Shown: positions 1 to 64,000 of the stretch, piece by piece
How the letters are laid out: every line of letters begins with the position of its first letter
Numbering within the stretch: the first letter of the stretch is position 1
Source: Clostridioides sp. ES-S-0010-02
Lineage (GTDB): Bacteria > Bacillota > Clostridia > Peptostreptococcales > Peptostreptococcaceae
Length of the DNA stretch: 64,000 nucleotides
Direction of reading: 5' to 3'
NCBI GenBank assembly: GCA_020641055.1
Contig: CP067345.1
Span: 760,001 to 824,000, forward strand
Notes under the pieces: generated by a model
Databases searched by the model: none
What the model was told of the DNA's origin: nothing
What the model saw: the letters and a program-made list of their open reading frames with translations, nothing else
Position numbers and translations under genes: made by a program

Positions 1-551
1 CATATTTAGTAATTAAAAAGGATAATACATATAATCGACTAGCAAAATTTATTATAATGTTACCTTGGAGTATGCCTGCAAGTGCCATTGCAGTTAACCT
101 AATTAATACATTTAATCAAAAAAGTATATTTGCTTTTAATGAATCCTTAATAGGTGGTTTTTATATTTTGCCTATAGCATATACAATTTATGCCTTGCCA
201 TTACTATTTTCATCCAATGAGGTTGCTATGAAGTCAATAAATTTAGGACTAGAAGAATCATCAAGGAGTTTAGGTGCTGGAAGAATACAAACCTTTTATA
301 ATATAATAATCCCAAATATGATGCCAGGAATAATTTCAGGGGCTATATTAGTATTTATTCGTACAATTGGAGAATATACAATGTCAGCCTTGCTTTATGG
401 CGTTTACAATAGACCTATTTCAATATCCATTGTAACTAATATGCAAGAATTTAAGATAGGAGTATCTATGGCTTATGGTGTATTAGTAATTGGGATATGT
501 TATATAGCATTAGGAATAATTTTTAAATTAGATAGAAAAAGATTTACATAA
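1..551 (+). CDS. ABC transporter permease, 3' part
   Basis: Inner-membrane permease subunit of a binding-protein-dependent ABC importer. The reading frame is open to the left edge, upstream of the Met codon at 57, so the gene is cut by the window and only its C-terminal part is seen. Several hydrophobic segments are visible. The cytoplasmic EAA loop that docks the ATPase lies about 66-90 residues after that Met, with core SRSLGAGRIQTFYNIIIP. The sequence resembles the second half of iron(III)/2-aminoethylphosphonate-type permeases, but the substrate cannot be read from this fragment. Partner genes lie outside the window. Confidence 0.8.
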   Translation, partial: YLVIKKDNTYNRLAKFIIMLPWSMPASAIAVNLINTFNQKSIFAFNESLIGGFYILPIAYTIYALPLLFSSNEVAMKSINLGLEESSRSLGAGRIQTFYNIIIPNMMPGIISGAILVFIRTIGEYTMSALLYGVYNRPISISIVTNMQEFKIGVSMAYGVLVIGICYIALGIIFKLDRKRFT

Positions 552-720
552 AATAGTAGATACTAATTTATAAATTAGTGATTAGAAAACCAAGTTTCTT
601 TATTTCTTAGAAATGAACTCAAGAAGTGTAATTTTGGTGTGTTATGTCAAGCTTATGACATCTAAAAATTAGATAATTGTGAGTATGATTCCTATAAATC
701 ATCTATACCATTGAAATGTA

Positions 721-762
721 CAAAAAGATATTGGCTGTCTGGCTAATATCTTTTTGATTTTT
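721..762 (+). terminator. Rho-independent terminator
   Basis: Perfect 12-bp arms CAAAAAGATATT (721-732) and AATATCTTTTTG (745-756) around a 12-nt loop, followed by ATTTTTT. It lies 170 bp after the permease stop and probably ends that transcript. Confidence 0.75.
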
Positions 763-1063
763 TGATATCAATATAGCATTAACTATAGTGCTAGTGTTTT
801 AAAATTTATAGCTAATAGGTATGTAAAATATAACATCTATGTAAGATATGCTATTATTGAATGTTAATTTTCAAGTAAATGAAAGTAGGGTATTTGATAT
901 GTTTGTATCTTTTGATAAATTGATGATATATCTAGAGGATAGAATTTAAATGAAGATTTACAAAGTAATCACAATTATTAGAGTCAGCTTTTGAGCTTAT
1001 TGAGTATTGATAATAAATAAGTTTAAGAAATATAATTAACTGTGATATAGACTTCTAAAAGCT
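763..1063. other. Intergenic, no gene seen
   Basis: AT-rich stretch with stops in all frames. No convincing protein remnant or RNA motif was recognised between the terminator and the inverted repeat that starts at 1064. Confidence 0.5.
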
Positions 1064-1115
1064 CCTTATTGAAAAGGAACTAAGAATATATAATAAAAGT
1101 TCCTTTTCAATAAGG
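1064..1115 (+). promoter_or_regulatory. 18-bp perfect inverted repeat upstream of aldolase
   Basis: CCTTATTGAAAAGGAACT at 1064-1081 is exactly complementary to 1098-1115, with a 16-nt AT-rich spacer. No T-run follows, so it is not an ordinary terminator. It may be an operator for the PRD regulator encoded at 4242, or a leader hairpin. It lies about 95 bp before the aldolase start. Confidence 0.55.
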
Positions 1116-1123
1116 AAAACGAT
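1114..1123 (+). promoter_or_regulatory. GGAAAACGAT box, candidate CcpA (cre) site
   Basis: The same ten bases occur at 52386 and 58973, both upstream of sugar operons. The GAAAA-N-G core resembles clostridial catabolite-responsive elements. It overlaps the end of the inverted repeat at 1064-1115. The CcpA assignment is inference. Confidence 0.4.
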
Positions 1124-1210
1124 TGTTATTTTCTGACTTTTATTACCCTGATATTATTTAAATATAAACAATAACAAATAAATTAAAATTAAAATATCAG
1201 GAGGTACAAT

Positions 1211-2101
1211 ATGTTAATAAATATGAAGGAAATGTTAAAAGTAGCACAAGAAAATCAATTTGCAGTACCAGCATTTAATATAGGGAGTGGGCAAATACTT
1301 AAAGCAGTAGTACAGAGTGCTAATGAAAAAAATGCACCAGTAATACTTGCAATACACCCAAATGAGTTAAGTTTCCTAGAAGATAGCTTTGTAGCTAGTT
1401 GTATAGAAGAAGCACATAAGAGTAAGGTACCTATGGTAATACACTTAGACCATGGAGCAAATAAAAGTCAAATATTAAGAGCTATAAGATGTGGATTTAC
1501 ATCAGTAATGATTGATGGCTCACATTTATCATATGAAGAAAATGTAGCAATATCTAGGGCAGTAGTAGAAATTGCAAAAGGATTAAATATATCTGTAGAA
1601 GGAGAACTTGGAACAATAGGAACAACTGGAACATCAGGAGAAGGTGGTTCTGATGAAATAATATATACAAATCCACAATTAGCTAGGGATTTTGTTGAAA
1701 AAACAGGTGTAGACACATTAGCCATTGCAATTGGTACAGCACATGGTATATATCCAAAAGGGTTTAAACCAGAGCTTAAATTAGATTTATTAAAAGAAAT
1801 AAAAGAAGTAGTAGATATACCTTTAGTTCTTCATGGCGGATCGTCAAATCCAGATGAAGAAATAGCACAAGCAGTTAAACTAGGAGTTTGTAAAGTAAAT
1901 ATTTCAAGTGATGTTAAATCAGCGTATTATAAGAAGTGCAGAGAAGTATTAGAACAAAATCCAAGTTTATATGAACCAGATGCTATATATCCACAATGTA
2001 TAGAAGCTGCAAGGGAAGTTATAGAGTTTAAAATGAATTTATTCAATGACATAGATAAATTAAAATGCTTTTCACCAAAAGAAGAATCAGTGATTGGATA
2101 A
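1211..2101 (+). CDS. Class II ketose-bisphosphate aldolase
   Basis: Zinc-dependent class II aldolase (FbaA/GatY/KbaY family) that cleaves a ketose phosphate into dihydroxyacetone phosphate and an aldehyde or aldose phosphate in the cytosol. At 296 aa it has the family's usual length. Visible hallmarks are HLDHG with Asp80 and the zinc ligand His81, the EGELG strand near 130-134, GTAHG with His178, LHGG with His208, and the phosphate-binding NISSDV segment near 230. AGGAGGT sits just before the ATG. It is 24 bp ahead of the PTS gene and surely in the same operon. No sugar kinase is encoded here, so the substrate may be a ketose 1-phosphate made directly by the PTS, or the kinase lies elsewhere. 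Confidence 0.9.
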   Translation: MLINMKEMLKVAQENQFAVPAFNIGSGQILKAVVQSANEKNAPVILAIHPNELSFLEDSFVASCIEEAHKSKVPMVIHLDHGANKSQILRAIRCGFTSVMIDGSHLSYEENVAISRAVVEIAKGLNISVEGELGTIGTTGTSGEGGSDEIIYTNPQLARDFVEKTGVDTLAIAIGTAHGIYPKGFKPELKLDLLKEIKEVVDIPLVLHGGSSNPDEEIAQAVKLGVCKVNISSDVKSAYYKKCREVLEQNPSLYEPDAIYPQCIEAAREVIEFKMNLFNDIDKLKCFSPKEESVIG

Positions 2102-2125
2102 CAAATTAAAGGGAGGGGCGAATTT

Positions 2126-4021
2126 ATGGTAGACAAAATATTACGTAGTGATTGTATTGTATTAGATAAACAATTACAAACTAAAAAAGATGTAATTGAT
2201 TATATGGCAAATCATTTGTATCATGGAAATTATATAAATGATAAAGAAAAGTTTATAATTGATATTAATAAACGTGAAAAAGAATCACCAACTAACATGG
2301 GAAATTTAATAGCTATCCCTCATGCTAAGTCAAGTACAGTAAAGCGACCTGTAATGATGTATTTAAGAACAGATAAGGATATCACGGATAATGATGGTCA
2401 AAAACTTAGGTCATTTTTTATGATAGCAGTTCCAGAGTCAGGTTTAGACGAGCATCTTAAGATTATATCTAAACTAGCTACATATTTAATGGATGAAAAT
2501 CTTATTAAGAACCTACTAAGTGCAGAAACTCCATATGAAATATTAGATATATTTAATTATAAAGCTGTAGAATCAGGAGATTCAAGTAATAATCAAAATA
2601 AAGGTCTTATAGTTGGAATAACAGGATGTCCAACAGGTATAGCTCATACTTTTATGGCAAAAAAAGCGTTAGAAGAAGCAGGTCAAGAACTTGGATATGA
2701 AGTTAAAATAGAAACACATGGAGCCATAGGTGTAGAAAATAAGTTAACTAAAGAAGATATAAAAAGAGCTGAATACGTAATAATAGCTTGTGATAGAGAA
2801 GTTCAAACAAGTAGATTTATAGGAAAGAAAGTATTACAAAAGAAAGTAGCAGATGCTAAGAATGTTTCATTAGCCAAAAATTTAATTATAAATGCTGAAA
2901 ATGGAATGGCTAAAGAAATTAAGCCAGGTGGGAAAACTTTAGAAGATTCAAAAGAAATACTTCAAGGGTCAGAGAAAAAAGGTATTTATAAGCACTTAAT
3001 GAATGGTGTATCTGAAATGATTCCATTTGTAGTAATAGGTGGGATTGGTATAGCTATAGCATTTATGTTTGGTATATTTGCATCAGACCCAACTCATGAA
3101 ACATACAATCCTATAGCTGGATTCTTTGGACAACTTGGAGGCGATTCAGCATTTAAGTTATTCATACCAATACTTGCTGGTTTTATAGCTAAATCAATTG
3201 CAGGAAGACAAGGTTTTGCTCCTGCTATGATAGCTGGTTTTATGGCAGTTATTGGAGGTTCAGGATTCCTAGGAGGTATGGTAGCAGGATTTGCAACTGG
3301 ATATATAGCTTTAGGAGTAATGAAGATAACAGAAAACTTACCAGATGTATTAAAAGGGGTAAATGCTGTACTGATATGTCCACTGCTGATTGCATTCACA
3401 AGTGGAGCTATAATGTTCTTCGTAGTTAATACACCAGCATCATGGTTAAATGAAGCTTTACAGTCCTGGTTACAAAGTATGTCTGGAACTAATAAAGTAT
3501 TATTAGGTGCAATATTAGCAGGAATGATGGCATCAGATATGGGAGGACCTATTAATAAAACAGCTTCTGCATTTGGATTAGCTATGTTTTCTAGTAATGT
3601 ATTTGAACCATCAGCAGCATTAATGGTGGGTGGAATGGTACCTCCATTAGCAATAGCATTAGCCATGTTAATATTTAAAAATAAGTTTACTAAAGAAGAA
3701 AGAAAGTCAGCACTACCAACTGCTATAATGGGAGCATCTTTTATAACGGAAGGAGCAATACCCTTTGCAGCTGCAGATCCGTTAAGAATGATTCCGGCAA
3801 ACATAATTGGTTCTTGTATAGGTGGGGCAATATGTATGAGTTTAGATATAACCTTGATGGCACCACATGGAGGAATATTTGTAATACCATTTGCATGTAG
3901 TGCACCAGTTGCGTATATAGCTTGTATATTAGCTGGCACAGTAATAACAACTTTAATTATAGGAATAACAAAGCCTACTATAAAGAGTGGAAGTGGTGAA
4001 GTTGAAGTACTTGGTGCTTAA
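2126..4021 (+). CDS. Fructose-family PTS transporter EIIABC
   Basis: Membrane sugar transporter that phosphorylates its substrate during uptake, using phosphate relayed from HPr. Domain order is A-B-C in 631 aa. EIIA covers about residues 1-150 with the phosphorylated His66 in IPHAKS. EIIB starts at about 160 with GITGCPTGIAHTF and the phosphorylated Cys168. EIIC covers about 290-625 with eight to ten membrane segments. GGGAGGGG precedes the ATG. The aldolase upstream and the PRD regulator downstream form one catabolic module. The family transports fructose, mannose or related ketoses; the exact sugar cannot be read here. Confidence 0.92.
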   Translation: MVDKILRSDCIVLDKQLQTKKDVIDYMANHLYHGNYINDKEKFIIDINKREKESPTNMGNLIAIPHAKSSTVKRPVMMYLRTDKDITDNDGQKLRSFFMIAVPESGLDEHLKIISKLATYLMDENLIKNLLSAETPYEILDIFNYKAVESGDSSNNQNKGLIVGITGCPTGIAHTFMAKKALEEAGQELGYEVKIETHGAIGVENKLTKEDIKRAEYVIIACDREVQTSRFIGKKVLQKKVADAKNVSLAKNLIINAENGMAKEIKPGGKTLEDSKEILQGSEKKGIYKHLMNGVSEMIPFVVIGGIGIAIAFMFGIFASDPTHETYNPIAGFFGQLGGDSAFKLFIPILAGFIAKSIAGRQGFAPAMIAGFMAVIGGSGFLGGMVAGFATGYIALGVMKITENLPDVLKGVNAVLICPLLIAFTSGAIMFFVVNTPASWLNEALQSWLQSMSGTNKVLLGAILAGMMASDMGGPINKTASAFGLAMFSSNVFEPSAALMVGGMVPPLAIALAMLIFKNKFTKEERKSALPTAIMGASFITEGAIPFAAADPLRMIPANIIGSCIGGAICMSLDITLMAPHGGIFVIPFACSAPVAYIACILAGTVITTLIIGITKPTIKSGSGEVEVLGA

Positions 4022-4039
4022 ATTATAAATAAGAGCTAA

Positions 4040-4090
4040 AATAAGGATATTGGAAGTAGTTAGCAACCTCTCAATATCCTTATTTTTTAT
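4040..4090 (+). terminator. Rho-independent terminator
   Basis: 13-bp perfect arms AATAAGGATATTG (4040-4052) and CAATATCCTTATT (4072-4084) followed by TTTT. It separates the aldolase-PTS operon from its regulator gene. Confidence 0.85.
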
Positions 4091-4128
4091 TTTAAAATTA
4101 TATCCTATATTATATCGATTTTGTAAAG

Positions 4129-4154
4129 TGTATCATAAATTCTTTTATGATACA
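4129..4154 (+). promoter_or_regulatory. Inverted repeat, candidate operator
   Basis: TGTATCATAAA and TTTATGATACA form 11-bp perfect arms around TTCT. It lies 16 bp upstream of a good -35 box, as expected for an activator or autoregulatory site of the PRD regulator that follows. Confidence 0.45.
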
Positions 4155-4170
4155 GAAGTATTTTAGTATT

Positions 4171-4198
4171 TTTACATAGTTATTAAATATGCTAAAAT
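4171..4198 (+). promoter_or_regulatory. Sigma-70-type promoter of PRD regulator
   Basis: TTTACA (4171-4176), 16-bp spacer, TAAAAT (4193-4198), about 45 bp before the start codon. Confidence 0.55.
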
Positions 4199-4241
4199 AG
4201 TAATTAATAGAAATATCAAAAAATGGGTAGGGGGCATAAGT

Positions 4242-6149
4242 ATGCTTGCATCAAGGCAAATTGAATTTCTTAAATTGATATTAAATGAAAGTGAATATAG
4301 ACCTATAAAATACTTTAAAGATAAATTAAATGTATCAGATAAAACATTACAAAAAGATTTGAAGATGATTGAGATATATTTAGAAACTTTCGATATAAAA
4401 ATTGATATAAAAAGGGGTTGCGGAATATTAATAGAAGCGTCAGCAAAGAAAGATATAGACCTAATTAATAGTTTAAATATACAACCAAAGGGAAATAAGT
4501 CTTTATCAGTAGAGCAAAGAAGAATGGAAATTTTAAAATATCTATTATTAAATTCAAATAATATAACTTCAATAAATCAGTTATCGGATAAATATTATGT
4601 AAGTAAAACTTCTATAGTAAATGATTTTAAATATATAGAGGAATGGATAAAAGAATATAATTTAAAACTTAATAAAACCTTAGAGGGAACTAAAATTATA
4701 GGTAAAGAAGTAGATATAAGGAAATCGATTGCTAAGATGGTAGATGATTTATTAGATGAAAATTATGAACAGCACGATATATCTGAGTTAACCAGATTAG
4801 ATTCTGCTACATTTAGTGCATTGATAAATTTATTTGATATTGATTCTATCATATTTGTAGAAACTATAATTACAGAATTAGAAGATAATTTAGGATATGT
4901 TATAAGTCAGCCCTACTATATAAATTTAATTACACATATACTTATATGCTTAAAGAGAGTTGAAGAAGGTAATCAAATAGATTTTCAGGAAGAAAAGGAA
5001 GTCTCTATATGTAATTTGGATGAGTTAGTATATCAAAAGGTCACTACACTTATAGGTAAAATAGAAAATAGATACAGAGTAAAAATAACTAAAGATGAAA
5101 TTAAATATATATATATATATTTAGTATCATCTGGATTTAGTAGCGAAAGCAATAAGCGTTGCAATGATGAATCAGATATATTAAGTGATAGTGAAAAAAT
5201 ATCATCTATAATGATAGAGAATATGTCACAGTTTTTAAATATAAATCTTAAAGATGATGAACTACTGCAAAAAAGTCTGACATCTCATGTAAGACACATG
5301 TTAAACAGATTAAGATATGATATCCAAATAAAAAATCCATTATTAGAAGAGATACAAGAGCGATTTTCTGAGGTATTGGGGTTATGCATGATGACTATAA
5401 ATATTATGACAGAGCATTATAATCTGAAGAATATTAGTATAGATGAAGTTTCGTATATTGCTACATATTTTCAAGCAGCTATAGAAAGAAATATGAGTAG
5501 TAAAAGAGTAATAGTAGTTTGTAATACAGGATATGGAACATCTCAGCTTCTTGCTGCTAGATTAAAAAGAGAATTTCCTGAATGGACTATAGTTGATATA
5601 ATTCCCATGCATCAGTTGAATAAGCGAAATTTGGATGATGTAGATTTTGTAATATCTACTGTAAATTTAGATTTGAAAGAGAAATCACATATAGTTGTAT
5701 CAGTACTATTAATGGAAAGTGATATTAATAATATAAAAAATGCTTTACTTAATAAACCTAGAAAAAGTATGGACTTAGATACAAACTTATTAGGAGTATA
5801 TTTAAAAGATAATATATATTTTAATTTTGATGTAAGCCAGATGAGAAGTTTAATAGGTATGAATTTAAGCAGTAAATATGAATCTATTGCATTAGGAAAA
5901 GATTTAAATATATATATATGCAATCAAAGTAAAGTAAATAAGGGAATAATGAATGTCAATAATATTAATAGAACGATTGACCTTTACTTAGAAACTAGTA
6001 ATCATAGCTTTTTAAAACATATTCTGATTGAAGTATCAAATCTATATAGGCAAAAGAACTATATAAATTATATAATAGATTGCGAAAGAGAAGAGGATAT
6101 TAAAATATTATTTGATAACAATGTACTGGAGAAAATAAATGGAAATTAG
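4242..6149 (+). CDS. PRD-containing PTS-controlled transcriptional regulator
   Basis: BglG/MtlR-type regulator of 635 aa that senses PTS phosphorylation state. Two N-terminal helix-turn-helix domains are visible (about residues 1-60 and 85-150). Two PTS regulation domains follow (about 180-290 and 305-410), with His residues in ITHILICLKR and SHVRHMLNRL. A GatB-like EIIB domain at about 420-500 contains VCNTGYGTSQ with the phosphorylatable Cys. The last 100 residues do not show a clear EIIA active site; instead a separate EIIA gene overlaps the 3' end by 11 bp. The DNA-binding heads argue for an activator rather than an RNA antiterminator. It probably controls the upstream aldolase-PTS operon. 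GTAGGGGG is the ribosome site. Confidence 0.85.
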   Translation: MLASRQIEFLKLILNESEYRPIKYFKDKLNVSDKTLQKDLKMIEIYLETFDIKIDIKRGCGILIEASAKKDIDLINSLNIQPKGNKSLSVEQRRMEILKYLLLNSNNITSINQLSDKYYVSKTSIVNDFKYIEEWIKEYNLKLNKTLEGTKIIGKEVDIRKSIAKMVDDLLDENYEQHDISELTRLDSATFSALINLFDIDSIIFVETIITELEDNLGYVISQPYYINLITHILICLKRVEEGNQIDFQEEKEVSICNLDELVYQKVTTLIGKIENRYRVKITKDEIKYIYIYLVSSGFSSESNKRCNDESDILSDSEKISSIMIENMSQFLNINLKDDELLQKSLTSHVRHMLNRLRYDIQIKNPLLEEIQERFSEVLGLCMMTINIMTEHYNLKNISIDEVSYIATYFQAAIERNMSSKRVIVVCNTGYGTSQLLAARLKREFPEWTIVDIIPMHQLNKRNLDDVDFVISTVNLDLKEKSHIVVSVLLMESDINNIKNALLNKPRKSMDLDTNLLGVYLKDNIYFNFDVSQMRSLIGMNLSSKYESIALGKDLNIYICNQSKVNKGIMNVNNINRTIDLYLETSNHSFLKHILIEVSNLYRQKNYINYIIDCEREEDIKILFDNNVLEKINGN

Positions 6150-6588
6150 AGAAATATTAAGCGAGGAAAGTGTTATTTTAGACTTAAAATCAACTACAAA
6201 AGAAGGTATAATACAAGAATTAGTAGATAAATTATATGATAAAGGAAGTATAACTTCAAAAAGTAAGTTTATAAAGGCACTAAATCATAGAGAGAAAATG
6301 GGCTCTACAAGTATAGGTTATCAAATGGCTATGCCACATGGAAAAACAAAGTATGTAAAGAAAGCATCTGTGGTAATAGGTAAATCTAGAGAAGGTGTAG
6401 ATTGGCCAAGTATAGATGGCTTGCCTGTAAAATTAGTAATTATGTTTGCTATGCCACAATCTGAAGGTAAAGAAGATATAATGTTAATATCTAAAATAGC
6501 TTATATTTTAGGTGGTAAAGATATAAGTGAAAGGCTTTTAAGTGCACATACCAAAAAAGAAATAGTAGGTGTATTTTATGAAGCATAG
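6139..6588 (+). CDS. Stand-alone fructose-type PTS EIIA
   Basis: Cytosolic phosphocarrier of 149 aa matching the PTS EIIA-2 domain, with the phosphorylated His67 in MAMPHGKT. It overlaps the regulator gene by 11 bp and is probably translationally coupled to it; GGAG lies just upstream inside the regulator gene. In many MtlR-type regulators an EIIA domain is fused at the C-terminus, so this looks like the detached equivalent. It may phosphorylate the regulator's EIIB or PRD domains, or feed the nearby transporter, which already carries its own EIIA. EIIA identity is firm; its partner is inferred. Confidence 0.85.
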   Translation: MEIREILSEESVILDLKSTTKEGIIQELVDKLYDKGSITSKSKFIKALNHREKMGSTSIGYQMAMPHGKTKYVKKASVVIGKSREGVDWPSIDGLPVKLVIMFAMPQSEGKEDIMLISKIAYILGGKDISERLLSAHTKKEIVGVFYEA

Positions 6589-6599
6589 ATATTGTATAA

Positions 6600-6851
6600 A
6601 CTATAAATTTGAATTTATTTTGGAATGAAAAATGTGTTATCATCTTTACCGATTCTAAACATGTGCCAAATTATTGATATGAGTTATTAGGATTAAACAA
6701 AGGAAAGTTATTAGTTGATAATAATGTAGCAGGATTCATGGAGAGATTTGCTAAAAAGGAAGAGAGAGTTTATTTTATAGTAAGAGATAAAAAAGACGAG
6801 CTTAAATTTCAAGCTTGTCTTTTTTATTATACAAAACCTATAATACTTTAA
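6600..6851 (+). pseudogene. Possible decayed open frame of unknown origin
   Basis: One frame stays open across this gap except for a TGA at 6675-6677. It reads like protein after the stop (for example LVDNNVAGFMERFAKKEE). There is no start codon with a ribosome site, and a terminator hairpin lies inside its end. I do not recognise the family. Apart from this and the terminator, the 6589-6975 gap holds only a TATAAT at 6940-6945 that could be the -10 box of the next gene. Confidence 0.2.
6789..6826 (+). terminator. Rho-independent terminator
   Basis: Arms AAAAAAGACGAGCTT (6789-6803) and AAGCTTGTCTTTTTT (6811-6825) pair with a single G-U, and the right arm ends in a T-run. Confidence 0.75.
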
Positions 6852-6975
6852 AATCTATGAAAAACTTGTGTAATAGAGGTATTAAAAATTTAATGGTAAT
6901 CAAATTCTTTACCAATGAATATAAAAAACATCTTCGTGTTATAATAGTTTAAACTAATGAACGAAAGGTAGATGA

Positions 6976-7758
6976 ATGTATATGAAATATCAACATATAA
7001 TTGAAGTTAATAAAGACCTTTGTATTGGATGTGGACTTTGTAAAAATGATTGTCCAGTAAATAATATAATTATAGAAAATAAAAAATCAGTAATTAAAAA
7101 GCAAGATTGTCTAATGTGTGGACACTGTGCAGCAATCTGTCCCAAAGAAGCTATTACACTTACAGGGTTTGATGAACCACCAATAGAACTTACAAATAAG
7201 CCAAACTTAGACTCAGATGAATTACTAATGGCAATTAAATCTAGAAGAAGTATCCGGAAATTTAAAGATAAAGAAGTTTCTTCAGAAATTGTAAAGCAAA
7301 TTATTGAAGCAGGTAGATACACACCTAGTGCTAAAAATTCACAAGATGTATCATATATTGTTTTAGACAATAAAAAAGCAATATATGAAAAGGAAGCAGT
7401 GAGATTTTTTAGAAAAATAAAACCTATTGCAAATATTGCTGTTAAATATTCAAAGGAAGTTGAGGTTGATGATAACTTTTTCTTCAAGCATGCTCCTATT
7501 GCAATAATGATAGTAACAAAAGATAAGATTAGTGGTTCACTTGCAGCATCTAATATGGCACTAATGGCAGAATCTTATGGTCTGGGGGTTTTATTTAGTG
7601 GATATTTTTCAGATGTAGCAAATAATTCACCAAAGTTAAAAAAACTTTTAGGTCTAAAACACAGGAATCATGTACTTATGACACTAGTGATTGGATATCC
7701 AGATGTTAAATATAGACGTACTGCACAAAAAGAACCAGCAAGTGTTAGATACTTATAA
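6976..7758 (+). CDS. Ferredoxin-nitroreductase fusion protein
   Basis: Predicted cytosolic flavoprotein of 260 aa with an N-terminal two-[4Fe-4S] ferredoxin domain (CIGCGLCKNDCP and CLMCGHCAAICP, about residues 15-60) joined to an FMN-dependent nitroreductase domain (about 78-240, starting with KSRRSIRKFKDKEV). The family reduces nitro or quinone-like compounds using electrons passed through the iron-sulfur clusters; the natural substrate is unknown. An in-frame ATG also exists at 6982; AAAGG spacing favours the first. An ArsR repressor gene follows after 15 bp, so expression may respond to a metal or redox-active ligand. Confidence 0.85.
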   Translation: MYMKYQHIIEVNKDLCIGCGLCKNDCPVNNIIIENKKSVIKKQDCLMCGHCAAICPKEAITLTGFDEPPIELTNKPNLDSDELLMAIKSRRSIRKFKDKEVSSEIVKQIIEAGRYTPSAKNSQDVSYIVLDNKKAIYEKEAVRFFRKIKPIANIAVKYSKEVEVDDNFFFKHAPIAIMIVTKDKISGSLAASNMALMAESYGLGVLFSGYFSDVANNSPKLKKLLGLKHRNHVLMTLVIGYPDVKYRRTAQKEPASVRYL

Positions 7759-7773
7759 GGTATGGAGGAGTTT

Positions 7774-8139
7774 ATGGAAAAAGAATGTCAGCAAAGAATA
7801 CAAGAAATAACATCTAAATTTAAAGAATGTCGTAAAGCTATTTCTGCTATGGGAGATGAAACTAGACAGTTAATTTTAATAACACTCTTAGAAAGTGACT
7901 TCAATGGTATACGAGTAGGAGAAATTACAGAAAAAACACATCTTTCTCGTCCTGCTGTATCTCATCATCTTAAAATATTGAAAGAAGCAGAAATTGTTAA
8001 TGTACGTAGAGAAGGAACTAGAAATTATTATTATCTTGATTCAAAAAAATCACAATGGAAATCACTAACAGAGCTAATAAATCTTATATTTGTTGGAATA
8101 CAACATATTGGTGAAGATGATGTAAGAAAAGGTGAGTAA
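7774..8139 (+). CDS. ArsR-family winged-helix regulator
   Basis: Small DNA-binding repressor of 121 aa with the ArsR-type winged helix. The recognition region reads THLSRPAVSHHLKILKEA at about residues 60-77, preceded by MGDETRQLILITLL. The ATG at 7774 is chosen because GGAGGAG (7764-7770) is correctly spaced for it, while the upstream in-frame ATG at 7762 has no ribosome site. No obvious cysteine metal site of the CxC type is present, so the signal may be organic or redox. It is cotranscribed with the nitroreductase and probably autoregulates the pair. Confidence 0.85.
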   Translation: MEKECQQRIQEITSKFKECRKAISAMGDETRQLILITLLESDFNGIRVGEITEKTHLSRPAVSHHLKILKEAEIVNVRREGTRNYYYLDSKKSQWKSLTELINLIFVGIQHIGEDDVRKGE

Positions 8140-8155
8140 AGTAAAGTGATTTAGC

Positions 8156-8212
8156 AAAAAGGGGTTGTCGCATGAATAAATTAAATTTGTTCTGTGATAG
8201 CTCTTTTTTATG
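8156..8212 (+). terminator. Probable terminator
   Basis: AAAAAGGGGTTGTCGCA (8156-8172) can pair with TGTGATAGCTCTTTTTT (8193-8209) allowing several G-U pairs; the distal arm ends in a T-run. Confidence 0.5.
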
Positions 8213-8299
8213 TATAAAAATATATACATGAATGTTAAGATTAGTTGATAGAATTTAAGTAATAAATCTAATACTATAAACATAGGAGGTATGAAAAAT

Positions 8300-8725
8300 A
8301 TGATTAATACGAATTTGAAAAGACTAAGAAAAATTCACCAGTACACACAAGAAGAATTAGCTGAAAAACTTAATGTTTCTAGACAATCAGTAGCAAAATG
8401 GGAAAATGGAGAATCTACTCCTGATATAGATAGTTGTATTAAACTTGCAAAATTGTATAATGTCAGATTAGATGATTTAGTTAATCATTCGGAAGAAAAA
8501 TCAGGGATTATAGTACCACCTACAGGAAAATTTTTCTTTGGAGCTGTCGTAGTTGGTGAACGTGGTCAGATTGTTATTCCAAAAGAAGCAAGGGATGTAT
8601 TTAATATAAACTCAGGGGACAAATTATTGATACTAGGAGATGAAGAAAGAGGATTAGGAATTGTTCATCAACGTGATTTGATAAATTTTATAGGTCATAT
8701 GGGGGTAATAAGTAAAGAAGAGTAA
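8300..8725 (+). CDS. XRE-AbrB fused transcriptional regulator
   Basis: DNA-binding protein of about 141 aa with two domains: an XRE helix-turn-helix at the N-terminus (core YTQEELAEKLNVSRQSVAKW) and a SpoVT/AbrB swapped-hairpin domain at the C-terminus (GERGQIVIPKEARDVFNI). An in-frame ATG at 8291 lies only 1 nt after AGGAGG, so the ATG at 8300, 10 nt away, is the better start. It is 31 bp ahead of a glycosyltransferase gene with no terminator between, so it probably regulates that gene and itself. The family's ligand is unknown. Confidence 0.82.
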   Translation: MINTNLKRLRKIHQYTQEELAEKLNVSRQSVAKWENGESTPDIDSCIKLAKLYNVRLDDLVNHSEEKSGIIVPPTGKFFFGAVVVGERGQIVIPKEARDVFNINSGDKLLILGDEERGLGIVHQRDLINFIGHMGVISKEE

Positions 8726-8756
8726 TTTAAAAAAATTATAAAAGGATGGATAAAAT

Positions 8757-9944
8757 ATGGGCAAAATAGTATTTTTCAGTATTCCTGCATATGGTCACAC
8801 CAATCCTACCGTTGAAGTAGTTCGTGAATTGGTAGATAGAAGGAATGAGGTATTGTACTATTCTTTTAATGAATTTAAAGATAAAATTGAAGGTGCTGGA
8901 GCAAAATTTATTTGTTGTGATAAATATCTTCCAGAATTACGTCCTGGAGATGAGAAAAAAATTGGTAAAGATTTTTCTGGGTTAATTGAGATGATAGTAG
9001 ATACTACCATATCTTTAGATGAAAAAGTTTGTAGAGAACTTAAAGAATTTAATCCAGATTGTATTGTATCAGATTCACTAAGTTTTTGGGGAAAATTATT
9101 TGCACAAAAACTTAATATTCCATATATATGTTCTACAACAACTTTCGCGATTAATAAACATACAGCGAAGATGATGAAACAAAGCTTTATAGAAATTATA
9201 TGTATGGTTTTTGGTATGAGACGTATTAATAAAAAAATAAAGCTTTTACGAAGAAAAGGATATGAGGTAAAAAACTTTATTTCTATAGTTTCTAATGATG
9301 ATGATACGAATACTATTGTATATACATCAAAAGAATTTCAACCAATGGTAGAAACTTTTTCTAGTAAATATTCATTTGTAGGGCCATCAGTATCAAAGGT
9401 AATTATTGGACCCAAAGAGAGAAAGAAAAAGCTAATATATATTTCACTTGGTACAATTAATAATAAAAATATTAACTTTTATAAAAACTGTATAAATGCA
9501 TTTGAAGATTATGAGGTTGATGTAATTATGTCTGTTGGTAGTGATACTGATATTAAAAGTTTAGGACATATACCAAATAATTTTGAAGTTAAAAATAGTG
9601 TCAAACAGACTACTGTACTTCAAGAAACTGATGTGTTTATTACTCATTGTGGGATGAATAGTGTTAATGAAAGTTTATATTATGGAGTACCTATGGTATT
9701 ATTTCCACAACATTCGGAGCAGAGAATGGTAGCTAATAGAGTTACTTATTTGGGCGCAGGGCTCATGTTAAAAGAAAATAAATCAAAAGATATTAAAGAT
9801 GCAGTATTTCAAGTTATGAATGATAATGAATACAAAGAAAATGCAACTAAACTATCAAAAAGTTTTTATAATGCAGGAGGTTCAAAAAAAGCAGCAGATG
9901 TGATATTACAGTTTATATGTGATAGTAGAGCAATTAAAATATAG
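8757..9944 (+). CDS. GT-B glycosyltransferase, macrolide-type (GT1)
   Basis: Cytosolic NDP-sugar-dependent glycosyltransferase of 395 aa resembling MGT/UGT-type enzymes that glycosylate small hydrophobic acceptors such as macrolides. The N-terminal acceptor half starts FSIPAYGHTNPTVEV with the catalytic-type His; the C-terminal donor half holds ITHCGMNSVNESLYYGVP and the nearby PQHSEQ motif. AAGGATGG precedes the ATG. It follows the XRE-AbrB gene closely and is likely cotranscribed. The acceptor is unknown; drug or self-metabolite modification are both possible. Confidence 0.85.
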   Translation: MGKIVFFSIPAYGHTNPTVEVVRELVDRRNEVLYYSFNEFKDKIEGAGAKFICCDKYLPELRPGDEKKIGKDFSGLIEMIVDTTISLDEKVCRELKEFNPDCIVSDSLSFWGKLFAQKLNIPYICSTTTFAINKHTAKMMKQSFIEIICMVFGMRRINKKIKLLRRKGYEVKNFISIVSNDDDTNTIVYTSKEFQPMVETFSSKYSFVGPSVSKVIIGPKERKKKLIYISLGTINNKNINFYKNCINAFEDYEVDVIMSVGSDTDIKSLGHIPNNFEVKNSVKQTTVLQETDVFITHCGMNSVNESLYYGVPMVLFPQHSEQRMVANRVTYLGAGLMLKENKSKDIKDAVFQVMNDNEYKENATKLSKSFYNAGGSKKAADVILQFICDSRAIKI

Positions 9945-10044
9945 TAAATTGGTTAAAATGGACAATACATACCACTTAATCAAAATACTGACAGTGGGGT
10001 CACTTAACCTACCAGTTGGGGCATATATATTGATACTAAATATG

Positions 10045-10087
10045 AGAGATGTTATATTTTAATAAAAAAATATAACATCTCTTTTTT
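10045..10087 (+). terminator. Strong rho-independent terminator
   Basis: 16-bp perfect arms AGAGATGTTATATTTT (10045-10060) and its complement (10067-10082), followed by TTTTT. It ends the glycosyltransferase transcript. Confidence 0.88.
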
Positions 10088-10154
10088 AGTATATTATATC
10101 AAGTTTTTAACATTAGAACTGAAAAAAATTTAGATTGAAGTAGGGAGGATTAAT

Positions 10155-10559
10155 ATGAAAAAGTATAAAGTTATTTTAGGAGTATTAATTATAAGTATTA
10201 TAAGTGTAACAGGGTTTGTTGTGTATAAAAACTACATTAAACCATGGAAGGAGGCTGAAATATATATTAACAAGTATATGGTAAAGCAAGATATTTCAAA
10301 AGATAATATAAAGAGTATTACAAGAGAAAAAGCAAAGAAAGCAAGCTACAAAGGAATACTATATAGAGTATATTACAAAGATGACCCTCAATATGAATAT
10401 CAATATTTTTATAGTGATGATTATTATGCTCTATATGTAAATAAAGTAATGTTACAAATTTATGATATAGAAAATAATAATAAACTTTTAAAAAGCAATG
10501 AAGAATTAAAAGGTGTAAAGCATCCACCAGTTTATCTTAAAGGCATGTTGGATAAATAG
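10155..10559 (+). CDS. DUF3139-like membrane-anchored protein
   Basis: 134-aa protein with one N-terminal hydrophobic segment (about residues 5-24) after MKKYK, likely a signal anchor, followed by a small extracytoplasmic domain of about 105 residues. The charged region with MVKQDISKDNIKSI and the YKDDPQYEYQY segment resemble DUF3139 proteins of Firmicutes, whose function is unknown. GGGAGG precedes the ATG. It stands alone after a strong terminator, with no functional partner in sight. Confidence 0.7.
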   Translation: MKKYKVILGVLIISIISVTGFVVYKNYIKPWKEAEIYINKYMVKQDISKDNIKSITREKAKKASYKGILYRVYYKDDPQYEYQYFYSDDYYALYVNKVMLQIYDIENNNKLLKSNEELKGVKHPPVYLKGMLDK

Positions 10560-11160
10560 CTCATGATAAAATAGGAGTATTTTTATTGAAAAATAGATAC
10601 ATAACATTATATTCAATCTTAAAAAAGTATATTGTATAAAAAGTAATATATAGTAGGAATCTTCTAGAATAACTTCTGAATGATAATCATTTAAGTATAA
10701 AGTACATGGTGATATAAGAAGATTAAGAATAATTCTAAAACTATAAACTTGTAATTTATTGTCAGAATATATTGACAAAAGTAAAGTTTGAAATTATAAT
10801 TTATATCAAGAATAGTTTGACAAAATAAAAACTAGTGACCTTATTTTAGTAAATTTATTTTTTTTTACTAATTTAAGAATAATTTAGGACTACTATAGAC
10901 ATATAGTTTATCATTTATTTAATATGACAAATAATTTTTATTGCTAGGAATACGATTTCTAAAGTCGCTAGATATAGTCTAACTTAAAGAGGGGAGGCAT
11001 TAGCAAATACAAGTTTGCACCTAAAGAAGACTTAAAAGAAATAGTTAAAATAAGGTATCTCTTAACAATATTAATGGATATGTTATTAATTTATATTAGG
11101 TATTTTAGGAATAATTTGAGACGTATAAAATATCATCAAAAAATATCAAATTGTGCTATA
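10560..11160. other. Long intergenic region with a peptide-like remnant
   Basis: No complete gene is seen. A frame from 10978 to about 11166 has no start codon but reads protein-like just after GGGGAGG (10991-10997), including ISKYKFAPKEDLKEIVKI, then loses character; it may be a gene relic. A consensus promoter at 10772 points into this region. The remainder is AT-rich and stop-filled. Confidence 0.4.
10772..10800 (+). promoter_or_regulatory. Consensus sigma-70 promoter in a gene-free region
   Basis: TTGACA (10772-10777), 17-bp spacer, TATAAT (10795-10800): both hexamers perfect. The next intact start codon is at 11244, so transcription from here would make a leader of about 440 nt or an independent small RNA. 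Confidence 0.6.
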
Positions 11161-11198
11161 TGTAGTTGAGAATAACTACAGAATACACACTTTATAAT
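11161..11198 (+). promoter_or_regulatory. Inverted repeat and -10 box before transporter
   Basis: TGTAGTT (11161-11167) and AACTACA (11174-11180) are perfect arms around GAGAAT, covering the place where the -35 box would sit relative to TATAAT at 11193-11198. This looks like a regulated promoter; the convergent regulator gene at 14124-15449 is the obvious candidate binder. Confidence 0.45.
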
Positions 11199-11243
11199 TA
11201 TTGTTTTATTGATAAAAATTATTATATTTAGGAGGAAACAACA

Positions 11244-12452
11244 ATGGAAAATTTTTGGAATCCGCTTACTTGCTTTACTGTATGTGTAATGATTTATGCT
11301 TTTAGTGAGTTTTTATCTAAGAAAACAAAAGGTGCAATTTCAACATTGCTATTTGTATGTATTATATTTTTATTAGGCTTTTGGACAAATATTCTTCCAA
11401 AAGACGTTACAGGAGCATCAGGGATATTAGCTGCAATGAGTAACTTTGGTATAGCATTGTTAATAACCAACTTGGGAACGCTTATAAACCTTGAGGATTT
11501 ATGCCATGAATGGAAAACAGTTGTAATTGCATTAGTAGGTATTGTAGGCATAGCGGTTGGTTGTTTCACAGTTGGTAGTATGTTATTTGGTAGAGAGTAT
11601 GCTTTAATAGCAGCACCTCCAATAGCAGGTTCTACTGTTGCTGGTATTATTGTAACAACGGTTGCAGAAGCAGCAAATAGACCTGAACTTGCAGCATTTG
11701 TAATCCTAGTATTGTCATTTCAAAAATTCTTTGGTATTCCTATAACAACATATTGCATAAATAAAGAATTAAAATTTAAAAGAGATAGGGGAGATTTCTT
11801 AAAGGATGTATCAAAGAGTAATTTTAAGCTTCCAAGTATGAGAATTTTTAAAGAAGAATCAAATAAGAAATCCTCCAATCTAGTATATCTTGCAAAACTT
11901 TCATTTGTTGCTATGATTGGGAACTTTGTAGGATTAGCTACTCTAATACCAGGATTTACTCCAGCAAATTATTATTTAAATCCAAATATAGCATGCTTGT
12001 TAGTAGGTTTAATTTTTACACGAATAGGGTTTTTAGAAAAGGGAATTTTAGATAAATCTCAATCTAATGGAATTATAATGTTTGGATGTATGTTAATGTT
12101 ACCTGGAGGACTTGCTAAGGTAACTCCAACAGCATTATTTGCAATGATTGTTCCAACTATAGGAATTCTAGTTGTAGGAGCTGTATTCATAATACTATTT
12201 ACTGCAATTGTAGGAAAGTTATTAGGATACTCTCCAAGAATGTCAGCAGCAATTGGTGTAACTTGTATGCTTGCTTATCCAGCAACACAGATAATTTCTA
12301 ATGAAGGTATTGATGCTATGGAAGGAACTGTAGAAGAGAAGCAAAGGGCAACAGATTATTTATTACCAAAAATGATTATAGGGGGTTTTGTTACTGTAAC
12401 TATTGCTTCAGTGGCATTTGCTAGTATAATAGGTCCACTTATATTTGGTTAA
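11244..12452 (+). CDS. Polytopic membrane transporter, unassigned family
   Basis: 402-aa integral membrane protein with about ten hydrophobic segments, a short cytoplasmic charged stretch near residues 170-212, and glycine-rich segments such as APPIAGSTVAGIIVTT near 125. Overall appearance is like sodium/glutamate (GltS-type) or related secondary carriers, but I cannot assign the family with certainty. AGGAGG lies 7 nt before the ATG. The M20 amidohydrolase follows after 30 bp, so it probably imports the substrate of that enzyme, such as an aminoacyl or glutamyl conjugate. Confidence 0.7.
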   Translation: MENFWNPLTCFTVCVMIYAFSEFLSKKTKGAISTLLFVCIIFLLGFWTNILPKDVTGASGILAAMSNFGIALLITNLGTLINLEDLCHEWKTVVIALVGIVGIAVGCFTVGSMLFGREYALIAAPPIAGSTVAGIIVTTVAEAANRPELAAFVILVLSFQKFFGIPITTYCINKELKFKRDRGDFLKDVSKSNFKLPSMRIFKEESNKKSSNLVYLAKLSFVAMIGNFVGLATLIPGFTPANYYLNPNIACLLVGLIFTRIGFLEKGILDKSQSNGIIMFGCMLMLPGGLAKVTPTALFAMIVPTIGILVVGAVFIILFTAIVGKLLGYSPRMSAAIGVTCMLAYPATQIISNEGIDAMEGTVEEKQRATDYLLPKMIIGGFVTVTIASVAFASIIGPLIFG

Positions 12453-12482
12453 TGTAAAATAGATTTATGGGAGGTAAAGTTA

Positions 12483-13862
12483 ATGATAGGAAATATTTCT
12501 ATAAATGAGATAGATGAAAAAAGACTCAAACTTGATGATTTAAGTAAGAAAATATGGAAAAATCCAGAGAAAGCATTTAAAGAATTCAAAGCATGTGAAA
12601 ATACAGCAAATTTTCTAAGAAGTGAAGGATTTGATGTAGAAATAGGAGTAGGAGGCTTAGCTACAGCTATTAAAGCTAGTTTTGGCTCAGGAAAACCAGT
12701 TATAGGTTTTATGGGAGAGTTTGATGCGCTACCTGGTTTAAACCAAAAAGTTTCAACAAAGCAAGAAGCATTTGAATTGGGAGGTTATGGTCATGGATGT
12801 GGACATAACTTATTATGTACTGCACATGTAGGAGCAGTAGTAGGACTTAAAAGAGAAATGATAGAAAACCATTTAAGTGGAACTATAGTATTTTATGCAT
12901 GTCCAGGAGAAGAACAATTAACAGGTAAAGGATTTATGGCTAGAGGTGGTGCATTTAAAGGATTAGACTTAGCTATAAATTTCCATCCAAATAAAATTAG
13001 TGAAGCTACAGTTGGCATATCAACAGCTGTTAACTCTGTAAAATTTCATTTTAAAGGAAAAACTGCACATGCTGGTTCAGACCCTCAAAATGGAAGAAGT
13101 GCTTTAGATGCTGTAGAACTTACTAATGTAGGAGCTAATTATTTGAGAGAACATGTTACCTCTGATGTAAGAATTCATTATACCATTACAGATGGAGGAG
13201 TAGCACCTAACATAGTTCCTGATAAAGCATCAGTATGGTATTATACAAGAGCTTTAAGTAGGGAAGCTGTAGAAAATACATATGAAAGACTTATAAAAGT
13301 AGCAAAAGGAGCTGCAATGATGACTGAGACTGAGGTTGAAGTAGAGTTTTTAGGAGGATGTTATAATACTCTAAATAATCATGTCTTAGCAAATCTTGTG
13401 TCAGAATGTATGGATAATATTAAACAAGAGCCTTGGACTCAAGATGAATTGGATTTTGCAGCTGAATTAGATAGACAAAGCCCACAACAATATAAGGCTA
13501 TGATAAATAAATATAATTTACCAGAAGGAACTCATCTATATTATGGTGGAGGAAATGTTACGAACTTTAATAGCTATGGTTCTACTGATATTGGAGATGT
13601 AATGCATATAGTTCCTACAGCCTACTTTTTTACAGGATGTACAAACTTAGGGGCACCTGGGCATAGTTGGCAGTTTACATCTTGTGCAGGAAGTTCTATT
13701 GGAGAAAAAGGTATGATATATGCGGCAAAAATTATGGCTATGTTTGGAGCTAAGATACTGAATAATCCAGATATAGCTAAAAAGGCAAAAGAAGAATTCG
13801 ATAAATCTATGAATGGAAAAACATATAAGTGTCCTATTCCAGATGATATTCCAACTCCTTAA
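12483..13862 (+). CDS. M20 family amidohydrolase, AbgB-like
   Basis: 459-aa metal-dependent amidohydrolase of the M20 peptidase family, similar to AbgB (p-aminobenzoyl-glutamate hydrolase subunit B). Metal-site motifs are GHGCGHN near residue 103-109, CPGEEQ near 140-145 and a His in AINFHPN. A dimerisation lid follows (about 185-300, with FKGKTAHAGSDPQNG). It would cleave an amide between an acyl or aryl group and an amino acid in the cytosol. GGGAGG precedes the ATG. It is cotranscribed with the transporter upstream. No AbgA partner is encoded here; the true substrate is unknown. Confidence 0.85.
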   Translation: MIGNISINEIDEKRLKLDDLSKKIWKNPEKAFKEFKACENTANFLRSEGFDVEIGVGGLATAIKASFGSGKPVIGFMGEFDALPGLNQKVSTKQEAFELGGYGHGCGHNLLCTAHVGAVVGLKREMIENHLSGTIVFYACPGEEQLTGKGFMARGGAFKGLDLAINFHPNKISEATVGISTAVNSVKFHFKGKTAHAGSDPQNGRSALDAVELTNVGANYLREHVTSDVRIHYTITDGGVAPNIVPDKASVWYYTRALSREAVENTYERLIKVAKGAAMMTETEVEVEFLGGCYNTLNNHVLANLVSECMDNIKQEPWTQDELDFAAELDRQSPQQYKAMINKYNLPEGTHLYYGGGNVTNFNSYGSTDIGDVMHIVPTAYFFTGCTNLGAPGHSWQFTSCAGSSIGEKGMIYAAKIMAMFGAKILNNPDIAKKAKEEFDKSMNGKTYKCPIPDDIPTP

Positions 13863-14022
13863 ATGAGATATAAAGTTTAAAATATAAGATTACAATTTTT
13901 ATGCCAGCATTTTTTCATTATCAAAAGAACACGAAATTTTACTGTTTATTTGCTCATTGCGAAGTGAAATGGCTACAAAATAATTTTAATAGGGAATAAC
14001 ATAAATTATTAATAAATATCAC

Positions 14023-14066
14023 AAAAGGTATATCTTAAAAACCAAATATGGGATATACCTTTTAGA
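14023..14066. terminator. Bidirectional terminator between convergent genes
   Basis: 12-bp perfect arms AAAAGGTATATC (14023-14034) and GATATACCTTTT (14052-14063) between convergent coding regions. T-tracts are short on both strands. Confidence 0.6.
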
Positions 14067-14123
14067 AAACCATATAACTTTATTTACTATTCAATGATAA
14101 AATATTTTTATGTACTCTAGATT

Positions 14124-15449
14124 TTAATGTTTGTTTTCTAATATAAATAATTTGTATACCCTCTCAGGTCTACCTTTTGTTGAGTTTTGTTTTTCGTATA
14201 ATATAGTAGCATTTCCAGACTTTAGTAGACTACTTAAAAATCTATTGGCAGTTCTTACTGTTACATTTAAACAAGAAGATAATTCCTTAGGAGTAACTTC
14301 ATCTCTTTGAAGAATTTCAGTAACAGATATAATCTTTTGAATAGTAAGAGTAGACAATTTGGAATTTTTAGCAATTGTATTTATGTGTGGAGTTACTTTA
14401 TTTGAAACAGTAAGTAATTTATCACATAGTAAAGGCCCTATTGTCTCATAACTTTCATTAACTAAGAAACTGTAGTTTAAAGGATTTATTTTAGATTCCT
14501 TATTAGCATTTATAGCATTAGACATGGCTTGTTTTATATTATTACCAATTCCATACCCAACACATACTTTAAGGTTTATACTATTTTCAATAGATTCTTT
14601 TATATAACATGTAGTGAAATTTTTAGTTAATGATTTAATGGTCTCACATTTAGTAAAAATCTTAAAAGAGCTACTATCTTTTTCAATTATAAAATCAGTT
14701 AATTTATCTTTTTTTAGATTGTTTAATATTTTATAAATTTGGTCTATAGTATAATCATAATGGTTCATATCTTTAACTGTTATATATATTACACCAGGTT
14801 GGTTTACCTTCATTCTATGCAGATGAATGTCCTTTATTAATTCATTAAAAGTACTTTTCAATAAATTTATGTCAGGATATATGAAGTGAAAATTTACTCC
14901 TGCATCTTGTAACATAGGGACAATACTACTAAAATGAGTAGTAGAAAAATCAATTTTCCCTTCATTCCATAACTTAATATGTTTTTTTTCAATATTTTTT
15001 TCAAGCTCTGCTATATCAGATAAACTCATCTTAGAGGCATTTTCATTAATACTACACATTAAATCTCCAAATGTACCATTTGATAGATAATATGATATGT
15101 CTTTTGGATTATCTGCCCAATCCATTAGGTCAAAGTATGCTCTAGAAAAATCTAATGTATTGTATTTAAAAATAAGTTTTAGAAACATATCGTAATAACT
15201 TTGTAAATCAGTACCAAAATCAACTAAAGGTTTTTTTATAGTACCAACTTTTTTTGTAATAGCTTCCTTAGGTATAGGTCCACTGACTGCGAATCCATCA
15301 AACTTATCTTCGATTTCTAGATATAAATCTCCAACATGAGAAAAATCTTTATAAATATATATTTCAATTTCTGCATTAATATTTAATTTTTTTATAGAAT
15401 TAGCTACAAATTCTTTTAAAAATTCAGTTGTTATGATTGCTATTTTCAT
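14124..15449 (-). CDS. HTH transcriptional regulator with N-terminal sensor-like domain
   Basis: 441-aa cytosolic protein. The C-terminal 70 residues form a winged helix-turn-helix (EVTPKELSSCLNVTVRTANR, then KGRPERVYKLF). A middle region near residues 290-320 (LKVCVGYGIGNNIKQAMSNA) resembles the GGDEF-like domain of CdaR-type regulators. The first 90 residues resemble a small alpha/beta ligand domain. I do not recognise the exact family. AAGGAAG precedes the ATG. It is convergent with the transporter-amidohydrolase pair and is the likely regulator of that operon, perhaps through the inverted repeat at 11161-11180. Confidence 0.65.
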   Translation of the reverse strand: MKIAIITTEFLKEFVANSIKKLNINAEIEIYIYKDFSHVGDLYLEIEDKFDGFAVSGPIPKEAITKKVGTIKKPLVDFGTDLQSYYDMFLKLIFKYNTLDFSRAYFDLMDWADNPKDISYYLSNGTFGDLMCSINENASKMSLSDIAELEKNIEKKHIKLWNEGKIDFSTTHFSSIVPMLQDAGVNFHFIYPDINLLKSTFNELIKDIHLHRMKVNQPGVIYITVKDMNHYDYTIDQIYKILNNLKKDKLTDFIIEKDSSSFKIFTKCETIKSLTKNFTTCYIKESIENSINLKVCVGYGIGNNIKQAMSNAINANKESKINPLNYSFLVNESYETIGPLLCDKLLTVSNKVTPHINTIAKNSKLSTLTIQKIISVTEILQRDEVTPKELSSCLNVTVRTANRFLSSLLKSGNATILYEKQNSTKGRPERVYKLFILENKH

Positions 15450-15595
15450 AGATTACTTCCTTTTCAATTATTATAATTATTTCATATTAGATATTACTCT
15501 TTATAGCACTGATAAAACAATATCTCTTTGTACTATTATATATAATAATATCATGACAAAATATTTATTGTCTAACTAATTATAATCTATACAAA

Positions 15596-15997
15596 ATGAA
15601 GGATAAATTACAAGTACTTTCTGAATCAATGATGATTCCTATTATATTACTTGTTATAGCAGGGGTATTTATAGAATTAAGGTTAGCTTTTGTAAATATG
15701 GAAAATGTTTCTGATTTAAGGCTTGTGGATTAATACATGAAGGCTTATTTATAAATGTATTCTTTAAAGTAATAAATGATTTAGGATTTATGGTAATGAG
15801 ATACTTCCCAATGTTCTTTATAGTTACTTATGTAATATTCACATGGGCAATTAAGAAGCTTGATATAAAGACACTAGGAAGAAGCTCAGAAGAAGTTAAG
15901 CTTTACAGCAAGAAAGAAAAATTTAGTTCAAGTTGTATTTGGACCAAGAGTTATTACAATAGCAGCAAAAGTTAAATCTGTATTAGGTGTAGATTGA
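15596..15997 (+). pseudogene. Decayed glucose/maltose-type PTS EIICB gene
   Basis: Three collinear pieces of one protein remain in different frames. From the ATG at 15596, MKDKLQVLSESMMIPIILLV is an EIIC N-terminus, broken by a frameshift near 15723. A second frame (about 15723-15930) carries FKVINDLGFMVMRYFPMFFI and then jumps to the EIIC-EIIB linker (LDIKTLGRSSEEVKLYSKKE). A third frame ends VQVVFGPRVITIAAKVKSVL before TGA at 15995, which is the end of an EIIB domain. Most of EIIC and the EIIB active-site Cys are deleted, so it is non-functional. Confidence 0.8.
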
Positions 15998-16002
15998 TGA
16001 GT

Positions 16003-16046
16003 ATAAAGCCATGTAAATTAGATTAGTTTGCATGGCTTTATTTTTT
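16003..16046 (+). terminator. Rho-independent terminator of PTS pseudogene
   Basis: ATAAAGCCATGTAAA (16003-16017) pairs with TTTGCATGGCTTTAT (16027-16041) with one G-U, followed by TTTTT. Confidence 0.8.
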
Positions 16047-16141
16047 GCTTATTTAATTTATGTTATGGAATAACGAACATTTAAATAGTTATGATTTGAT
16101 TATGCTTATTTATTACTAAAGTATTTAATATAGGATTATTT

Positions 16142-16170
16142 TTTACAATTTTGGTTACATTATCTAACAT
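16142..16170 (+). promoter_or_regulatory. Possible promoter of DUF1254 gene
   Basis: TTTACA (16142-16147), 17-bp spacer, TAACAT (16165-16170), 48 bp before the start codon at 16219. The -10 box is imperfect. Confidence 0.4.
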
Positions 16171-16218
16171 AATAAGATAAACAATGAAAGAAAACAGCTA
16201 AAATGAGGAGACATATTT

Positions 16219-17460
16219 ATGAAAGAAAATAATACTAAAAAAGAAATTGTAGATGTATATGTCCAAGGATATCCAGTAGTTGGTATGTATGAATTACTTT
16301 ATACACAAGTAGTTAATCCAGAAACAAAAACCACAAAATTTAATGAATTTGAACATACTGCATCAGTAGCATCACCTAAAACATCCTTTATACCAGCTCC
16401 AAATAATGATACAACATATTCAAGAGCCTGGTTAGACTTAAGAAAAGAACCTGTAGTAATTGAGGTTCCAGATACTGAAGGAAGATATTATTCAATTCAA
16501 TTATTGAATTTTGTCAGTGAAACTTTAACTAATGTAGGAAAGAGAACTACAGGAACTAGTGCAAAAAAATTTGTAATAGTTGGACCAGATTGGAATGGAA
16601 ATCTGCCAGATGATTACCATTTAGTAAGAAGTGACACTTCATTTGTGCTAGCGTTTTTGAGGATTTTAATAAATAATGAATTAGATATCGAAATAGTAAA
16701 AGATATTCAAAATAAAATAACAGTGAAATCTATTTCTGAAGTAGAAATTAATGATATAGAGTCTTTACCTGTTTACAAAAATTCAACTAATAAAGAGTTT
16801 TTCGAGACATTAGAAAATGTATTACAAATATCATCAATGCCTAAAAATGAAAAAGATATACTAAAAGAAGTAAAAGAAATTAATGAATTGCCAGTTGAAG
16901 TAATAGAGGAAGCTTGTTCAGAAGCTAAAAAGCTTATAGATGAAGGAGGTATGAGATTTGGTGAAGAAGTCAATTTCTGGAGAATAGCTAGTAAAGGTAT
17001 AGGAAACTATGGTACAGACTATCTTCAACGTGCAGTAGTTTGGTATAAAGGAGCTCTTGCAAATCAACCTCAAGAATCACTTTATCCAAGTACATTTCAA
17101 GATAGTAATGGACAAATGCTAGATGGTAATTTTGACTATAGATTAACATTTACATCTGTTGAACTACCTCCAGTAAGCCAATTCTGGTCATTAACAATGT
17201 ATATATTTAGAAATGCATTTTTATATGATAATCAAATTGATCGTTATTCAATAGGAGACCGCACAAAAGGATTAATTTATGAAGAAGATGGTTCATTGAC
17301 AATATATATTCAGAATAAGGAACCAGAAATAGAAGAAGAAAAAGCTAACTGGTTACCAGCTCCAAAAGAAAAATTTTATATGTCTTTGAGATTATACGGT
17401 CCAGATAACTGTGCTATAGAAGGAACTTGGCAACCTCCAGCAGTAAAAAAAGTAGATTAG
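16219..17460 (+). CDS. DUF1254/DUF1214 domain protein
   Basis: 413-aa protein with an N-terminal DUF1254 domain (about residues 35-170; SFIPAPNNDTTYSRAWLDL and LRKEPVVIEVPDT) and a C-terminal DUF1214 domain (about 300-405; PPVSQFWSLTMYIFRNAFLY). Family members are widespread but of unknown biochemical role. No signal peptide is seen, so it should be cytosolic. It is followed within 20 bp by the relic of an alkylsulfatase gene and then an MFS transporter. At the right end of the window an intact alkylsulfatase has a broken copy of this same gene in front of it, which links the two proteins functionally. Confidence 0.85.
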   Translation: MKENNTKKEIVDVYVQGYPVVGMYELLYTQVVNPETKTTKFNEFEHTASVASPKTSFIPAPNNDTTYSRAWLDLRKEPVVIEVPDTEGRYYSIQLLNFVSETLTNVGKRTTGTSAKKFVIVGPDWNGNLPDDYHLVRSDTSFVLAFLRILINNELDIEIVKDIQNKITVKSISEVEINDIESLPVYKNSTNKEFFETLENVLQISSMPKNEKDILKEVKEINELPVEVIEEACSEAKKLIDEGGMRFGEEVNFWRIASKGIGNYGTDYLQRAVVWYKGALANQPQESLYPSTFQDSNGQMLDGNFDYRLTFTSVELPPVSQFWSLTMYIFRNAFLYDNQIDRYSIGDRTKGLIYEEDGSLTIYIQNKEPEIEEEKANWLPAPKEKFYMSLRLYGPDNCAIEGTWQPPAVKKVD

Positions 17461-17477
17461 TAAAGAAGAGATATATT

Positions 17478-17655
17478 ATGAGTAGTTTTGTATATACTGG
17501 AGAGTTAAAATCTGTTAATGAGAGATTAACTTAACATTCTAAAGCGATGGAATAAAAAGTATGTGAGATAGTAAATAATGTATATAGTGCTATAGAATGT
17601 TATGGATTAGGACTAATTTACACCTTTTGTAAATATGACGTTTTGGGCTCAATAG
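17478..17655 (+). pseudogene. Alkylsulfatase relic with large internal deletion
   Basis: The first about 46 codons match the start of the intact sulfatase at 62140-63870: MSSFVYTGELKSVNERLT here against MSNFAYTEKSKFVNPRLT there, then a TAA, HSKAME, a second TAA, and NNVYSAI. The sequence then jumps directly to the extreme C-terminus, FTPFVNMTFWAQ before TAG at 17653, against FTPFVDMPFWLQ in the intact protein. About 1.5 kb of internal coding sequence is missing and two stop codons are present, so this is a dead gene. Confidence 0.85.
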
Positions 17656-17745
17656 AAACTATTATATAATTAAAATACTTCTAATTTAGTAACTTAGTTA
17701 TTGAATTAGAGTGTTTTATACTTAGAACAGTTAGGAGATATGTAT

Positions 17746-19005
17746 ATGTCTAAATTAAAGAAATTTCATTATGCATGGATAATTTTAGTAGCTGTATCGT
17801 TGATTAGAGGAATTGCTGGGCCAGCTCTAAATGGATCATCAGGTTTATTTTTATCACCTGTATCACAGGAACTTGGTATTGGAATTGGTCAACTATCAAT
17901 TTATTTAAGTATTTCTTCAATCACAATGCTATTTTGGTTACCTATAGCAGGTAATATATTAAATAAATATAGTGCTAAAACAATTGCAATCATAGGAATA
18001 TTATTACAAGGCATACCATTTGTGTCATTAGGATTTATGAATTCAGTGTGGGGATGGTATATAATGTCAGTTCCTCTAGCTATGGGAGCTGTTTTATTAG
18101 TAAATCTTCTAGGTCCTGTGCTTATTAATAGATGGTTTGTAGCAAATAGAGGTTTAGTTATGGGATTAATGATGACTATAACAAGTCTGTTAGGAGCTGT
18201 ATTTCAACCTTTATTAAGCGGTTTAATAGCAAATAATGGATGGAGATTCACATATGTATCATTTGGTGCAGTTTCCATTGTATGTATTATAATATTGGCT
18301 GTTATCTTTTTAAAAGATAAACCAGGAGATAAAAATACACATCCATATGGATACGATACTAATACTAAAAATACTGATAAGGAAACAAAGAATAATAAAA
18401 ATTTAGGTGTATCTTCAAAAGTTGCAACTAAATCATTGGCATTTTTTATGTTATTAGTATTTATGATTTCTATAACAGGATTTGCAGTATTTTCTCAACA
18501 TATTACAACTTATGGTTTAAGTGTAGGGTATTCCATCGTTAGTATAGGAACAGCTCTTTCTCTGTCAATGATAGGGTCAGCAATTGGTTCAATATTAATA
18601 GGTGTTTTTAGTGATAAATTAGGGATAATGACAACATCTATATCTGTAGTGGCTGTTGGATTGCTAGCAATCATATTATTCTTATTTGCAGGAGATAAAT
18701 ATGCAGTATTTATGTCAGCAACATTTTTACATGGATTATCAATGTCATCCATAGGAGTTGTATCTCCAATTTTAACTTCTACATTCTTTGGATCTAAAGA
18801 GTATGAAAAAATATTTTCTTTAGTTTCGATGGGTTCTCCATTAGCATCTATATTGTTAGTTCCAATATATGGATTTATATATGATAAGTTTGGAAGCTAT
18901 AATATAGTATTAGTATTTTTAATCGTATTATTAGCAATAGGTGGAATATGTTTAATAATTGGTAATAAAAACAGTAAAAAATTAGATTTAGCAGACAAAA
19001 AATAA
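17746..19005 (+). CDS. MFS transporter (OFA/monocarboxylate type)
   Basis: 419-aa major facilitator with about twelve membrane segments and a central cytoplasmic loop near residues 200-225 (rich in Lys, Asn and Thr). The start YAWIILVAVSLIRGIAGPAL and the GWRFTYVSFGAVS segment are typical of oxalate/formate-antiporter-like carriers of organic acids. The ATG at 17746 is chosen over 17740 because AGGAG (17733-17737) is 8 nt away rather than 2. It follows the DUF1254 gene and alkylsulfatase relic and may have imported the sulfate ester or exported its product. Substrate is not known. Confidence 0.85.
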   Translation: MSKLKKFHYAWIILVAVSLIRGIAGPALNGSSGLFLSPVSQELGIGIGQLSIYLSISSITMLFWLPIAGNILNKYSAKTIAIIGILLQGIPFVSLGFMNSVWGWYIMSVPLAMGAVLLVNLLGPVLINRWFVANRGLVMGLMMTITSLLGAVFQPLLSGLIANNGWRFTYVSFGAVSIVCIIILAVIFLKDKPGDKNTHPYGYDTNTKNTDKETKNNKNLGVSSKVATKSLAFFMLLVFMISITGFAVFSQHITTYGLSVGYSIVSIGTALSLSMIGSAIGSILIGVFSDKLGIMTTSISVVAVGLLAIILFLFAGDKYAVFMSATFLHGLSMSSIGVVSPILTSTFFGSKEYEKIFSLVSMGSPLASILLVPIYGFIYDKFGSYNIVLVFLIVLLAIGGICLIIGNKNSKKLDLADKK

Positions 19006-19076
19006 TTATTGTTGTAAAAAATTAAATAAACAGTAGATTTTAAGGGTTATCTTTATTATCTGCCATTAAAACCTAT

Positions 19077-19116
19077 AAAAAGGGTATTGGATGAATGTTC
19101 AATACCTTTTTATAAT
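19077..19116 (+). terminator. Rho-independent terminator
   Basis: AAAAAGGGTATTG (19077-19089) pairs with CAATACCTTTTT (19100-19111) with one G-U; T-rich tail. The following 19117-19390 is AT-rich and shows no gene. Confidence 0.75.
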
Positions 19117-19406
19117 ATTCTATTAAGTGAATATTATTTAGAAAATAATTAAAGAAAATTTTTGATTAAGACAGGAGAAGAAATACATATAAAATTGAAA
19201 TTATCAATTATATAATGAAATAACATTCTACATAAAATTAAAAATAAGTTACTATAAAGTGATTATTATAGACTTTATTTCAAGCTATATTAACACTATA
19301 TTGAATAATATTATACACATATTGATTAAATAGGCTAGTTATTACAAAATTAATAATTACACAAATAACGATACAAGTGAAAATAGGGACTCTTCTTTAG
19401 TTTTAT

Positions 19407-19415
19407 GCTATAATT
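19407..19415 (+). promoter_or_regulatory. Extended -10 promoter of helicase gene
   Basis: TGC directly followed by TATAAT (19410-19415), 33 bp before the start codon; no good -35 box, as is usual for extended -10 promoters. Confidence 0.5.
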
Positions 19416-19447
19416 TAAACATATTTATAACAATTAAGGGGAAAACA

Positions 19448-22270
19448 ATGCAGGAATCAAAACAACTAATTATAAATTCAAAATATAGTAATTTATTAAA
19501 TGAATTAAAGAAAAGTTTAAAAGAATGTAAAGCATTTTATTTTAGTGTAGCCTTTATAAATTATAGTGGAGTACAGTTGTTGCTAGATACATTTAAAGAA
19601 TTGGAAGAAAAAAATGTAGAAGGTAAGATAATAACTACTACATATCTAAATTTTACAGAGCCAAAAGCATTAGAAAAAATACAAGAATTTAATAATATAG
19701 ATATGAAAATATTCATAGCAGATAGAGAAAAAGGTTTTCATACAAAGGTATACATTTTTGAAAATGAAGACAACTATAAAATTATAATAGGTTCTTCAAA
19801 CATTACTCAAAGTGCATTAAAAAGCAATATAGAATGGAATGTAAAGATAGTTTCAAAAGAAGAGGAGCCATTTTTAAAAGATGCATTGAAAGAGTATGAC
19901 AACCTTTGGAAAATGAGTTCAAATCTTAATGATGAAGTGTTACAAAGATATATGTTATTTTTAAATGAAATTAAAAGAACAGAATTAAAAAGAAAAATGG
20001 TGTTTGATAATTTTGTACCTATCAGACCTAATAAGATGCAAATAAAAGCTATGGAAAATCTAGAAAGGCTAAGGGCTCATGGAGAAAATAAAGCCTTAGT
20101 TATTGCAGCTACTGGAACAGGAAAGACATATATGTCCGCATTTGATGTAATGGAATTTAAACCGAAGAGATTATTATTTATAGTTCATAGGGAAGAAATT
20201 TTAAAAAAAGCCAAGGAAACATTTGATAGATTGTTAAGAGGAATAAATTTAAAAACAGGTTTATTTACTGGTAATGAAAAAAACTCTGAAGCAGATTATC
20301 TATTTGCAACAATACAGACTATGAATAAGTATTACACTGAGTTTGAAGAGGATTGTTTCGATTATATTATAATTGATGAAGCTCATCATAGTGCTAGTAA
20401 ATCATATCTAAATATTTTGAATTACTTTAAACCTCAGTTTATATTAGGTATGACAGCTACTCCAGAGAGATGTGATAGTTTAAGTGTATTTGAGCTTTTT
20501 GATAATAATGTTGCCTTAGAAGTTAGATTGCATGAAGCACTTGAAGAAGATTTAGTAATACCATTTCATTACTTTGGTATAACAGATATTGAAGGTGTAG
20601 ATTTAGAAAATGTTAATTTAGAGGATACCTCAGAGTTAGCTAAACGTTTAATGATACACAAAAGAGTAGATTTTATTATTGAAAAAATGAATTTTTATGG
20701 GCATGATGGACAGTTTAGAAAATTATTAGGATTCTGTGTAAATATAGAACATGCAAGATATATGGCTGAAGAGTTTAAGAAAAGAGGTATAAATAGTGTT
20801 GCGCTTTGTGGTGAGGATTCTATTGATAAAAGACAAGAATATATTAAACGATTAGAAAGTAATAAGGATAGTTTGCAGGCTATATTTACTGTTGATATCT
20901 TTAATGAAGGTGTTGACATACCTTCTATAAATACAATTTTAATGTTACGACCTACTGCATCTCCTATAATATTCATTCAACAATTAGGGAGAGGGCTTAG
21001 AAAAAGTGGAGATAAAGAATTTTTAACAGTACTTGATTTTATAGGAAATCATAAGAAAACTTTTTTAATCGCTATAGCTTTAAATGGTGCAAGATATTAT
21101 GATAAGGATAGCATAAAGGTAGCTGTAAGTACTGATTTCGCTAGTATACCAGGATGTACTCATATTCAAATTGATGAAATTTCTAAGGAAAGAATTCTAA
21201 CACAAATTGATGGAGAAAATTTTAGGTCAGCACAATATTTGAAGGATGAATATAATCAATTCAAAATCTTATGTGGAGAAAGAGTACCATATTTTTTATT
21301 AGATTTTATAAAGTTTGATGGTTCACCAGACCCAGTTAAGTTTATAGATAAAGATGGGACTTATTTAAGTTTTGTAGGTAAGACAGAAAAGGATGATAGT
21401 ATAAAAACATTATTAATGGATGAGAATTTTGAAAAAATATTAAAAGAATTAAATACTAGTTTACCTTTAAAAAGAATAAATGAATTTATTATACTTAAAT
21501 ATTTATTAAATCATAATAGTATTAACATAAAGATAGCAAGTAATGAAATATTGAAGTATATTAATAAAATAGACCCTGATAGTGTAATTCATGCTTTTGA
21601 ATGTTTAAATCATCAATATTGCGATTCATCAATAATAAAAAGTAAGGTTAAACTAATAGAGTATAAAGGTGATACTTTATATAGAAGTAGTATATTTACA
21701 CAAATAATTAATGATAAAAAATATAGAAAATATATAGAGGATGCTATTACTTATGGGATTATTAGATATGAAAAAGAGTTCAAAGAAAATTACTATGGAG
21801 TACCATTCTTAAAATTATATGAACAGTACAAAATGATTGATATAGCATTACTTTCTAATTATAGAAAGATTCATTCTGCATTTAGGGGTAGTGGACTTTT
21901 AGTTAATGGGAATGAATATTTCCTATTTATCGATTTGCATAAAGAGGAAGGAATAGACGAAAGGATAAATTATAAGGATAAATTTTTAAATCAAAATTAT
22001 TTTCAGTGGCAATCTCCAAATTCTACACGACAGTTGACTGATAGAGGTAAGAATTTAATTCATAATAAAGATAGAAAAGTTAACTTGCACTTATTTGTGA
22101 GAAAATATAAAGAAATAGATAAGAAAGCACAACCATATATTTATATAGGTAAGGGTGACACTGTAGAATATAGTGGGGAGAAACCTATAACCATGAAGAT
22201 AAAACTTCATCAAGAAGTTCCTGTTAAAATATATAGGGAATTTATAAAAAAAGTAGAGATAATGAAATAG
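19448..22270 (+). CDS. PLD-nuclease/DEAH helicase/DUF3427 protein
   Basis: 940-aa multidomain DNA-acting protein. An N-terminal phospholipase-D-like nuclease domain (about residues 5-160) shows FHTKVYIF with His98 and Lys100 and GSSNIT near 115-120. A superfamily-2 helicase core follows, with Walker A AATGTGKT (220-227), DEAH at 310-313, the GMTATPER motif, and QQLGRGLRKS as motif VI. The last third matches DUF3427. Such proteins are found in many Firmicutes and are annotated as helicases or type III restriction-like subunits; repair and anti-phage roles have been suggested, but the function is not established here. AAGGG precedes the ATG. It is convergent with a NUDIX gene. Confidence 0.88.
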   Translation: MQESKQLIINSKYSNLLNELKKSLKECKAFYFSVAFINYSGVQLLLDTFKELEEKNVEGKIITTTYLNFTEPKALEKIQEFNNIDMKIFIADREKGFHTKVYIFENEDNYKIIIGSSNITQSALKSNIEWNVKIVSKEEEPFLKDALKEYDNLWKMSSNLNDEVLQRYMLFLNEIKRTELKRKMVFDNFVPIRPNKMQIKAMENLERLRAHGENKALVIAATGTGKTYMSAFDVMEFKPKRLLFIVHREEILKKAKETFDRLLRGINLKTGLFTGNEKNSEADYLFATIQTMNKYYTEFEEDCFDYIIIDEAHHSASKSYLNILNYFKPQFILGMTATPERCDSLSVFELFDNNVALEVRLHEALEEDLVIPFHYFGITDIEGVDLENVNLEDTSELAKRLMIHKRVDFIIEKMNFYGHDGQFRKLLGFCVNIEHARYMAEEFKKRGINSVALCGEDSIDKRQEYIKRLESNKDSLQAIFTVDIFNEGVDIPSINTILMLRPTASPIIFIQQLGRGLRKSGDKEFLTVLDFIGNHKKTFLIAIALNGARYYDKDSIKVAVSTDFASIPGCTHIQIDEISKERILTQIDGENFRSAQYLKDEYNQFKILCGERVPYFLLDFIKFDGSPDPVKFIDKDGTYLSFVGKTEKDDSIKTLLMDENFEKILKELNTSLPLKRINEFIILKYLLNHNSINIKIASNEILKYINKIDPDSVIHAFECLNHQYCDSSIIKSKVKLIEYKGDTLYRSSIFTQIINDKKYRKYIEDAITYGIIRYEKEFKENYYGVPFLKLYEQYKMIDIALLSNYRKIHSAFRGSGLLVNGNEYFLFIDLHKEEGIDERINYKDKFLNQNYFQWQSPNSTRQLTDRGKNLIHNKDRKVNLHLFVRKYKEIDKKAQPYIYIGKGDTVEYSGEKPITMKIKLHQEVPVKIYREFIKKVEIMK

Positions 22271-22304
22271 GGATATATTAATATATCCCTATTTCATTAT
22301 CTCT
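22255..22304. terminator. 50-nt perfect palindrome, shared terminator of convergent genes
   Basis: 25-bp arms 22255-22279 and 22280-22304 are exact reverse complements with no spacer. Both stop codons (helicase 22268-22270, NUDIX 22291-22289) lie inside it. Because the DNA is symmetric, both proteins end in the same four residues, EIMK. On the plus strand CTCTTTT follows. It should form a strong hairpin in either transcript. Confidence 0.8.
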
Positions 22305-22678
22305 TTTACAATAGGGATATCTGCAGGTGCCCATACTAAAGAGCTTAAGTTTTCCTTTTGAAGGTAAATTAACTTAGAGTGTTCATTAGGTGTAGGAAAC
22401 TCTTTTATTAATGAACATTTTATACCAATTAAGTTTACTATAATTTTTTCATATTCATGAGTGTTTTCAGCAAATACAATATCTGCTTTTACTTTACAAC
22501 TTAATTCTTCTTGTATTTCTCTTTCTATTGCATCAAATAAAGATTCTCCTTCTTTAACTTTTCCACCTGGAAATTCCCAATGATTTGGTAGAGACATATT
22601 TGGAGCTCTAAGAGCGCATAGAATTTCATTATTCTCATTTTCTATAATTGCAGCAACTACTTTTATTGTTTTTTTCAA
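22289..22678 (-). CDS. NUDIX (8-oxo-dGTP diphosphatase-like) hydrolase
   Basis: 129-aa MutT-type pyrophosphohydrolase that should hydrolyse (oxidised) nucleoside triphosphates to monophosphates, cleaning the nucleotide pool. The Nudix box is complete: GGKVKEGESLFDAIEREIQE ending in EEL. A WEFPGGK motif and the C-terminal EHSKLIYL and VWAPADIPIV segments match the MutT group. The start is taken as TTG at 22678 because GAGGTGA on the minus strand is well spaced; the longer in-frame ATG at 22726 would add 16 atypical residues. It is convergent with the PLD-helicase gene, with coding ends 18 bp apart. Confidence 0.85.
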   Translation of the reverse strand: MKKTIKVVAAIIENENNEILCALRAPNMSLPNHWEFPGGKVKEGESLFDAIEREIQEELSCKVKADIVFAENTHEYEKIIVNLIGIKCSLIKEFPTPNEHSKLIYLQKENLSSLVWAPADIPIVKEIMK

Positions 22679-22875
22679 CGAAATCACCTCATAAAATAAA
22701 ATACCATAATTAATAAATTTAAACAAATTTAAAATTATAAAGTTAATTGTAAGTACAATAGTATATTTTTATTTCTTGAACTTTTATAAATAGAAAATAT
22801 CATTTTAGATAGAATAAAGACTGTATTTAGTAATTATAAATTTTTTAATAATATATTTATTAAAGGTAGGGACAT

Positions 22876-23032
22876 ATTAAAATAATTTAAATCTTAAACA
22901 ATGATGTAATATTAGTAAAAAGAGATAAAAATGAAATTATTGTATTTGTCAAAGCAATTAGTTTAAAAAAATAGTGGGACAAGTTATAAGTGAAAATGAG
23001 ATAGATAAAACCTATATACTTAGAAAATTCGT
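22876..23032 (+). pseudogene. Relic of a BglG/LicT-type antiterminator (CAT domain)
   Basis: After AGGTAGGG the frame reads ATT (in place of ATG), K-I-I, TAA, then ILNNDVILVKRDKNEIIVF, the typical start of an RNA-binding CAT domain. A frameshift near 22972 leads into VGQVISENEIDKTYILRKF, the rest of that domain. The start codon change, nonsense codon, frameshift and absence of PRD domains mean the gene is dead. This is the only recognisable content of the 22727-23120 gap. Confidence 0.65.
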
Positions 23033-23120
23033 TTAAAAGGTGTGAAAAGAATTAATTTATAAAAAATTCTTTGATATGTAATATTAAGATATTTTTATGA
23101 GGTTGTACTGTGTAGTTAAA

Positions 23121-23220
23121 TACGAAAATACAATTAAACATGGTAAAACATAATGAAACATAACTAAAAATACAGAAAAATATAAAAAAATATAGCTAAA
23201 TATAATAAAACATAATATAA
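23121..23220 (+). repeat. Ten degenerate 10-bp repeats with phased A-tracts
   Basis: Ten consecutive 10-bp blocks follow a TA-NNN-AAACA/AAAAA pattern, for example TAATGAAACA, TAACTAAAAA, TACAGAAAAA. Runs of A recur in register with the DNA helical turn, the hallmark of intrinsically curved DNA. The array ends 23 bp before the first gene of the metal cluster, so it may be an upstream bend or a multimeric protein-binding site. Confidence 0.6.
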
Positions 23221-23242
23221 TTACTTTGAAGGGGGTGACAAA

Positions 23243-23977
23243 ATGTGGGAGTTTTATAATAATTTAATAGATAAAATACCAGAAAACATAAGAGTAAAAG
23301 ATTTTATTATAGGCTCAGAGTTTGCTATGGTAATAACAGATTATGGAGCAGGTATTAGTCATTTATTATCTGATAAAAGATTTCCTTTTGAAAACGATAT
23401 AAAAATAAATATGTCTTTAAAAGATTTATGCAAGTCAATTAAATCTTGGAATTTTATAGAAGCTAGTTTAGGATTAGCAGCAATAAATTCTTATTATAAT
23501 CAGAATATTTGCAATAAAACATTAAGCCTAGAGAAAATTAATCATCATTTCATTTCCATGATTGATGATTCATCAAAAAAAATAGCAGTAGTAGAGGGAA
23601 ATCTTCAAAATAAAAATAAAATTAAATTTAGATATGATGTGGATTTTTTCAATAGAAAAATAGTAGAAGAGGATTACAACATATCAGCATATGGATATTT
23701 AGTAGAAAACTATGATAGTACATATTTAGGTGGAGACTTAATTATTAATAAACATTTAATAAAAATAGCAAATGATTCACTTAATAAAGAAAGCATAATT
23801 TGTGATATATCGACACCTATATCTTCAGATTTCAAAAAATTAGGTATAAAAAATATAGGTGGATTTGTTGTAGATGATATAGATAAATGTTTTAATTTAG
23901 TAAAAATAAGTGCACCTTATGAGGATATTGAAAAGACAGGTAACATAATGAAAATAGTAGAGACAAAAGGGGATTAA
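23243..23977 (+). CDS. Divergent DUF4213/DUF364 (heavy-metal chelation-type) protein
   Basis: 244-aa protein homologous to the gene at 28718. The N-terminal DUF4213 half is clear: it shares SWNFIEASLGLAAINSYYN with SWNITESGIGLAAINSYYN there. The C-terminal half keeps only the outline of DUF364, for example STPISSDFKKLGI and IGGFVVDD; it lacks the GHF and GD-PE motifs seen in the paralog. DUF364 proteins are proposed from structural work to bind heavy metal, but no reaction is proven. AAGGGGGTGA precedes the ATG. It opens an operon with a FecBCD-type importer. It may be a non-catalytic partner of the second copy; that is inference. Confidence 0.75.
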   Translation: MWEFYNNLIDKIPENIRVKDFIIGSEFAMVITDYGAGISHLLSDKRFPFENDIKINMSLKDLCKSIKSWNFIEASLGLAAINSYYNQNICNKTLSLEKINHHFISMIDDSSKKIAVVEGNLQNKNKIKFRYDVDFFNRKIVEEDYNISAYGYLVENYDSTYLGGDLIINKHLIKIANDSLNKESIICDISTPISSDFKKLGIKNIGGFVVDDIDKCFNLVKISAPYEDIEKTGNIMKIVETKGD

Positions 23978-23981
23978 ATAA

Positions 23982-24992
23982 GTGAATAAGAGTGCAAAAA
24001 GTAATAAGTTAATTATGTTTTGTTTAGTTATAATATTGATTACATTGATATTAGTATCATTAGCACTTGGAAAATATCCAGTAGAACCACATCAAGTATT
24101 TGGAATTTTAGTTTCGAAAATATGTAATATAGATAAGTTTTGGACAGATAGCATGGAAACTATATTTTTAAATGTTAGATTACCAAGAATAGTACTTGCA
24201 TGTTTAGTAGGTGGGGCATTGGCAGCTGCAGGAGCATCATATCAATATATTTTTTTAAATCCTATGGCATCACCAGATATACTAGGGGCATCATCAGGAG
24301 CAGCATTTGGAGCTGCTTTAGCATTATTTCTTTATAAAAGTGGTAGAGAGGTTACAGTTAGTGCATTCATCTTTAGTTTAATTACTGTAATTTTAGTCTA
24401 TTTTATAAGTGAAAGAACAAAGGGAAGTAAAGTGTTAGGCTTAATTTTATCTGGTATTATGGTAAGTTCATTATTTTCTTCAGGTACATCTTTTATAAAA
24501 CTTGTAGCAGACCCTAATGACCAGTTACCTGCAATTACATATTGGTTAATGGGAAGTTTATCAGGAGCTAAAATATCTGACATAAAATTTGCAATTATTC
24601 CTATGTTAATAGGTATAGTACCTCTAATACTTATTAGCTGGCAAATAAACATATTGACTGTAGGAGAAGATGAGGCAAGAACGATGGGGATAAATACAAA
24701 GCGTATAAGATTTATTACTATTATATGTGCTACACTTTTAACTTCTGCAAGTGTTGCTGTAAGTGGAATGATAGGTTGGGTTGGTCTTGTAATACCACAT
24801 TTATCTAGAAGATTAGTTGGAAATAATTTTGTTTATTTATTGCCAACATCAGCTATGTTTGGAGCATCGTTTTTGTTGTTAGTTGATAATGTATCTAGAA
24901 ATTTATGGACTAGTGAGATACCTATAGGTATATTAACATCGTTTATTGGTGTACCATTTTTCATATATCTGATTACGAAAAGAGGGGATTAA
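23982..24992 (+). CDS. FecCD/BtuC-type ABC permease
   Basis: 336-aa membrane permease for siderophore, haem or corrinoid-type ABC importers, with eight to ten membrane segments. Family motifs include RLPRIVLACLVGGALAAAGA (about 66-85), NPMASPDILGASSGAAFGA (about 92-110) and the cytoplasmic GWVGLVIPHLSRRLVG (about 266-281) that contacts the ATPase. The start is GTG, 9 nt after AAGGGG and 4 bp after the previous stop. It acts with the ATPase and lipoprotein encoded next. The cargo could be an iron chelate, a corrinoid or another metal complex. Confidence 0.9.
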   Translation: MNKSAKSNKLIMFCLVIILITLILVSLALGKYPVEPHQVFGILVSKICNIDKFWTDSMETIFLNVRLPRIVLACLVGGALAAAGASYQYIFLNPMASPDILGASSGAAFGAALALFLYKSGREVTVSAFIFSLITVILVYFISERTKGSKVLGLILSGIMVSSLFSSGTSFIKLVADPNDQLPAITYWLMGSLSGAKISDIKFAIIPMLIGIVPLILISWQINILTVGEDEARTMGINTKRIRFITIICATLLTSASVAVSGMIGWVGLVIPHLSRRLVGNNFVYLLPTSAMFGASFLLLVDNVSRNLWTSEIPIGILTSFIGVPFFIYLITKRGD

Positions 24993-24993
24993 T

Positions 24994-25773
24994 ATGATTT
25001 TAGAAGTTAAAGATCTCAGTTATTTTTATAAAAATCAAAATGTACTTAATCAAATATCCTTTAATGTTGAAGGTAGTCAGTTACTATGTATATTAGGACC
25101 TAATGGTGCAGGGAAAAGTACTATGTTTAAGTGTATACTTCAGTTATTAAAAGGATATAAAGGTGAAATATTATTGGATGGAAAAAACTTGAAGGATTAC
25201 AAAATTAAGAATCTAGCAAGAAAAATAGCTTATATCCCTCAGTCTCATAATCCTGTATTTAGTTATTCTGTTGTTGAAATGGTATTGATGGGAACAACAT
25301 CACAAATTTCACCTATGTCTAAACCTACTAAAAAACAAATGGAAATAGTTGAAGAATCTTTAGACAAAATAGGAATTTCTTATTTAAAAGATAGGAATTT
25401 TATAAATTTAAGTGGAGGAGAAAGACAATTAGTACTTATTGCAAGAGCTTTAGCTCAAAATGCAAAGATACTTATTATGGACGAGCCAACCTCTGATTTA
25501 GATTATGGTAATCAAATTAGAGTATTAAATACAGTAAAAGAATTAACAAGGGATGGATATATAATAATTCAGTCAACACATAATCCAGACCAAGCATTTT
25601 TGTATGCAGACAAGGTTTTAGCTTTATACAATCATGAAATATTAGCTTTTGGTGTGCCTAAGTACATAATTAATTCTGGTCTAATTAAAAAATTATATAA
25701 CATAGATGTAGAATTAAACAGCTTATATGATGATAAAATTAGAGTCTGCATACCAAAAAGTGTAACTATATAA
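24994..25773 (+). CDS. FecE/BtuD-type ABC ATPase
   Basis: 259-aa ATPase that powers the FecCD permease. Walker A is GPNGAGKST (about residues 35-43), the signature is LSGGERQ (about 137-143), and Walker B is LIMDEPTSDLD (about 157-167) followed by the switch His in TQSTHNPD-type context. The ATG follows AGAGGGG and starts 1 bp after the permease stop, a tight operon arrangement. Confidence 0.92.
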   Translation: MILEVKDLSYFYKNQNVLNQISFNVEGSQLLCILGPNGAGKSTMFKCILQLLKGYKGEILLDGKNLKDYKIKNLARKIAYIPQSHNPVFSYSVVEMVLMGTTSQISPMSKPTKKQMEIVEESLDKIGISYLKDRNFINLSGGERQLVLIARALAQNAKILIMDEPTSDLDYGNQIRVLNTVKELTRDGYIIIQSTHNPDQAFLYADKVLALYNHEILAFGVPKYIINSGLIKKLYNIDVELNSLYDDKIRVCIPKSVTI

Positions 25774-25792
25774 TTTACTTAAGGGGGATAAA

Positions 25793-26881
25793 ATGAAAAA
25801 GAAATTATTATCATTGTTATTGGTACTAACTTTAGTAATAACATCTTTAGTTGGATGTACATCGTCAAATGGTGATGCTAAAGAAAAAAAAGAGGATAAA
25901 AATGCATCTAAAACAATAATGTTTACTGATTCAGTAGGTAGAAAAGTTGAGATTCCAGCAAATATTGAAAAAATAGCACCTTCAGGAAGTTTAGCACAAA
26001 TCGTACTATTTTCAGTAGCACCAGATAAGCTAGTTGGACTATCAGGAGATTGGACAGAGGATTCAAAAGACTATGTGGATAAAAAGTATACTAGTCTTCC
26101 TGTTTTTGGTCAATTTTATGGTAAGGGAGATTTAAATATGGAAGCCCTTGCAGCAGCAGAACCACAAGTAATTATCGATATAGGTGAGAAGAAAGGTAGC
26201 ATGAAAGAAGATTTAGATTCTATACAAGAACAAACAGGTATACCAACTATATTTATAGAAGCTACAACTGCTAATATGTCAGAATGTTACACTAAGCTAG
26301 GAGAAATCTTAAATGTAGAAGATAATGCAAAAGTATTAGCTGATTACTGTAAAACTACTTATGATACAACTGTAGAAACGATGAAGAAAATAGGTGATAA
26401 GAATAAAGTAAACCTTGCTTATTGCGTAGGAGACACAGGAACAAATATAATCGCAGAAGGGTCTTTCCACTCTGAGATTATTAATATACTTGCAAATAAT
26501 GTTGCAAAGCTCAATGACCCATCAAGTAAAGGCAATGGAAATGAAGTATCGTTAGAACAATTATATTTATGGAATCCAGATGTAATAGTGTTTGCACCAC
26601 AGAGTATATATAGTAAAGTAGGAAGTCAAGCTGAATGGCAAAAAATAAGTGCTATATCTAGTGGTAAATACTATGAAGCACCAAGTACGCCATATAATTG
26701 GATGGGATTCCCTCCATCTGTAAATAGATATATGGGTATGATTTGGCTATCTGAAATACTTTATCCAGAGCATTTTAATTATGATTTAAAAGAAAAAACA
26801 AAAGAATTTTATAAGTTATTTTATCATGTTGATTTAAGTGATGAACAATATAGCAAATTAACTAAAAACGCTATTAAATAA
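25793..26881 (+). CDS. ABC substrate-binding lipoprotein, FecB/BtuF type
   Basis: 362-aa surface lipoprotein that delivers cargo to the FecCD-type permease. A signal peptide ends in the lipobox LVGC with lipidated Cys22, followed by a charged Lys/Asp-rich linker. The mature part is a periplasmic-binding class III fold starting with the typical TDSVGRKVEIPANIEKIAPS region (about 44-63). AAGGGGG precedes the ATG. The closing position in this four-gene set completes an importer, with the first DUF364 gene cotranscribed. The bound ligand cannot be predicted from sequence alone. Confidence 0.9.
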   Translation: MKKKLLSLLLVLTLVITSLVGCTSSNGDAKEKKEDKNASKTIMFTDSVGRKVEIPANIEKIAPSGSLAQIVLFSVAPDKLVGLSGDWTEDSKDYVDKKYTSLPVFGQFYGKGDLNMEALAAAEPQVIIDIGEKKGSMKEDLDSIQEQTGIPTIFIEATTANMSECYTKLGEILNVEDNAKVLADYCKTTYDTTVETMKKIGDKNKVNLAYCVGDTGTNIIAEGSFHSEIINILANNVAKLNDPSSKGNGNEVSLEQLYLWNPDVIVFAPQSIYSKVGSQAEWQKISAISSGKYYEAPSTPYNWMGFPPSVNRYMGMIWLSEILYPEHFNYDLKEKTKEFYKLFYHVDLSDEQYSKLTKNAIK

Positions 26882-26950
26882 TATATAGATATAAAGTTAC
26901 TAAATAATGTGTAGGCATAAAGTTATTAAATAATATATAGACATAAATTA
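26881..26950 (+). repeat. 26-bp tandem repeat, about 2.7 copies
   Basis: Imperfect units begin at 26881, 26907 and 26933, each reading ATATATAGATATAAAGTTAC-like sequence followed by TAAATA. The first unit starts on the last base of the lipoprotein stop codon. It lies immediately before a hairpin. Confidence 0.6.
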
Positions 26951-26982
26951 AAAGAAAGTAGGATTTTACCTACTTTCTTTCG
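26951..26982 (+). terminator. Hairpin between importer and GTPase genes
   Basis: Perfect 12-bp arms AAAGAAAGTAGG (26951-26962) and CCTACTTTCTTT (26969-26980) with a 6-nt loop. The T-tract is inside the arm and no long T-run follows, so it could be a partial terminator that lowers downstream expression, or an RNA-stability hairpin. Confidence 0.5.
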
Positions 26983-26999
26983 TAAAAAGGGGAATTGAT

Positions 27000-27695
27000 A
27001 TGAAACTAATTACAGTAGCAGGGCCACCATCATCCGGAAAAACATCTGTTATTCTTCATCTAATTAAAGCTATGGAGGCAGAAGAAAATAAGGTTGGAGT
27101 AGTAAAGTTTGACTGTCTTACATCTTTTGACCAGATTAGATATGAAGAGAATAATATACCTGTTCAAATTGGACTATCTGGTAAAATTTGTCCAGACCAT
27201 TTTTTTATAAGTAATATTGAAGATGCACTTTATTGGTCTAAAAAATTAAACTTAGATATTTTAATTACTGAAAGTGCAGGGCTTTGTAATCGTTGCTCAC
27301 CCTATATAAAAACTATACCAGCAGTTTGTGTAATAGATAATTTATCAGGGATAAATACACCTAGAAAAATAGGACCAATGCTAAAATATGCTGATATTGT
27401 TGTAATTACAAAAGGAGACATAGTATCACAAGCAGAAAGGGAGGTATTTTCCTTTAATGTACGTCAAGTAAACTCAAAAGCTAAGATAATATTTATAAAT
27501 GGAATCACAGGACAAGGAGTATTTTTACTTAAGAAATATTTAAGTGATATAAAAGAAATAACCACGCTTAGGGAAAAACAATTACGTTTTACAACACCAG
27601 CATCAGTGTGTTCTTACTGTACTGGAGAGACTAGAATTGGAGAATCTTATCAAATGGGAATGATAAAGAAAATGGAGTTTGACTATGAAATATGA
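27000..27695 (+). CDS. HypB/UreG/CobW-like P-loop GTPase
   Basis: 231-aa SIMIBI-class GTPase of the kind that assists metal insertion into enzymes. Visible motifs are the P-loop GPPSSGKTSV (8-17), the ITESAGLC segment (about 93-100) in place of the DxxG switch, and the guanine-specificity motif ITKGD (about 138-142). A Cys pair in CSYCTGET near the C-terminus and a CNRC motif near residue 100 could hold metal. AAGGGG precedes the ATG. It overlaps the next gene by 11 bp. Role in nickel or cobalt handling is inferred from family and neighbours. Confidence 0.75.
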   Translation: MKLITVAGPPSSGKTSVILHLIKAMEAEENKVGVVKFDCLTSFDQIRYEENNIPVQIGLSGKICPDHFFISNIEDALYWSKKLNLDILITESAGLCNRCSPYIKTIPAVCVIDNLSGINTPRKIGPMLKYADIVVITKGDIVSQAEREVFSFNVRQVNSKAKIIFINGITGQGVFLLKKYLSDIKEITTLREKQLRFTTPASVCSYCTGETRIGESYQMGMIKKMEFDYEI

Positions 27696-28740
27696 TAATT
27701 ATGAAAATTTACTAAACATGTCTATAAAAGAGATAAAAGAAAACTACTCTATGGCCTTTGATTTTTTCTTAAATTACAATCTAAGTAATGTAGATGATTC
27801 AATTACTTTTAATAATCTAATAGAATCTTTAGATGAGGAATTTTATATAACTTTTGGGATAGAAAAAGAAGAATTATACATTAAATTGGTGGAGTTTTTA
27901 AAAGAATTTGGCCAAGATGAAAAGAGTTTAAATATAGAAAGCATTACTATTAATGGTGGGTACAATAAGCTAAAAGAAAAAGAAGCTATCTCATTGAAAA
28001 TAAAGGCTGGAGAAATTATAAGTATTGTTGGACCTACAGGTTCAGGAAAAAGTAGACTGTTAGAGGATATTGAATGTTTAGCCCAGAGAGACACTCCTAC
28101 TAACAGACAAATATTAATAAATGAAAGTATTCCAAGTGATGAAACTCGTTTTGTTATGGATGGAAAGCTAGTAGCTCAACTTTCACAAAATATGAATTTT
28201 GTAATGGATTTAACAGTAGAAGAATTTTTACAAATGCACTCTAAAAGTCGTTTTTGTAAAAATCAAGATGACATAGTAAAAAAATGCTTTTATTGTGCTA
28301 ATAAACTAGCTGGAGAAAAATTTGAATTAACCACAAAGATAACCCAATTATCAGGAGGTCAATCAAGAGCTCTTATGATATCGGATACTGCATATATGAG
28401 TTCTTCACCAATAGTTTTAATTGATGAAATTGAAAATGCAGGTATAGATAGAAAGGAAGCTCTAAGACTATTATCTAAAAAGGAAAAAATAATTTTGATT
28501 TCAACACATGACCCTATATTAGCTTTAAACGCTAATAAAAGAATAGTTATTAAAAATGGTGGAATTTCAAAGGTAATATCTACAACAGATGAAGAAATAG
28601 AAAGTATTAAATACATAGAAAGCTTAGATAATATTTTACTAGATATTAGGCACAAGGTTAGAAAAGGTGAAGTCTTAAATAGAAAAGAAATAGAGAGTAT
28701 TGTACAGGAGGAGGTAAATGACTTTGTGGGAACTTTATGA
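27685..28740 (+). CDS. ABC-type ATPase with N-terminal helical domain
   Basis: 351-aa protein. The first about 75 residues are an acidic helical domain with no clear match (weakly DUF1858/ScdA-N-like). The rest is an ABC ATPase: Walker A GPTGSGKS (about 112-119), signature LSGGQSR (about 227-233), Walker B IVLIDEIENAG (about 248-258) and the switch His in ISTHD. No permease is encoded beside it, so it may be a soluble chaperone-type ATPase acting with the GTPase. The ATG at 27685 has GGAG 7 nt upstream and is preferred over TTG at 27679. It overlaps both neighbours, indicating translational coupling. Confidence 0.75.
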   Translation: MKYDNYENLLNMSIKEIKENYSMAFDFFLNYNLSNVDDSITFNNLIESLDEEFYITFGIEKEELYIKLVEFLKEFGQDEKSLNIESITINGGYNKLKEKEAISLKIKAGEIISIVGPTGSGKSRLLEDIECLAQRDTPTNRQILINESIPSDETRFVMDGKLVAQLSQNMNFVMDLTVEEFLQMHSKSRFCKNQDDIVKKCFYCANKLAGEKFELTTKITQLSGGQSRALMISDTAYMSSSPIVLIDEIENAGIDRKEALRLLSKKEKIILISTHDPILALNANKRIVIKNGGISKVISTTDEEIESIKYIESLDNILLDIRHKVRKGEVLNRKEIESIVQEEVNDFVGTL

Positions 28741-29491
28741 TGATTTAATAGAAGGAATTCCTAAGGAGATAATAGTTGAAGATATAGCTGTTGGGCAACA
28801 TAATATTTTAGTAAGAAGTAGTGTAGGTAGTGGTATAGGTTTTGTATATAGTGAAGATGGGCGTCCTCCAGAGTTTGTAAAATCTTTTAAAGGAAAATCT
28901 TTATATGAAATAGCTGGATGTATTAAGTCTTGGAATATCACAGAATCAGGAATTGGCTTGGCTGCAATAAATTCTTATTATAATTCTGTAAAAGTTTCAA
29001 AAGAAAATAATATAAAGTTAAATGAAAACAATTTTATAGAAGATAGAATTAATGACCCTTTTATTTCATACCAGAATATGATAAGGGGAAAAAAGGTAGC
29101 GGTTATAGGTCATTTTCACTATTTAGAACAACTATTTGCACCTGTTTGTGATTTATCCATAATAGAAAGTGAAGATATATATGGTGATTATCCAGAGACT
29201 TCAGCACCATATATCTTACCTGAACAGGACTTTGTAGTTATATCTTGTTACACATTAAGTACAAAAACTTTTCCTTGGTATTTAGAATTAAGCAAAAATG
29301 CTTATGTGGTATTGGTAGGTCCAGCAACTCCAATGGCACCTATATTATTTAAGTATGGAGTAAATGATTTATCAGGATTTGTAATTAAAGAACATGATAA
29401 AGTAATGAGCATAATAAGTGGAAATGAGAGAAACAGTATGTTTTACAGTACAGGTCAGAAAGTAAATTTAAAAGACGGTGGGGAAATTTAA
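28718..29491 (+). CDS. DUF4213/DUF364 heavy-metal chelation-type protein
   Basis: 257-aa cytosolic protein with a canonical domain pair: DUF4213 (enolase-N-like, about residues 10-90, ending in GLAAINSYYN) and DUF364 (Rossmann-like, about 118-245) with GKKVAVIGHFHYLEQ, GDYPETSAPYILPEQD and VGPATPMAPILFKYGV. The family has a proposed metal-chelating active site; no reaction is known. GAGGAGG precedes the ATG, which overlaps the ATPase gene by 23 bp. It is the better-conserved of the two copies in this operon (the other is at 23243). Confidence 0.85.
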   Translation: MTLWELYDDLIEGIPKEIIVEDIAVGQHNILVRSSVGSGIGFVYSEDGRPPEFVKSFKGKSLYEIAGCIKSWNITESGIGLAAINSYYNSVKVSKENNIKLNENNFIEDRINDPFISYQNMIRGKKVAVIGHFHYLEQLFAPVCDLSIIESEDIYGDYPETSAPYILPEQDFVVISCYTLSTKTFPWYLELSKNAYVVLVGPATPMAPILFKYGVNDLSGFVIKEHDKVMSIISGNERNSMFYSTGQKVNLKDGGEI

Positions 29492-29493
29492 AT

Positions 29494-30192
29494 ATGAGAA
29501 TGAATTGGAATGATACTACAATAAAATCTTTTGTTGATGCAAGTGAATATACTGGTTTTCACAAGATATTAGCTAAAGAAGTAATTCCGTACATCAAAGA
29601 TAGCCAAACTTTTTGTGATGTAGGTTGTGGATTAGGTTTAATAGATATGTATTTAAGCAAAGAACTGAAAGATATAACTTGTATTGATATAAACCAAAAT
29701 GCTATAAATTATTTAGAAAAATCAATAAAAGACAATAATATAAGCAATATTAGGTGTATGGTAAAAGATTTTAAAGATATAAATACAAAATTTGATACTA
29801 TACTAATTTCTTTTTTTTCATATGAGAATATAGAATTTTTTACTGGGCATTGTGATAGATTAATTGCAATTGTTAATGATAAGTCCAAAACTCATATTCC
29901 AGTATCTAAGAAAAGAATGGATGTGGTGGAAAGACATAGTTCAAAAAATTTAAAAGTATTATTAGATGAAAAGAAACTTAGATATGAATTAATACCATTA
30001 AGTCTTGAATTTGGACAGACATTTACTTGTGAAGATGACATAGTTAGGTATGCTAAGTCTTATGATGAAGGCGGAGAGTATGAAACTATATACAATCATA
30101 TTATGAAAAATATAGTTAAGGGAGATAAAGTAGCTTATTACCTTCCATATGAAAAAAATATATCTGTTTTTATAATAGACTTTAATAGATAG
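29494..30192 (+). CDS. SAM-dependent methyltransferase-like protein
   Basis: 232-aa class I methyltransferase-fold protein, with the S-adenosylmethionine loop FCDVGCGLGLIDMYL (about residues 41-55) and the acidic CIDINQNAINYL end of strand 2. No substrate-specific motif is recognised. The gene starts 2 bp after the DUF364 stop and closes the operon. With the second methyltransferase gene at 35770 it brackets the riboswitch-controlled transporter, so it may modify a chelator or corrinoid-like ligand; that is inference. Confidence 0.75.
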   Translation: MRMNWNDTTIKSFVDASEYTGFHKILAKEVIPYIKDSQTFCDVGCGLGLIDMYLSKELKDITCIDINQNAINYLEKSIKDNNISNIRCMVKDFKDINTKFDTILISFFSYENIEFFTGHCDRLIAIVNDKSKTHIPVSKKRMDVVERHSSKNLKVLLDEKKLRYELIPLSLEFGQTFTCEDDIVRYAKSYDEGGEYETIYNHIMKNIVKGDKVAYYLPYEKNISVFIIDFNR

Positions 30193-30240
30193 ATAATTGT
30201 AAATTTTAATTTTGCATATAGTGCTATATTTTGATTTAAG

Positions 30241-30269
30241 TTGACAATTTATATAAGATTGCATACAAT
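30241..30269 (+). promoter_or_regulatory. Sigma-70 promoter ahead of cobalamin riboswitch
   Basis: TTGACA (30241-30246), 17-bp spacer, TACAAT (30264-30269); transcription would start near 30276, just before the riboswitch. Confidence 0.75.
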
Positions 30270-30287
30270 TAAACTAAGAATTGAATA

Positions 30288-30430
30288 AACGTATTTAAAG
30301 AGTAGGGAAGTTGGTGAAAATCCAACACGAACCCATCACTGTAAGCATGGATAAATTCTGCATAGCCAACAGATGTTATTTAGAAAGGCTGAGAAAATGA
30401 AATGTAAGTCAGATACCTACATTAAATATT
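30288..30430 (+). ncRNA. Cobalamin riboswitch
   Basis: The conserved core is visible: GGGAAGTTGGTGAAAATCC (30305-30323), then the CACGAACCCATCACTGTAA segment (30326-30344), and the B12-box-like GTAAGTCAGATACCTAC (30404-30420). The closing stem pairs TATTTAA-N3-GTAGG (from 30291) with CCTAC-N2-TTAAATA (to about 30429). A terminator at 30516-30545 serves as expression platform. It predicts that the transporter operon downstream is switched off when cobalamin is abundant. Confidence 0.9.
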
Positions 30431-30515
30431 AGTAAATAAATTTAGGGGGGAGCAACTAGATTTATTGTCTTGTATATGGAATTTAGAATTTAAAGTATAC
30501 ATATTAAAATGGGAT

Positions 30516-30545
30516 GTTATAGCATTATTTGCTATAACTTTTTTT
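30516..30545 (+). terminator. Riboswitch-associated terminator
   Basis: GTTATAGC (30516-30523) and GCTATAAC (30531-30538) around ATTATTT, followed by seven T. It sits 35 bp before the start of the binding-protein gene, the expected place for riboswitch-controlled attenuation. Confidence 0.88.
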
Positions 30546-30579
30546 ATGCTCATATTTCTAAATAAGGGGGAAATGTATT

Positions 30580-32160
30580 ATGAGGAAGATTTCAAAAGGG
30601 AAGCTGAGTAGTATAATTTTAGCAATTATGCTGATGTTATCATTGATAACAGGGTGTAGTAAACCAGAGGAAAATAATGATGTTAGTAAGATGAATAATG
30701 AAAAGGAAGTAGTTTTAGCAGCAGCTAGAGATTTGGCACCAGGTGAACAAGATGCTTATTACACAAGTTCTATACTCTATGTTTGGGAACCGTTAATAGG
30801 GTTGGGTGATGATGGAAAACCAAAGGCAGAACTTGCAGAAAAATGGTCAAATTCAGGTGATTATAAAGAATGGACATTTACAATAAAGAAGGGTGTAAAA
30901 TTCCATGATGGTGTAGATTTGAATGCAGATTCAGTAGTAAAAAATTTTGAACGTTATATGAATATGAAAACGAAATCTTCACCTTTTTATTCGTTTGATA
31001 TAGAAAAGACATATCCTAATTTACAAAGTGTGGATAAAGTTTCTGACTATGAAGTTAAACTTACTTTCAGTAAACCAATATCAACTTTAATATACAACAT
31101 GGCTAGATTTGGAAGTGCTATGTATAGTCCAGAGTGTTTTGATGTAAAAACGGGAGACTTTACTAAGTATGCACAAGGAACTGGTCCATTTAAGATAAAA
31201 GAACGAGAAAAAGAACAATTTGTTTTGTTAGAGAGAAATCAAGACTATTATGGAGATAAAAGTAAAGTTAAAAATGTAAGAGTAAATGTAATTAAAGATG
31301 CACAAACTCGTTACACAGCACTTAAATCAGAGGAAATTATGGGTGTTATGGATTTAGGGGCTATTACTCCAGAGTTAGCTAGTGAGCTAATAAAGGATGA
31401 AAACTTTGAGATTAAAACATCTCCATCAACAATAACTCAATTTGTATCTACAAACGGTACTAGGGCACCATTTAATAATGTTAAGATAAAAGAAGCACTA
31501 AGCTTGTTGGTGGATAGAGAAACTATAGTAAATAAATTTTATGGAGGATATGGAACTCCGACTATGAATATATTGAACCAAGGTTCACCTTTTGCTAAGG
31601 AAATTAAACCTGTTTATGATGCAGAAAAAGCAAAAAAAATTATAAAGAATGAGTTAAAAGGGGAAACAAAAGAGTTAGAGTTTATAATACCATCTTATGG
31701 TGTAGACCGTTATCCATACAAAACTGTAGCAGAGTATATACAATCTGTATTAAGTGAAGTTGGATTAAACTCTAAAATAACTATACTTGATGGTGCTGCT
31801 TTTAAGGAAGCACAAAAAACAGGAAATTATGACATAGCACTTCACACTCAAGGGCTTCCAAATGCAGAACCATTTTCTATATTTGATAGTTATATGAGAA
31901 GCACAGGGTCAAGTAATATAGCTTATTCATTGGGCTATAAAAATGAAAGAGCAGATGAATTAATAGGTCAATTAGAAAAAACAATGGATTTAGATAAAAG
32001 AAGTAAAATATATGATGAGCTTCAAGATATATCATCAGAACACCCATCAGCTATACCATTATTTGAAGATGTTAACTTAATTGCCTATAATAAAAAAATA
32101 ACTGGATACAAACCTACATTATATGGGACTACATTAGCAAATATGGAGTGGAGTAAGTAG
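30580..32160 (+). CDS. NikA/OppA-family substrate-binding lipoprotein
   Basis: 526-aa extracytoplasmic solute-binding lipoprotein (SBP family 5). The signal peptide ends in the lipobox LITGC with Cys26. Mature features include YVWEPLIGLGDDGKPKAELA and WTFTIKKGVKFHDG near residues 70-110, which match nickel/dipeptide-type binders; the SBP_bac_5 domain runs to about residue 450. It lies directly behind a cobalamin riboswitch and its terminator, which argues for cobalt, a corrinoid precursor or a cobalt/nickel chelate rather than peptide as ligand. AAGGGGG precedes the ATG. Confidence 0.88.
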   Translation: MRKISKGKLSSIILAIMLMLSLITGCSKPEENNDVSKMNNEKEVVLAAARDLAPGEQDAYYTSSILYVWEPLIGLGDDGKPKAELAEKWSNSGDYKEWTFTIKKGVKFHDGVDLNADSVVKNFERYMNMKTKSSPFYSFDIEKTYPNLQSVDKVSDYEVKLTFSKPISTLIYNMARFGSAMYSPECFDVKTGDFTKYAQGTGPFKIKEREKEQFVLLERNQDYYGDKSKVKNVRVNVIKDAQTRYTALKSEEIMGVMDLGAITPELASELIKDENFEIKTSPSTITQFVSTNGTRAPFNNVKIKEALSLLVDRETIVNKFYGGYGTPTMNILNQGSPFAKEIKPVYDAEKAKKIIKNELKGETKELEFIIPSYGVDRYPYKTVAEYIQSVLSEVGLNSKITILDGAAFKEAQKTGNYDIALHTQGLPNAEPFSIFDSYMRSTGSSNIAYSLGYKNERADELIGQLEKTMDLDKRSKIYDELQDISSEHPSAIPLFEDVNLIAYNKKITGYKPTLYGTTLANMEWSK

Positions 32161-33107
32161 TGAAAACACCATTTAAATATTTAATTAGAAGGATATTGAT
32201 GACTATCCCTATTTTGATAGGAATAACTTTTCTAGGATTTATATTAGGGGTTATAGCACCTGGTGACCCAGCAGTTGAATATTTAAGCATGGATGGTATT
32301 TCTGCTCCTACAGATGAAGAAATAGAAAGAGTTAGAGAAGAGTTAGGGTTAAATGATAATATTATAGTTCAGTATATTAATTGGACTAAAAAAGCTATGA
32401 CTGGAGATTTAGGACTTTCCTATATCAAAAAGACATCTATCACAGAAGAGATATTAAGAAGGTTACCAATAACCTTCTCTTTATCTTTAATGGCTATGTT
32501 TTTTGTTATAGTGTTATCTATACCATTAGCTATAATCATGGCTTTAAAAAAGGATTCAGCGATAGATAAGATTGGCACTTTTGTATCTTTACTTATGATA
32601 TCTATTCCAGGGTTTTGGTTAGCTATTATTATGTTAAGTATATTTTGTGAGAATCTTAGATGGCTACCTACGAGTGGGTATGGTACGATTAAACATTTAA
32701 TAATGCCTGGATTTGTTTTAGCAGCTGGGACTATAGGAACTGTAGCAAGGTTAAATAGAGCAACTTTAATAGAAAGTATAGGACAAAACTATATAACAGT
32801 GGCAAAAGCTAAGGGTCTGTCAAATAAAATAGTTATTTTTAAGTATGCTTTTTTAAATTCATTAATGCCCATTGTAACAGTTCTGGGAAACTATTTTGGT
32901 GCTATTTTAGGAGGCTCCACAGTGGTTGAGGTTATTTTTAGTATTCCAGGTATGGGAAGTTATGTAATACAAGGAATAATGAGTAGAGATTATCCAGTGG
33001 TACAAGGATATGTGCTATTTACAGGAATTATATTTATAGTGTTTAATTTAATTGTAGACATATGTTACCTATTTCTTAATCCTAAAATGAGGGTGGGAGG
33101 TAAATGA
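32160..33107 (+). CDS. NikB/DppB-type ABC permease
   Basis: 315-aa membrane permease with about six membrane segments. The N-terminus YLIRRILMTIPILIGITFLG is typical of this subunit; the EAA-like loop reads NYITVAKAKGLSNKIVIFKYA (split across residues 208-228). The GTG start shares one base with the preceding TAG stop (TAGTG), so translation is coupled. It pairs with the next permease. Confidence 0.92.
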   Translation: MKTPFKYLIRRILMTIPILIGITFLGFILGVIAPGDPAVEYLSMDGISAPTDEEIERVREELGLNDNIIVQYINWTKKAMTGDLGLSYIKKTSITEEILRRLPITFSLSLMAMFFVIVLSIPLAIIMALKKDSAIDKIGTFVSLLMISIPGFWLAIIMLSIFCENLRWLPTSGYGTIKHLIMPGFVLAAGTIGTVARLNRATLIESIGQNYITVAKAKGLSNKIVIFKYAFLNSLMPIVTVLGNYFGAILGGSTVVEVIFSIPGMGSYVIQGIMSRDYPVVQGYVLFTGIIFIVFNLIVDICYLFLNPKMRVGGK

Positions 33108-33108
33108 G

Positions 33109-33945
33109 ATGAATAAATTTAAAGAAATGTTATTTATACATAAACTAGCTTTTTTAGTGCTAATAATTATGATACTTGTTGCAATATTTGCACCAGAGTT
33201 AGCTCCATATGACCCTAATAAAGTACAAATGGATGATAGATTAATGGGAATTTCTAGAGAACATATACTTGGTACAGATACTCTAGGCAGAGATATTCTA
33301 AGTAGGATATTATATGGAGCCAGAGTATCAATATCTTTAGCTTTTTTAGCAACCTTATTAACAATGCTATTTGGTAGTTTTGTGGGTATAATAGCAGGAT
33401 ATTGTGGTGGGATAGTAGATACGATAATACAGTCAATTGTAAATATATTTCAAGGTCTTCCAAGTCTTAGCTTTATGATTGCTCTTGCTGGAGTTCTTGG
33501 GCCAGGTATAAAAAGTTTATTAATTGCAATAGTATTCACTTCTTGGGCTGGTTTTTCAAGAATAGTTAGAGGAGAGGTATTAAAGGTAAAAGAAGAAAAA
33601 TATGTTGAAGGTGCAAGAGCACTAGGGGCTAGTCATATTTATATAATTTTGCACTATATAATTCCAAATATATTTGCTCCTTTTATAGTACTATTTGCAA
33701 TAAGGGTAGGAAAAAGTGTACTTTCTATGGCATCGTTAAGTTTTTTAGGTCTAGGAATACAACCCCCACAAGCAGATTGGGGTGTTATGATAAATGATGC
33801 TAAGACTCATTTTAGAAGCTATCCAAATCTATTATTAGCACCTGGGTTTAGTATATTATTATTGTGTTGCAGTATAAATTTAATTGGAGATGCACTAAGG
33901 GATATGTTTGATGAAAAAAGCAACACTTTAAGCCAATATCTTTAG
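33109..33945 (+). CDS. NikC/DppC-type ABC permease
   Basis: 278-aa second permease subunit with about six membrane segments. Family motifs are HILGTDTLGRDILSRILYGA (about residues 48-67) and the EAA loop YVEGARALGASHIYIILHYI (about 165-184). GGGAGG lies inside the end of the previous gene, and the start is 1 bp after its stop. It forms the channel with the DppB-type subunit. Confidence 0.92.
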   Translation: MNKFKEMLFIHKLAFLVLIIMILVAIFAPELAPYDPNKVQMDDRLMGISREHILGTDTLGRDILSRILYGARVSISLAFLATLLTMLFGSFVGIIAGYCGGIVDTIIQSIVNIFQGLPSLSFMIALAGVLGPGIKSLLIAIVFTSWAGFSRIVRGEVLKVKEEKYVEGARALGASHIYIILHYIIPNIFAPFIVLFAIRVGKSVLSMASLSFLGLGIQPPQADWGVMINDAKTHFRSYPNLLLAPGFSILLLCCSINLIGDALRDMFDEKSNTLSQYL

Positions 33946-33959
33946 AAGGAATAAAAACT

Positions 33960-34919
33960 ATGAATAGAGATATAAGTATAAAAGATTTAAAAATTCATTT
34001 TAATACTAAGGAAGGAAAAGTAAGAGCTGTAGATGGAATATCTAGAACCTTTCAAAGTGGTAAAATTACAGGAATTATTGGAGAAACTGGAAGTGGAAAA
34101 TCGGTACTAGGACTAGGGATTTTGAACCTTGTATCTAATAACTCAACTGTTTCAGGCAGTGTCTTATATGAAGAAAAAGATTTGCTAAAAATTAAAGAAA
34201 ATGAAATTAGAGAAATCAGAGGGAAAAAAATAGCGTTAATACCCCAAAATCCATCAAGTTCTTTTAATCCAATATTGAAAATAGGAAGTCATATGAATGA
34301 ACTTTTTTATTATCATGGAAAAGAAAAAAAGAATTCTTGTAAGAGTAAAAGTTTGGAGATATTAAAAAATTTTTTTTTCTCAAATAGTGAGTTGGTTTAT
34401 AATTCGTATGGATTTCAGTTAAGTGGAGGTATGAGTCAAAGAGCATTAGCAGCTATAGGGACAGCACTAAAACCTAACTGGGTAATTGCAGATGAACCAA
34501 CTAAAGGGTTGGATGCAATAATAAGAAAGCAAGTATATGAAGTATTTTATGATTTAAGAAGTAATATGGGCGTTAGCATGATACTTATAACTCATGATTT
34601 AATGCTAGCTAAAAAGCTTTGTGATGAAGTTGTAGTTATGTATGCAGGTAAAATCATAGAAGAGGGTACAAAAAATAGTATCTTTAATAATCCACTACAT
34701 CCTTATACGAGAGGTTTAATTGATTCACAGCCAAATAAAAAATTAATACCCATTGAAGGGATAGCGCCAAGTCTAACAAACTTACCAAAAGGATGTAGAT
34801 TTTCTCCGAGATGCAAGGTTGCAAAAAAAACATGTATTGATTATGAACCAAGACTATTTGATGTTAATGGTTCAAAAGTGAGGTGTTTTCTTTATGATAA
34901 GAGTTTGCAACCTTTATAA
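33960..34919 (+). CDS. NikD/OppD-type ABC ATPase
   Basis: 319-aa ATPase with Walker A GETGSGKS (about residues 41-48), signature LSGGMSQR (about 156-163) and Walker B WVIADEPTKGLD (about 176-187). The C-terminal oligopeptide/dipeptide domain ends in the Cys-containing RFSPRCKVAKKTC motif common in this subfamily. GAAGGA precedes the ATG. The gene overlaps the following ATPase gene by 26 bp. Confidence 0.9.
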   Translation: MNRDISIKDLKIHFNTKEGKVRAVDGISRTFQSGKITGIIGETGSGKSVLGLGILNLVSNNSTVSGSVLYEEKDLLKIKENEIREIRGKKIALIPQNPSSSFNPILKIGSHMNELFYYHGKEKKNSCKSKSLEILKNFFFSNSELVYNSYGFQLSGGMSQRALAAIGTALKPNWVIADEPTKGLDAIIRKQVYEVFYDLRSNMGVSMILITHDLMLAKKLCDEVVVMYAGKIIEEGTKNSIFNNPLHPYTRGLIDSQPNKKLIPIEGIAPSLTNLPKGCRFSPRCKVAKKTCIDYEPRLFDVNGSKVRCFLYDKSLQPL

Positions 34920-35658
34920 GGAGTTTAAAAGCGGAATAATCAATAAAAAGATAGTTAAGGCGGTAGATGATGTATCTTTTGAAATCAAAGAGGGAAAAAC
35001 CTTAGGTCTTGTAGGAGAAAGTGGATGCGGAAAATCAACTTTATCAAGGCTTATTTTAAGACTTATTAAATGTGACAGAGGTAAAATTTATTTTAATGGT
35101 AGAGATATCAGTAATTATGATTTTTCTCAAATGAGGGATTTAAGAAAAGAGATACAGATAATATTTCAACATCCAGATTCTGCCCTAAGCCCTAAAAAAA
35201 CTATATATGGGAGCCTTGTGGAACCATTAAAAATTCATAAACTCTATGAAAAGAATAAAGCAAGAGAATACATAATGGAATATTTAAGTTTTGTTGGGCT
35301 TAGTGAGGAAATTTTAAATAGATACCCACATCAAGTAAGTGGAGGACAAATACAAAGAGTTGCTTTAGCTAGAGTGCTTTTATTAAATCCTAAATTTATG
35401 ATATTAGATGAACCTACATCAATGCTAGATGTATCTGTGCAAGCTCAAGTTATACAGGTTTTGAAGAAAGCTCAAAAACAGTTTAATATAACCTATTTAT
35501 TTATATCTCATGATATAGACTTAGTAAAAGAAGTTAGTGATGAGGTTGCAGTCATGTTAAATGGCAAGATAGTTGAAATTATAGATGCTAAGGAATTGTA
35601 TAAAAGTGCAAAGCATGCTTATACCAAAGAGCTTGTTGAGAATTTCACTAATTTTTAA
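34894..35658 (+). CDS. NikE/OppF-type ABC ATPase
   Basis: 254-aa second ATPase with Walker A GESGCGKST (about residues 45-53), signature VSGGQIQR (about 149-156) and Walker B FMILDEPTSMLD (about 169-180). It completes a five-subunit importer: binding lipoprotein, two permeases and two ATPases. The start overlaps the preceding gene, with GAGGTG upstream. Confidence 0.9.
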   Translation: MIRVCNLYKEFKSGIINKKIVKAVDDVSFEIKEGKTLGLVGESGCGKSTLSRLILRLIKCDRGKIYFNGRDISNYDFSQMRDLRKEIQIIFQHPDSALSPKKTIYGSLVEPLKIHKLYEKNKAREYIMEYLSFVGLSEEILNRYPHQVSGGQIQRVALARVLLLNPKFMILDEPTSMLDVSVQAQVIQVLKKAQKQFNITYLFISHDIDLVKEVSDEVAVMLNGKIVEIIDAKELYKSAKHAYTKELVENFTNF

Positions 35659-35769
35659 AATATAGTAATCAATTGTTTAATTAATCAATCATTACATTAG
35701 TAAGAGTAGTTTTTTGAGTATAGAAAATTACAAATCTCGCCCTAATATTTTTAGAAAGGAAGAGTAATT

Positions 35770-36591
35770 ATGTACTATAAAGATATAGATTTTGAGAAAA
35801 AATGGCATGAGTATATTGAAAGTAAAGAAGGATATGCAAGAGAAAGAGCTTTTGATGATGAAGCGGAAAGAAAGTTTTTTAAAAAATTATCTCATAAATA
35901 TGATGATAAGCCAACGCTTTATGATTATTCAAAAGAAGTATTTAATTTTGTAGATAAGTTAATAGATGAAGGAAAAAATCTTATAGAAATTGGTGCAGGT
36001 ACCGGAAAATTTACTATTCCACTTTCTAAGAAATGTAAAGGTATAATTGCTAATGATTTTTCAATAGATATGCTTAATGTGCTTGAAGGAAAGATTAGGG
36101 AACATAATATAACTAATATAGATACAATACAAGGAAAATGGGAAGAGATTAATGTTGGGCATAGTGATTATATTTTATCTGTGAATTCTCTTTATCGAAT
36201 TTGGGATATTAAAGATGCTTTGAGTAAGATGGCCAAGCTAGCTAAAGAAAAAGTGATTATAGTGAGAACTATTCAAAAACCATTATTTAATGATTTGTAT
36301 ATGGATTTAGGTGATAAAGATAGAACTTGTCCAGATTATATATACATTCCAAATATACTACATTCTTTAAATATATGTGCAGATATAAAGTTTATTGATG
36401 TAGAAAATGAAATTGAATTCGATAGTGTAGAGGATATACTTTTTAAAATGGAAACAGAATTAAATAAAAAGATTAACTTTAGCGATATGTTGGATAAGTA
36501 TATAGATAAGATAATAGAAAAAAGAGAAAACAAATATATTTTTAAACATAAAACTAAAGTTGTAATTATATACTGGAATAGTATAAGCTAG
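35770..36591 (+). CDS. SAM-dependent methyltransferase
   Basis: 273-aa class I methyltransferase. The SAM-binding loop is LIEIGAGTGKFTIPL (about residues 76-90) and the acidic strand is IIANDFSIDMLNVL. A second half, with DRTCPDYIYIPNILHSL, may hold substrate. AAAGGAAGAG precedes the ATG. It lies 111 bp after the ATPase gene with no clear terminator, so it may be the last gene of the cobalamin-riboswitch transcript. Substrate unknown. It is not a close copy of the methyltransferase at 29494. Confidence 0.75.
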   Translation: MYYKDIDFEKKWHEYIESKEGYARERAFDDEAERKFFKKLSHKYDDKPTLYDYSKEVFNFVDKLIDEGKNLIEIGAGTGKFTIPLSKKCKGIIANDFSIDMLNVLEGKIREHNITNIDTIQGKWEEINVGHSDYILSVNSLYRIWDIKDALSKMAKLAKEKVIIVRTIQKPLFNDLYMDLGDKDRTCPDYIYIPNILHSLNICADIKFIDVENEIEFDSVEDILFKMETELNKKINFSDMLDKYIDKIIEKRENKYIFKHKTKVVIIYWNSIS

Positions 36592-36633
36592 ATTTGTTAA
36601 TATTATGGAAGCATATAAACTCTTCTGAAAATA

Positions 36634-36662
36634 TTTACAATCTCGACATATTATGCTACAAT
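36634..36662 (+). promoter_or_regulatory. Promoter ahead of lysine riboswitch
   Basis: TTTACA (36634-36639), 17-bp spacer, TACAAT (36657-36662) preceded by TGC, an extended -10. Transcription would start near 36669. Confidence 0.7.
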
Positions 36663-36708
36663 TATTTAGAATAAATAAAATTTAATAAGAATTACCTCAT
36701 CTAATAAA

Positions 36709-36890
36709 AAGATTGAGGTAGAGGTCGCATTTACTAAGATTAATATTGAAGAGGTCGGAAGCCAATGAAGCAATATAAAAGGAGTAAGTGCCGAAGTGCT
36801 AGTGTCCAAATCTAGTGCTGGGGCTGTATTTAATAAGTACAGTACTGTCATCAAAATTATCCCGAATTTTGATGGAGAGCTATCTTAACT
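36709..36890 (+). ncRNA. Lysine riboswitch (L box)
   Basis: All conserved blocks of the L box are seen in order: GAGGTAGAGGTCGCATTTA (36715-36733), GGAAGCCAATGAAG (36757-36770), GGAGTAAGTGCCGAAGTG (36781-36798), GCTGGGGCTGT (36817-36827) and ACAGTACTGTCAT (36839-36851). The closing stem pairs TTGAGGTAG (36713-36721) with CTATCTTAA (36880-36888). A terminator follows at 36933. The following transporter operon should be off when lysine is abundant. Confidence 0.92.
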
Positions 36891-36932
36891 AAGATAAAGG
36901 GAAGATGTAGGTATATTGTATTTAGCGCATTC

Positions 36933-36963
36933 AGCTCAACATGTATCCATGTTGAGCTTTTTT
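36933..36963 (+). terminator. Riboswitch-associated terminator
   Basis: AGCTCAACATG (36933-36943) and CATGTTGAGCT (36948-36958) around TATC, followed by TTTTT: the expression platform of the lysine riboswitch. Confidence 0.9.
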
Positions 36964-37038
36964 ACATCTATATAAAATAGGATAGAAAAGGGAAGCAATA
37001 ATAAAATATTTTAATTTTAAAAGTGGGGGAGATTAAAA

Positions 37039-38430
37039 ATGAGCAGTTTAAAAAAGAAAAAGTTTACTATGCCACAGACACTTACTATAATATTTTTACT
37101 AATAGTAGTAATGGCAGTTCTTACTTGGATAGTACCAAGTGGAAATTTTGAAAGGGTAGATATAGATGGAAGGTCGGTTGTTGTAGCTGGAACTTATGAA
37201 AAAGCAGCATCAAATCCACAAGGAATTACTGATGTATTTACAGCACCTATAAATGGATTTATAGATGCAGCTGAAGTAGTTGGATTTGTTTTGATAGTTG
37301 GAGGAGCTTTTGGAATAGTTAACAAAACAGGAGCTATAGAAGCTGTTATAGCTCATACTGTAAATAAAATGAAGAGATTCCAATTCTTAATAATACCTAT
37401 ATCAATGATTCTATTTGGATTAGGTGGAACAACATTTGGAATGAGTGAAGAAACACTACCTTTTTATATGATATTTATTCCACTCATGACCAGTATGGGA
37501 TATGATTCATTAACAGCAGTGGCTACAGTATTTATAGGAGCAACAGCTGGATTTGGAGCAGCTACTACTAATCCTTTCTCTGTAGGAATAGCACAAGCAT
37601 TGTCACAAATAACACCAGGTTCTGGGATAGAGTTGAGAGTTGTTATGTTTATAATATATATGGCTATATCTATAGGATTTGTTATGATGTATGCCAATAA
37701 AGTTAAAAAAGACCCTAAGAAGTCTTTAGTACATGGTATATCATTGAATCAAGAATCAATGGCTAATACTGATACAAACATAAAAGAATTTACAAAAAGA
37801 GAAGCTATGGTAATAGCAATTTTCACAATAGGTATGGCAATTATGATATATGGAGTTTTAAAGCTAGGATGGTACATAACTGAAATTGCAATGATATTTA
37901 CAGCTATAGGTATAATATCAGGAATAGCATCAGGGCTTAAACAAGATGACATAGTTAATTCATTTATAAGTGGAGCAGGAGATTTAATGACAGCAGGGCT
38001 ATGTATAGCATTTGCACGTGGAATAGTAATAATAGCAGAAAATGGATTTATAATAGATACAATTTTAAATTCTGCCGCAAATTTATTAAATGGACTTCCA
38101 AAGACTATATTTATAAATTTAACTTTCTTAATAGAAGGTTTAATAGCATTTTTTATACCATCTGCATCAGGACTTGCATCACTTACAATACCTGTACTTG
38201 CTCCACTTGGAGATTTAGTAGATGTATCTAGACAAATGATAGTTACAGCTTATCAATTTGGTATAGGTGTAACTAACTTAATAACACCTACATCAGGTGT
38301 TTTAATGGGAGCACTAGCAGTAGCTAATATTCCTTGGTCAAAGTGGGTTAGATTTGTAATGCCTTTAATGGTAGTATTAACAATTACTGTAATGGTGTTT
38401 TTAACAATAGGATTATTTGTTGGATTCTAA
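37039..38430 (+). CDS. yfcC: YfcC-family transporter, probable lysine uptake
   Basis: 463-aa integral membrane protein of the YfcC/DcuC-like family, with about twelve membrane segments. The start KKFTMPQTLTIIFLLIVVMA followed by WIVPSGNFER, and the glycine-rich FGLGGTTFGMSEETLPFYMI segment (about residues 117-136), are typical. Members are annotated as basic amino acid antiporters or C4-dicarboxylate-type carriers. The lysine riboswitch directly upstream strongly suggests lysine or a lysine conjugate as substrate. GTGGGGGAG precedes the ATG. The amidohydrolase gene follows after 13 bp. Confidence 0.85.
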   Translation: MSSLKKKKFTMPQTLTIIFLLIVVMAVLTWIVPSGNFERVDIDGRSVVVAGTYEKAASNPQGITDVFTAPINGFIDAAEVVGFVLIVGGAFGIVNKTGAIEAVIAHTVNKMKRFQFLIIPISMILFGLGGTTFGMSEETLPFYMIFIPLMTSMGYDSLTAVATVFIGATAGFGAATTNPFSVGIAQALSQITPGSGIELRVVMFIIYMAISIGFVMMYANKVKKDPKKSLVHGISLNQESMANTDTNIKEFTKREAMVIAIFTIGMAIMIYGVLKLGWYITEIAMIFTAIGIISGIASGLKQDDIVNSFISGAGDLMTAGLCIAFARGIVIIAENGFIIDTILNSAANLLNGLPKTIFINLTFLIEGLIAFFIPSASGLASLTIPVLAPLGDLVDVSRQMIVTAYQFGIGVTNLITPTSGVLMGALAVANIPWSKWVRFVMPLMVVLTITVMVFLTIGLFVGF

Positions 38431-38443
38431 TAGGAGGTATATT

Positions 38444-39631
38444 ATGATTGAAAGTATAAAGAAAAGAGCTTATGAGATAGAGAATGAACTGGGAAAAGAA
38501 ATTGAAGAAGTATGTGATTTTATATTTAACAATCCAGAACTAGGAGAAGAAGAATATATATCATCAAAGTACTTGGTAGATAAAATGAAGGAATATGGAT
38601 TTGATACAACTTATCCATACTGTAATATGGATACTGCTTTTAGAGCAGAACTAGGGGATAATGATGGTCCAACTATAGCATTTTTAGCTGAGTATGACGC
38701 ATTGCCTGGATATGGGGAAAATAAAGAACCAGGTCATGCTTGTGGACATAACTGGATTGCTGCATCTACATTAGGAGCTTGTATAGTACTAAGTAAGTTA
38801 AAAGAAAATTTTAAAGGAAAAATTGTACTAATAGGAACACCAGCTGAAGAAACAACAGGAGGAAAGTGTGATTTAGTTAAGGCAGGAGCTTTTGATGATA
38901 TTGATGTAAGTTATCAGATGCATATAGAAGCTTTTAATAACATAAACTGCAAGGCTTTGGCAATAGATTCAATAGAGTTTAGTTTTGAAGGGGTATCAGC
39001 ACATGCAGCTAGCCATCCTCATATGGGTGTTAATGCATTAGATGCAGTACAACTTACTTTTGCAGGAATAAATGCACTAAGACAGCATGTAAAATCAGAT
39101 GTTAGAATACATGGGATAGTTTCAAATGGAGGAGAAGCTCCAAACATAGTTCCAGAAAAAGCTGCCTGTGAATTTTTTGTAAGAGCTGCTGAAAGAAGTT
39201 ATTTAGATGAAGTAACTAAAAAGGTTATAAACTGTGCAAAAGGTGCAGAGTTAATGACAGGTGCTAAACTTTCTTATAGATACTTTGAAAATTCTTTTGA
39301 CAATATAATAAATAATAAGGTGCTTCAGAATATAACAAAGAATAATCTAATTGAGGCAGGTATAACAGATATATTAGAAGGAAAAGAAGGTCCAGTAGGT
39401 TCTACAGATATAGGAAACGTAAGCCAAGTTTGTCCTACTATGTATACGGAAATAGCTCTAGACATAAATCCAATGGTATATGTTCATGAAAAAGAGTTTC
39501 TAAATTATGCAAATTCTGAGGAAGCTTATGATAAACTTCACAAAGCAGTAAAGGCAATGGTAGGATGTGCGTTAGAAATTTATCTAGAAGATGGACTACT
39601 TGATGAGATTAAGAAAAATCACTTAAATTAA
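38444..39631 (+). CDS. M20 family amidohydrolase
   Basis: 395-aa metal-dependent amidohydrolase. Metal-site motifs are HACGHNWIA (about residues 95-103), GTPAEETTGG (about 131-140) and a QMHIEAF segment. The lid domain starts with FEGVSAHAASHPHMGVN. ATG at 38444 follows AGGAGG by 6 nt. It is in the same transcript as the transporter, under the lysine riboswitch, so it may release lysine (or a biosynthetic precursor such as diaminopimelate) from an N-acyl or peptide form inside the cell. It is a distant relative of the M20 enzyme at 12483. Confidence 0.85.
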   Translation: MIESIKKRAYEIENELGKEIEEVCDFIFNNPELGEEEYISSKYLVDKMKEYGFDTTYPYCNMDTAFRAELGDNDGPTIAFLAEYDALPGYGENKEPGHACGHNWIAASTLGACIVLSKLKENFKGKIVLIGTPAEETTGGKCDLVKAGAFDDIDVSYQMHIEAFNNINCKALAIDSIEFSFEGVSAHAASHPHMGVNALDAVQLTFAGINALRQHVKSDVRIHGIVSNGGEAPNIVPEKAACEFFVRAAERSYLDEVTKKVINCAKGAELMTGAKLSYRYFENSFDNIINNKVLQNITKNNLIEAGITDILEGKEGPVGSTDIGNVSQVCPTMYTEIALDINPMVYVHEKEFLNYANSEEAYDKLHKAVKAMVGCALEIYLEDGLLDEIKKNHLN

Positions 39632-39654
39632 CTTAAATTGAAAATAAGATAAAG

Positions 39655-39690
39655 AGGTATTACCAAAAAAGTGGTAATACCTTTTTATTT
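39655..39690 (+). terminator. Rho-independent terminator
   Basis: AGGTATTACCA (39655-39665) and TGGTAATACCT (39672-39682) around a 6-A loop, followed by TTTT. It ends the lysine-riboswitch operon. Confidence 0.88.
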
Positions 39691-39808
39691 TTTGATAGGA
39701 GTCATGTTTTTGTAGATTCTATAGCTAAAGTTATATTATTTATCTAATCTTAATCATATAATAATATTTCTAGCTTAAGGTTAAATAAAAAATAAGAAAT
39801 CTATCAAT

Positions 39809-39825
39809 TTGGCATAACTTTTGCT
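39809..39825 (+). promoter_or_regulatory. Sigma-54 promoter of the activator gene
   Basis: TTGGCATAACTTTTGCT: GG (39811-39812) and GC (39823-39824) are separated by exactly 10 bases and flanked by the consensus TTGGCA and TTGC. It lies 83 bp before the activator start, so the activator may drive its own gene. Confidence 0.75.
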
Positions 39826-39907
39826 TTATATAAGTTAAAAGATTTTGAACTATATTAGAACTATTAAAATTTTATATAATATAAACAAAAGAAAGGATAG
39901 ATTTATA

Positions 39908-41917
39908 ATGAAAACAATAGCAGTAGTAACTGATGGATTATCTAAATTAGAGTGTTTTTTAAATAAAAACCTAAAGCTGATATTTAAAGATAAAGTAATA
40001 ATAAAAAACTATTATTTAAATAGAATAACAGAAGAAGAATCGATAAAAGATGACATAATATTAGTAATGATAGATGATAGAGTATTGAAAATAAAAAAAT
40101 ATGTAAAAGATGTCTCAAAGATAATAATTATAAATAGAACTATAAAGCAAAAGGATATATACAAGTTATTTTCATTACCAGAAGGAATAGATGTATTAGT
40201 AGTAAATGATAATAAGCACACTGTATTAGAAACAATATCTAATTTATACAATATAGGAATAAATCACTTAAATTTCATACCATATAATCCTAATGAAGAA
40301 TATAGAAATATTAAGATAGCTGTAACACCAGGAGAAGCAGATTTAGTTCCAAAATATATTGAAGAAGTTATTGATTTAGGGCATAGGTATATTGATAGTT
40401 CAACATTTATTCAAATAATAGCAAAACTCAAACTGGATGATAAGGAAATTACTGAGAGGCTAATTAAGTATACAGATGAAGTGATTAGTTTATATTCAGG
40501 AATAAATACTAAATATAAAGAACTTACTATAAAAGCAGATGAATTGAATTCTATAATAAACTTATCAAACCTAGGTATGGCAATGATATCAGAGAAGGAA
40601 AATGTAATTATTTGTAATAATAGCTTGAGTGATATACTAGATATTAAAAATGATATTATAGGAAAAAATATAGATGAATTAGAGAATGAAAATATTAAAA
40701 AGATTTTTAGATTAAGTAAGGCACATGATGAAGTTATAAAGTTTAATAATAAATATTTAAATGTAAATAAGTATAATATAGAAAGTTTTGGAAGGGTGAC
40801 TGGATATTATTTTTGTATTCAAGAAATAACTTACATAAGGAAATTGGAACAAAACCTATCAAAGAAGCTTAGAGAAAAGGGACAAGTTGCTAGGTATACC
40901 TTTGATGACATAAAAACAGTATCAGTAAAAATGGAAAGAACTAAAGAGCTAGGTATGAAAATAGCGGAATCTGATTATACAGTTCTTATAACTGGAGAAA
41001 GTGGAACAGGAAAAGAACTTATGGCTCAGTCTATTCATAATGCATCACCAAGGCATAGTCAGCCATTTATAGCGATAAACTGTGCAGCTATGCCAGAAAA
41101 CCTACTTGAAAGTGAACTTTTTGGATATGAAGAAGGTGCTTTTACAGGTGCTTTAAGAGGAGGGAAAAAAGGTTTATTTGAGCAAGCTAATAATGGAACT
41201 ATATTTTTAGATGAAATAGGAGACATGCCCATATATTTACAAAGCAAATTACTTAGAGTATTACAAGAAAATCAAGTCATGAGAGTTGGGGGGGAAAATG
41301 TAATAGACACTGATGTAAGAGTAATTGCAGCTACAAATAAAAATTTATTAGAAATGATAAAAAAAGATAGGTTCAGAACTGATTTATATTATAGGATAAA
41401 TGTATTGCCTATAAACATACCACCTTTAAGAGAGAGAAAAGAAGATATAGAAGTTATGCTAAAGCATTTTATGAAAAGGAAGAGGGAAATTAGTCAAGAT
41501 GTTAAAGGCATTATTAATGCATATGAATGGCCAGGGAATATAAGAGAATTAAAAAATACAGCTATGTATATTAACATTATGAGTTCTGAACATGTTATTT
41601 TAATTAATGACTTACCTCATAATTTACTAAATATAACTGAAGACTATAGTAAAGAAATAAGTACATTAAAAGATAGAACATCTATAGAAAAAGTAAGATT
41701 AGTAATGGAATGCTTAAAAAATGCCAATAACCTTAATAAAAACATAGGTAGAAATGGTATTGTTAATTCAATAAATGAATTAGGTTATAGTATAACAGAA
41801 GGTGAGGTAAGGGGAATACTTAATATACTTAAAGAACTAGATTTGATAATATGTGAATCAGGTAGAAAGGGAAGTGAGTTAAATAGAAGAGGAAAAAATA
41901 TATTAAATAGTATTTAA
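39908..41917 (+). CDS. Sigma-54-dependent transcriptional activator
   Basis: 669-aa enhancer-binding protein. An N-terminal PrpR-like sensor region (about residues 1-195) and a PAS domain (about 210-310) precede an AAA+ core with Walker A GESGTGKE (363-370), the sigma-54-contacting GAFTGA loop (410-415), and Walker B TIFLDEIGDM. The C-terminus is a winged-helix-like segment (VNSINELGYSITEGEVRGIL) rather than the usual Fis-type helix-turn-helix. AAAGGA precedes the ATG. Sigma-54 promoters lie both before and after it, so it probably activates itself and the hydrolase-permease operon in response to a small ligand. Confidence 0.88.
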   Translation: MKTIAVVTDGLSKLECFLNKNLKLIFKDKVIIKNYYLNRITEEESIKDDIILVMIDDRVLKIKKYVKDVSKIIIINRTIKQKDIYKLFSLPEGIDVLVVNDNKHTVLETISNLYNIGINHLNFIPYNPNEEYRNIKIAVTPGEADLVPKYIEEVIDLGHRYIDSSTFIQIIAKLKLDDKEITERLIKYTDEVISLYSGINTKYKELTIKADELNSIINLSNLGMAMISEKENVIICNNSLSDILDIKNDIIGKNIDELENENIKKIFRLSKAHDEVIKFNNKYLNVNKYNIESFGRVTGYYFCIQEITYIRKLEQNLSKKLREKGQVARYTFDDIKTVSVKMERTKELGMKIAESDYTVLITGESGTGKELMAQSIHNASPRHSQPFIAINCAAMPENLLESELFGYEEGAFTGALRGGKKGLFEQANNGTIFLDEIGDMPIYLQSKLLRVLQENQVMRVGGENVIDTDVRVIAATNKNLLEMIKKDRFRTDLYYRINVLPINIPPLRERKEDIEVMLKHFMKRKREISQDVKGIINAYEWPGNIRELKNTAMYINIMSSEHVILINDLPHNLLNITEDYSKEISTLKDRTSIEKVRLVMECLKNANNLNKNIGRNGIVNSINELGYSITEGEVRGILNILKELDLIICESGRKGSELNRRGKNILNSI

Positions 41918-42097
41918 TAGGTTAATAAAAAGGAAAGTATGAATGCCTATTTTGCCTATTAATTAGAATTAACACTATTCAAAAAGTCGAATTAAATAGG
42001 ATTAAAATAAAATATAAATCAATAGAGTGATTTATATAACTGATTCCTTAGAAAAAGTATTTTAAAAATAAATTAGAATTTTTAAACAATTAAAATA

Positions 42098-42114
42098 TTG
42101 GTATGCTACTTGCT
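42098..42114 (+). promoter_or_regulatory. Sigma-54 promoter of hydrolase-permease operon
   Basis: TTGGTATGCTACTTGCT: GG (42100-42101) and GC (42112-42113) with exactly 10 bases between them. Start of transcription near 42125 would precede the GTG start at 42172 by about 47 nt. It overlaps the left arm of a terminator hairpin. Confidence 0.75.
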
Positions 42115-42139
42115 CTTTAAGAGAGAAGTAGCATTTTTT
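42103..42139 (+). terminator. Terminator overlapping the sigma-54 promoter
   Basis: ATGCTACTT (42103-42111) and AAGTAGCAT (42126-42134), with inner CTCT/AGAG pairing, followed by TTTTT. It ends readthrough from the activator gene. A transcript started at the sigma-54 promoter near 42125 would lack the left arm and escape. Confidence 0.8.
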
Positions 42140-42171
42140 ATTGTTCATAAATAATTTAAGGGGTGAAGAAA

Positions 42172-42915
42172 GTGATTAAAAAGAAATATCCAGTAATAGG
42201 AATATCAGGAAACTTATTAATTGATGAAGGGGGGATGTTTCCTGGTTATGAAAGGGCTTATGTAAATAATGACTATATACAGTCAGTAGCTATGTGTAAA
42301 GCTATACCATATATTGTACCAATTGTATATGATGATGAGATTATAAAGGAACAAGTATCAAATATAGATGGACTTATACTATCAGGAGGACAAGATGTAA
42401 ATCCTCTTATATGGAAGGAGGAACCTCATAATAAGCTAGGTGCAATATCACCTAAAAGAGATGTTTTTGATATGAAGTTATTAAAGTATGCTTTAGATAT
42501 GAAAAAACCAGTGTTAGGTATATGTAGAGGTGAACAAATTATAAATGTAGCTGAGGGAGGGAGTTTATATCAAGATTTATCTTTAATTGAAGGAGCTTAC
42601 ATAAAACATAATCAGCAACATTTATCTAATATACCTACACATACAGCACAGATAAAAGAGGGTACAAAGTTGTATGAAATATTAGGAGAACAAGAAATCC
42701 TAGTTAATAGTTTCCATCATTTAGTTGTCAATAAGGTAGCTCCAGGATATATTGTTTCAGCTACTGCTAAAGATGGTTTAATTGAAGCTATAGAAAAGGA
42801 TGGGAATGAGTTTGTAATAGGCATACAATGGCATCCAGAAATGATGACTAAGGATTGTGATAATATGAAAAAAATATTTATGGCGATAGTTAAAGAAGCA
42901 TCTAAAGAAAAATAA
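42172..42915 (+). CDS. Class I glutamine amidotransferase-like hydrolase (C26, PuuD-like)
   Basis: 247-aa enzyme of peptidase family C26, related to gamma-glutamyl-GABA hydrolase PuuD. The oxyanion segment LILSGGQDVNPLIW, the nucleophile elbow LGICRGEQIINV (catalytic Cys) and the GIQWHPEM His motif are all present. It would cleave a gamma-glutamyl amide in the cytosol. GTG at 42172 is 8 nt after AAGGGG and preferred over GTG at 42163. It is the first gene of a sigma-54-controlled pair with an amino-acid permease. Confidence 0.85.
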   Translation: MIKKKYPVIGISGNLLIDEGGMFPGYERAYVNNDYIQSVAMCKAIPYIVPIVYDDEIIKEQVSNIDGLILSGGQDVNPLIWKEEPHNKLGAISPKRDVFDMKLLKYALDMKKPVLGICRGEQIINVAEGGSLYQDLSLIEGAYIKHNQQHLSNIPTHTAQIKEGTKLYEILGEQEILVNSFHHLVVNKVAPGYIVSATAKDGLIEAIEKDGNEFVIGIQWHPEMMTKDCDNMKKIFMAIVKEASKEK

Positions 42916-42953
42916 TTATAACTATATTTTAAGTTGAGTTTGGAGGAATAACA

Positions 42954-44273
42954 ATGAAAAAAAGTGTTAAGTTAGGTTTCTGGAGTATTGTATTATTAGG
43001 GATTAATGCAATAATAGGGTCAGGTATATTTGGCTTACCTGGAGATGCATATACAAGTATAGGTCCAGCGAGTATCTTAGTATTAGTTTTTTGTATGTTT
43101 TTAGCTGTCTCTATTGCTTTATGTTTTGCTGAAGCAGGGAGTTGGTTTGATACTGATGGAGGGCCGTATCTTTATGCAAAAGAGGCCTTTGGAGATTTTA
43201 TTGGGTTTGAAGTTGGATTTATGAAGTGGATAGTTAGTATGATTGCTTGGGCAACTATGGCAAACTTTTTTGCAGTCACACTATCATCTATATGGCCTCA
43301 AGCAGCAGAGCCACTTATTAAAAATATAATAATTGGTATATTAGTTGGAGGGCTTGGGCTTATAAATTTTATGGGAATGAAGCAATCTAAGCATTTAAAC
43401 AATATAATGACTATAGGAAAATTATTACCAATAGTTTTATTTATAGCTGTAGGTTTATTTTTTATAAAAGGCTCTAATTTTACGCCATTTATAATAATAC
43501 AAAAAGGTCAAAGTACATCATCAGCTTTTGTAGCAGTATCAATAACTTTATTTTATGCTTTTACGGGGTTTGAATCTTTAGCTGTTGCAGCAAAAGATAT
43601 GGAAAATCCTAAGAAAAATGTACCTAAGGCATTAGTAATGGTAATGTTTGTAGTATCAGTAATATATATGCTTATATTGGGGATAAGTATAGGTGTATTG
43701 GGAGATGGATTAAGAGGGTCAGCGACTCCTGTTGCAGATGCTGCTATTAAAATGTTAGGTCCTATAGGTGGATATATAATTACAATAGGGACTATAGTAT
43801 CTGTTGGAGGAATAAATATTGCATCATCTATATTTACACCAAGGTCTGCGGCTGCTTTGGTCGAGCAAGGATTAATGCCTAAGTCTATAAGAAAAACTAA
43901 TAAAAATGGAGCTCCATATATAGCAATTATAGTTTCTGTTATAGGAACTTTATTAATAGCATGGTCAGGGTCATTTACAACACTATCTCAAATAAGTGTT
44001 GTATCTAGATTTATTCAATATATTCCTACCTGTCTAGCTGTATTAATATTAAGGAAGAAGTATGCTGGTAAAGACATAAACTTTAGGATACCTGGAGGAG
44101 TGATTATACCAATATTTGCAGTAGCTATAAGTATAGTATTATTGATAAAAGCAGGTATTGATGAACCAATGAAGATAGTTTGGGGACTAGGTGGTATGGT
44201 AATTGTAGTTCCTATATATTTCTATATGACTAATGTATATTCAAAAAAATATAATGATATTGAAGTCAAGTAA
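42954..44273 (+). CDS. APC-family amino acid permease
   Basis: 439-aa amino acid-polyamine-organocation transporter with about twelve membrane segments. The first segment holds the family motif GINAIIGSGIFGLPG (about residues 17-31), and the middle contains FYAFTGFESLAVAAKDMENP (about 200-219). GGAGG precedes the ATG. It is cotranscribed with the C26 hydrolase, so it may import the gamma-glutamyl compound or the free amine. It is probably controlled by the sigma-54 activator upstream. Confidence 0.88.
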   Translation: MKKSVKLGFWSIVLLGINAIIGSGIFGLPGDAYTSIGPASILVLVFCMFLAVSIALCFAEAGSWFDTDGGPYLYAKEAFGDFIGFEVGFMKWIVSMIAWATMANFFAVTLSSIWPQAAEPLIKNIIIGILVGGLGLINFMGMKQSKHLNNIMTIGKLLPIVLFIAVGLFFIKGSNFTPFIIIQKGQSTSSAFVAVSITLFYAFTGFESLAVAAKDMENPKKNVPKALVMVMFVVSVIYMLILGISIGVLGDGLRGSATPVADAAIKMLGPIGGYIITIGTIVSVGGINIASSIFTPRSAAALVEQGLMPKSIRKTNKNGAPYIAIIVSVIGTLLIAWSGSFTTLSQISVVSRFIQYIPTCLAVLILRKKYAGKDINFRIPGGVIIPIFAVAISIVLLIKAGIDEPMKIVWGLGGMVIVVPIYFYMTNVYSKKYNDIEVK

Positions 44274-44443
44274 TTCTTATAATTATTAGAGAATAAAATT
44301 ATAAAGATTGTAATAAATTTTCTATCTATAAATTGGATGTATAAATATAATCGTGTGTAGTTTTGGAATTTTATCTCTAGTATTGAAATTCACAAAGGGC
44401 TATATTTATAGATATTTTATAAGGATTCTTTTAAATTTATGAT

Positions 44444-44478
44444 AAGCGGTATAGCATTTTGGTGTTATACTGCTTTTT
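44444..44478. terminator. Bidirectional terminator
   Basis: AAGCGGTATAGCA (44444-44456) pairs with TGTTATACTGCTT (44463-44475) with two G-U pairs; TTTTT overlaps and follows on the plus strand. It lies between the permease gene and the convergent methyltransferase pseudogene. Confidence 0.65.
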
Positions 44479-44490
44479 GTATAAATAGTT

Positions 44491-45246
44491 TTATTTTTTT
44501 ACTGCTCTAGTTGCGTAAAATGATGGAATATTAAATTCATGAAGATTACCAGAACCATTTGTATCTTGATAAATATCTGTTAAAATAAATCCTGCTTGTA
44601 GTTGTCCACCTATTTGTTCTTCAATTGTATGAGAAAATTGAATTCTCCAATCATTTTGGATTGATTCATCATATATATTTTTATTTTTTTAAGGATTAAA
44701 TGGAAGCCTATATTGGAATTCTGTTCCTTCTTCATTAAATACAAAATTGATGCCATTATCAAGTCCAGATAAAAGTATACCACCTTTTTTTAGTATACGA
44801 TAACACTCTTTCCAAATTGGTAATACATCTTCTACATAACAATTAGAAACTGGATGAAATATTAAGTCAAAACTTTCATCTTTAAAAGGTAGTGGCTTTG
44901 CCATGTCAGCTTGTACAAGTTCAATAGAATACTTTTCCCTTTCTGCAACCTTTTTTTCACTTAATAATTGTGAAGTTGAATAATCTAAAACTGTACATTG
45001 AGCTCCCAATGCAGTGAAAATTGGCATTTGTTGTCCGCCTCCAGACGCTAATCCTAGTATTTTTGTATTTTTCATATCACAGAACCAATTTTTCAGAACG
45101 GGTTTAGTGGGTGTCAGTACAACGGACCAATCTCCAGCTTTGGCTCGTTCAAAAACTTCATGACTGATAGGTTGTCCCCATTCCCAGCCTTCTTTATTCC
45201 ATTTATCAAAGGTCTTTGAGTTTATTTCTGTATATTTAGATTCCAT
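44491..45246 (-). pseudogene. SAM methyltransferase gene broken by one nonsense codon
   Basis: From the ATG at 45246 (SD AGGAGG) the frame encodes 185 residues of a class I methyltransferase, including ILGLASGGGQQMPIFTALGA and LVQADMAKPLPFKDESFDLI, then hits TAA at 44691-44689 just after RLPFNP. The same frame continues without another stop for 65 codons (DWRIQFSHTIEEQIGGQLQA and NIPSFYATRAVKK) to TAA at 44491. The downstream part is clearly coding, so a single base change, for example TTA to TAA, has split a protein of about 251 aa. The truncated product may still be made. Confidence 0.8.
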
Positions 45247-45425
45247 AGTTTTATCCTCCTAAATTATGATTTGACAACTTGCTAATTATGATAAAGTATA
45301 GCATATTTCTAGTAAGAGCTGGATGTAAACAAGAAACTGTATGTACAAAGAAAGGAGTAGAGTATAAAATAGAATGTAAATTAAAACTTATAAATTTTTA
45401 TTTTTAAAATAAGGAGTAGATAAAT

Positions 45426-46574
45426 ATGAAAATATTAATTTCTATAGATTCTTTGAAAGGCAGTTTATCTTCAATTGAGGCAGCAAATGCAATAAAAAAG
45501 GGGATATTAAAAGTTGAAAAAGATGCAAAAGTAAAGATATTGCCACTTGCAGATGGTGGGGAAGGAACAGTAGACGCTTTAGTACAAGGTATGAATGGTG
45601 AAAAAGAAACTATAGAAGTCACTGGACCAATAATTACGAAAGTAAATGCGACATATGGATTATTAAAAAGTACAAATACAGCAATAATAGAAATGGCTCA
45701 AGCATCAGGATTAACATTAGTTCCAACTGAACTTAGAAATCCTTTAAACACCACAACTTACGGTGTTGGAGAAATAATAAAAGAAGCAATAAATAAAGGC
45801 TATAGAAATTTTATAGTTGGAATAGGTGGAAGTGCTACTAATGATGCTGGGGTAGGTATGCTTCAAGCTTTAGGATTTGAGTTTTATGATGAAAACAACA
45901 ACTTAGTAGGGTTAGGTGGAAAAGTTTTAAATGAAATAAGACATATAAAAATAGATAATAGGTTAAAAGAATTAGATAAATGTAGCTTTAAAATAGCTTG
46001 TGATGTGAATAATCCACTGTTTGGTAAAAATGGAGCAGCGTACATATATGGACCTCAAAAAGGTGCAACACCAAAAATAATTGAAGAGTTAGATAATGGC
46101 CTTAGAAATTTTGCTAAGATAGTTAAAAGTGATTTAGATAAAGACATAGCCAATATAGAAGGTACTGGAGCAGCAGGTGGATTAGGTTTTGCATTTTTAG
46201 CGTTTTTAAATTCAAAATTAGAATCTGGAGTAAAAATAATATTAGAAGAAATTAAAATAGAGAACGAGTTAAAATGTGCAGACTTTGTAATAACTGGAGA
46301 AGGTAAATTGGATAATCAAACAGCTATGGGCAAAGCACCAATAGGAGTTGCAAAGATGGCTAAAAAATATGGGGCAAAAGTAATAGGTTTGGCTGGAGCA
46401 ACGACAGAAGATGCAGTTAAGTGTAATGAAGAAGGGATAGATGCTTATTTTTCTATAGTAAATAGGGCTATGACCATAGAAGAAGCAATGGATAAGGAAA
46501 CGGCAAGTAATAATATGACTGCCACAACAGTACAAATATTTAATCTTATAAAGGTATTAAAAGGTACTAAATAA
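45426..46574 (+). CDS. Glycerate kinase (GlxK/GarK family)
   Basis: 382-aa kinase that phosphorylates D-glycerate with ATP, probably to 2-phosphoglycerate. The start ISIDSLKGSLSSIEAANAIK, the LADGGEGTVDALV segment (about residues 40-52), the GIGGSATNDAGVGMLQALG segment (about 136-154) and the GTGAAGGLGFAFLAF segment are diagnostic. AAGGAG precedes the ATG. It stands alone, but glycolytic sugar genes follow, so it may recover glycerate formed from glyceraldehyde. Confidence 0.92.
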   Translation: MKILISIDSLKGSLSSIEAANAIKKGILKVEKDAKVKILPLADGGEGTVDALVQGMNGEKETIEVTGPIITKVNATYGLLKSTNTAIIEMAQASGLTLVPTELRNPLNTTTYGVGEIIKEAINKGYRNFIVGIGGSATNDAGVGMLQALGFEFYDENNNLVGLGGKVLNEIRHIKIDNRLKELDKCSFKIACDVNNPLFGKNGAAYIYGPQKGATPKIIEELDNGLRNFAKIVKSDLDKDIANIEGTGAAGGLGFAFLAFLNSKLESGVKIILEEIKIENELKCADFVITGEGKLDNQTAMGKAPIGVAKMAKKYGAKVIGLAGATTEDAVKCNEEGIDAYFSIVNRAMTIEEAMDKETASNNMTATTVQIFNLIKVLKGTK

Positions 46575-46689
46575 AAAGACTGACATAGCTAGGGTTTGAT
46601 ATTGAAATAAGTCCTTTAGAGGATATATTAATCCATATTGAAAATAATTTTAAATATTCATAATAAGCTACTTGTAGGCTAAAAAATTT

Positions 46690-46728
46690 GTAATTACTCA
46701 ATCTTAGTGATTAAGTAATTACTTTTTT
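46690..46728 (+). terminator. Rho-independent terminator
   Basis: GTAATTACT (46690-46698) and AGTAATTAC (46714-46722), with extra AATC/GATT pairing inside, followed by TTTTTT. Confidence 0.82.
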
Positions 46729-46911
46729 ATTGCAAAATAACATAGTAATAACAGAATAAATTAAAGTACAGAATTATAATATTATAAATTTATACTTATA
46801 GACATTGACTAAATCATGATTGTGTATAAAAATAAGTAGTTAAGAGGAAATATATTATTATATTACTTGATAAATTTAGACAAAAAACTTATATCCAAGG
46901 AGAGAAAAAAT

Positions 46912-47664
46912 ATGATAATTGAGCTAAACAAAAGTAATTCTGAAAATCTAACGAAAACGGAACTTGAAATAATTAAATTTATAAATCAAAATGAGTCAAT
47001 ATTATCAGAATTGTCCATAGTAGAGATTGCTCATGAAACATATTCGTCTCCAGCAACCGTTTCAAGAGCAATTAGAAAATGTGGCCTAAATGGATTTAAT
47101 GAACTTAGATACAGGTTGACAGTAAAAGATGAAAATAATGATATACACAATATGGGGGATATAATAAACAAGTCTTTTATAGAAGCGCAGAGAGTTATAG
47201 AACAAATATCCTTAACTACACTAATTAATATAATAAAAACTATAAATGAATCTAGTAAGATATACGTCTTAGCAAGAGGTCTTACTGAATATGTAGCAAA
47301 AGAGTTTAGCCTTAAGTTACAATTACTTGATTTTAATGTGTTTTTTATAAATGACCCTAATATAATGAAAATAAAATCTAAATCAATGAAAGAAGATGAA
47401 CTTATAATCATATTTTCGTTGAATGGAAACACTAAAGAACTTGTAGAATCAGCACAAAATGCCAATTTAAGTGGAGCCAAAGTTATAACATGTTGTTGTA
47501 GTGAAAATGCAAAACTTATAAACTATTCTGATTTATATATTGTAGGATATAAACATTATCATATCTCAATCTCTGAGTATGAAGTGTCATCTAGGTTACC
47601 ATTGTACATTATATCTAGGATAATTATAGATTATATGGTCAAATATAATAATTCTGAAAATTAA
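46912..47664 (+). CDS. RpiR/MurR-family transcriptional regulator
   Basis: 250-aa DNA-binding sensor of sugar phosphates. The N-terminal helix-turn-helix (about residues 15-75) reads LSIVEIAHETYSSPATVSRA. A C-terminal SIS domain (about 105-230) contains IYVLARGLTEYVAKEF and FSLNGNTKEL. ATG at 46912 is chosen because AAGGAGAG is well placed; an in-frame TTG at 46867 lacks a ribosome site. It sits ahead of the phosphofructokinase-PTS-aldolase genes and probably controls them in response to a sugar phosphate. Confidence 0.88.
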   Translation: MIIELNKSNSENLTKTELEIIKFINQNESILSELSIVEIAHETYSSPATVSRAIRKCGLNGFNELRYRLTVKDENNDIHNMGDIINKSFIEAQRVIEQISLTTLINIIKTINESSKIYVLARGLTEYVAKEFSLKLQLLDFNVFFINDPNIMKIKSKSMKEDELIIIFSLNGNTKELVESAQNANLSGAKVITCCCSENAKLINYSDLYIVGYKHYHISISEYEVSSRLPLYIISRIIIDYMVKYNNSEN

Positions 47665-47668
47665 ATTG

Positions 47669-47726
47669 AAAAAGTCTATGAAAATCTATTTTCTTTTTAT
47701 GAAAAGATTTTCATAGACTTTTTTAT
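47669..47726 (+). terminator. Strong hairpin between regulator and kinase genes
   Basis: 19-bp perfect arms 47669-47687 and 47705-47723 followed by T-rich sequence. It should uncouple the regulator gene from the sugar operon, or act as an attenuator, since no clear promoter was seen before 47767. Confidence 0.85.
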
Positions 47727-47766
47727 TATAATGAAAACATACACAGCAGAAGCAAGGGGGAAGACA

Positions 47767-48687
47767 ATGATATATACATTAACCACGAATCCAGCAATAG
47801 ATATGAACATATCTACTAACGGTATAAAAAGTAAATTAGTAAATCGTACATCAAATGCTACATATTCTCCTAATGGAAAAGGTTTAAATGTGACATTTGT
47901 ACTAGGTTATTATGGTATAGAGTCCAAGATATTAGGTTTTTTTGGAGGATTCTCAGGAAAATATATAGTTGAAGAAAGTGAAAAGAAAGGGTTTGATGTA
48001 CTACCTACCTGGGTAGAAGATACAACTCGTATAAATATATTTTTAAATGATGGAAATGATGAGTTTAAATTTGTAAACTCTGGGTCATATGTAAATGCAA
48101 AGCAAAAGCTAGAAATGATAGAGAAGATAGAGTCATTAGAAGATATAAATTACTTGTCAATAAGTGGAAGTTTACCACCTGGTATTGATGATAATTACTA
48201 TGAAGATATATTTGAGATTTGTAAAAATAAAAATATAAAAACAATACTTGATATAAGTTCACCGAAATTAAAGGAGTTATTAGAATATAATCCATACTTG
48301 ATAAAACCAAATGATGAAGAAATCAAAGATATATTTGGAATTATTGTAAGAGATGAAGAGGACATTAAGGATGTGCTTAAGTTACTACATTTGAAAGGAG
48401 CTCAAAATATATTACTAACTTTAGGAGAAAAAGGTTCTTATTTTTACAATGGAGAAGCAATTTATTATGCTAGTGCTCAACCAGTTACAGTTGTTAGCTC
48501 TGCATGTGCTGGTGATTCTGCATTAGCTGCTTTTTTAAGTATATGGTTGGAAAATCCAGAAGATATTGAAGAAGCATTGAAAAGGTCTGCTGCAACGGGT
48601 GCAAGTGTGGCTGAAAGTAATGGTATCGGTAGTTTGGCGAATGTAGAAGAGTACATAAAAAATATAAAAGTCAGAAAGGTGGTATAA
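47767..48687 (+). CDS. 1-phosphofructokinase (PfkB family)
   Basis: 306-aa PfkB sugar kinase that converts fructose 1-phosphate (or a related ketose phosphate) to the 1,6-bisphosphate. The start IYTLTTNPAIDMNI and GGFSGKYIVEE match FruK/LacC enzymes. The second PfkB signature VSSACAGDSALAAFLSIW (about 241-258) carries the catalytic Asp in AGDS. ATG at 47767 has AAGGGGG 6 nt upstream. It is 2 bp ahead of the PTS gene and supplies the aldolase gene downstream. Confidence 0.9.
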   Translation: MIYTLTTNPAIDMNISTNGIKSKLVNRTSNATYSPNGKGLNVTFVLGYYGIESKILGFFGGFSGKYIVEESEKKGFDVLPTWVEDTTRINIFLNDGNDEFKFVNSGSYVNAKQKLEMIEKIESLEDINYLSISGSLPPGIDDNYYEDIFEICKNKNIKTILDISSPKLKELLEYNPYLIKPNDEEIKDIFGIIVRDEEDIKDVLKLLHLKGAQNILLTLGEKGSYFYNGEAIYYASAQPVTVVSSACAGDSALAAFLSIWLENPEDIEEALKRSAATGASVAESNGIGSLANVEEYIKNIKVRKVV

Positions 48688-48689
48688 AA

Positions 48690-50606
48690 ATGGGGAGAAA
48701 GATAATCCTTGGGGTAACAGGTTGTCCAACTGGAATTGCACATACATTTATGGCAGAAGAAGCATTAAAAAAATCAGCTAAAGAATTAGGATGTGATATA
48801 AAAGTTGAAACAAATGGAGCCATAGGAGTAGAGAATAAATTAACAGCAAAAGATATCGAAATGGCAGATGCAATAATAGTTGCTTGTGATAAAAACGTTG
48901 ATATGGATAGATTTAATGGAAAACCAGTAATAGAGGTGCCTGTAAAAGAAGGTATACACAAAGCTAGTGAGCTTATACAAAAGTGTATTGATGGTAAAGT
49001 AGCAGTTAGAAAGGGAAATACATCAAGTAGCAAATTTACAGAAGAAGGGAATTTGTCGTTTGGTCAAAAACTATATAAAGACTTAATGAATGGAGTATCT
49101 CATATGCTACCTTTAGTAGTAGCAGGCGGAGTGCTAACTGCTATATCATTTTTGTGGGGGATTTACTCATTTGACCCAAATTCAGAACAGTATAATCAGA
49201 TAGCAGCTACATTAAAATCTGTTGGTGGATATTCTATGAATTTGATGGTTCCTGTATTAGCGGCGTTTATAGCTCAATCTGTATCAGGTAGACCTGGTAT
49301 GTTGGCAGGGCTTGTTGGAGGAATGATATCGTTTGACACAGGTTCAGGGTTCTTAGGTGGAATTATATCGGGATTTTTGGCAGGTTATGCAGTTAAATTA
49401 TTTGTGTACTTATTGAGAAAATTACCAAGACAGTTAGAAGGACTTAAATCTATTTTTATAATTCCTATAGTCAGTGTGGGTGTTGTTGGTATATCTATGT
49501 TGTTACTTGGGGGACCATGTTCAGCTCTTAACAATGCTATGATGAATTTCCTTTCAGGGTTACAGAACTCAAGTCCTATAATCCTAGGATTAGTAATAGG
49601 ATGTATGTCAGCATTTGATATGGGAGGTCCAGTAAATAAAGCAGCATATGTGACTGGAACTATGCTTCTAGGTCAAGGAAACTACTTATTTATGGCAGGT
49701 GTATCTGCAGCTTGTATAACACCACCATTAGTAATAGCTATAGCATCTACTTTATTTAAAAATAGATTTACAGAAGAAGACAGAGCGGCAGGATTAATTA
49801 ATTATATACTAGGTAGTACTCATATAACAGAAGGAGCGATACCTTTCGCGGCAAAGAATCCACTGAAAGTGTTGCCAGTACTTATGATTGGGTCATCAAT
49901 ATCAGCGATTTTAACTTACATAATGAAAATAGAAGTACCAGCTCCACATGGAGGATTTTTAGTCTTAGGACTAGTAAATAAGCCGCTTTTATGGGTAGGA
50001 TGTATACTTGCAGGTTCATTAGTAGGAGCGATACTTTATATGATAGTTATACCTAAGGTAGTAAATAACAATAATACTACAGAAAATACAGATGAAATTA
50101 AAAATGAATATAAAAATGAAATTACAAAATCGGAAAACGTATCTAATAAAGTTTCTTTGTATAACGAAGAAACAGTAGTTTTAGATGTTAAAGGAAAAAG
50201 TAAAACAGATGTAATTGATGAAATGGTTGAAATACTTGATAAATCAGGTGTTCTTTTAGATAAAAATAAATTTAAAGAAGAAATTCATAAGAGAGAAGAA
50301 ATATCATCTACAGGTTTTGGTATGGGCATAGCGATACCACACGCAAAAACAGATGCAGTAAAAGTACCACGAGTAGCAGTTGGTGTATCAAAAGAAGGGT
50401 TTGATTTTGAATCAGAGGATGGAAACCCAGTACATCTTATATTTATGATAGCAGCTACAGACAATGGTGATAATTTACATTTAAAGACATTGTCTCAACT
50501 ATCTGCAAAACTAATGGACGAAGAATTTTTAAATGAGTTAATAAATAGTAAGACAAGCATAGAAATAGTATCAAAATTAAATAATGAAGAAATTAAATCA
50601 TTATAA
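48690..50606 (+). CDS. Fructose-family PTS transporter EIIBCA
   Basis: 638-aa membrane transporter with domain order B-C-A. EIIB starts at the N-terminus with GVTGCPTGIAHTFMAEEAL, phosphorylated Cys12. EIIC covers about residues 120-460. A linker rich in Asn, Glu and Lys (about 460-485) leads to EIIA with phosphorylated His551 in IPHAKT. The domain order differs from the A-B-C arrangement of the transporter at 2126. It imports and phosphorylates a ketose, most simply fructose to fructose 1-phosphate, which the kinase upstream then uses. AAAGGTGG precedes the ATG. Confidence 0.92.
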   Translation: MGRKIILGVTGCPTGIAHTFMAEEALKKSAKELGCDIKVETNGAIGVENKLTAKDIEMADAIIVACDKNVDMDRFNGKPVIEVPVKEGIHKASELIQKCIDGKVAVRKGNTSSSKFTEEGNLSFGQKLYKDLMNGVSHMLPLVVAGGVLTAISFLWGIYSFDPNSEQYNQIAATLKSVGGYSMNLMVPVLAAFIAQSVSGRPGMLAGLVGGMISFDTGSGFLGGIISGFLAGYAVKLFVYLLRKLPRQLEGLKSIFIIPIVSVGVVGISMLLLGGPCSALNNAMMNFLSGLQNSSPIILGLVIGCMSAFDMGGPVNKAAYVTGTMLLGQGNYLFMAGVSAACITPPLVIAIASTLFKNRFTEEDRAAGLINYILGSTHITEGAIPFAAKNPLKVLPVLMIGSSISAILTYIMKIEVPAPHGGFLVLGLVNKPLLWVGCILAGSLVGAILYMIVIPKVVNNNNTTENTDEIKNEYKNEITKSENVSNKVSLYNEETVVLDVKGKSKTDVIDEMVEILDKSGVLLDKNKFKEEIHKREEISSTGFGMGIAIPHAKTDAVKVPRVAVGVSKEGFDFESEDGNPVHLIFMIAATDNGDNLHLKTLSQLSAKLMDEEFLNELINSKTSIEIVSKLNNEEIKSL

Positions 50607-50625
50607 ATATATAGGAGGATGAATT

Positions 50626-51498
50626 ATGGCATTAGTGACAACTAAACAAATATTATTAGATGCACAAGAAGGGCATTATGCAGTAGGAGCATTTAATGTT
50701 GAAAATATGGAGATGGTTATGGCAGTAATAGAAGCTGCTGAAGAACTTAAATCACCTGTAATACTACAGACAACACCTTCAACAATAAAGTATGCAGGAT
50801 TGGATTATTATTTAGCAAATGTAAAGGTTGCATCAGAAAAGGCAAGTATTCCTGTGGCTATGCACTTAGACCATGGTTCAAGTTTTGGACTAGCAATGCA
50901 GGCACTTAGAGTTGGATATACTTCTATTATGATTGATGGTTCTCATGAAAGTTACGAAGATAATATATCAATATCTAAAGCTGTTGTAGATGCATGTACA
51001 CCTTCAGATATACCTGTTGAAGCTGAATTAGGTAAAGTTGGAGGTAAGGAAGACGATTTGGATGGTGGTGATGGTGGAGCATATACAGACCCACTACAAG
51101 CAAAAGAATTTGTAGAAAGAACAGGGGTATCATCTTTAGCAGTAGCAATAGGCACAGCACATGGGTTATATAAAGGAGAGCCAAAGCTTGATTTGGATAG
51201 ATTATCTGAAATTAGAGAGGTTGTATCAGTTCCATTAGTGTTACATGGTGGGTCTGGAATACCAGATGAGATTATTAAAGAATCTATAAAAAGAGGGATT
51301 TGCAAGGTTAATTATGCAACAGAGTTAAGGATTGCTTATAGTAATGGGGTTAAGGATGTGCTTAATTCTGACCCTGAGGTAATTGACCCTAAGAAATATG
51401 GTAAAAAAGGTCTAGATTCGGTTAAAGAATTTGTTAAGAGTAGGATGGAAGTTTGTGGATGTGTAGGAAAAGTAGTAGGGGCAGTGGAGTACTGTTAA
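50626..51498 (+). CDS. Class II fructose-bisphosphate aldolase
   Basis: 290-aa class II aldolase that cleaves the ketose bisphosphate made by the upstream kinase into two trioses. Motifs are HLDHGSSFG (about residues 81-89) with catalytic Asp and zinc His, EAELGKVGG, GTAHGLY, LHGGSG and the phosphate-binding NYATEL. GGAGG precedes the ATG. It completes an operon (kinase, PTS, aldolase) that turns an imported ketose into glycolytic trioses. It is related to, but clearly distinct from, the aldolase at 1211. Confidence 0.92.
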   Translation: MALVTTKQILLDAQEGHYAVGAFNVENMEMVMAVIEAAEELKSPVILQTTPSTIKYAGLDYYLANVKVASEKASIPVAMHLDHGSSFGLAMQALRVGYTSIMIDGSHESYEDNISISKAVVDACTPSDIPVEAELGKVGGKEDDLDGGDGGAYTDPLQAKEFVERTGVSSLAVAIGTAHGLYKGEPKLDLDRLSEIREVVSVPLVLHGGSGIPDEIIKESIKRGICKVNYATELRIAYSNGVKDVLNSDPEVIDPKKYGKKGLDSVKEFVKSRMEVCGCVGKVVGAVEYC

Positions 51499-51511
51499 TA
51501 AAATCTAATTA

Positions 51512-51575
51512 TAAATATATAAAATAAAGTAAGAGGTTTATTATAAACCTCTTACTTTATTTTATATATTTAAGA
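51512..51575 (+). terminator. Terminator with 29-bp perfect stem
   Basis: Arms 51512-51540 and 51544-51572 are exact complements with a 3-nt loop (TTA). This unusually long perfect hairpin ends the aldolase operon; it contains T-runs but no separate T-tract. Confidence 0.75.
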
Positions 51576-52380
51576 GAATAAATGAGCAGTTTGGAGGGAT
51601 ATGTATGGTAATTAGAAATAAATAAAAATACAACCACTTAATACAGATTTAGAATCTAAATTTATATTAAGAGATTGTATTTAATTAAATTAATACAAAT
51701 ATTGCATAATTGAATCATTAATATTAAAATTAATGAAAAATGAAGTAGAAAATATTGTTATACAAATATATGTATATAAATTTATCATAATATTTAATAA
51801 ATTAGATATGATATACAACTTATTAAGAAGAACTAGATGTACTTCTATTATATTGAGATATAAAACCTTTAGGCATTTTACTTATAAAATACACAACCAT
51901 AATACAAGATAAAGGCTTGTCTACTATATTGCTAAGGATTCTTGGAAAGAATGCAGCAGTAAATATCTTATGACCAGACTGAACTAAAAAACCGACCAAT
52001 AAATCAGCACCACTTCCACTTAAACCACCAAACAATAAAAAATAAAAGTTGATGAAAATAAATTTATAATAATAATAGATATTCCATTATCAAGATTTTA
52101 AATACTATAAATAATATGAAGTCTCTAAAATAAACTTTAAGTATATAGGAAGTATTTATTATTTGTATGGTTTTTAATTTATTAGAATTATAGGGAAGAC
52201 ATATATTATAAATTTGAATATTAAGATTTTTTTGAGGGATAGTAGACAAACTATTCCTTATTTTTATAACTAAGGATAAGTGTTATATATGACAGTGAGG
52301 ATAACAATGGATTTGTTTATTTGTGAGTATTAGGTTATACAAAAGCTGTTATCTATAACTAAATTGGAAAATTCTATCAA
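51576..52380. other. Intergenic, one gene relic
   Basis: AT-rich region of about 800 bp. Apart from the ECF-like relic on the minus strand (51823-52035) I see no gene, promoter or RNA motif I can support. Confidence 0.5.
51823..52035 (-). pseudogene. Relic of a membrane protein, ECF S-component-like
   Basis: The minus strand encodes FGGLSGSGADLLVGFLVQSG, then KIFTAAFFPRILSNIVDK, LSCIMVVYFISKMPKGFISQ and a stop. This looks like the C-terminal third of an energy-coupling-factor S-component or similar small membrane protein. No ribosome site lies at the Met, and upstream sequence on the same strand has lost its reading frame. The family assignment is tentative. Confidence 0.35.
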
Positions 52381-52385
52381 ATTTT

Positions 52386-52395
52386 GGAAAACGAT
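52386..52395 (+). promoter_or_regulatory. GGAAAACGAT box at -35, candidate CcpA site
   Basis: Identical to the boxes at 1114 and 58973. Here it touches the -35 hexamer of the glycosidase-PTS promoter, a position suited to repression. Confidence 0.45.
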
Positions 52396-52423
52396 TGACA
52401 AAGAGAACCAAATAAAGTATATT
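52395..52423 (+). promoter_or_regulatory. Promoter of the GH31-PTS operon
   Basis: TTGACA (52395-52400), 17-bp spacer, TATATT (52418-52423). The start of the promoter matches the xylB promoter (ATTGACAAAGA in both). Confidence 0.8.
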
Positions 52424-52431
52424 ATTAGTAA

Positions 52432-52450
52432 GTTAGTTTAATGTACAAAT
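52432..52450 (+). promoter_or_regulatory. Probable XylR operator
   Basis: AAGTTAGTTTAATGTAC, starting at 52430, matches AAGTTAGTTTAATATAC before xylB, at the same place just after the -10 box. The right half-site (ACAAAT) is weaker than in the xylB copy (ACTAAC). Confidence 0.6.
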
Positions 52451-52557
52451 AAATTGTATGCAATGTTTAATATATAAAATTAAGATATTAGACTGAGTTA
52501 TTTAATTTTAAAGTACATCAAAATGGAAGATTAAATTATCGATTTAGGAGGATGGCT

Positions 52558-54636
52558 GTGGTAAGAATATTTGAAGATTATATTGAAAAAAGATTTGACA
52601 ATGAACTACTGCGAATAGAAGCATGGGGAAAAAATTCTTTACGTATTAGGTCATTTGTCGACCAAAATTTTATTGATGAAAATTATGCTCTTAATGAAAA
52701 ACCTAAGTTGAATAAAGAAGATATTAAAATCGACAAGAGTGAAGATGGTAGTGTAAGTATTAAAAATGGAAAATTAAAGGCTATCTTAGACCATAGAGAT
52801 AGAATTACATTTTATAACGATAAAAATGAAATATTGTTAAAGGAATTTATTAGATTAAGAGCTGTAAAACACGATGATGGTGGAGAAGACGTAGGAACCA
52901 TTGAAATTACCAAAGACTTTAACTCCACACTTAAATTAAAATCAAGAGAATATAGACCAAGTTGTAATGGAGAATTTGAAGTAACTACTAGATTTGAGTC
53001 TAAACCTTGTGAAAAGGTTTTTGGGATGGGACAATACCAACATGAATTTCTAGATTTAAAGAATACCATTTTGGAGTTAGCTCAAAGAAATTCTCAAATA
53101 TCAGTTCCTTATTATATTTCTAGCTTAGGTTATGGATTTTTATGGAATAATCCAGGGATTGGAAGAGTATCTTTTGCCAAGAACATAACAGAGTGGAAGA
53201 TGTTTTCTACAAACTTTATAGATTATTGGATTACTTGTGGAGAAAGCCCAAAAGAGTTAAGTAAAAATTACTCTCAAGTTACAGGAACTGTACCTATGAT
53301 GCCTGAAAACCTATTAGGGCTATGGCAAAGTAAATTAAGATATAGAACTTCAGAGGAAGTTTTGGATGTTGTGAAAGAATACTCAAAAAGAGGCATTAAA
53401 CTTTCGTCAATTGCAATCGACTATTTTCATTGGCCTAAGCAAGGTGAATATAAATTTGACTTAGATTATTGGAAAAATCCTAAGGAATTAGTTAGGAAAC
53501 TAAAAGAAGAGTATTCAGTAGAACCAATAGTATCTGTATGGCCTACAGTTCAAAGTGATGCAGAAAACTACAATGATTATTTAGAAAATGGATATTTAGT
53601 CAATGTTAATCGTGGTGTCAGAATGACAATGCAAATTCAAGGAAATACAGTATTTGTAGACATGACAAATAGAGATGCAAGGGACTATGTTTGGGATAGA
53701 ATAGATAAAAATTATAAGCAACTGGGAATTGATTATTATTGGTTAGATGTAGCTGAACCTGGATATTCTGTTTATGATTTTGATAATTATAGATACAAAA
53801 AAGGAAATGTTTTAAGCTGTGGTAACATTTATCCTATTGATTATTTAAAAATGATTTATCATGGTTTACATGATGATACAGAGTCAGTTGTAACTCTTGT
53901 AAGAGGAGCTTGGGCAGGAGCTCAAAAGTATGGAGCTTTAGTATGGTCTGGTGATATTGATTCTAGTTTTGAGGCTTTTAATAATCAAGTAAATACAGGG
54001 TTAAATATGGGACTAGCAGGTATACCATGGTGGACGACAGATATTGGAGGTTTCCATGGAGGAAATCCTAACGACCCAGAATTTAGAGAACTTATGGTGA
54101 GATGGTTCCAATATGCTACTTTTTCACCAATTTTAAGAATGCATGGAGATAGATTGCCTCATAGCAAACCATTATCAAATAAAGGTGGAGGTTCAATGGT
54201 AACTGGAGCTCCTAATGAGATATGGTCTTATGGTGAAGACGTTGAAGTAATTCTTACAAAGTTCATCAAAATTAGAGAAAGTATAAAAACTTATTTATCA
54301 AAATTGATGAAAGAAGCTCATGAAGAAGGAACACCAATTATGAGAACTTTATTTTATGAATTTCCTGAAGATGATAAAACTTGGGAGATTGATAATACAT
54401 ATATGCTTGGAGATGAAATTTTGGTTGCTCCAATAATGAATTATAAAGATAGAAGTAGAAAAGTATATTTGCCAAAAGGATATACATGGGAGAATATCTT
54501 TAGTGGGGTTAGTTATGAAGGTGGAAAAACTTATGAAATTGAATGCCCACTTGAAGAAATTCCTATTTTCTTAAAGCAAAATTCTAAGCATAATTTTGAA
54601 GAACTAAAAAATATTTTGAGAGAGGTGAAATCATAA
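52558..54636 (+). CDS. GH31 glycosidase, probable alpha-xylosidase
   Basis: 692-aa glycoside hydrolase of family 31 (YicI-like). The catalytic nucleophile is Asp397 in YYWLDVAEPGY and the acid/base is Asp466 in VWSGDIDSS. An N-terminal beta-sandwich (about 1-240) precedes the (beta/alpha)8 barrel, and a short C-terminal beta domain follows. No signal peptide, so it acts in the cytosol, probably on a xyloside or glucoside brought in by the mannose-type PTS encoded next. GTG at 52558 is chosen because AGGAGG is 6 nt away; the in-frame ATG at 52552 abuts AGGAGG. A shared operator with xylBA favours alpha-xylosidase activity. Confidence 0.85.
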   Translation: MVRIFEDYIEKRFDNELLRIEAWGKNSLRIRSFVDQNFIDENYALNEKPKLNKEDIKIDKSEDGSVSIKNGKLKAILDHRDRITFYNDKNEILLKEFIRLRAVKHDDGGEDVGTIEITKDFNSTLKLKSREYRPSCNGEFEVTTRFESKPCEKVFGMGQYQHEFLDLKNTILELAQRNSQISVPYYISSLGYGFLWNNPGIGRVSFAKNITEWKMFSTNFIDYWITCGESPKELSKNYSQVTGTVPMMPENLLGLWQSKLRYRTSEEVLDVVKEYSKRGIKLSSIAIDYFHWPKQGEYKFDLDYWKNPKELVRKLKEEYSVEPIVSVWPTVQSDAENYNDYLENGYLVNVNRGVRMTMQIQGNTVFVDMTNRDARDYVWDRIDKNYKQLGIDYYWLDVAEPGYSVYDFDNYRYKKGNVLSCGNIYPIDYLKMIYHGLHDDTESVVTLVRGAWAGAQKYGALVWSGDIDSSFEAFNNQVNTGLNMGLAGIPWWTTDIGGFHGGNPNDPEFRELMVRWFQYATFSPILRMHGDRLPHSKPLSNKGGGSMVTGAPNEIWSYGEDVEVILTKFIKIRESIKTYLSKLMKEAHEEGTPIMRTLFYEFPEDDKTWEIDNTYMLGDEILVAPIMNYKDRSRKVYLPKGYTWENIFSGVSYEGGKTYEIECPLEEIPIFLKQNSKHNFEELKNILREVKS

Positions 54637-55415
54637 TGGAGCCACAATTATGGCAATTATTATTAATCGTACTTTATGGATTTTTTATAAACTATGAAAA
54701 AAATTCAACAATGTTTGGTACATATCAACCAGTAACAGCAGGTTTTATTACTGGTCTTATCCTAGGTGATATAAACACAGGTTTATATATTGGAGGTACA
54801 TTACAACTATTATCATTAGGTATTAGTAACTTTGGTGGAGCATCAATACCTGATTATCAAACAGCAAGTATAGTAGCTACATTTATAACTATTACAACTA
54901 AGCAAGAAGCATCTGTAGGAATTTCTATAGGTATCCCAGTTGCTTTATTGATGGTACAGTTAGATGTTCTTAGAAATACTATTGGTATATGGCTAGTTCA
55001 TAAAGCAGAAGATGGAGCTAGAAAAGGAAATTATAAAAATATAACATATATGCAAATGTTAGGAGTATTATTAACAGCAGCTACAACAGGTATTCCAGTA
55101 GCTCTATCTGTAATATTTGGACCTTCTTTAATTAACACAATTTTAAAATATACACCTGAATGGTTAACAGGTGGTTTAACAGTAGCTGGAGGATTACTTC
55201 CAGCGGTAGGAATAGGATTATTACTTAGATACCTTCCTGCTAAGGAGTATTTTAGTTATTTAGTAATTGGTTTTGTTTTAGCAGTATATATGAAAGTACC
55301 ATTGTTAGGTGTAGCTTTAATTGGAGGAGCAATTGCACTTATAATTTACAAAAAGAATGTAGAAAATCAAGCACAACATTATACTGTGGCAGGAGGTATG
55401 GATGAAGATGAGTGA
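54636..55415 (+). CDS. Mannose-family PTS EIIC
   Basis: 259-aa membrane subunit (ManY/SorA type) of a mannose-family PTS, with about seven membrane segments. AGFITGLILGDINTGLYIGG (about residues 34-53) is the conserved N-terminal segment. The ATG shares a base with the preceding stop (TAATG), and the 3' end overlaps EIID by 14 bp. It forms the membrane channel with EIID. Confidence 0.9.
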   Translation: MEPQLWQLLLIVLYGFFINYEKNSTMFGTYQPVTAGFITGLILGDINTGLYIGGTLQLLSLGISNFGGASIPDYQTASIVATFITITTKQEASVGISIGIPVALLMVQLDVLRNTIGIWLVHKAEDGARKGNYKNITYMQMLGVLLTAATTGIPVALSVIFGPSLINTILKYTPEWLTGGLTVAGGLLPAVGIGLLLRYLPAKEYFSYLVIGFVLAVYMKVPLLGVALIGGAIALIIYKKNVENQAQHYTVAGGMDEDE

Positions 55416-56217
55416 TAATGTATCAGTAAATAAATCAAATGAAAAAGTTAAGAAAAGTGTTCTATGGCGTTGGTTTTTCACAAGTTCTGTTTCTTCAAAT
55501 TATGAGAAGATGCAAGCTTTAGCATATTGTTATGCAGTACTACCATTTTTAAAGGTAGTATATAAAGATAACCCAGAAAAACTTCAAAAAGCTGTATTAA
55601 ATCATTTACAGTTTTTCAATACTAATCCATGGGTTGCACCTTATATTTTGGGTATTAATGTAGCTATGGAGGAATTATCAAGTGAAGATACTGAGGAGGC
55701 TGTTACTTCAATTAAAACAGGATTGATGGGACCAGTAGCAGGTTTAGGAGATAGTTTATTTGTTGTTATTCCATGGACAATTTTTGGAGCAATAGCAGCT
55801 AACATGGCGATAGATGGAAGTCCATTTGGAATCTTATTATGGATTGCAGTGAGTGTAGCGTTAAAATTATTAAGTATACCACTATTTAATGCTGGATATA
55901 CATCAGGTACTAAGCTAATATCTTCAATTGAAAAAAGTTTGAAGATTTTAACTGAGAGTACATCTATTTTAGGATTAATGGTGGTGGGAGCATTGATACC
56001 ATCTGTAGTAAAAGCTAATGTTGCTTTGAACTTTCAACAAGGCGACTTTACAATGAAAGGTCAAGAAATATTAGACCAAATTATGCCTGGATTAGTTCCT
56101 GCAATTTTAGTTTTAGTTGTGTATTGGGCTCTTAAAAAGAACATAAAGCCTATATACTTAATTTTAGGTGTAATGGTTGTTTCAATAATTTTATATGCAT
56201 TAGGTATTTTAAAATAA
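55402..56217 (+). CDS. Mannose-family PTS EIID
   Basis: 271-aa membrane subunit unique to the mannose family. Conserved parts include WRWFFTSSVSSNYEKMQALA (about residues 22-41), the GLMGPVAGLGDSLFVVIPW segment (about 112-130) and a C-terminal membrane segment. AGGAGG lies 5 nt before the ATG, inside the EIIC gene. It acts with EIIC in transport. Confidence 0.92.
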   Translation: MKMSDNVSVNKSNEKVKKSVLWRWFFTSSVSSNYEKMQALAYCYAVLPFLKVVYKDNPEKLQKAVLNHLQFFNTNPWVAPYILGINVAMEELSSEDTEEAVTSIKTGLMGPVAGLGDSLFVVIPWTIFGAIAANMAIDGSPFGILLWIAVSVALKLLSIPLFNAGYTSGTKLISSIEKSLKILTESTSILGLMVVGALIPSVVKANVALNFQQGDFTMKGQEILDQIMPGLVPAILVLVVYWALKKNIKPIYLILGVMVVSIILYALGILK

Positions 56218-56237
56218 GGAAAGGGTGATATTTAGAT

Positions 56238-56720
56238 ATGGAAATGAAAGGCATTAAAAATATTCGTATAGATGACCGTTTAATCCATGGTCAAGTTGCA
56301 ACTATGTGGAGTAATAAATTAGGTGTTACAAGATTAATGGTAGTAAATGATGCAGTAGCTAATAATTCTGTTCAAAAACAAGTTCTAAGAATGGCTACAC
56401 CTGCGGGAATAGCATCATCTATAATTACAGAAGAAACTGCCATAAAAAATATTACTGCTGGTAAGTATGAAGGACAAAATGTATTATTAATTGTAAAGTC
56501 TCCTGTTGACCTTATTCCATTTATAGAAGCAGGATTAAAGATACATAATATAAATGTTGGAAATATGTCAAGTAGAAAAGATACAACAGTATTAAAATCT
56601 AATATCAGTGTTACAGAAGAAGAGAAGGAAGCATTTAGAAAACTCCTAGATGAAGGAATTGAAATTACAACTATAATGACACCTGATGACAAAAAAACTT
56701 ATCTTGTAGATATTTTATAA
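56238..56720 (+). CDS. Mannose-family PTS EIIB
   Basis: 160-aa cytosolic phosphotransfer subunit that passes phosphate from EIIA to the sugar. The active-site His is in NIRIDDRLIHGQVATMW (His19 or so), the standard EIIB motif of this family. The in-frame ATG at 56244 is an alternative start; AAAGGGTGA is at either suitable distance. It is separate from EIIA here, whereas some relatives are fused. Confidence 0.9.
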   Translation: MEMKGIKNIRIDDRLIHGQVATMWSNKLGVTRLMVVNDAVANNSVQKQVLRMATPAGIASSIITEETAIKNITAGKYEGQNVLLIVKSPVDLIPFIEAGLKIHNINVGNMSSRKDTTVLKSNISVTEEEKEAFRKLLDEGIEITTIMTPDDKKTYLVDIL

Positions 56721-56740
56721 AATTAGAGAGGTGTATTAAA

Positions 56741-57145
56741 GTGAATAGTATTATTTTGATGAGTCATGGAAATATGGCTGAAGAAGTTTTGAATTCTGCA
56801 AAAATGATAATAGGGGATACTATAAATTATCCTACTGTAAATATGAAACAGGATGATGGAATTGAAGGAACAATAAAAAAACTAAAAAAAGCTTTAGAAG
56901 TATATAAAGAAAGTTCAGAAATAGTTATAATGGTGGATTTAATTGGTGGAACGCCATGTAATGCTGCTTTATTAGAGGCCAGTATTGATAGTAGAATTAA
57001 AATCATTTCAGGGTTAAATTTAGGTATGGTTATTGAATCAGCTTTTTCAGATGAAAAAGAATTAGCAGTAAAGTTAGAGAAGATAGGTAAAGACAATATT
57101 TCTATAGTTGAACCTACAATGAGTTTATTATCTGATGATGAATAG
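56741..57145 (+). CDS. Mannose-family PTS EIIA
   Basis: 134-aa cytosolic phosphocarrier that accepts phosphate from HPr at the His in IILMSHGNMAEEVLNSA. The VDLIGGTPCNAALLEA segment (about residues 66-81) is also conserved. The start is GTG after GAGAGGTG. It is the last gene of the operon glycosidase-EIIC-EIID-EIIB-EIIA, which imports and phosphorylates a sugar or disaccharide before cleavage. Confidence 0.92.
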   Translation: MNSIILMSHGNMAEEVLNSAKMIIGDTINYPTVNMKQDDGIEGTIKKLKKALEVYKESSEIVIMVDLIGGTPCNAALLEASIDSRIKIISGLNLGMVIESAFSDEKELAVKLEKIGKDNISIVEPTMSLLSDDE

Positions 57146-57249
57146 AAACTTTATATTAATATCTAATTAATGTACAACTTCTGAGAAAGAGAATATAAAT
57201 AATCTTGTGTAAACTCCAGAATAAATTTAATTTTAGAATTTATACTTTA

Positions 57250-57282
57250 AAGGGGTTATGGCTGTGTAGTCATAACCCTTAT
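57250..57282 (+). terminator. Probable terminator of PTS operon
   Basis: AGGGGTTATG (57251-57260) pairs with CATAACCCTT (57271-57280) with one G-U. The downstream T-tract is weak (ATTT). Confidence 0.55.
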
Positions 57283-57586
57283 TTAAGATTATTACCATCT
57301 TTATAAAAATAGCATCTATATAAAGCTATTCTTAATTTTTTTGACTTTAATAATGACTGTAACTAATATTTCATTAAGATGAATATTTAATCGATTTAAT
57401 ACTTTAGGTCAGGTTCTAAAACTTTGAATTCACTTATATATAATACTGGAAGTTATTAAATAAAGTGATTTATGAAGTGATTCATCTGTTGTAAATGTCG
57501 ATTTAGATGTAGTTACCTTTTTCAGTGTTCCATTACAATTATAGTATAAGTAATGGGTTTGAATTCGTTTAGGTATTAAAAAATGT
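57283..57586. other. Intergenic, no supported gene
   Basis: The minus strand has an open stretch of about 45 codons (57575 down to about 57435) without start codon or ribosome site and with no family I recognise. Otherwise AT-rich and featureless. Confidence 0.4.
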
Positions 57587-57610
57587 AACTAGCTTTTTAA
57601 GCTAGTTTTT
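57587..57610. terminator. Bidirectional terminator after xylR
   Basis: AACTAGCTT (57587-57595) and AAGCTAGTT (57599-57607) with a 3-nt loop. On the minus strand it comes 13 bp after the xylR stop and is followed by ACATTTTTT. Confidence 0.75.
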
Positions 57611-57620
57611 AGATTACTCA

Positions 57621-58802
57621 TTATAGTGTAGTTATTTTATCATTTATTTCGTTCATCAAAGTTAAATTTTGTATATTTAAAAAGCTCTTGATATTTACAG
57701 CAGAACCACCATATAGAGATGCCTCAGACCCTAATGATGAAATTTCTATATTTATACCTTTGTTAAAAGAACTAACTAACATATCTTTTGTAATCTGTAA
57801 TATCTCAGGTATATCTCTAATTATTTGGCTATTTAAATAGATTATCTCAGGAGCATAGGTTGCAATAGCATTATTTATAGCTATTGATAAGTAACTGCAA
57901 AAATCCTTAATAACTTTTTTAGCATTTTGATTATTTGCATAGTATAGCTGTTTTACCATATTAGAATCCATCTTAGGGATATTTTCTAAAGAAGAAAGTT
58001 GTTCAAATACTTTTTTCTCTGAACAATATTGTTCTAAACATCCAAGGTTTCCACAAGGACAGGGTTTACCATTAGGCATGATAATAGTATGGCCAATTTC
58101 GCCGCTCATACCATTTCTACCATTATATAATTTATTGTTTATTATAATGCCTGAACCAAATCCACTGTGAATACTAAGACTAAGTAATGAACTATGTATC
58201 GTTGAGAAAGTACTCTCAGCTAAAGCTGTTAAATTTGCCTCATTTTCTATATGAATAGGGAAGTCGTATTTTTCACTAAGGATACTATATAAATCAATCT
58301 CATTAAGATTATAATATGGAGTAAACAGTATTTTATTTTCACAAGTAATTCCATGTATAGCCAGAGTGAATCCTACTACATTATAAGGAGTATCTATTTT
58401 GGATATATTATAACTATTTATGACTTCATCTATTAGTTGTATGACATTATCTTTATTTATCTGTATATCTGTCAAATTCTTTGACTTTATAATAGTTCCA
58501 TCTAAATAAGATAGAGAAGAGAATATATAGTCATATCCAATATCCATACTTAAAGAAATCCCTGCACATTTATTAAATACTAAAAGTATGGGTTTTCTTC
58601 CACCACTATGAGTGCTATTTCCAATTCCTATTTCATGGACTAGAGATTCATCAATAAGTTTTTTGGTAATAGCAGATATAGTTGCTTTGTTTAATCCTAT
58701 GGTAGAGGCGATACTCGCTCTAGAAATAGGACCATTTTTTATAATTTGTTCAAGTACCAATCTTTCATTCATTTCTCGAATAGTGTATTTATCAGTAACC
58801 AA
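57621..58802 (-). CDS. xylR: ROK-family repressor, probable XylR
   Basis: 393-aa ROK-type repressor. An N-terminal winged helix (about residues 1-70; GPISRASIASTIGLNKATIS) is followed by an actin-like sugar-binding domain with the zinc motif GKPCPCGNLGCLEQY (about 255-270). The start is taken as TTG at 58802, correctly spaced after AAGGAGGA; the reading frame further upstream is open but has no ribosome site. It is divergent from xylBA with an operator in between (58907-58925) and a similar operator before the GH31-PTS genes. Xylose or a derivative should release it. Confidence 0.85.
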   Translation of the reverse strand: MVTDKYTIREMNERLVLEQIIKNGPISRASIASTIGLNKATISAITKKLIDESLVHEIGIGNSTHSGGRKPILLVFNKCAGISLSMDIGYDYIFSSLSYLDGTIIKSKNLTDIQINKDNVIQLIDEVINSYNISKIDTPYNVVGFTLAIHGITCENKILFTPYYNLNEIDLYSILSEKYDFPIHIENEANLTALAESTFSTIHSSLLSLSIHSGFGSGIIINNKLYNGRNGMSGEIGHTIIMPNGKPCPCGNLGCLEQYCSEKKVFEQLSSLENIPKMDSNMVKQLYYANNQNAKKVIKDFCSYLSIAINNAIATYAPEIIYLNSQIIRDIPEILQITKDMLVSSFNKGINIEISSLGSEASLYGGSAVNIKSFLNIQNLTLMNEINDKITTL

Positions 58803-58867
58803 TTTGATATTCCTCCTTAAAATAATATTGTAATACTTTTTAGTTAAAAATAAAAGGTTATTTTGCA

Positions 58868-58896
58868 TTGACAAAGATAATTAAATATTTTATTAT
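58868..58896 (+). promoter_or_regulatory. Promoter of xylBA
   Basis: TTGACA (58868-58873), 17-bp spacer, TATTAT (58891-58896). The operator follows immediately. Confidence 0.82.
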
Positions 58897-58906
58897 TAGT
58901 TCATAA

Positions 58907-58925
58907 GTTAGTTTAATATACTAAC
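58907..58925 (+). promoter_or_regulatory. Probable XylR operator
   Basis: GTTAGT (58907-58912) and ACTAAC (58920-58925) form perfect 6-bp arms around TTAATAT, spanning the expected transcription start. It resembles the TTAGT-centred operators of Firmicute XylR proteins. Confidence 0.65.
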
Positions 58926-58972
58926 AAAAATAAAGCAAGTAAAATATATCTAAACATAAAAAAATTGGAATA

Positions 58973-58982
58973 GGAAAACGAT
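58973..58982 (+). promoter_or_regulatory. GGAAAACGAT box in xylB leader, candidate CcpA site
   Basis: Third copy of the box, located downstream of the transcription start and 33 bp before xylB, a position where bound CcpA could act as a roadblock. Confidence 0.45.
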
Positions 58983-59014
58983 AATTATAAGTACTATCTC
59001 AAGGAGGGATTAAA

Positions 59015-60556
59015 TTGGAGTATGTATTAGGTGTAGATATTGGTACATCAGGTACGAAAACTGTCTTATTTGATAAACTAGGAAATACTATAGAAAGCTG
59101 TACATATGAATATCCTCTTATACAAGAGAAATCAGGTTGGGCAGAACAGGATGCTAATGACTGGTGGAAAGCTGTAGTAGAATCTATAAGACATGTAATT
59201 CAAAGTTCAAATATAAGTAGTGAATATATAAAAGGAATTGGATTATCAGGACAGATGCATGGTCTAGTTATGCTAGATAAAGAAGGTAATACATTAAGAA
59301 ACTCTATAATATGGTGTGACCAACGTACAATAAAAGAATGTGAAGAGATAACTGACTTAGTGGGAAAAGAAAGATTAATTGAAATAACTGCTAATCCAGC
59401 ACTTACAGGCTTTACAGCATCAAAAATATTATGGGTTAGAAATAACGAACCTGATATTTACAAAAATACTAATAAAATACTTCTTCCAAAAGACTATATA
59501 AGATACAAGTTGACAGGAAAGTATGCTACAGAAGTATCAGATGCAAGTGGTATGCAGTTACTTGATATAAGTAAAAGAAATTGGAGTGATGAAGTACTTG
59601 AAAAGTTAAATATCGATAAAAACCTTTTAGGTAAAGTTTATGAATCTCAAGAAATAACAGGATATGTGACTAAAGAGGTAGCAGACTTAACAGGGCTTAA
59701 AGAAGGAACAATAGTTGTAGGAGGAGCTGGAGACCAAGCAGCAGGAGCTATAGGAAATGGAATAGTTGAAGAAGGGGTAGTTTCATCTACTATTGGCACA
59801 TCAGGGGTGGTATTTGCATATACAAAAGAACCTAAAGTTGATAAAGAAGGTAGAGTTCATACTTTCTGTCACGCAGTACCAAATACATGGCATGTTATGG
59901 GTGTTACTCAAGGGGCAGGATTATCATTAAAATGGTTTAAGGATAATTTCTGTCAAAGAGAAATAGAAATTTCAAAATCTTTAGAGAAAGATGTATATGA
60001 AATTATAAATGGGCAAGTAAGTCAGGTATCATCAGGATGTAATGGATTACTTTACTTACCATATATGATGGGAGAGAGGACTCCTCATCTTGACCCTTAT
60101 GCTAGAGGAGTGTTCTTTGGATTATCTCCAATGCACTCTAAAAAAGAAATGGCAAGAGCAATTATGGAGGGTGTTTCATACAGTTTAAAAGATTGTATGG
60201 ATATAATACAAAGCCTTAATATAGATGTTAATGAAGTAAGAGCCTCTGGAGGAGGAGGTAAAAGTAAAGTCTGGAGACAGATGCAGGCAGATATGTTTAA
60301 TCAAGATGTATATACTATAAACTCAAGTGAAGGTCCAGCATTGGGAGTTGCAATTCTTGCACTAGTAGGGTCAGGAATATATGAAAATATACAACAAGCT
60401 TGCAATGTCATAATAAAAACTTCAACTAAGTTAGAACCAATAAATGAAAATGTGGACATGTACAAGAGATATCACAAATTGTATAAAAAATTATACAAGT
60501 CTTTAAAAGATGATTTTAAGATGTTAGATGAAGCAGTTAATTTTAAAGATAAATAA
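59015..60556 (+). CDS. xylB: Xylulokinase
   Basis: 513-aa FGGY sugar kinase that phosphorylates D-xylulose to xylulose 5-phosphate. The ATP loop VDIGTSGTKTVLFD (about residues 6-19), GLSGQMHGLVMLD (about 76-88) with the substrate Met-His, and the WCDQRT motif are typical. GGAGDQAAGAIGNG near residue 236 is the second signature. The start is TTG after AAGGAGGG. It is followed by xylA after 69 bp. Confidence 0.93.
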   Translation: MEYVLGVDIGTSGTKTVLFDKLGNTIESCTYEYPLIQEKSGWAEQDANDWWKAVVESIRHVIQSSNISSEYIKGIGLSGQMHGLVMLDKEGNTLRNSIIWCDQRTIKECEEITDLVGKERLIEITANPALTGFTASKILWVRNNEPDIYKNTNKILLPKDYIRYKLTGKYATEVSDASGMQLLDISKRNWSDEVLEKLNIDKNLLGKVYESQEITGYVTKEVADLTGLKEGTIVVGGAGDQAAGAIGNGIVEEGVVSSTIGTSGVVFAYTKEPKVDKEGRVHTFCHAVPNTWHVMGVTQGAGLSLKWFKDNFCQREIEISKSLEKDVYEIINGQVSQVSSGCNGLLYLPYMMGERTPHLDPYARGVFFGLSPMHSKKEMARAIMEGVSYSLKDCMDIIQSLNIDVNEVRASGGGGKSKVWRQMQADMFNQDVYTINSSEGPALGVAILALVGSGIYENIQQACNVIIKTSTKLEPINENVDMYKRYHKLYKKLYKSLKDDFKMLDEAVNFKDK

Positions 60557-60625
60557 TTAAAACAGGTTTAAACTAATAAAAAATATTACATACATCATAT
60601 GTGTAAAACATTGGGAGGATATAAA

Positions 60626-61963
60626 ATGAGTGAAATATTTAAAGGAATAGGACAAGTAAAATTTGAAGGAATAAATTCTGAAAATGAGTTAGCATTTAGA
60701 TACTACAATCCTGAACAAGTAGTAGGAGATAAGACTATGAAAGAGCACTTAAGGTTTGCAATGAGTTACTGGCATACTTTATGTGGAGAAAGTAATGACC
60801 CATTTGGAGTAGGTACAGTAGATAGACCTTGGAATAACATGACAAATCCAATGGAAATAGCAAAGTTTAAAGTTGATGCAGGATTTGAATTTATGACTAA
60901 GATGGGAATTGAGTATTTCTGTTTCCATGATAGAGATATAGCTCCAGAAGGAAAAGATTTAGCTGAAACAAATAAAATATTAGATGAAATAGTTGAGTAC
61001 ATAAAACTTAAAATGAAAGAGACAGGTATAAAATTGTTATGGGGAACTGCTAATATGTTTGGTAATCCAAGATTTGTTCATGGGGCATCTACAACTTGTA
61101 ATGCTGATGTTTACGCTTATGCAGCGGCTCAAGTGAAAAAGGCTATGGAAGTTACTAAGTATTTAGGTGGAGAAAACTTTGTATTCTGGGGTGGAAGAGA
61201 AGGTTATGAAACTTTACTTAATACTAATACAGAACTTGAAATGGATAACTTTGCAAGATTTCTAAAAATGGCTGTAGATTATGCTAAAGAAATTGGATTT
61301 ACTGGACAATTCTTAATAGAACCTAAGCCAAAGGAGCCTACTAAACATCAATATGACTTTGATACTGCTACAGTTTTAGGATTCTTAAGAAAGTACAATT
61401 TAGATAAATACTTCAAAATGAATATAGAAGCAAACCATGCAACACTTGCAGGTCATACTTTCCAACATGAGTTAAATATAGCTAGAATAAACAATGTTTT
61501 AGGAAGTGTTGATGCAAATCAAGGAGATTTATTATTAGGATGGGATACAGACCAATTCCCAACAAATATATATGATGCAACACTTGCAATGTATGAAGTG
61601 TTAAAGCAAGGTGGAATAGCACCAGGTGGATTTAACTTTGACTCTAAAGTAAGAAGAGCATCTTTTGAAGTAGAAGATTTATTTTTAGCTTATATTGCAG
61701 GAATGGATACATTTGCAAAAGGATTATTAATAGCTCATAAATTATTAGAGGATGAAGTATTTGAAAACTTTACTAAAGATAGATATGTAAGTTTTAGTGA
61801 AGGTATAGGTAAAGACATAGTAGAAGGTAAGGTTGGATTTAAGGAATTAGAAACTTATGCACTACAAATGTCAACTATAAAGAATAAGTCTGGAAGACAA
61901 GAAATGTTAGAAAACATACTTAATAGGTATATATATGAAGTTGATACAATTTGCAACAAGTAG
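60626..61963 (+). CDS. xylA: Xylose isomerase
   Basis: 445-aa metal-dependent enzyme that interconverts D-xylose and D-xylulose. Signature parts are [13 protein letters not shown] with the catalytic His (about residue 100), FWGGREGYE (about 188-196), the metal-ligand region [16 protein letters not shown] and DANQGD. Full family length. ATG at 60626 is chosen because GGGAGG is 7 nt upstream; a longer frame from GTG at 60599 lacks support. It works with xylulokinase to feed the pentose phosphate pathway. No dedicated xylose permease is nearby. Confidence 0.94.
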
Positions 61964-62093
61964 TTGTATAGTTATGAATCTTAACTGATTAAATAAAAAC
62001 TAGGGAGTATTCTCTAGCTTTTATTTTAAAGTGGAAGACTAAAGATGCAAAGTAAGAGACTAAAGATACTAAAAAATTAATTTAAATTACAAC

Positions 62094-62138
62094 AAAGTGC
62101 CTATATTTGAATAATAAATCCAAAATAGGCACTTTAAA
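62094..62138. terminator. Bidirectional terminator between xylA and alkylsulfatase
   Basis: AAAGTGCCTAT (62094-62104) and ATAGGCACTTT (62125-62135), 11-bp perfect arms. It lies 4 bp from the alkylsulfatase stop and downstream of xylA. A weaker hairpin at about 62003-62020 may also serve xylA. Confidence 0.65.
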
Positions 62139-62139
62139 A

Positions 62140-63870
62140 TTATTGTAACCAGAATGGCATATCTACAAATGGAGTAAATTCATCAAATAAGTCCAAATAA
62201 TCTTGGGATTTTTGTGGTTCATTACATTTTGCTAGACCATTTTCAATAGCTTCAATAATATTAACTTCTTTTGTTATTAGCTTTGCCCATATTTCTTTGG
62301 ACGCATCAATTGAAACATCAGCTTCTATATCACTATCTTGACCATGTATTTCAATAATTCCTCTACGTAACTCTAAATTAAACACTTCATTAGTATCAGT
62401 TACACATGCTAGTAGTGTCATATGAACAGCAGAACTTTTAGGACCATTTAGCTTAACTTTGAAAGATTCAAACATAGCTTTGGATGTTAGACCTATAAAT
62501 GAATTTGAAAAAGGAGGGAATCCTGCATTGGCTCCACCTTGTTTTACTATCTGTTCAAAAGTTCCATCTAATGCCATTGCACTAGTTAGATACCAATTAC
62601 GCCAAGTGGCATTCTCTGTTTGATATCCAAGCATACGAACAGCAGATGCCTTAAGGCTTCTAGCTTCCATATCGTTATTATTTATACGGATAGGATAGTT
62701 TAATATTTCTGCAGCCCATTCATAATCTTTGTCATCGATAGCCTTTTTAGCTTCAGTTAATATTACTTCACGACCACCCATAATTTTTATATATTTTTTA
62801 GCTGCATCTTTAGGATAAATAGGATTTAATTTACTTGCTTCACCATTAAACCAGCCTATATATTGGTCATAAACACCTTTAATGCCTTGTTTAAAAGTTC
62901 CATAAAATTCACCTAAACGTTCTCTTTGAAATAGATGCGGGGGAAGTTGTCCTAATTCATTTATTGCATAATCAGGAGTATATCCCATATTTATAAGTCT
63001 AACTGTTTGGTCATGAGTATACTGTATAGCATCTCTATAGTCTGTTAGAAGAGAAGTACATTCATCTTTACCATGTAGTGGTCTCATATGAGTTCCAACT
63101 AAATAATGTGGTTGATAATTACGAATTTTATCAATTCCTGCATACCATTTCTTAGCATCGCGAACAGTACCTCTAACAGTATATATGTTAGGAAATATTT
63201 CGCCTTGAACAGCATCTCCAACAAACATTATCTTTTCTTTAGGTAAAAATACACATACAGCATCTTCAGTTTCAGCCTCACAGTGGAATAACTCTAAATC
63301 AACACCTGATATAGTAATTTTCAATCCATTTTCAACAGATACAAATGTGTTTGGTGTAATAAATTTATTAGAACCTTTAGATAAAACAGGTCCACAACCT
63401 AAGTTAACATAGCCATGTTCTCCTTTGGGAAGTATAGAACCATACATCCAAACAGCTCTTCCCATTCTAATATCTAGTAGTTCCCCACTAGCTTGAGAGA
63501 AATGTTTTATAAATGTTTCATCGACAATAACTAAAACTTCTTTATTTTGGCTTTGTTCTTGACTTACACAGACACTCATACCGCCCCAATGGTCACCATG
63601 ATTATGAGAAACTATGACTGCTTTGACTGGTTTATCAGTGATTTTACGAAAGCCCTTCATTATTTCTTCCATCATTTCTATAGTTTCAGCTGGGTCTATG
63701 ATTATAATGCCATCAGTTCCTTCAATCATAACTGGATAAGATAATCCAAATCCAACAGCACTATATACATTTTCACCTGTTTTATAAATTTTTTGTTCCA
63801 TTGTTTTAGAATGTTCTGTCAATCTAGGATTAACAAACTTCGATTTTTCAGTATAAGCGAAATTACTCAT
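62140..63870 (-). CDS. Alkylsulfatase (metallo-beta-lactamase fold, SdsA1-like)
   Basis: 576-aa zinc-dependent type III sulfatase that hydrolyses alkyl sulfate esters to alcohol and sulfate. Zinc motif HNHGDHWGG is at residues 89-97, with downstream ligands in FHCEAETEDAVCVFL, FVGDAVQGE and GTHMRP. A dimerisation domain (about 345-450) and a C-terminal SCP2-like lipid-binding domain (about 455-570) follow. No signal peptide is evident, unlike secreted relatives. The second ATG at 63870 is chosen because AAGGAG is 8 nt away; this also matches the start of the relic at 17478. A gutted DUF1254 gene lies directly upstream on the same strand. Confidence 0.88.
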   Translation of the reverse strand: MSNFAYTEKSKFVNPRLTEHSKTMEQKIYKTGENVYSAVGFGLSYPVMIEGTDGIIIIDPAETIEMMEEIMKGFRKITDKPVKAVIVSHNHGDHWGGMSVCVSQEQSQNKEVLVIVDETFIKHFSQASGELLDIRMGRAVWMYGSILPKGEHGYVNLGCGPVLSKGSNKFITPNTFVSVENGLKITISGVDLELFHCEAETEDAVCVFLPKEKIMFVGDAVQGEIFPNIYTVRGTVRDAKKWYAGIDKIRNYQPHYLVGTHMRPLHGKDECTSLLTDYRDAIQYTHDQTVRLINMGYTPDYAINELGQLPPHLFQRERLGEFYGTFKQGIKGVYDQYIGWFNGEASKLNPIYPKDAAKKYIKIMGGREVILTEAKKAIDDKDYEWAAEILNYPIRINNNDMEARSLKASAVRMLGYQTENATWRNWYLTSAMALDGTFEQIVKQGGANAGFPPFSNSFIGLTSKAMFESFKVKLNGPKSSAVHMTLLACVTDTNEVFNLELRRGIIEIHGQDSDIEADVSIDASKEIWAKLITKEVNIIEAIENGLAKCNEPQKSQDYLDLFDEFTPFVDMPFWLQ

Positions 63871-63903
63871 AGACATAACTCCTTTTAAATATTAAAAATT
63901 TTA

Positions 63904-64000
63904 TTAGTTTACTCTAGTAACAACAGGAGGTAACCATTTACCACAAATAGCATCTATCAAGTGTTAGGTACTTCTATTATTACAGGTTCTTTACGTAAGT
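63904..64000 (-). pseudogene. DUF1254 gene relic with internal deletion
   Basis: On the minus strand LRKEPVIIEVPNT (63998-63960) matches LRKEPVVIEVPDT near residue 75-87 of the intact protein at 16219. A TGA follows at once, and in another frame IDAICGKWLPPVVTRVN and TAA (to 63904) match that protein's last residues, CAIEGTWQPPAVKKVD. About 300 codons between are missing. The gene continues to the right beyond the window. Confidence 0.8.

Follow-up and report, generated by a model that had tools for sequence, protein, structure and literature searches.

Operon I of the window, by which we mean the whole 64,000-nucleotide stretch of Clostridioides sp. ES-S-0010-02 DNA analysed here, may encode a self-contained unit for the uptake and delivery of a metal chelate, independent of the neighbouring importer that follows a B12 riboswitch. 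This reading is offered tentatively, as falling a little short of probable. The point of interest is the GTPase–ATPase module carried by operon I, not the two-operon arrangement of the window.

Gene content of the two operons

The initial annotation had described one operon (operon I, 23243–30192) and a second unit (unit II, 30241–36591). ORF calls, family profiles and RF00174 recover all of the named genes in place (Table 1), and the sequences support a role for operon I in the import or handling of a metal or metal chelate.

Table 1. Features of operon I and unit II
Feature	Position	Strand	Evidence
Possible operator array	23132..23217	.	AATAAAACAT-like unit of 10 bp, ~8.4 copies (Tandem Repeats Finder: score 54, matches 72%)
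DUF4213/DUF364 protein, first copy	23243..23977	+	PF13938 59.2 bits; PF04016 25.5 bits (cut-off 23)
FecCD-family importer permease	23982..24992	+	PF01032 312 bits; best NCBIfam match BtuC, 245.7 (cut-off 461)
Importer ATPase	24994..25773	+	PF00005 117.6 bits; best NCBIfam match heme ABC ATPase, 200 (cut-off 261)
FecB-type substrate-binding lipoprotein	25793..26881	+	PF01497 58 bits
CobW/HypB/UreG-clan GTPase	27000..27695	+	PF02492 52.5 bits; alignment A1; CPDH, GLCxxC, CxxCxG motifs
Soluble ABC-type ATPase with N-terminal extension, GTPase partner	27679..28740	+	PF00005 59.5 bits; alignment A2
DUF4213/DUF364 protein, second, canonical copy	28718..29491	+	PF04016 96.2 bits; PF13938 56.3 bits
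Class I SAM-dependent methyltransferase MT1	29494..30192	+	PF05175/PF13649
Promoter match TTGACA-17-TACAAT before riboswitch	30241-30269		Consensus match
Cobalamin riboswitch of unit II	30281..30418	+	RF00174 49.9 bits (gathering 31.5)
Terminator-like hairpin and T run after riboswitch	30516-30538		Consensus scan
Binding lipoprotein, SBP family 5	30580..32160	+	PF00496 274 bits
Two permeases	32160..33945	+	ORFs 32160-33107, 33109-33945; kind from initial annotation and sequence
Two ATPases	33960..35658	+	ORFs 33960-34919, 34894-35658; kind from initial annotation and sequence
Methyltransferase MT2	35770..36591	+	Methyltransf_25 39 bits

Operon I carries the conserved GTPase/ATPase module in full. 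It brings PF01032, PF00005 and PF01497 together (23982–26881), the composition of a FecCD/BtuCD-type (type II) importer, and every NCBIfam match of that importer lies under its cut-off. Both DUF364 copies pass the Pfam gathering scores for both domains (PF04016, 23; PF13938, 23.5) and are 27% identical to each other. The first has an intact N-terminal half and a divergent C-terminal half, with PF04016 barely above its cut-off; the second matches the solved Dhaf4260 (3l5o) at 249 bits over nearly its full length. MT1 aligns over 231 aa, at 36% identity, with its positional counterpart in Acetobacterium (L026). The 10-bp repeat array sits just upstream of operon I, and a comparable stretch lies 5′ of the same operon in the sister genome G008.

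Unit II has the build of the NikABCDE, Cnt and Gsi importers: an SBP family 5 protein, two permeases and two ATPases. It differs from them in its cobalamin riboswitch, in its companion methyltransferase and in its binding protein, which scores below the NikA, CntA and GsiB cut-offs. The label "Nik/Opp-type" is thus apt in a broad sense but not for the binding protein, which falls far under the NikA cut-off (181.9 against 393 bits) and has YliB (1uqw) as its best solved relative. The riboswitch scores above the RF00174 gathering score, with the terminator match behind it, and is predicted to regulate the unit.

Separability of operon I and unit II

Operon I and unit II are two separable units, because the congener G007 lacks operon I and has unit II. 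In G007 the segment 22767–30210 is absent, with 24 bp between the sequences that flank it, a clean empty site; the unit II importer and methyltransferase are still present. The unit II binding protein and MT2 have an identical distribution, 4 of 71 family genomes, two of which (G007 and G009) lack the operon I GTPase; the unit II permeases and ATPases are retained in G007, G008 and G009.

The initial annotation had treated the two operons as one co-conserved nickel or cobalt system. They are indeed neighbours on the same strand and in the same order in G000 and G008, and remote relatives of MT2 (22–24% identity) occur in methanogen type I loci, those of Methanomicrobium. Nevertheless, unit II without operon I in both G007 and G009 contradicts a single system, the riboswitch precedes unit II only, and unit II-like permeases lie near 2 of 57 module clusters, a count that takes in the window's own kind, against 2 of 40 control regions. 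A single system is thus scarcely credible, and we reject it on the empty site in G007. The expected co-occurrence was found within the module, where importer, GTPase, orphan ATPase, DUF364 and methyltransferase are conserved together across bacteria and archaea, but not between the two operons.

A GTPase–ATPase pair with three kinds of partner

Across all of its forms the GTPase keeps its motifs: CPDH and GLCxxC are each present in 123 of 123 copies and CxxCxG in 120, so that two CxxC motifs supply four invariant cysteines besides CPDH (alignment A1). The ATPase lies no more than two ORFs away in 110 of the 123 copies, and in L051 and L052 the two proteins are fused in one ORF. The third protein defines three types. 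In type I, the form of the window, it is DUF364; in type II it is a cytosolic SBP_bac_6 protein; in type III, found mostly in methanogen coenzyme M operons, it is an Fe–S protein with the PF04060 motif. Nine of the 129 focal loci have no called GTPase ORF and stand outside the cluster counts (L046, L049, L067, L094, L097, L101, L106, L107 and L119).

A tree from which length excluded the fused L051 and L052, two clusters out of 70, places 14 of 15 type I rows in one clade with three unassigned rows (100/99) and type III in a separate clade (100/100). The DUF364-bearing L137 is nested within the type II clade, which marks one replacement of the adaptor. In the class to which the window belongs, 24 of 393 genomes have the family, one of them (G186) with 11% contamination; the Pectinatus class has 28 carriers among 120 genomes and the Methanoculleus class 97 among 149. 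Carriers of the pair include acetogens, methanogens and green sulfur bacteria.

Our literature search found no published description of the GTPase/ATPase/third-protein module and no function for the GTPase family. Methanogen ATPase, GTPase and COG2000 genes have been reported as often colocalised with coenzyme M synthesis, with their role given as unknown (PMC12068725, 2025). These genes probably represent the type III form, since they share the GTPase family and the ATPase. They differ from type I in that an Fe–S protein replaces DUF364, and no importer was seen among the ORFs listed for the operon.

Neighbours of the pair

Neighbourhoods were compared between 57 clusters outside type III, one representative locus each, and 40 random control regions; the scripted counts took in all ORFs. 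The strongest association is with the FecCD permease, found near 19 of 57 clusters and none of the controls (p=9e-6). FecB proteins lie near 22 clusters (controls, 0/40) and methyltransferases near 15 (controls, 1/40). Given these enrichments, the importer and the pair belong together. Among the 15 type I clusters, with loci pooled, FecCD is found in 10, FecB in 10, a methyltransferase in 9 and Mo/W genes in 3. Four of the 15 have neither importer nor methyltransferase nearby, which counts against the reading as metal-chelate import.

It is conceivable, if unlikely, that the pair instead activates oxygen-sensitive enzymes, as an Fe–S or low-potential electron device, its association with the importer being secondary. 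The type III partner, with its Fe–S motif and its usual place beside coenzyme M genes, would fit such a device, as would the four invariant cysteines of the GTPase and the nitrogenase-like genes in L076. Crp-type regulators lie near 9 of 57 clusters (controls, 0/40; p=0.006) and the hybrid-cluster protein near 4 (controls, 0/40; p=0.11). Among type I clusters, however, each is found near only 1 of 15, and the leading association of the pair remains that with FecCD genes. The reference set for regulators and hcp, as for Mo and cobamide genes, was partly confirmed by profile models, several matches being below cut-offs, and the remainder was named by eye.

Identity of the metal

If operon I carries a metal, we tentatively take molybdenum or tungsten as the most likely one. 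Neither was among the metals first proposed; they have more support from the neighbourhoods, yet overall this is not significant. Mo/W genes lie near 11 of 57 clusters and 4 of 40 controls (p=0.17), and two or more types of Mo gene near 5 of 57 clusters and none of the controls (p=0.065), with one locus per cluster. The loci-pooled counts (15/57 against 4/40, p=0.04; and, for two or more types, 8/57 against 0/40, p=0.01) were downgraded, and the figures for one locus per cluster are relied upon.

ModE-like, ModD, MoeA-like or HTH-PBP genes lie within or beside five FecCD-bearing loci. A ModE-like gene follows L050, ModD is by L057, a MoeA-like gene is by L044, and an HTH-PBP protein is by L051, L077 and L137; TupA-like, MoeA, MoaA, MoaC and FdhD genes surround L022. 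The TupA, ModE and L044 MoeA matches score under the NCBIfam cut-offs. Nif genes lie by L051 and L052, and DUF364 occurs in the nif region of a Methylococcus plasmid. Some Mo matches look like other transporters or NadC (ModB in L138 and L142; ModD in L140).

MolABC, the molybdate/tungstate importer of Haemophilus influenzae, is a type II importer like that of operon I, and its molybdate-binding protein MolA is a probable homologue of the operon I lipoprotein. The solved relatives of the operon I lipoprotein begin with 4pag (7e-43), 4ovk and 4hn9, so that MolA itself (HI_1472; 3psa, 1e-12) ranks only fourth. We know of no GTPase pair linked to MolABC. MoaA above its cut-off is missing from 9 of the 24 Clostridia that carry the GTPase, TupA is absent from all eight genomes of the genus tested, and within the 20 kb read at the Moco gene region of the organism's own genome there is no recognised importer.

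Iron would be an unlikely cargo, and a metal other than those considered here very improbable. Salvage of cobalt, a corrinoid or another tetrapyrrole is likewise unlikely. In such a scheme a BtuCD-like FecCD importer would bring in the macrocycle, DUF364 would bind it, the methyltransferase would alter it and the GTPase would handle cobalt. The DUF364 cleft has been likened to B12, heme and F430 sites (PMC2954201), and BtuC is the best NCBIfam match of the permease. Among GTPase-bearing Clostridia, CbiC is found in 22 of 24, against 15 of 56 other Clostridia, a stronger co-occurrence than that of MoaA. In Acetobacterium a cobalamin riboswitch, cobT and genes judged by eye to be bza-like lie divergent from the cluster; mtrH is upstream in Methanoculleus, and L057 has a tetrapyrrole methylase with TonB receptors. 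TonB receptors are unspecific, with best matches to siderophore or B12 and to heme or B12 receptors, all below cut-offs.

The case for cobalt in operon I is nevertheless weakened: unit II has the sole cobalamin riboswitch of the window, and operon I has none before it, nor do the FecCD/GTPase genes of 23 related loci, at least four of them archaeal. The two riboswitches among the scanned loci (L026 and L068) both face bza-like genes. The permease is far from the BtuC cut-off, cobamide markers (CobT, BzaA and SUMT only) lie near 3 of 57 clusters and 1 of 40 controls, and G131 has the pair and lacks CbiC. Whole-genome co-occurrence was rejected as decisive evidence. Prismane proteins are found in 24 of 24 GTPase-bearing and 28 of 56 other Clostridia; MoaA, CbiC and prismane are all enriched, and lifestyle therefore confounds all three.

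Delivery of nickel to CODH or hydrogenase, with the GTPase as the equivalent of HypB or UreG, is the least favoured of the named metal readings and distinctly improbable. It draws on clan membership, HypB and UreG being the best full-length solved relatives of profile A1, and on one locus (L138), where a HypF-like gene follows the ATPase by 12 bp on the same strand. The GTPase shares a Cys-Pro-x-His element with these proteins, and we take its CPDH to resemble the CPH nickel site of UreG. In L033, F420-hydrogenase-like genes (named by eye) precede the GTPase by ~5 kb, and a methanogen relative has been called a Ni2+ binding GTPase (PMC12068725, 2025). "HypB/UreG-like" holds for the clan but not for the families, whose NCBIfam cut-offs are missed widely (HypB, 61.2 against 121.2 bits; UreG, 37.3 against 204.2). 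Unlike HypB and UreG, the operon I GTPase combines CPDH with two CxxC motifs and has a soluble ABC ATPase as a near-constant neighbour. The HypF-like gene occurs in 1 of 129 focal loci (one BLAST query), and in the 24 Clostridia carriers the prismane model, which covers both CODH and Hcp, matches within 10 kb only in G131 and G194, both Hcp-like by eye.

Proposed working and significance

For operon I as a unit of metal-chelate uptake and delivery, we infer the following steps. The lipoprotein and the FecCD/ATPase importer would bring in a metal complex, which the two DUF364 proteins may bind or open in the cytosol while MT1 modifies the ligand. The GTPase would take the metal at its CPDH and CxxC residues, and together with the soluble ABC ATPase could form an NTP-driven pair that loads it into a cofactor or enzyme. 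DUF364 would then be one of three interchangeable substrate adaptors for this pair. The second DUF364 copy is a clear member of the family of Dhaf4260 (PF04016), whose published context is metal transport; a GTPase and a soluble ATPase are not named as its partners in the part of that report drawn on here (PMC2954201). Type III copies beside coenzyme M genes are accounted for by no metal-import model.

More speculatively, and with some doubt, the CPDH GTPase and soluble ABC ATPase might be a general NTP-driven loader of metals or cofactors in anaerobes, with DUF364, a cytosolic binding protein or an Fe–S protein as adaptor. Acetobacterium and Methanosarcina are genetically tractable laboratory hosts. 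Tying the methanogen form to the DUF364 metal operons brings three unexplained gene sets under a single idea that can be tested. If it is true, such a loader would supply nitrogenase or Mo/W enzymes with metal in diazotrophic clostridia, and would support coenzyme M synthesis in methanogens.

Operon I and Unit II Are Separate

Open reading frames, family profiles, and RNA models confirm the gene content described for operon I and unit II in the initial annotation, with some corrections. The window was taken from a genome, G000, assembled as a single contig of 4.26 Mb. The view that the two operons form one co-conserved system is not borne out, because unit II occurs without operon I in two other genomes of the genus, G007 and G009. 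Among 71 genomes of the family, the binding protein and the methyltransferase of unit II are each found in the same four (G000, G007, G008, and G009); the operon I GTPase is confined to G000 and G008 (100% and 98% identity). Some GTPase of this kind occurs in 14 of the 71 (E ≤ 1e-15), and the only further genome of the genus with one is G009, whose 47% copy resembles the second copy of G000 and G008. Window positions 20001–22766 and 30211–38500 match stretches only 24 bp apart in G007, and thus a 7.4-kb block with operon I is missing there as one piece. In G009 the place of operon I is taken by three other genes, homologues of window 8291–10559. The cobalamin riboswitch and the promoter and terminator matches all belong to unit II. 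Operon I and unit II are two units rather than one.

The second DUF364 protein resembles the solved Dhaf4260 (3l5o) over nearly its full length (249 bits). The GTPase belongs to the CobW/HypB/UreG clan and scores under the HypB and UreG cut-offs; the soluble ABC ATPase is additional to the importer's own. The sister genome G008 has a stretch similar to the tandem array listed in the table.

Features of the window and of loci read for their gene neighborhoods
Feature	Position	Remarks
Tandem array	window 23132–23217	about eight 10-bp AATAAAACAT-like units, immediately 5' of operon I
Soluble ABC ATPase	window 27679	
Lysine riboswitch	window 36711–36890	strong match, RF00168, 119.5 bits; 5' of AbgT-like transporter (by eye) at 37039
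Second GTPase–ATPase pair (L019)	G000:C1:3697000–3716900	with short, weakly SBP_bac_6-like protein
SBP_bac_6 match, second copy	G000 C1:3706687	weak, 19.7 bits vs cut-off 24.6
Tetrapyrrole methylase (Chlorobiaceae)	L057 2371–3195	154 vs SUMT cut-off 185; upstream of TonB/FecCD/GTPase cluster
HypF-like gene (by eye)	L138 5183–7477	same strand, directly after ATPase
Pair, then nitrogenase-like genes	L076 10868–16253	same strand
Small cysteine-rich protein	L072 10709–10948	weak HypA match, E = 0.001, below cut-off
DUF364 match	L188 8473–9699	inside protein annotated DUF2478

The GTPase–ATPase Pair Occurs in Three Arrangements

A GTPase scan of the genome collection gave 43 loci, in Acetobacterium, Alkalibaculum, Desulfosporosinus, Pectinatus, Methanoculleus, Methanocorpusculum, Methanomicrobium, Chlorobiaceae, and others. 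In profile searches 24 of the 393 genomes in the window's class carry the GTPase; the corresponding figures are 97 of 149 for the class to which G455 (Methanoculleus) belongs and 28 of 120 for that of G456 (Pectinatus). For 110 of 123 GTPase copies the soluble ATPase is no more than two ORFs away, and the clostridial loci L051 and L052 carry the two as one ORF. In these two loci nifH-like genes lie downstream of the fused ORF and modA/modB nearby; the fusion might supply molybdenum where NifQ is absent. Among the papers listed by searches of an open-access library, none described the GTPase–ATPase–DUF364 unit.

Type I consists of GTPase, ATPase, and DUF364, and a FecCD importer and a methyltransferase are often present as well; examples are the window, Acetobacterium, Desulfosporosinus, and Methanomicrobium. 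In type II the position of DUF364 is taken by a cytosolic SBP_bac_6 protein (PF13343), sometimes accompanied by DUF1858. A Crp-type regulator and an SsuABC-like importer are divergently oriented to the second pair of the window's genome, and a sigma-54-type regulator lies alongside. Type III carries an Fe–S protein (PF04060) and, in methanogens, also COG1900, cysteate synthase, and ComDE genes (by eye); in L144, a locus of the window's class, the Fe–S protein occurs without the latter three. ATPase, GTPase, and COG2000 Fe–S genes, described in a recent paper as frequent neighbors of coenzyme M biosynthesis genes and of unknown role (Chadwick et al. 2025, PMC12068725), are taken to be type III.

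A maximum-likelihood tree was built from 68 GTPases, each representing one cluster (L051 and L052 of the 70 clusters were left out). In it type III is split off by a 100/100 branch, and a 100/99 clade unites 14 of the 15 type I rows with three rows of no assigned type. Within this clade Methanomicrobium and Methanocorpusculum fall together with Desulfosporosinus and Acetobacterium, and it therefore seems that the type I unit has crossed between domains. The exception, L137, carries DUF364 yet branches with type II rows, a position suggestive of adaptor replacement. L144 and L076 are long rows of unsure placement. The DUF364/DUF2478 protein of Azospirillum lipoferum plasmid AZO_p4 (L188) is possibly a natural fusion.

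Companions of the Pair

Gene content around the pair in the 70 clusters (formed at 85% GTPase identity) was set against 40 arbitrary 18-kb regions, taken as controls from 21 genomes also holding focal loci. The controls span fewer genera than the focal loci, some of which are short contigs.

Neighboring genes in the 57 clusters outside type III (one locus per cluster) and in 40 control regions
Gene	Clusters	Controls	p
FecCD permease	19/57	0/40	9e-6
FecB protein	22/57	0/40	1e-6
Methyltransferases	15/57	1/40	0.001
Crp-type regulators	9/57	0/40	0.006
TonB receptors	6/57	0/40	0.04
SsuA/C-like importer	5/57	0/40	0.065
Hybrid-cluster protein	4/57	0/40	0.11
Mo/W genes	11/57	4/40	0.17
nif genes	3/57	1/40	0.45
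Cobamide marker genes	3/57	1/40	0.45
Unit-II-like permeases	2/57	2/40	0.81

By these counts the importer and the methyltransferase are real companions of the pair, and the unit II importer is not. A coenzyme M-operon gene is present in 13 of 13 type III clusters, a label that partly served to define the type.

A hybrid-cluster protein gene lies near the pair in L022, L028, L072, L075, and L123 (similarity and by eye). In L072 the small cysteine-rich protein stands between it and the ATPase, and L075 has a similar one. The nitrogenase-like genes of L076 encode H and component-1 proteins, one of them BchB/NifE-like, with scores below cut-offs; FecB/FecCD-like genes follow the pair on that strand as well.

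The Metal

Molybdenum or tungsten is tentatively favored, at somewhat less than even confidence. TupA-like, MoeA, MoaA, MoaC, and FdhD genes surround L022; a ModE-like gene is immediately 3' of L050; ModD adjoins L057, and a MoeA-like gene L044; an HTH-PBP protein adjoins L051, L077, and L137; MoeA occurs in L114, and nif genes in L051 and L052. Five of these loci, L044, L050, L057, L077, and L137, have the FecCD importer as well. DUF364 is found near nifH on a Methylococcus plasmid, and earlier work connects it with genes for molybdate, tungstate, vanadium, and iron (PMC2954201). MolA, a homologue of the operon I lipoprotein, binds molybdate and tungstate (PMC4031551). Against this reading, overall enrichment of Mo/W genes near the pair is not significant in the 57 clusters and 40 controls, and MoaA over the cut-off is missing in 9 of 24 Clostridia genomes with the GTPase (present in 15/24, vs 10/56 others).

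The metal might instead be cobalt, perhaps as corrinoid: CbiC is present in 22 of 24 carriers vs 15 of 56 others, and the Acetobacterium cluster neighbors CobT and bza-like genes. However, a cobalamin riboswitch is linked to the module in none of 23 loci scanned, and none precedes operon I. Nickel would suit the clan membership of the GTPase, the HypF-like gene of L138 (one Pectinatus-class genome), and hydrogenase-like genes 5 kb away in L033. Because prismane is enriched in carriers too (24/24 vs 28/56), co-occurrence cannot decide the metal.

Proposed Mechanism

GTPase residues C64-P-D-H67, C96, C99, C110, C204, and C207 are invariant in all 16 rows of the alignment, and the CPDH motif is found in 123 of 123 copies. 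A putative metal site on a nucleotide-cycling GTPase, with a soluble ABC ATPase alongside, would fit release and transfer of metal driven by NTP. In the proposed scheme, DUF364 would present the complex brought in by the importer, and the methyltransferase may alter the ligand of that complex.
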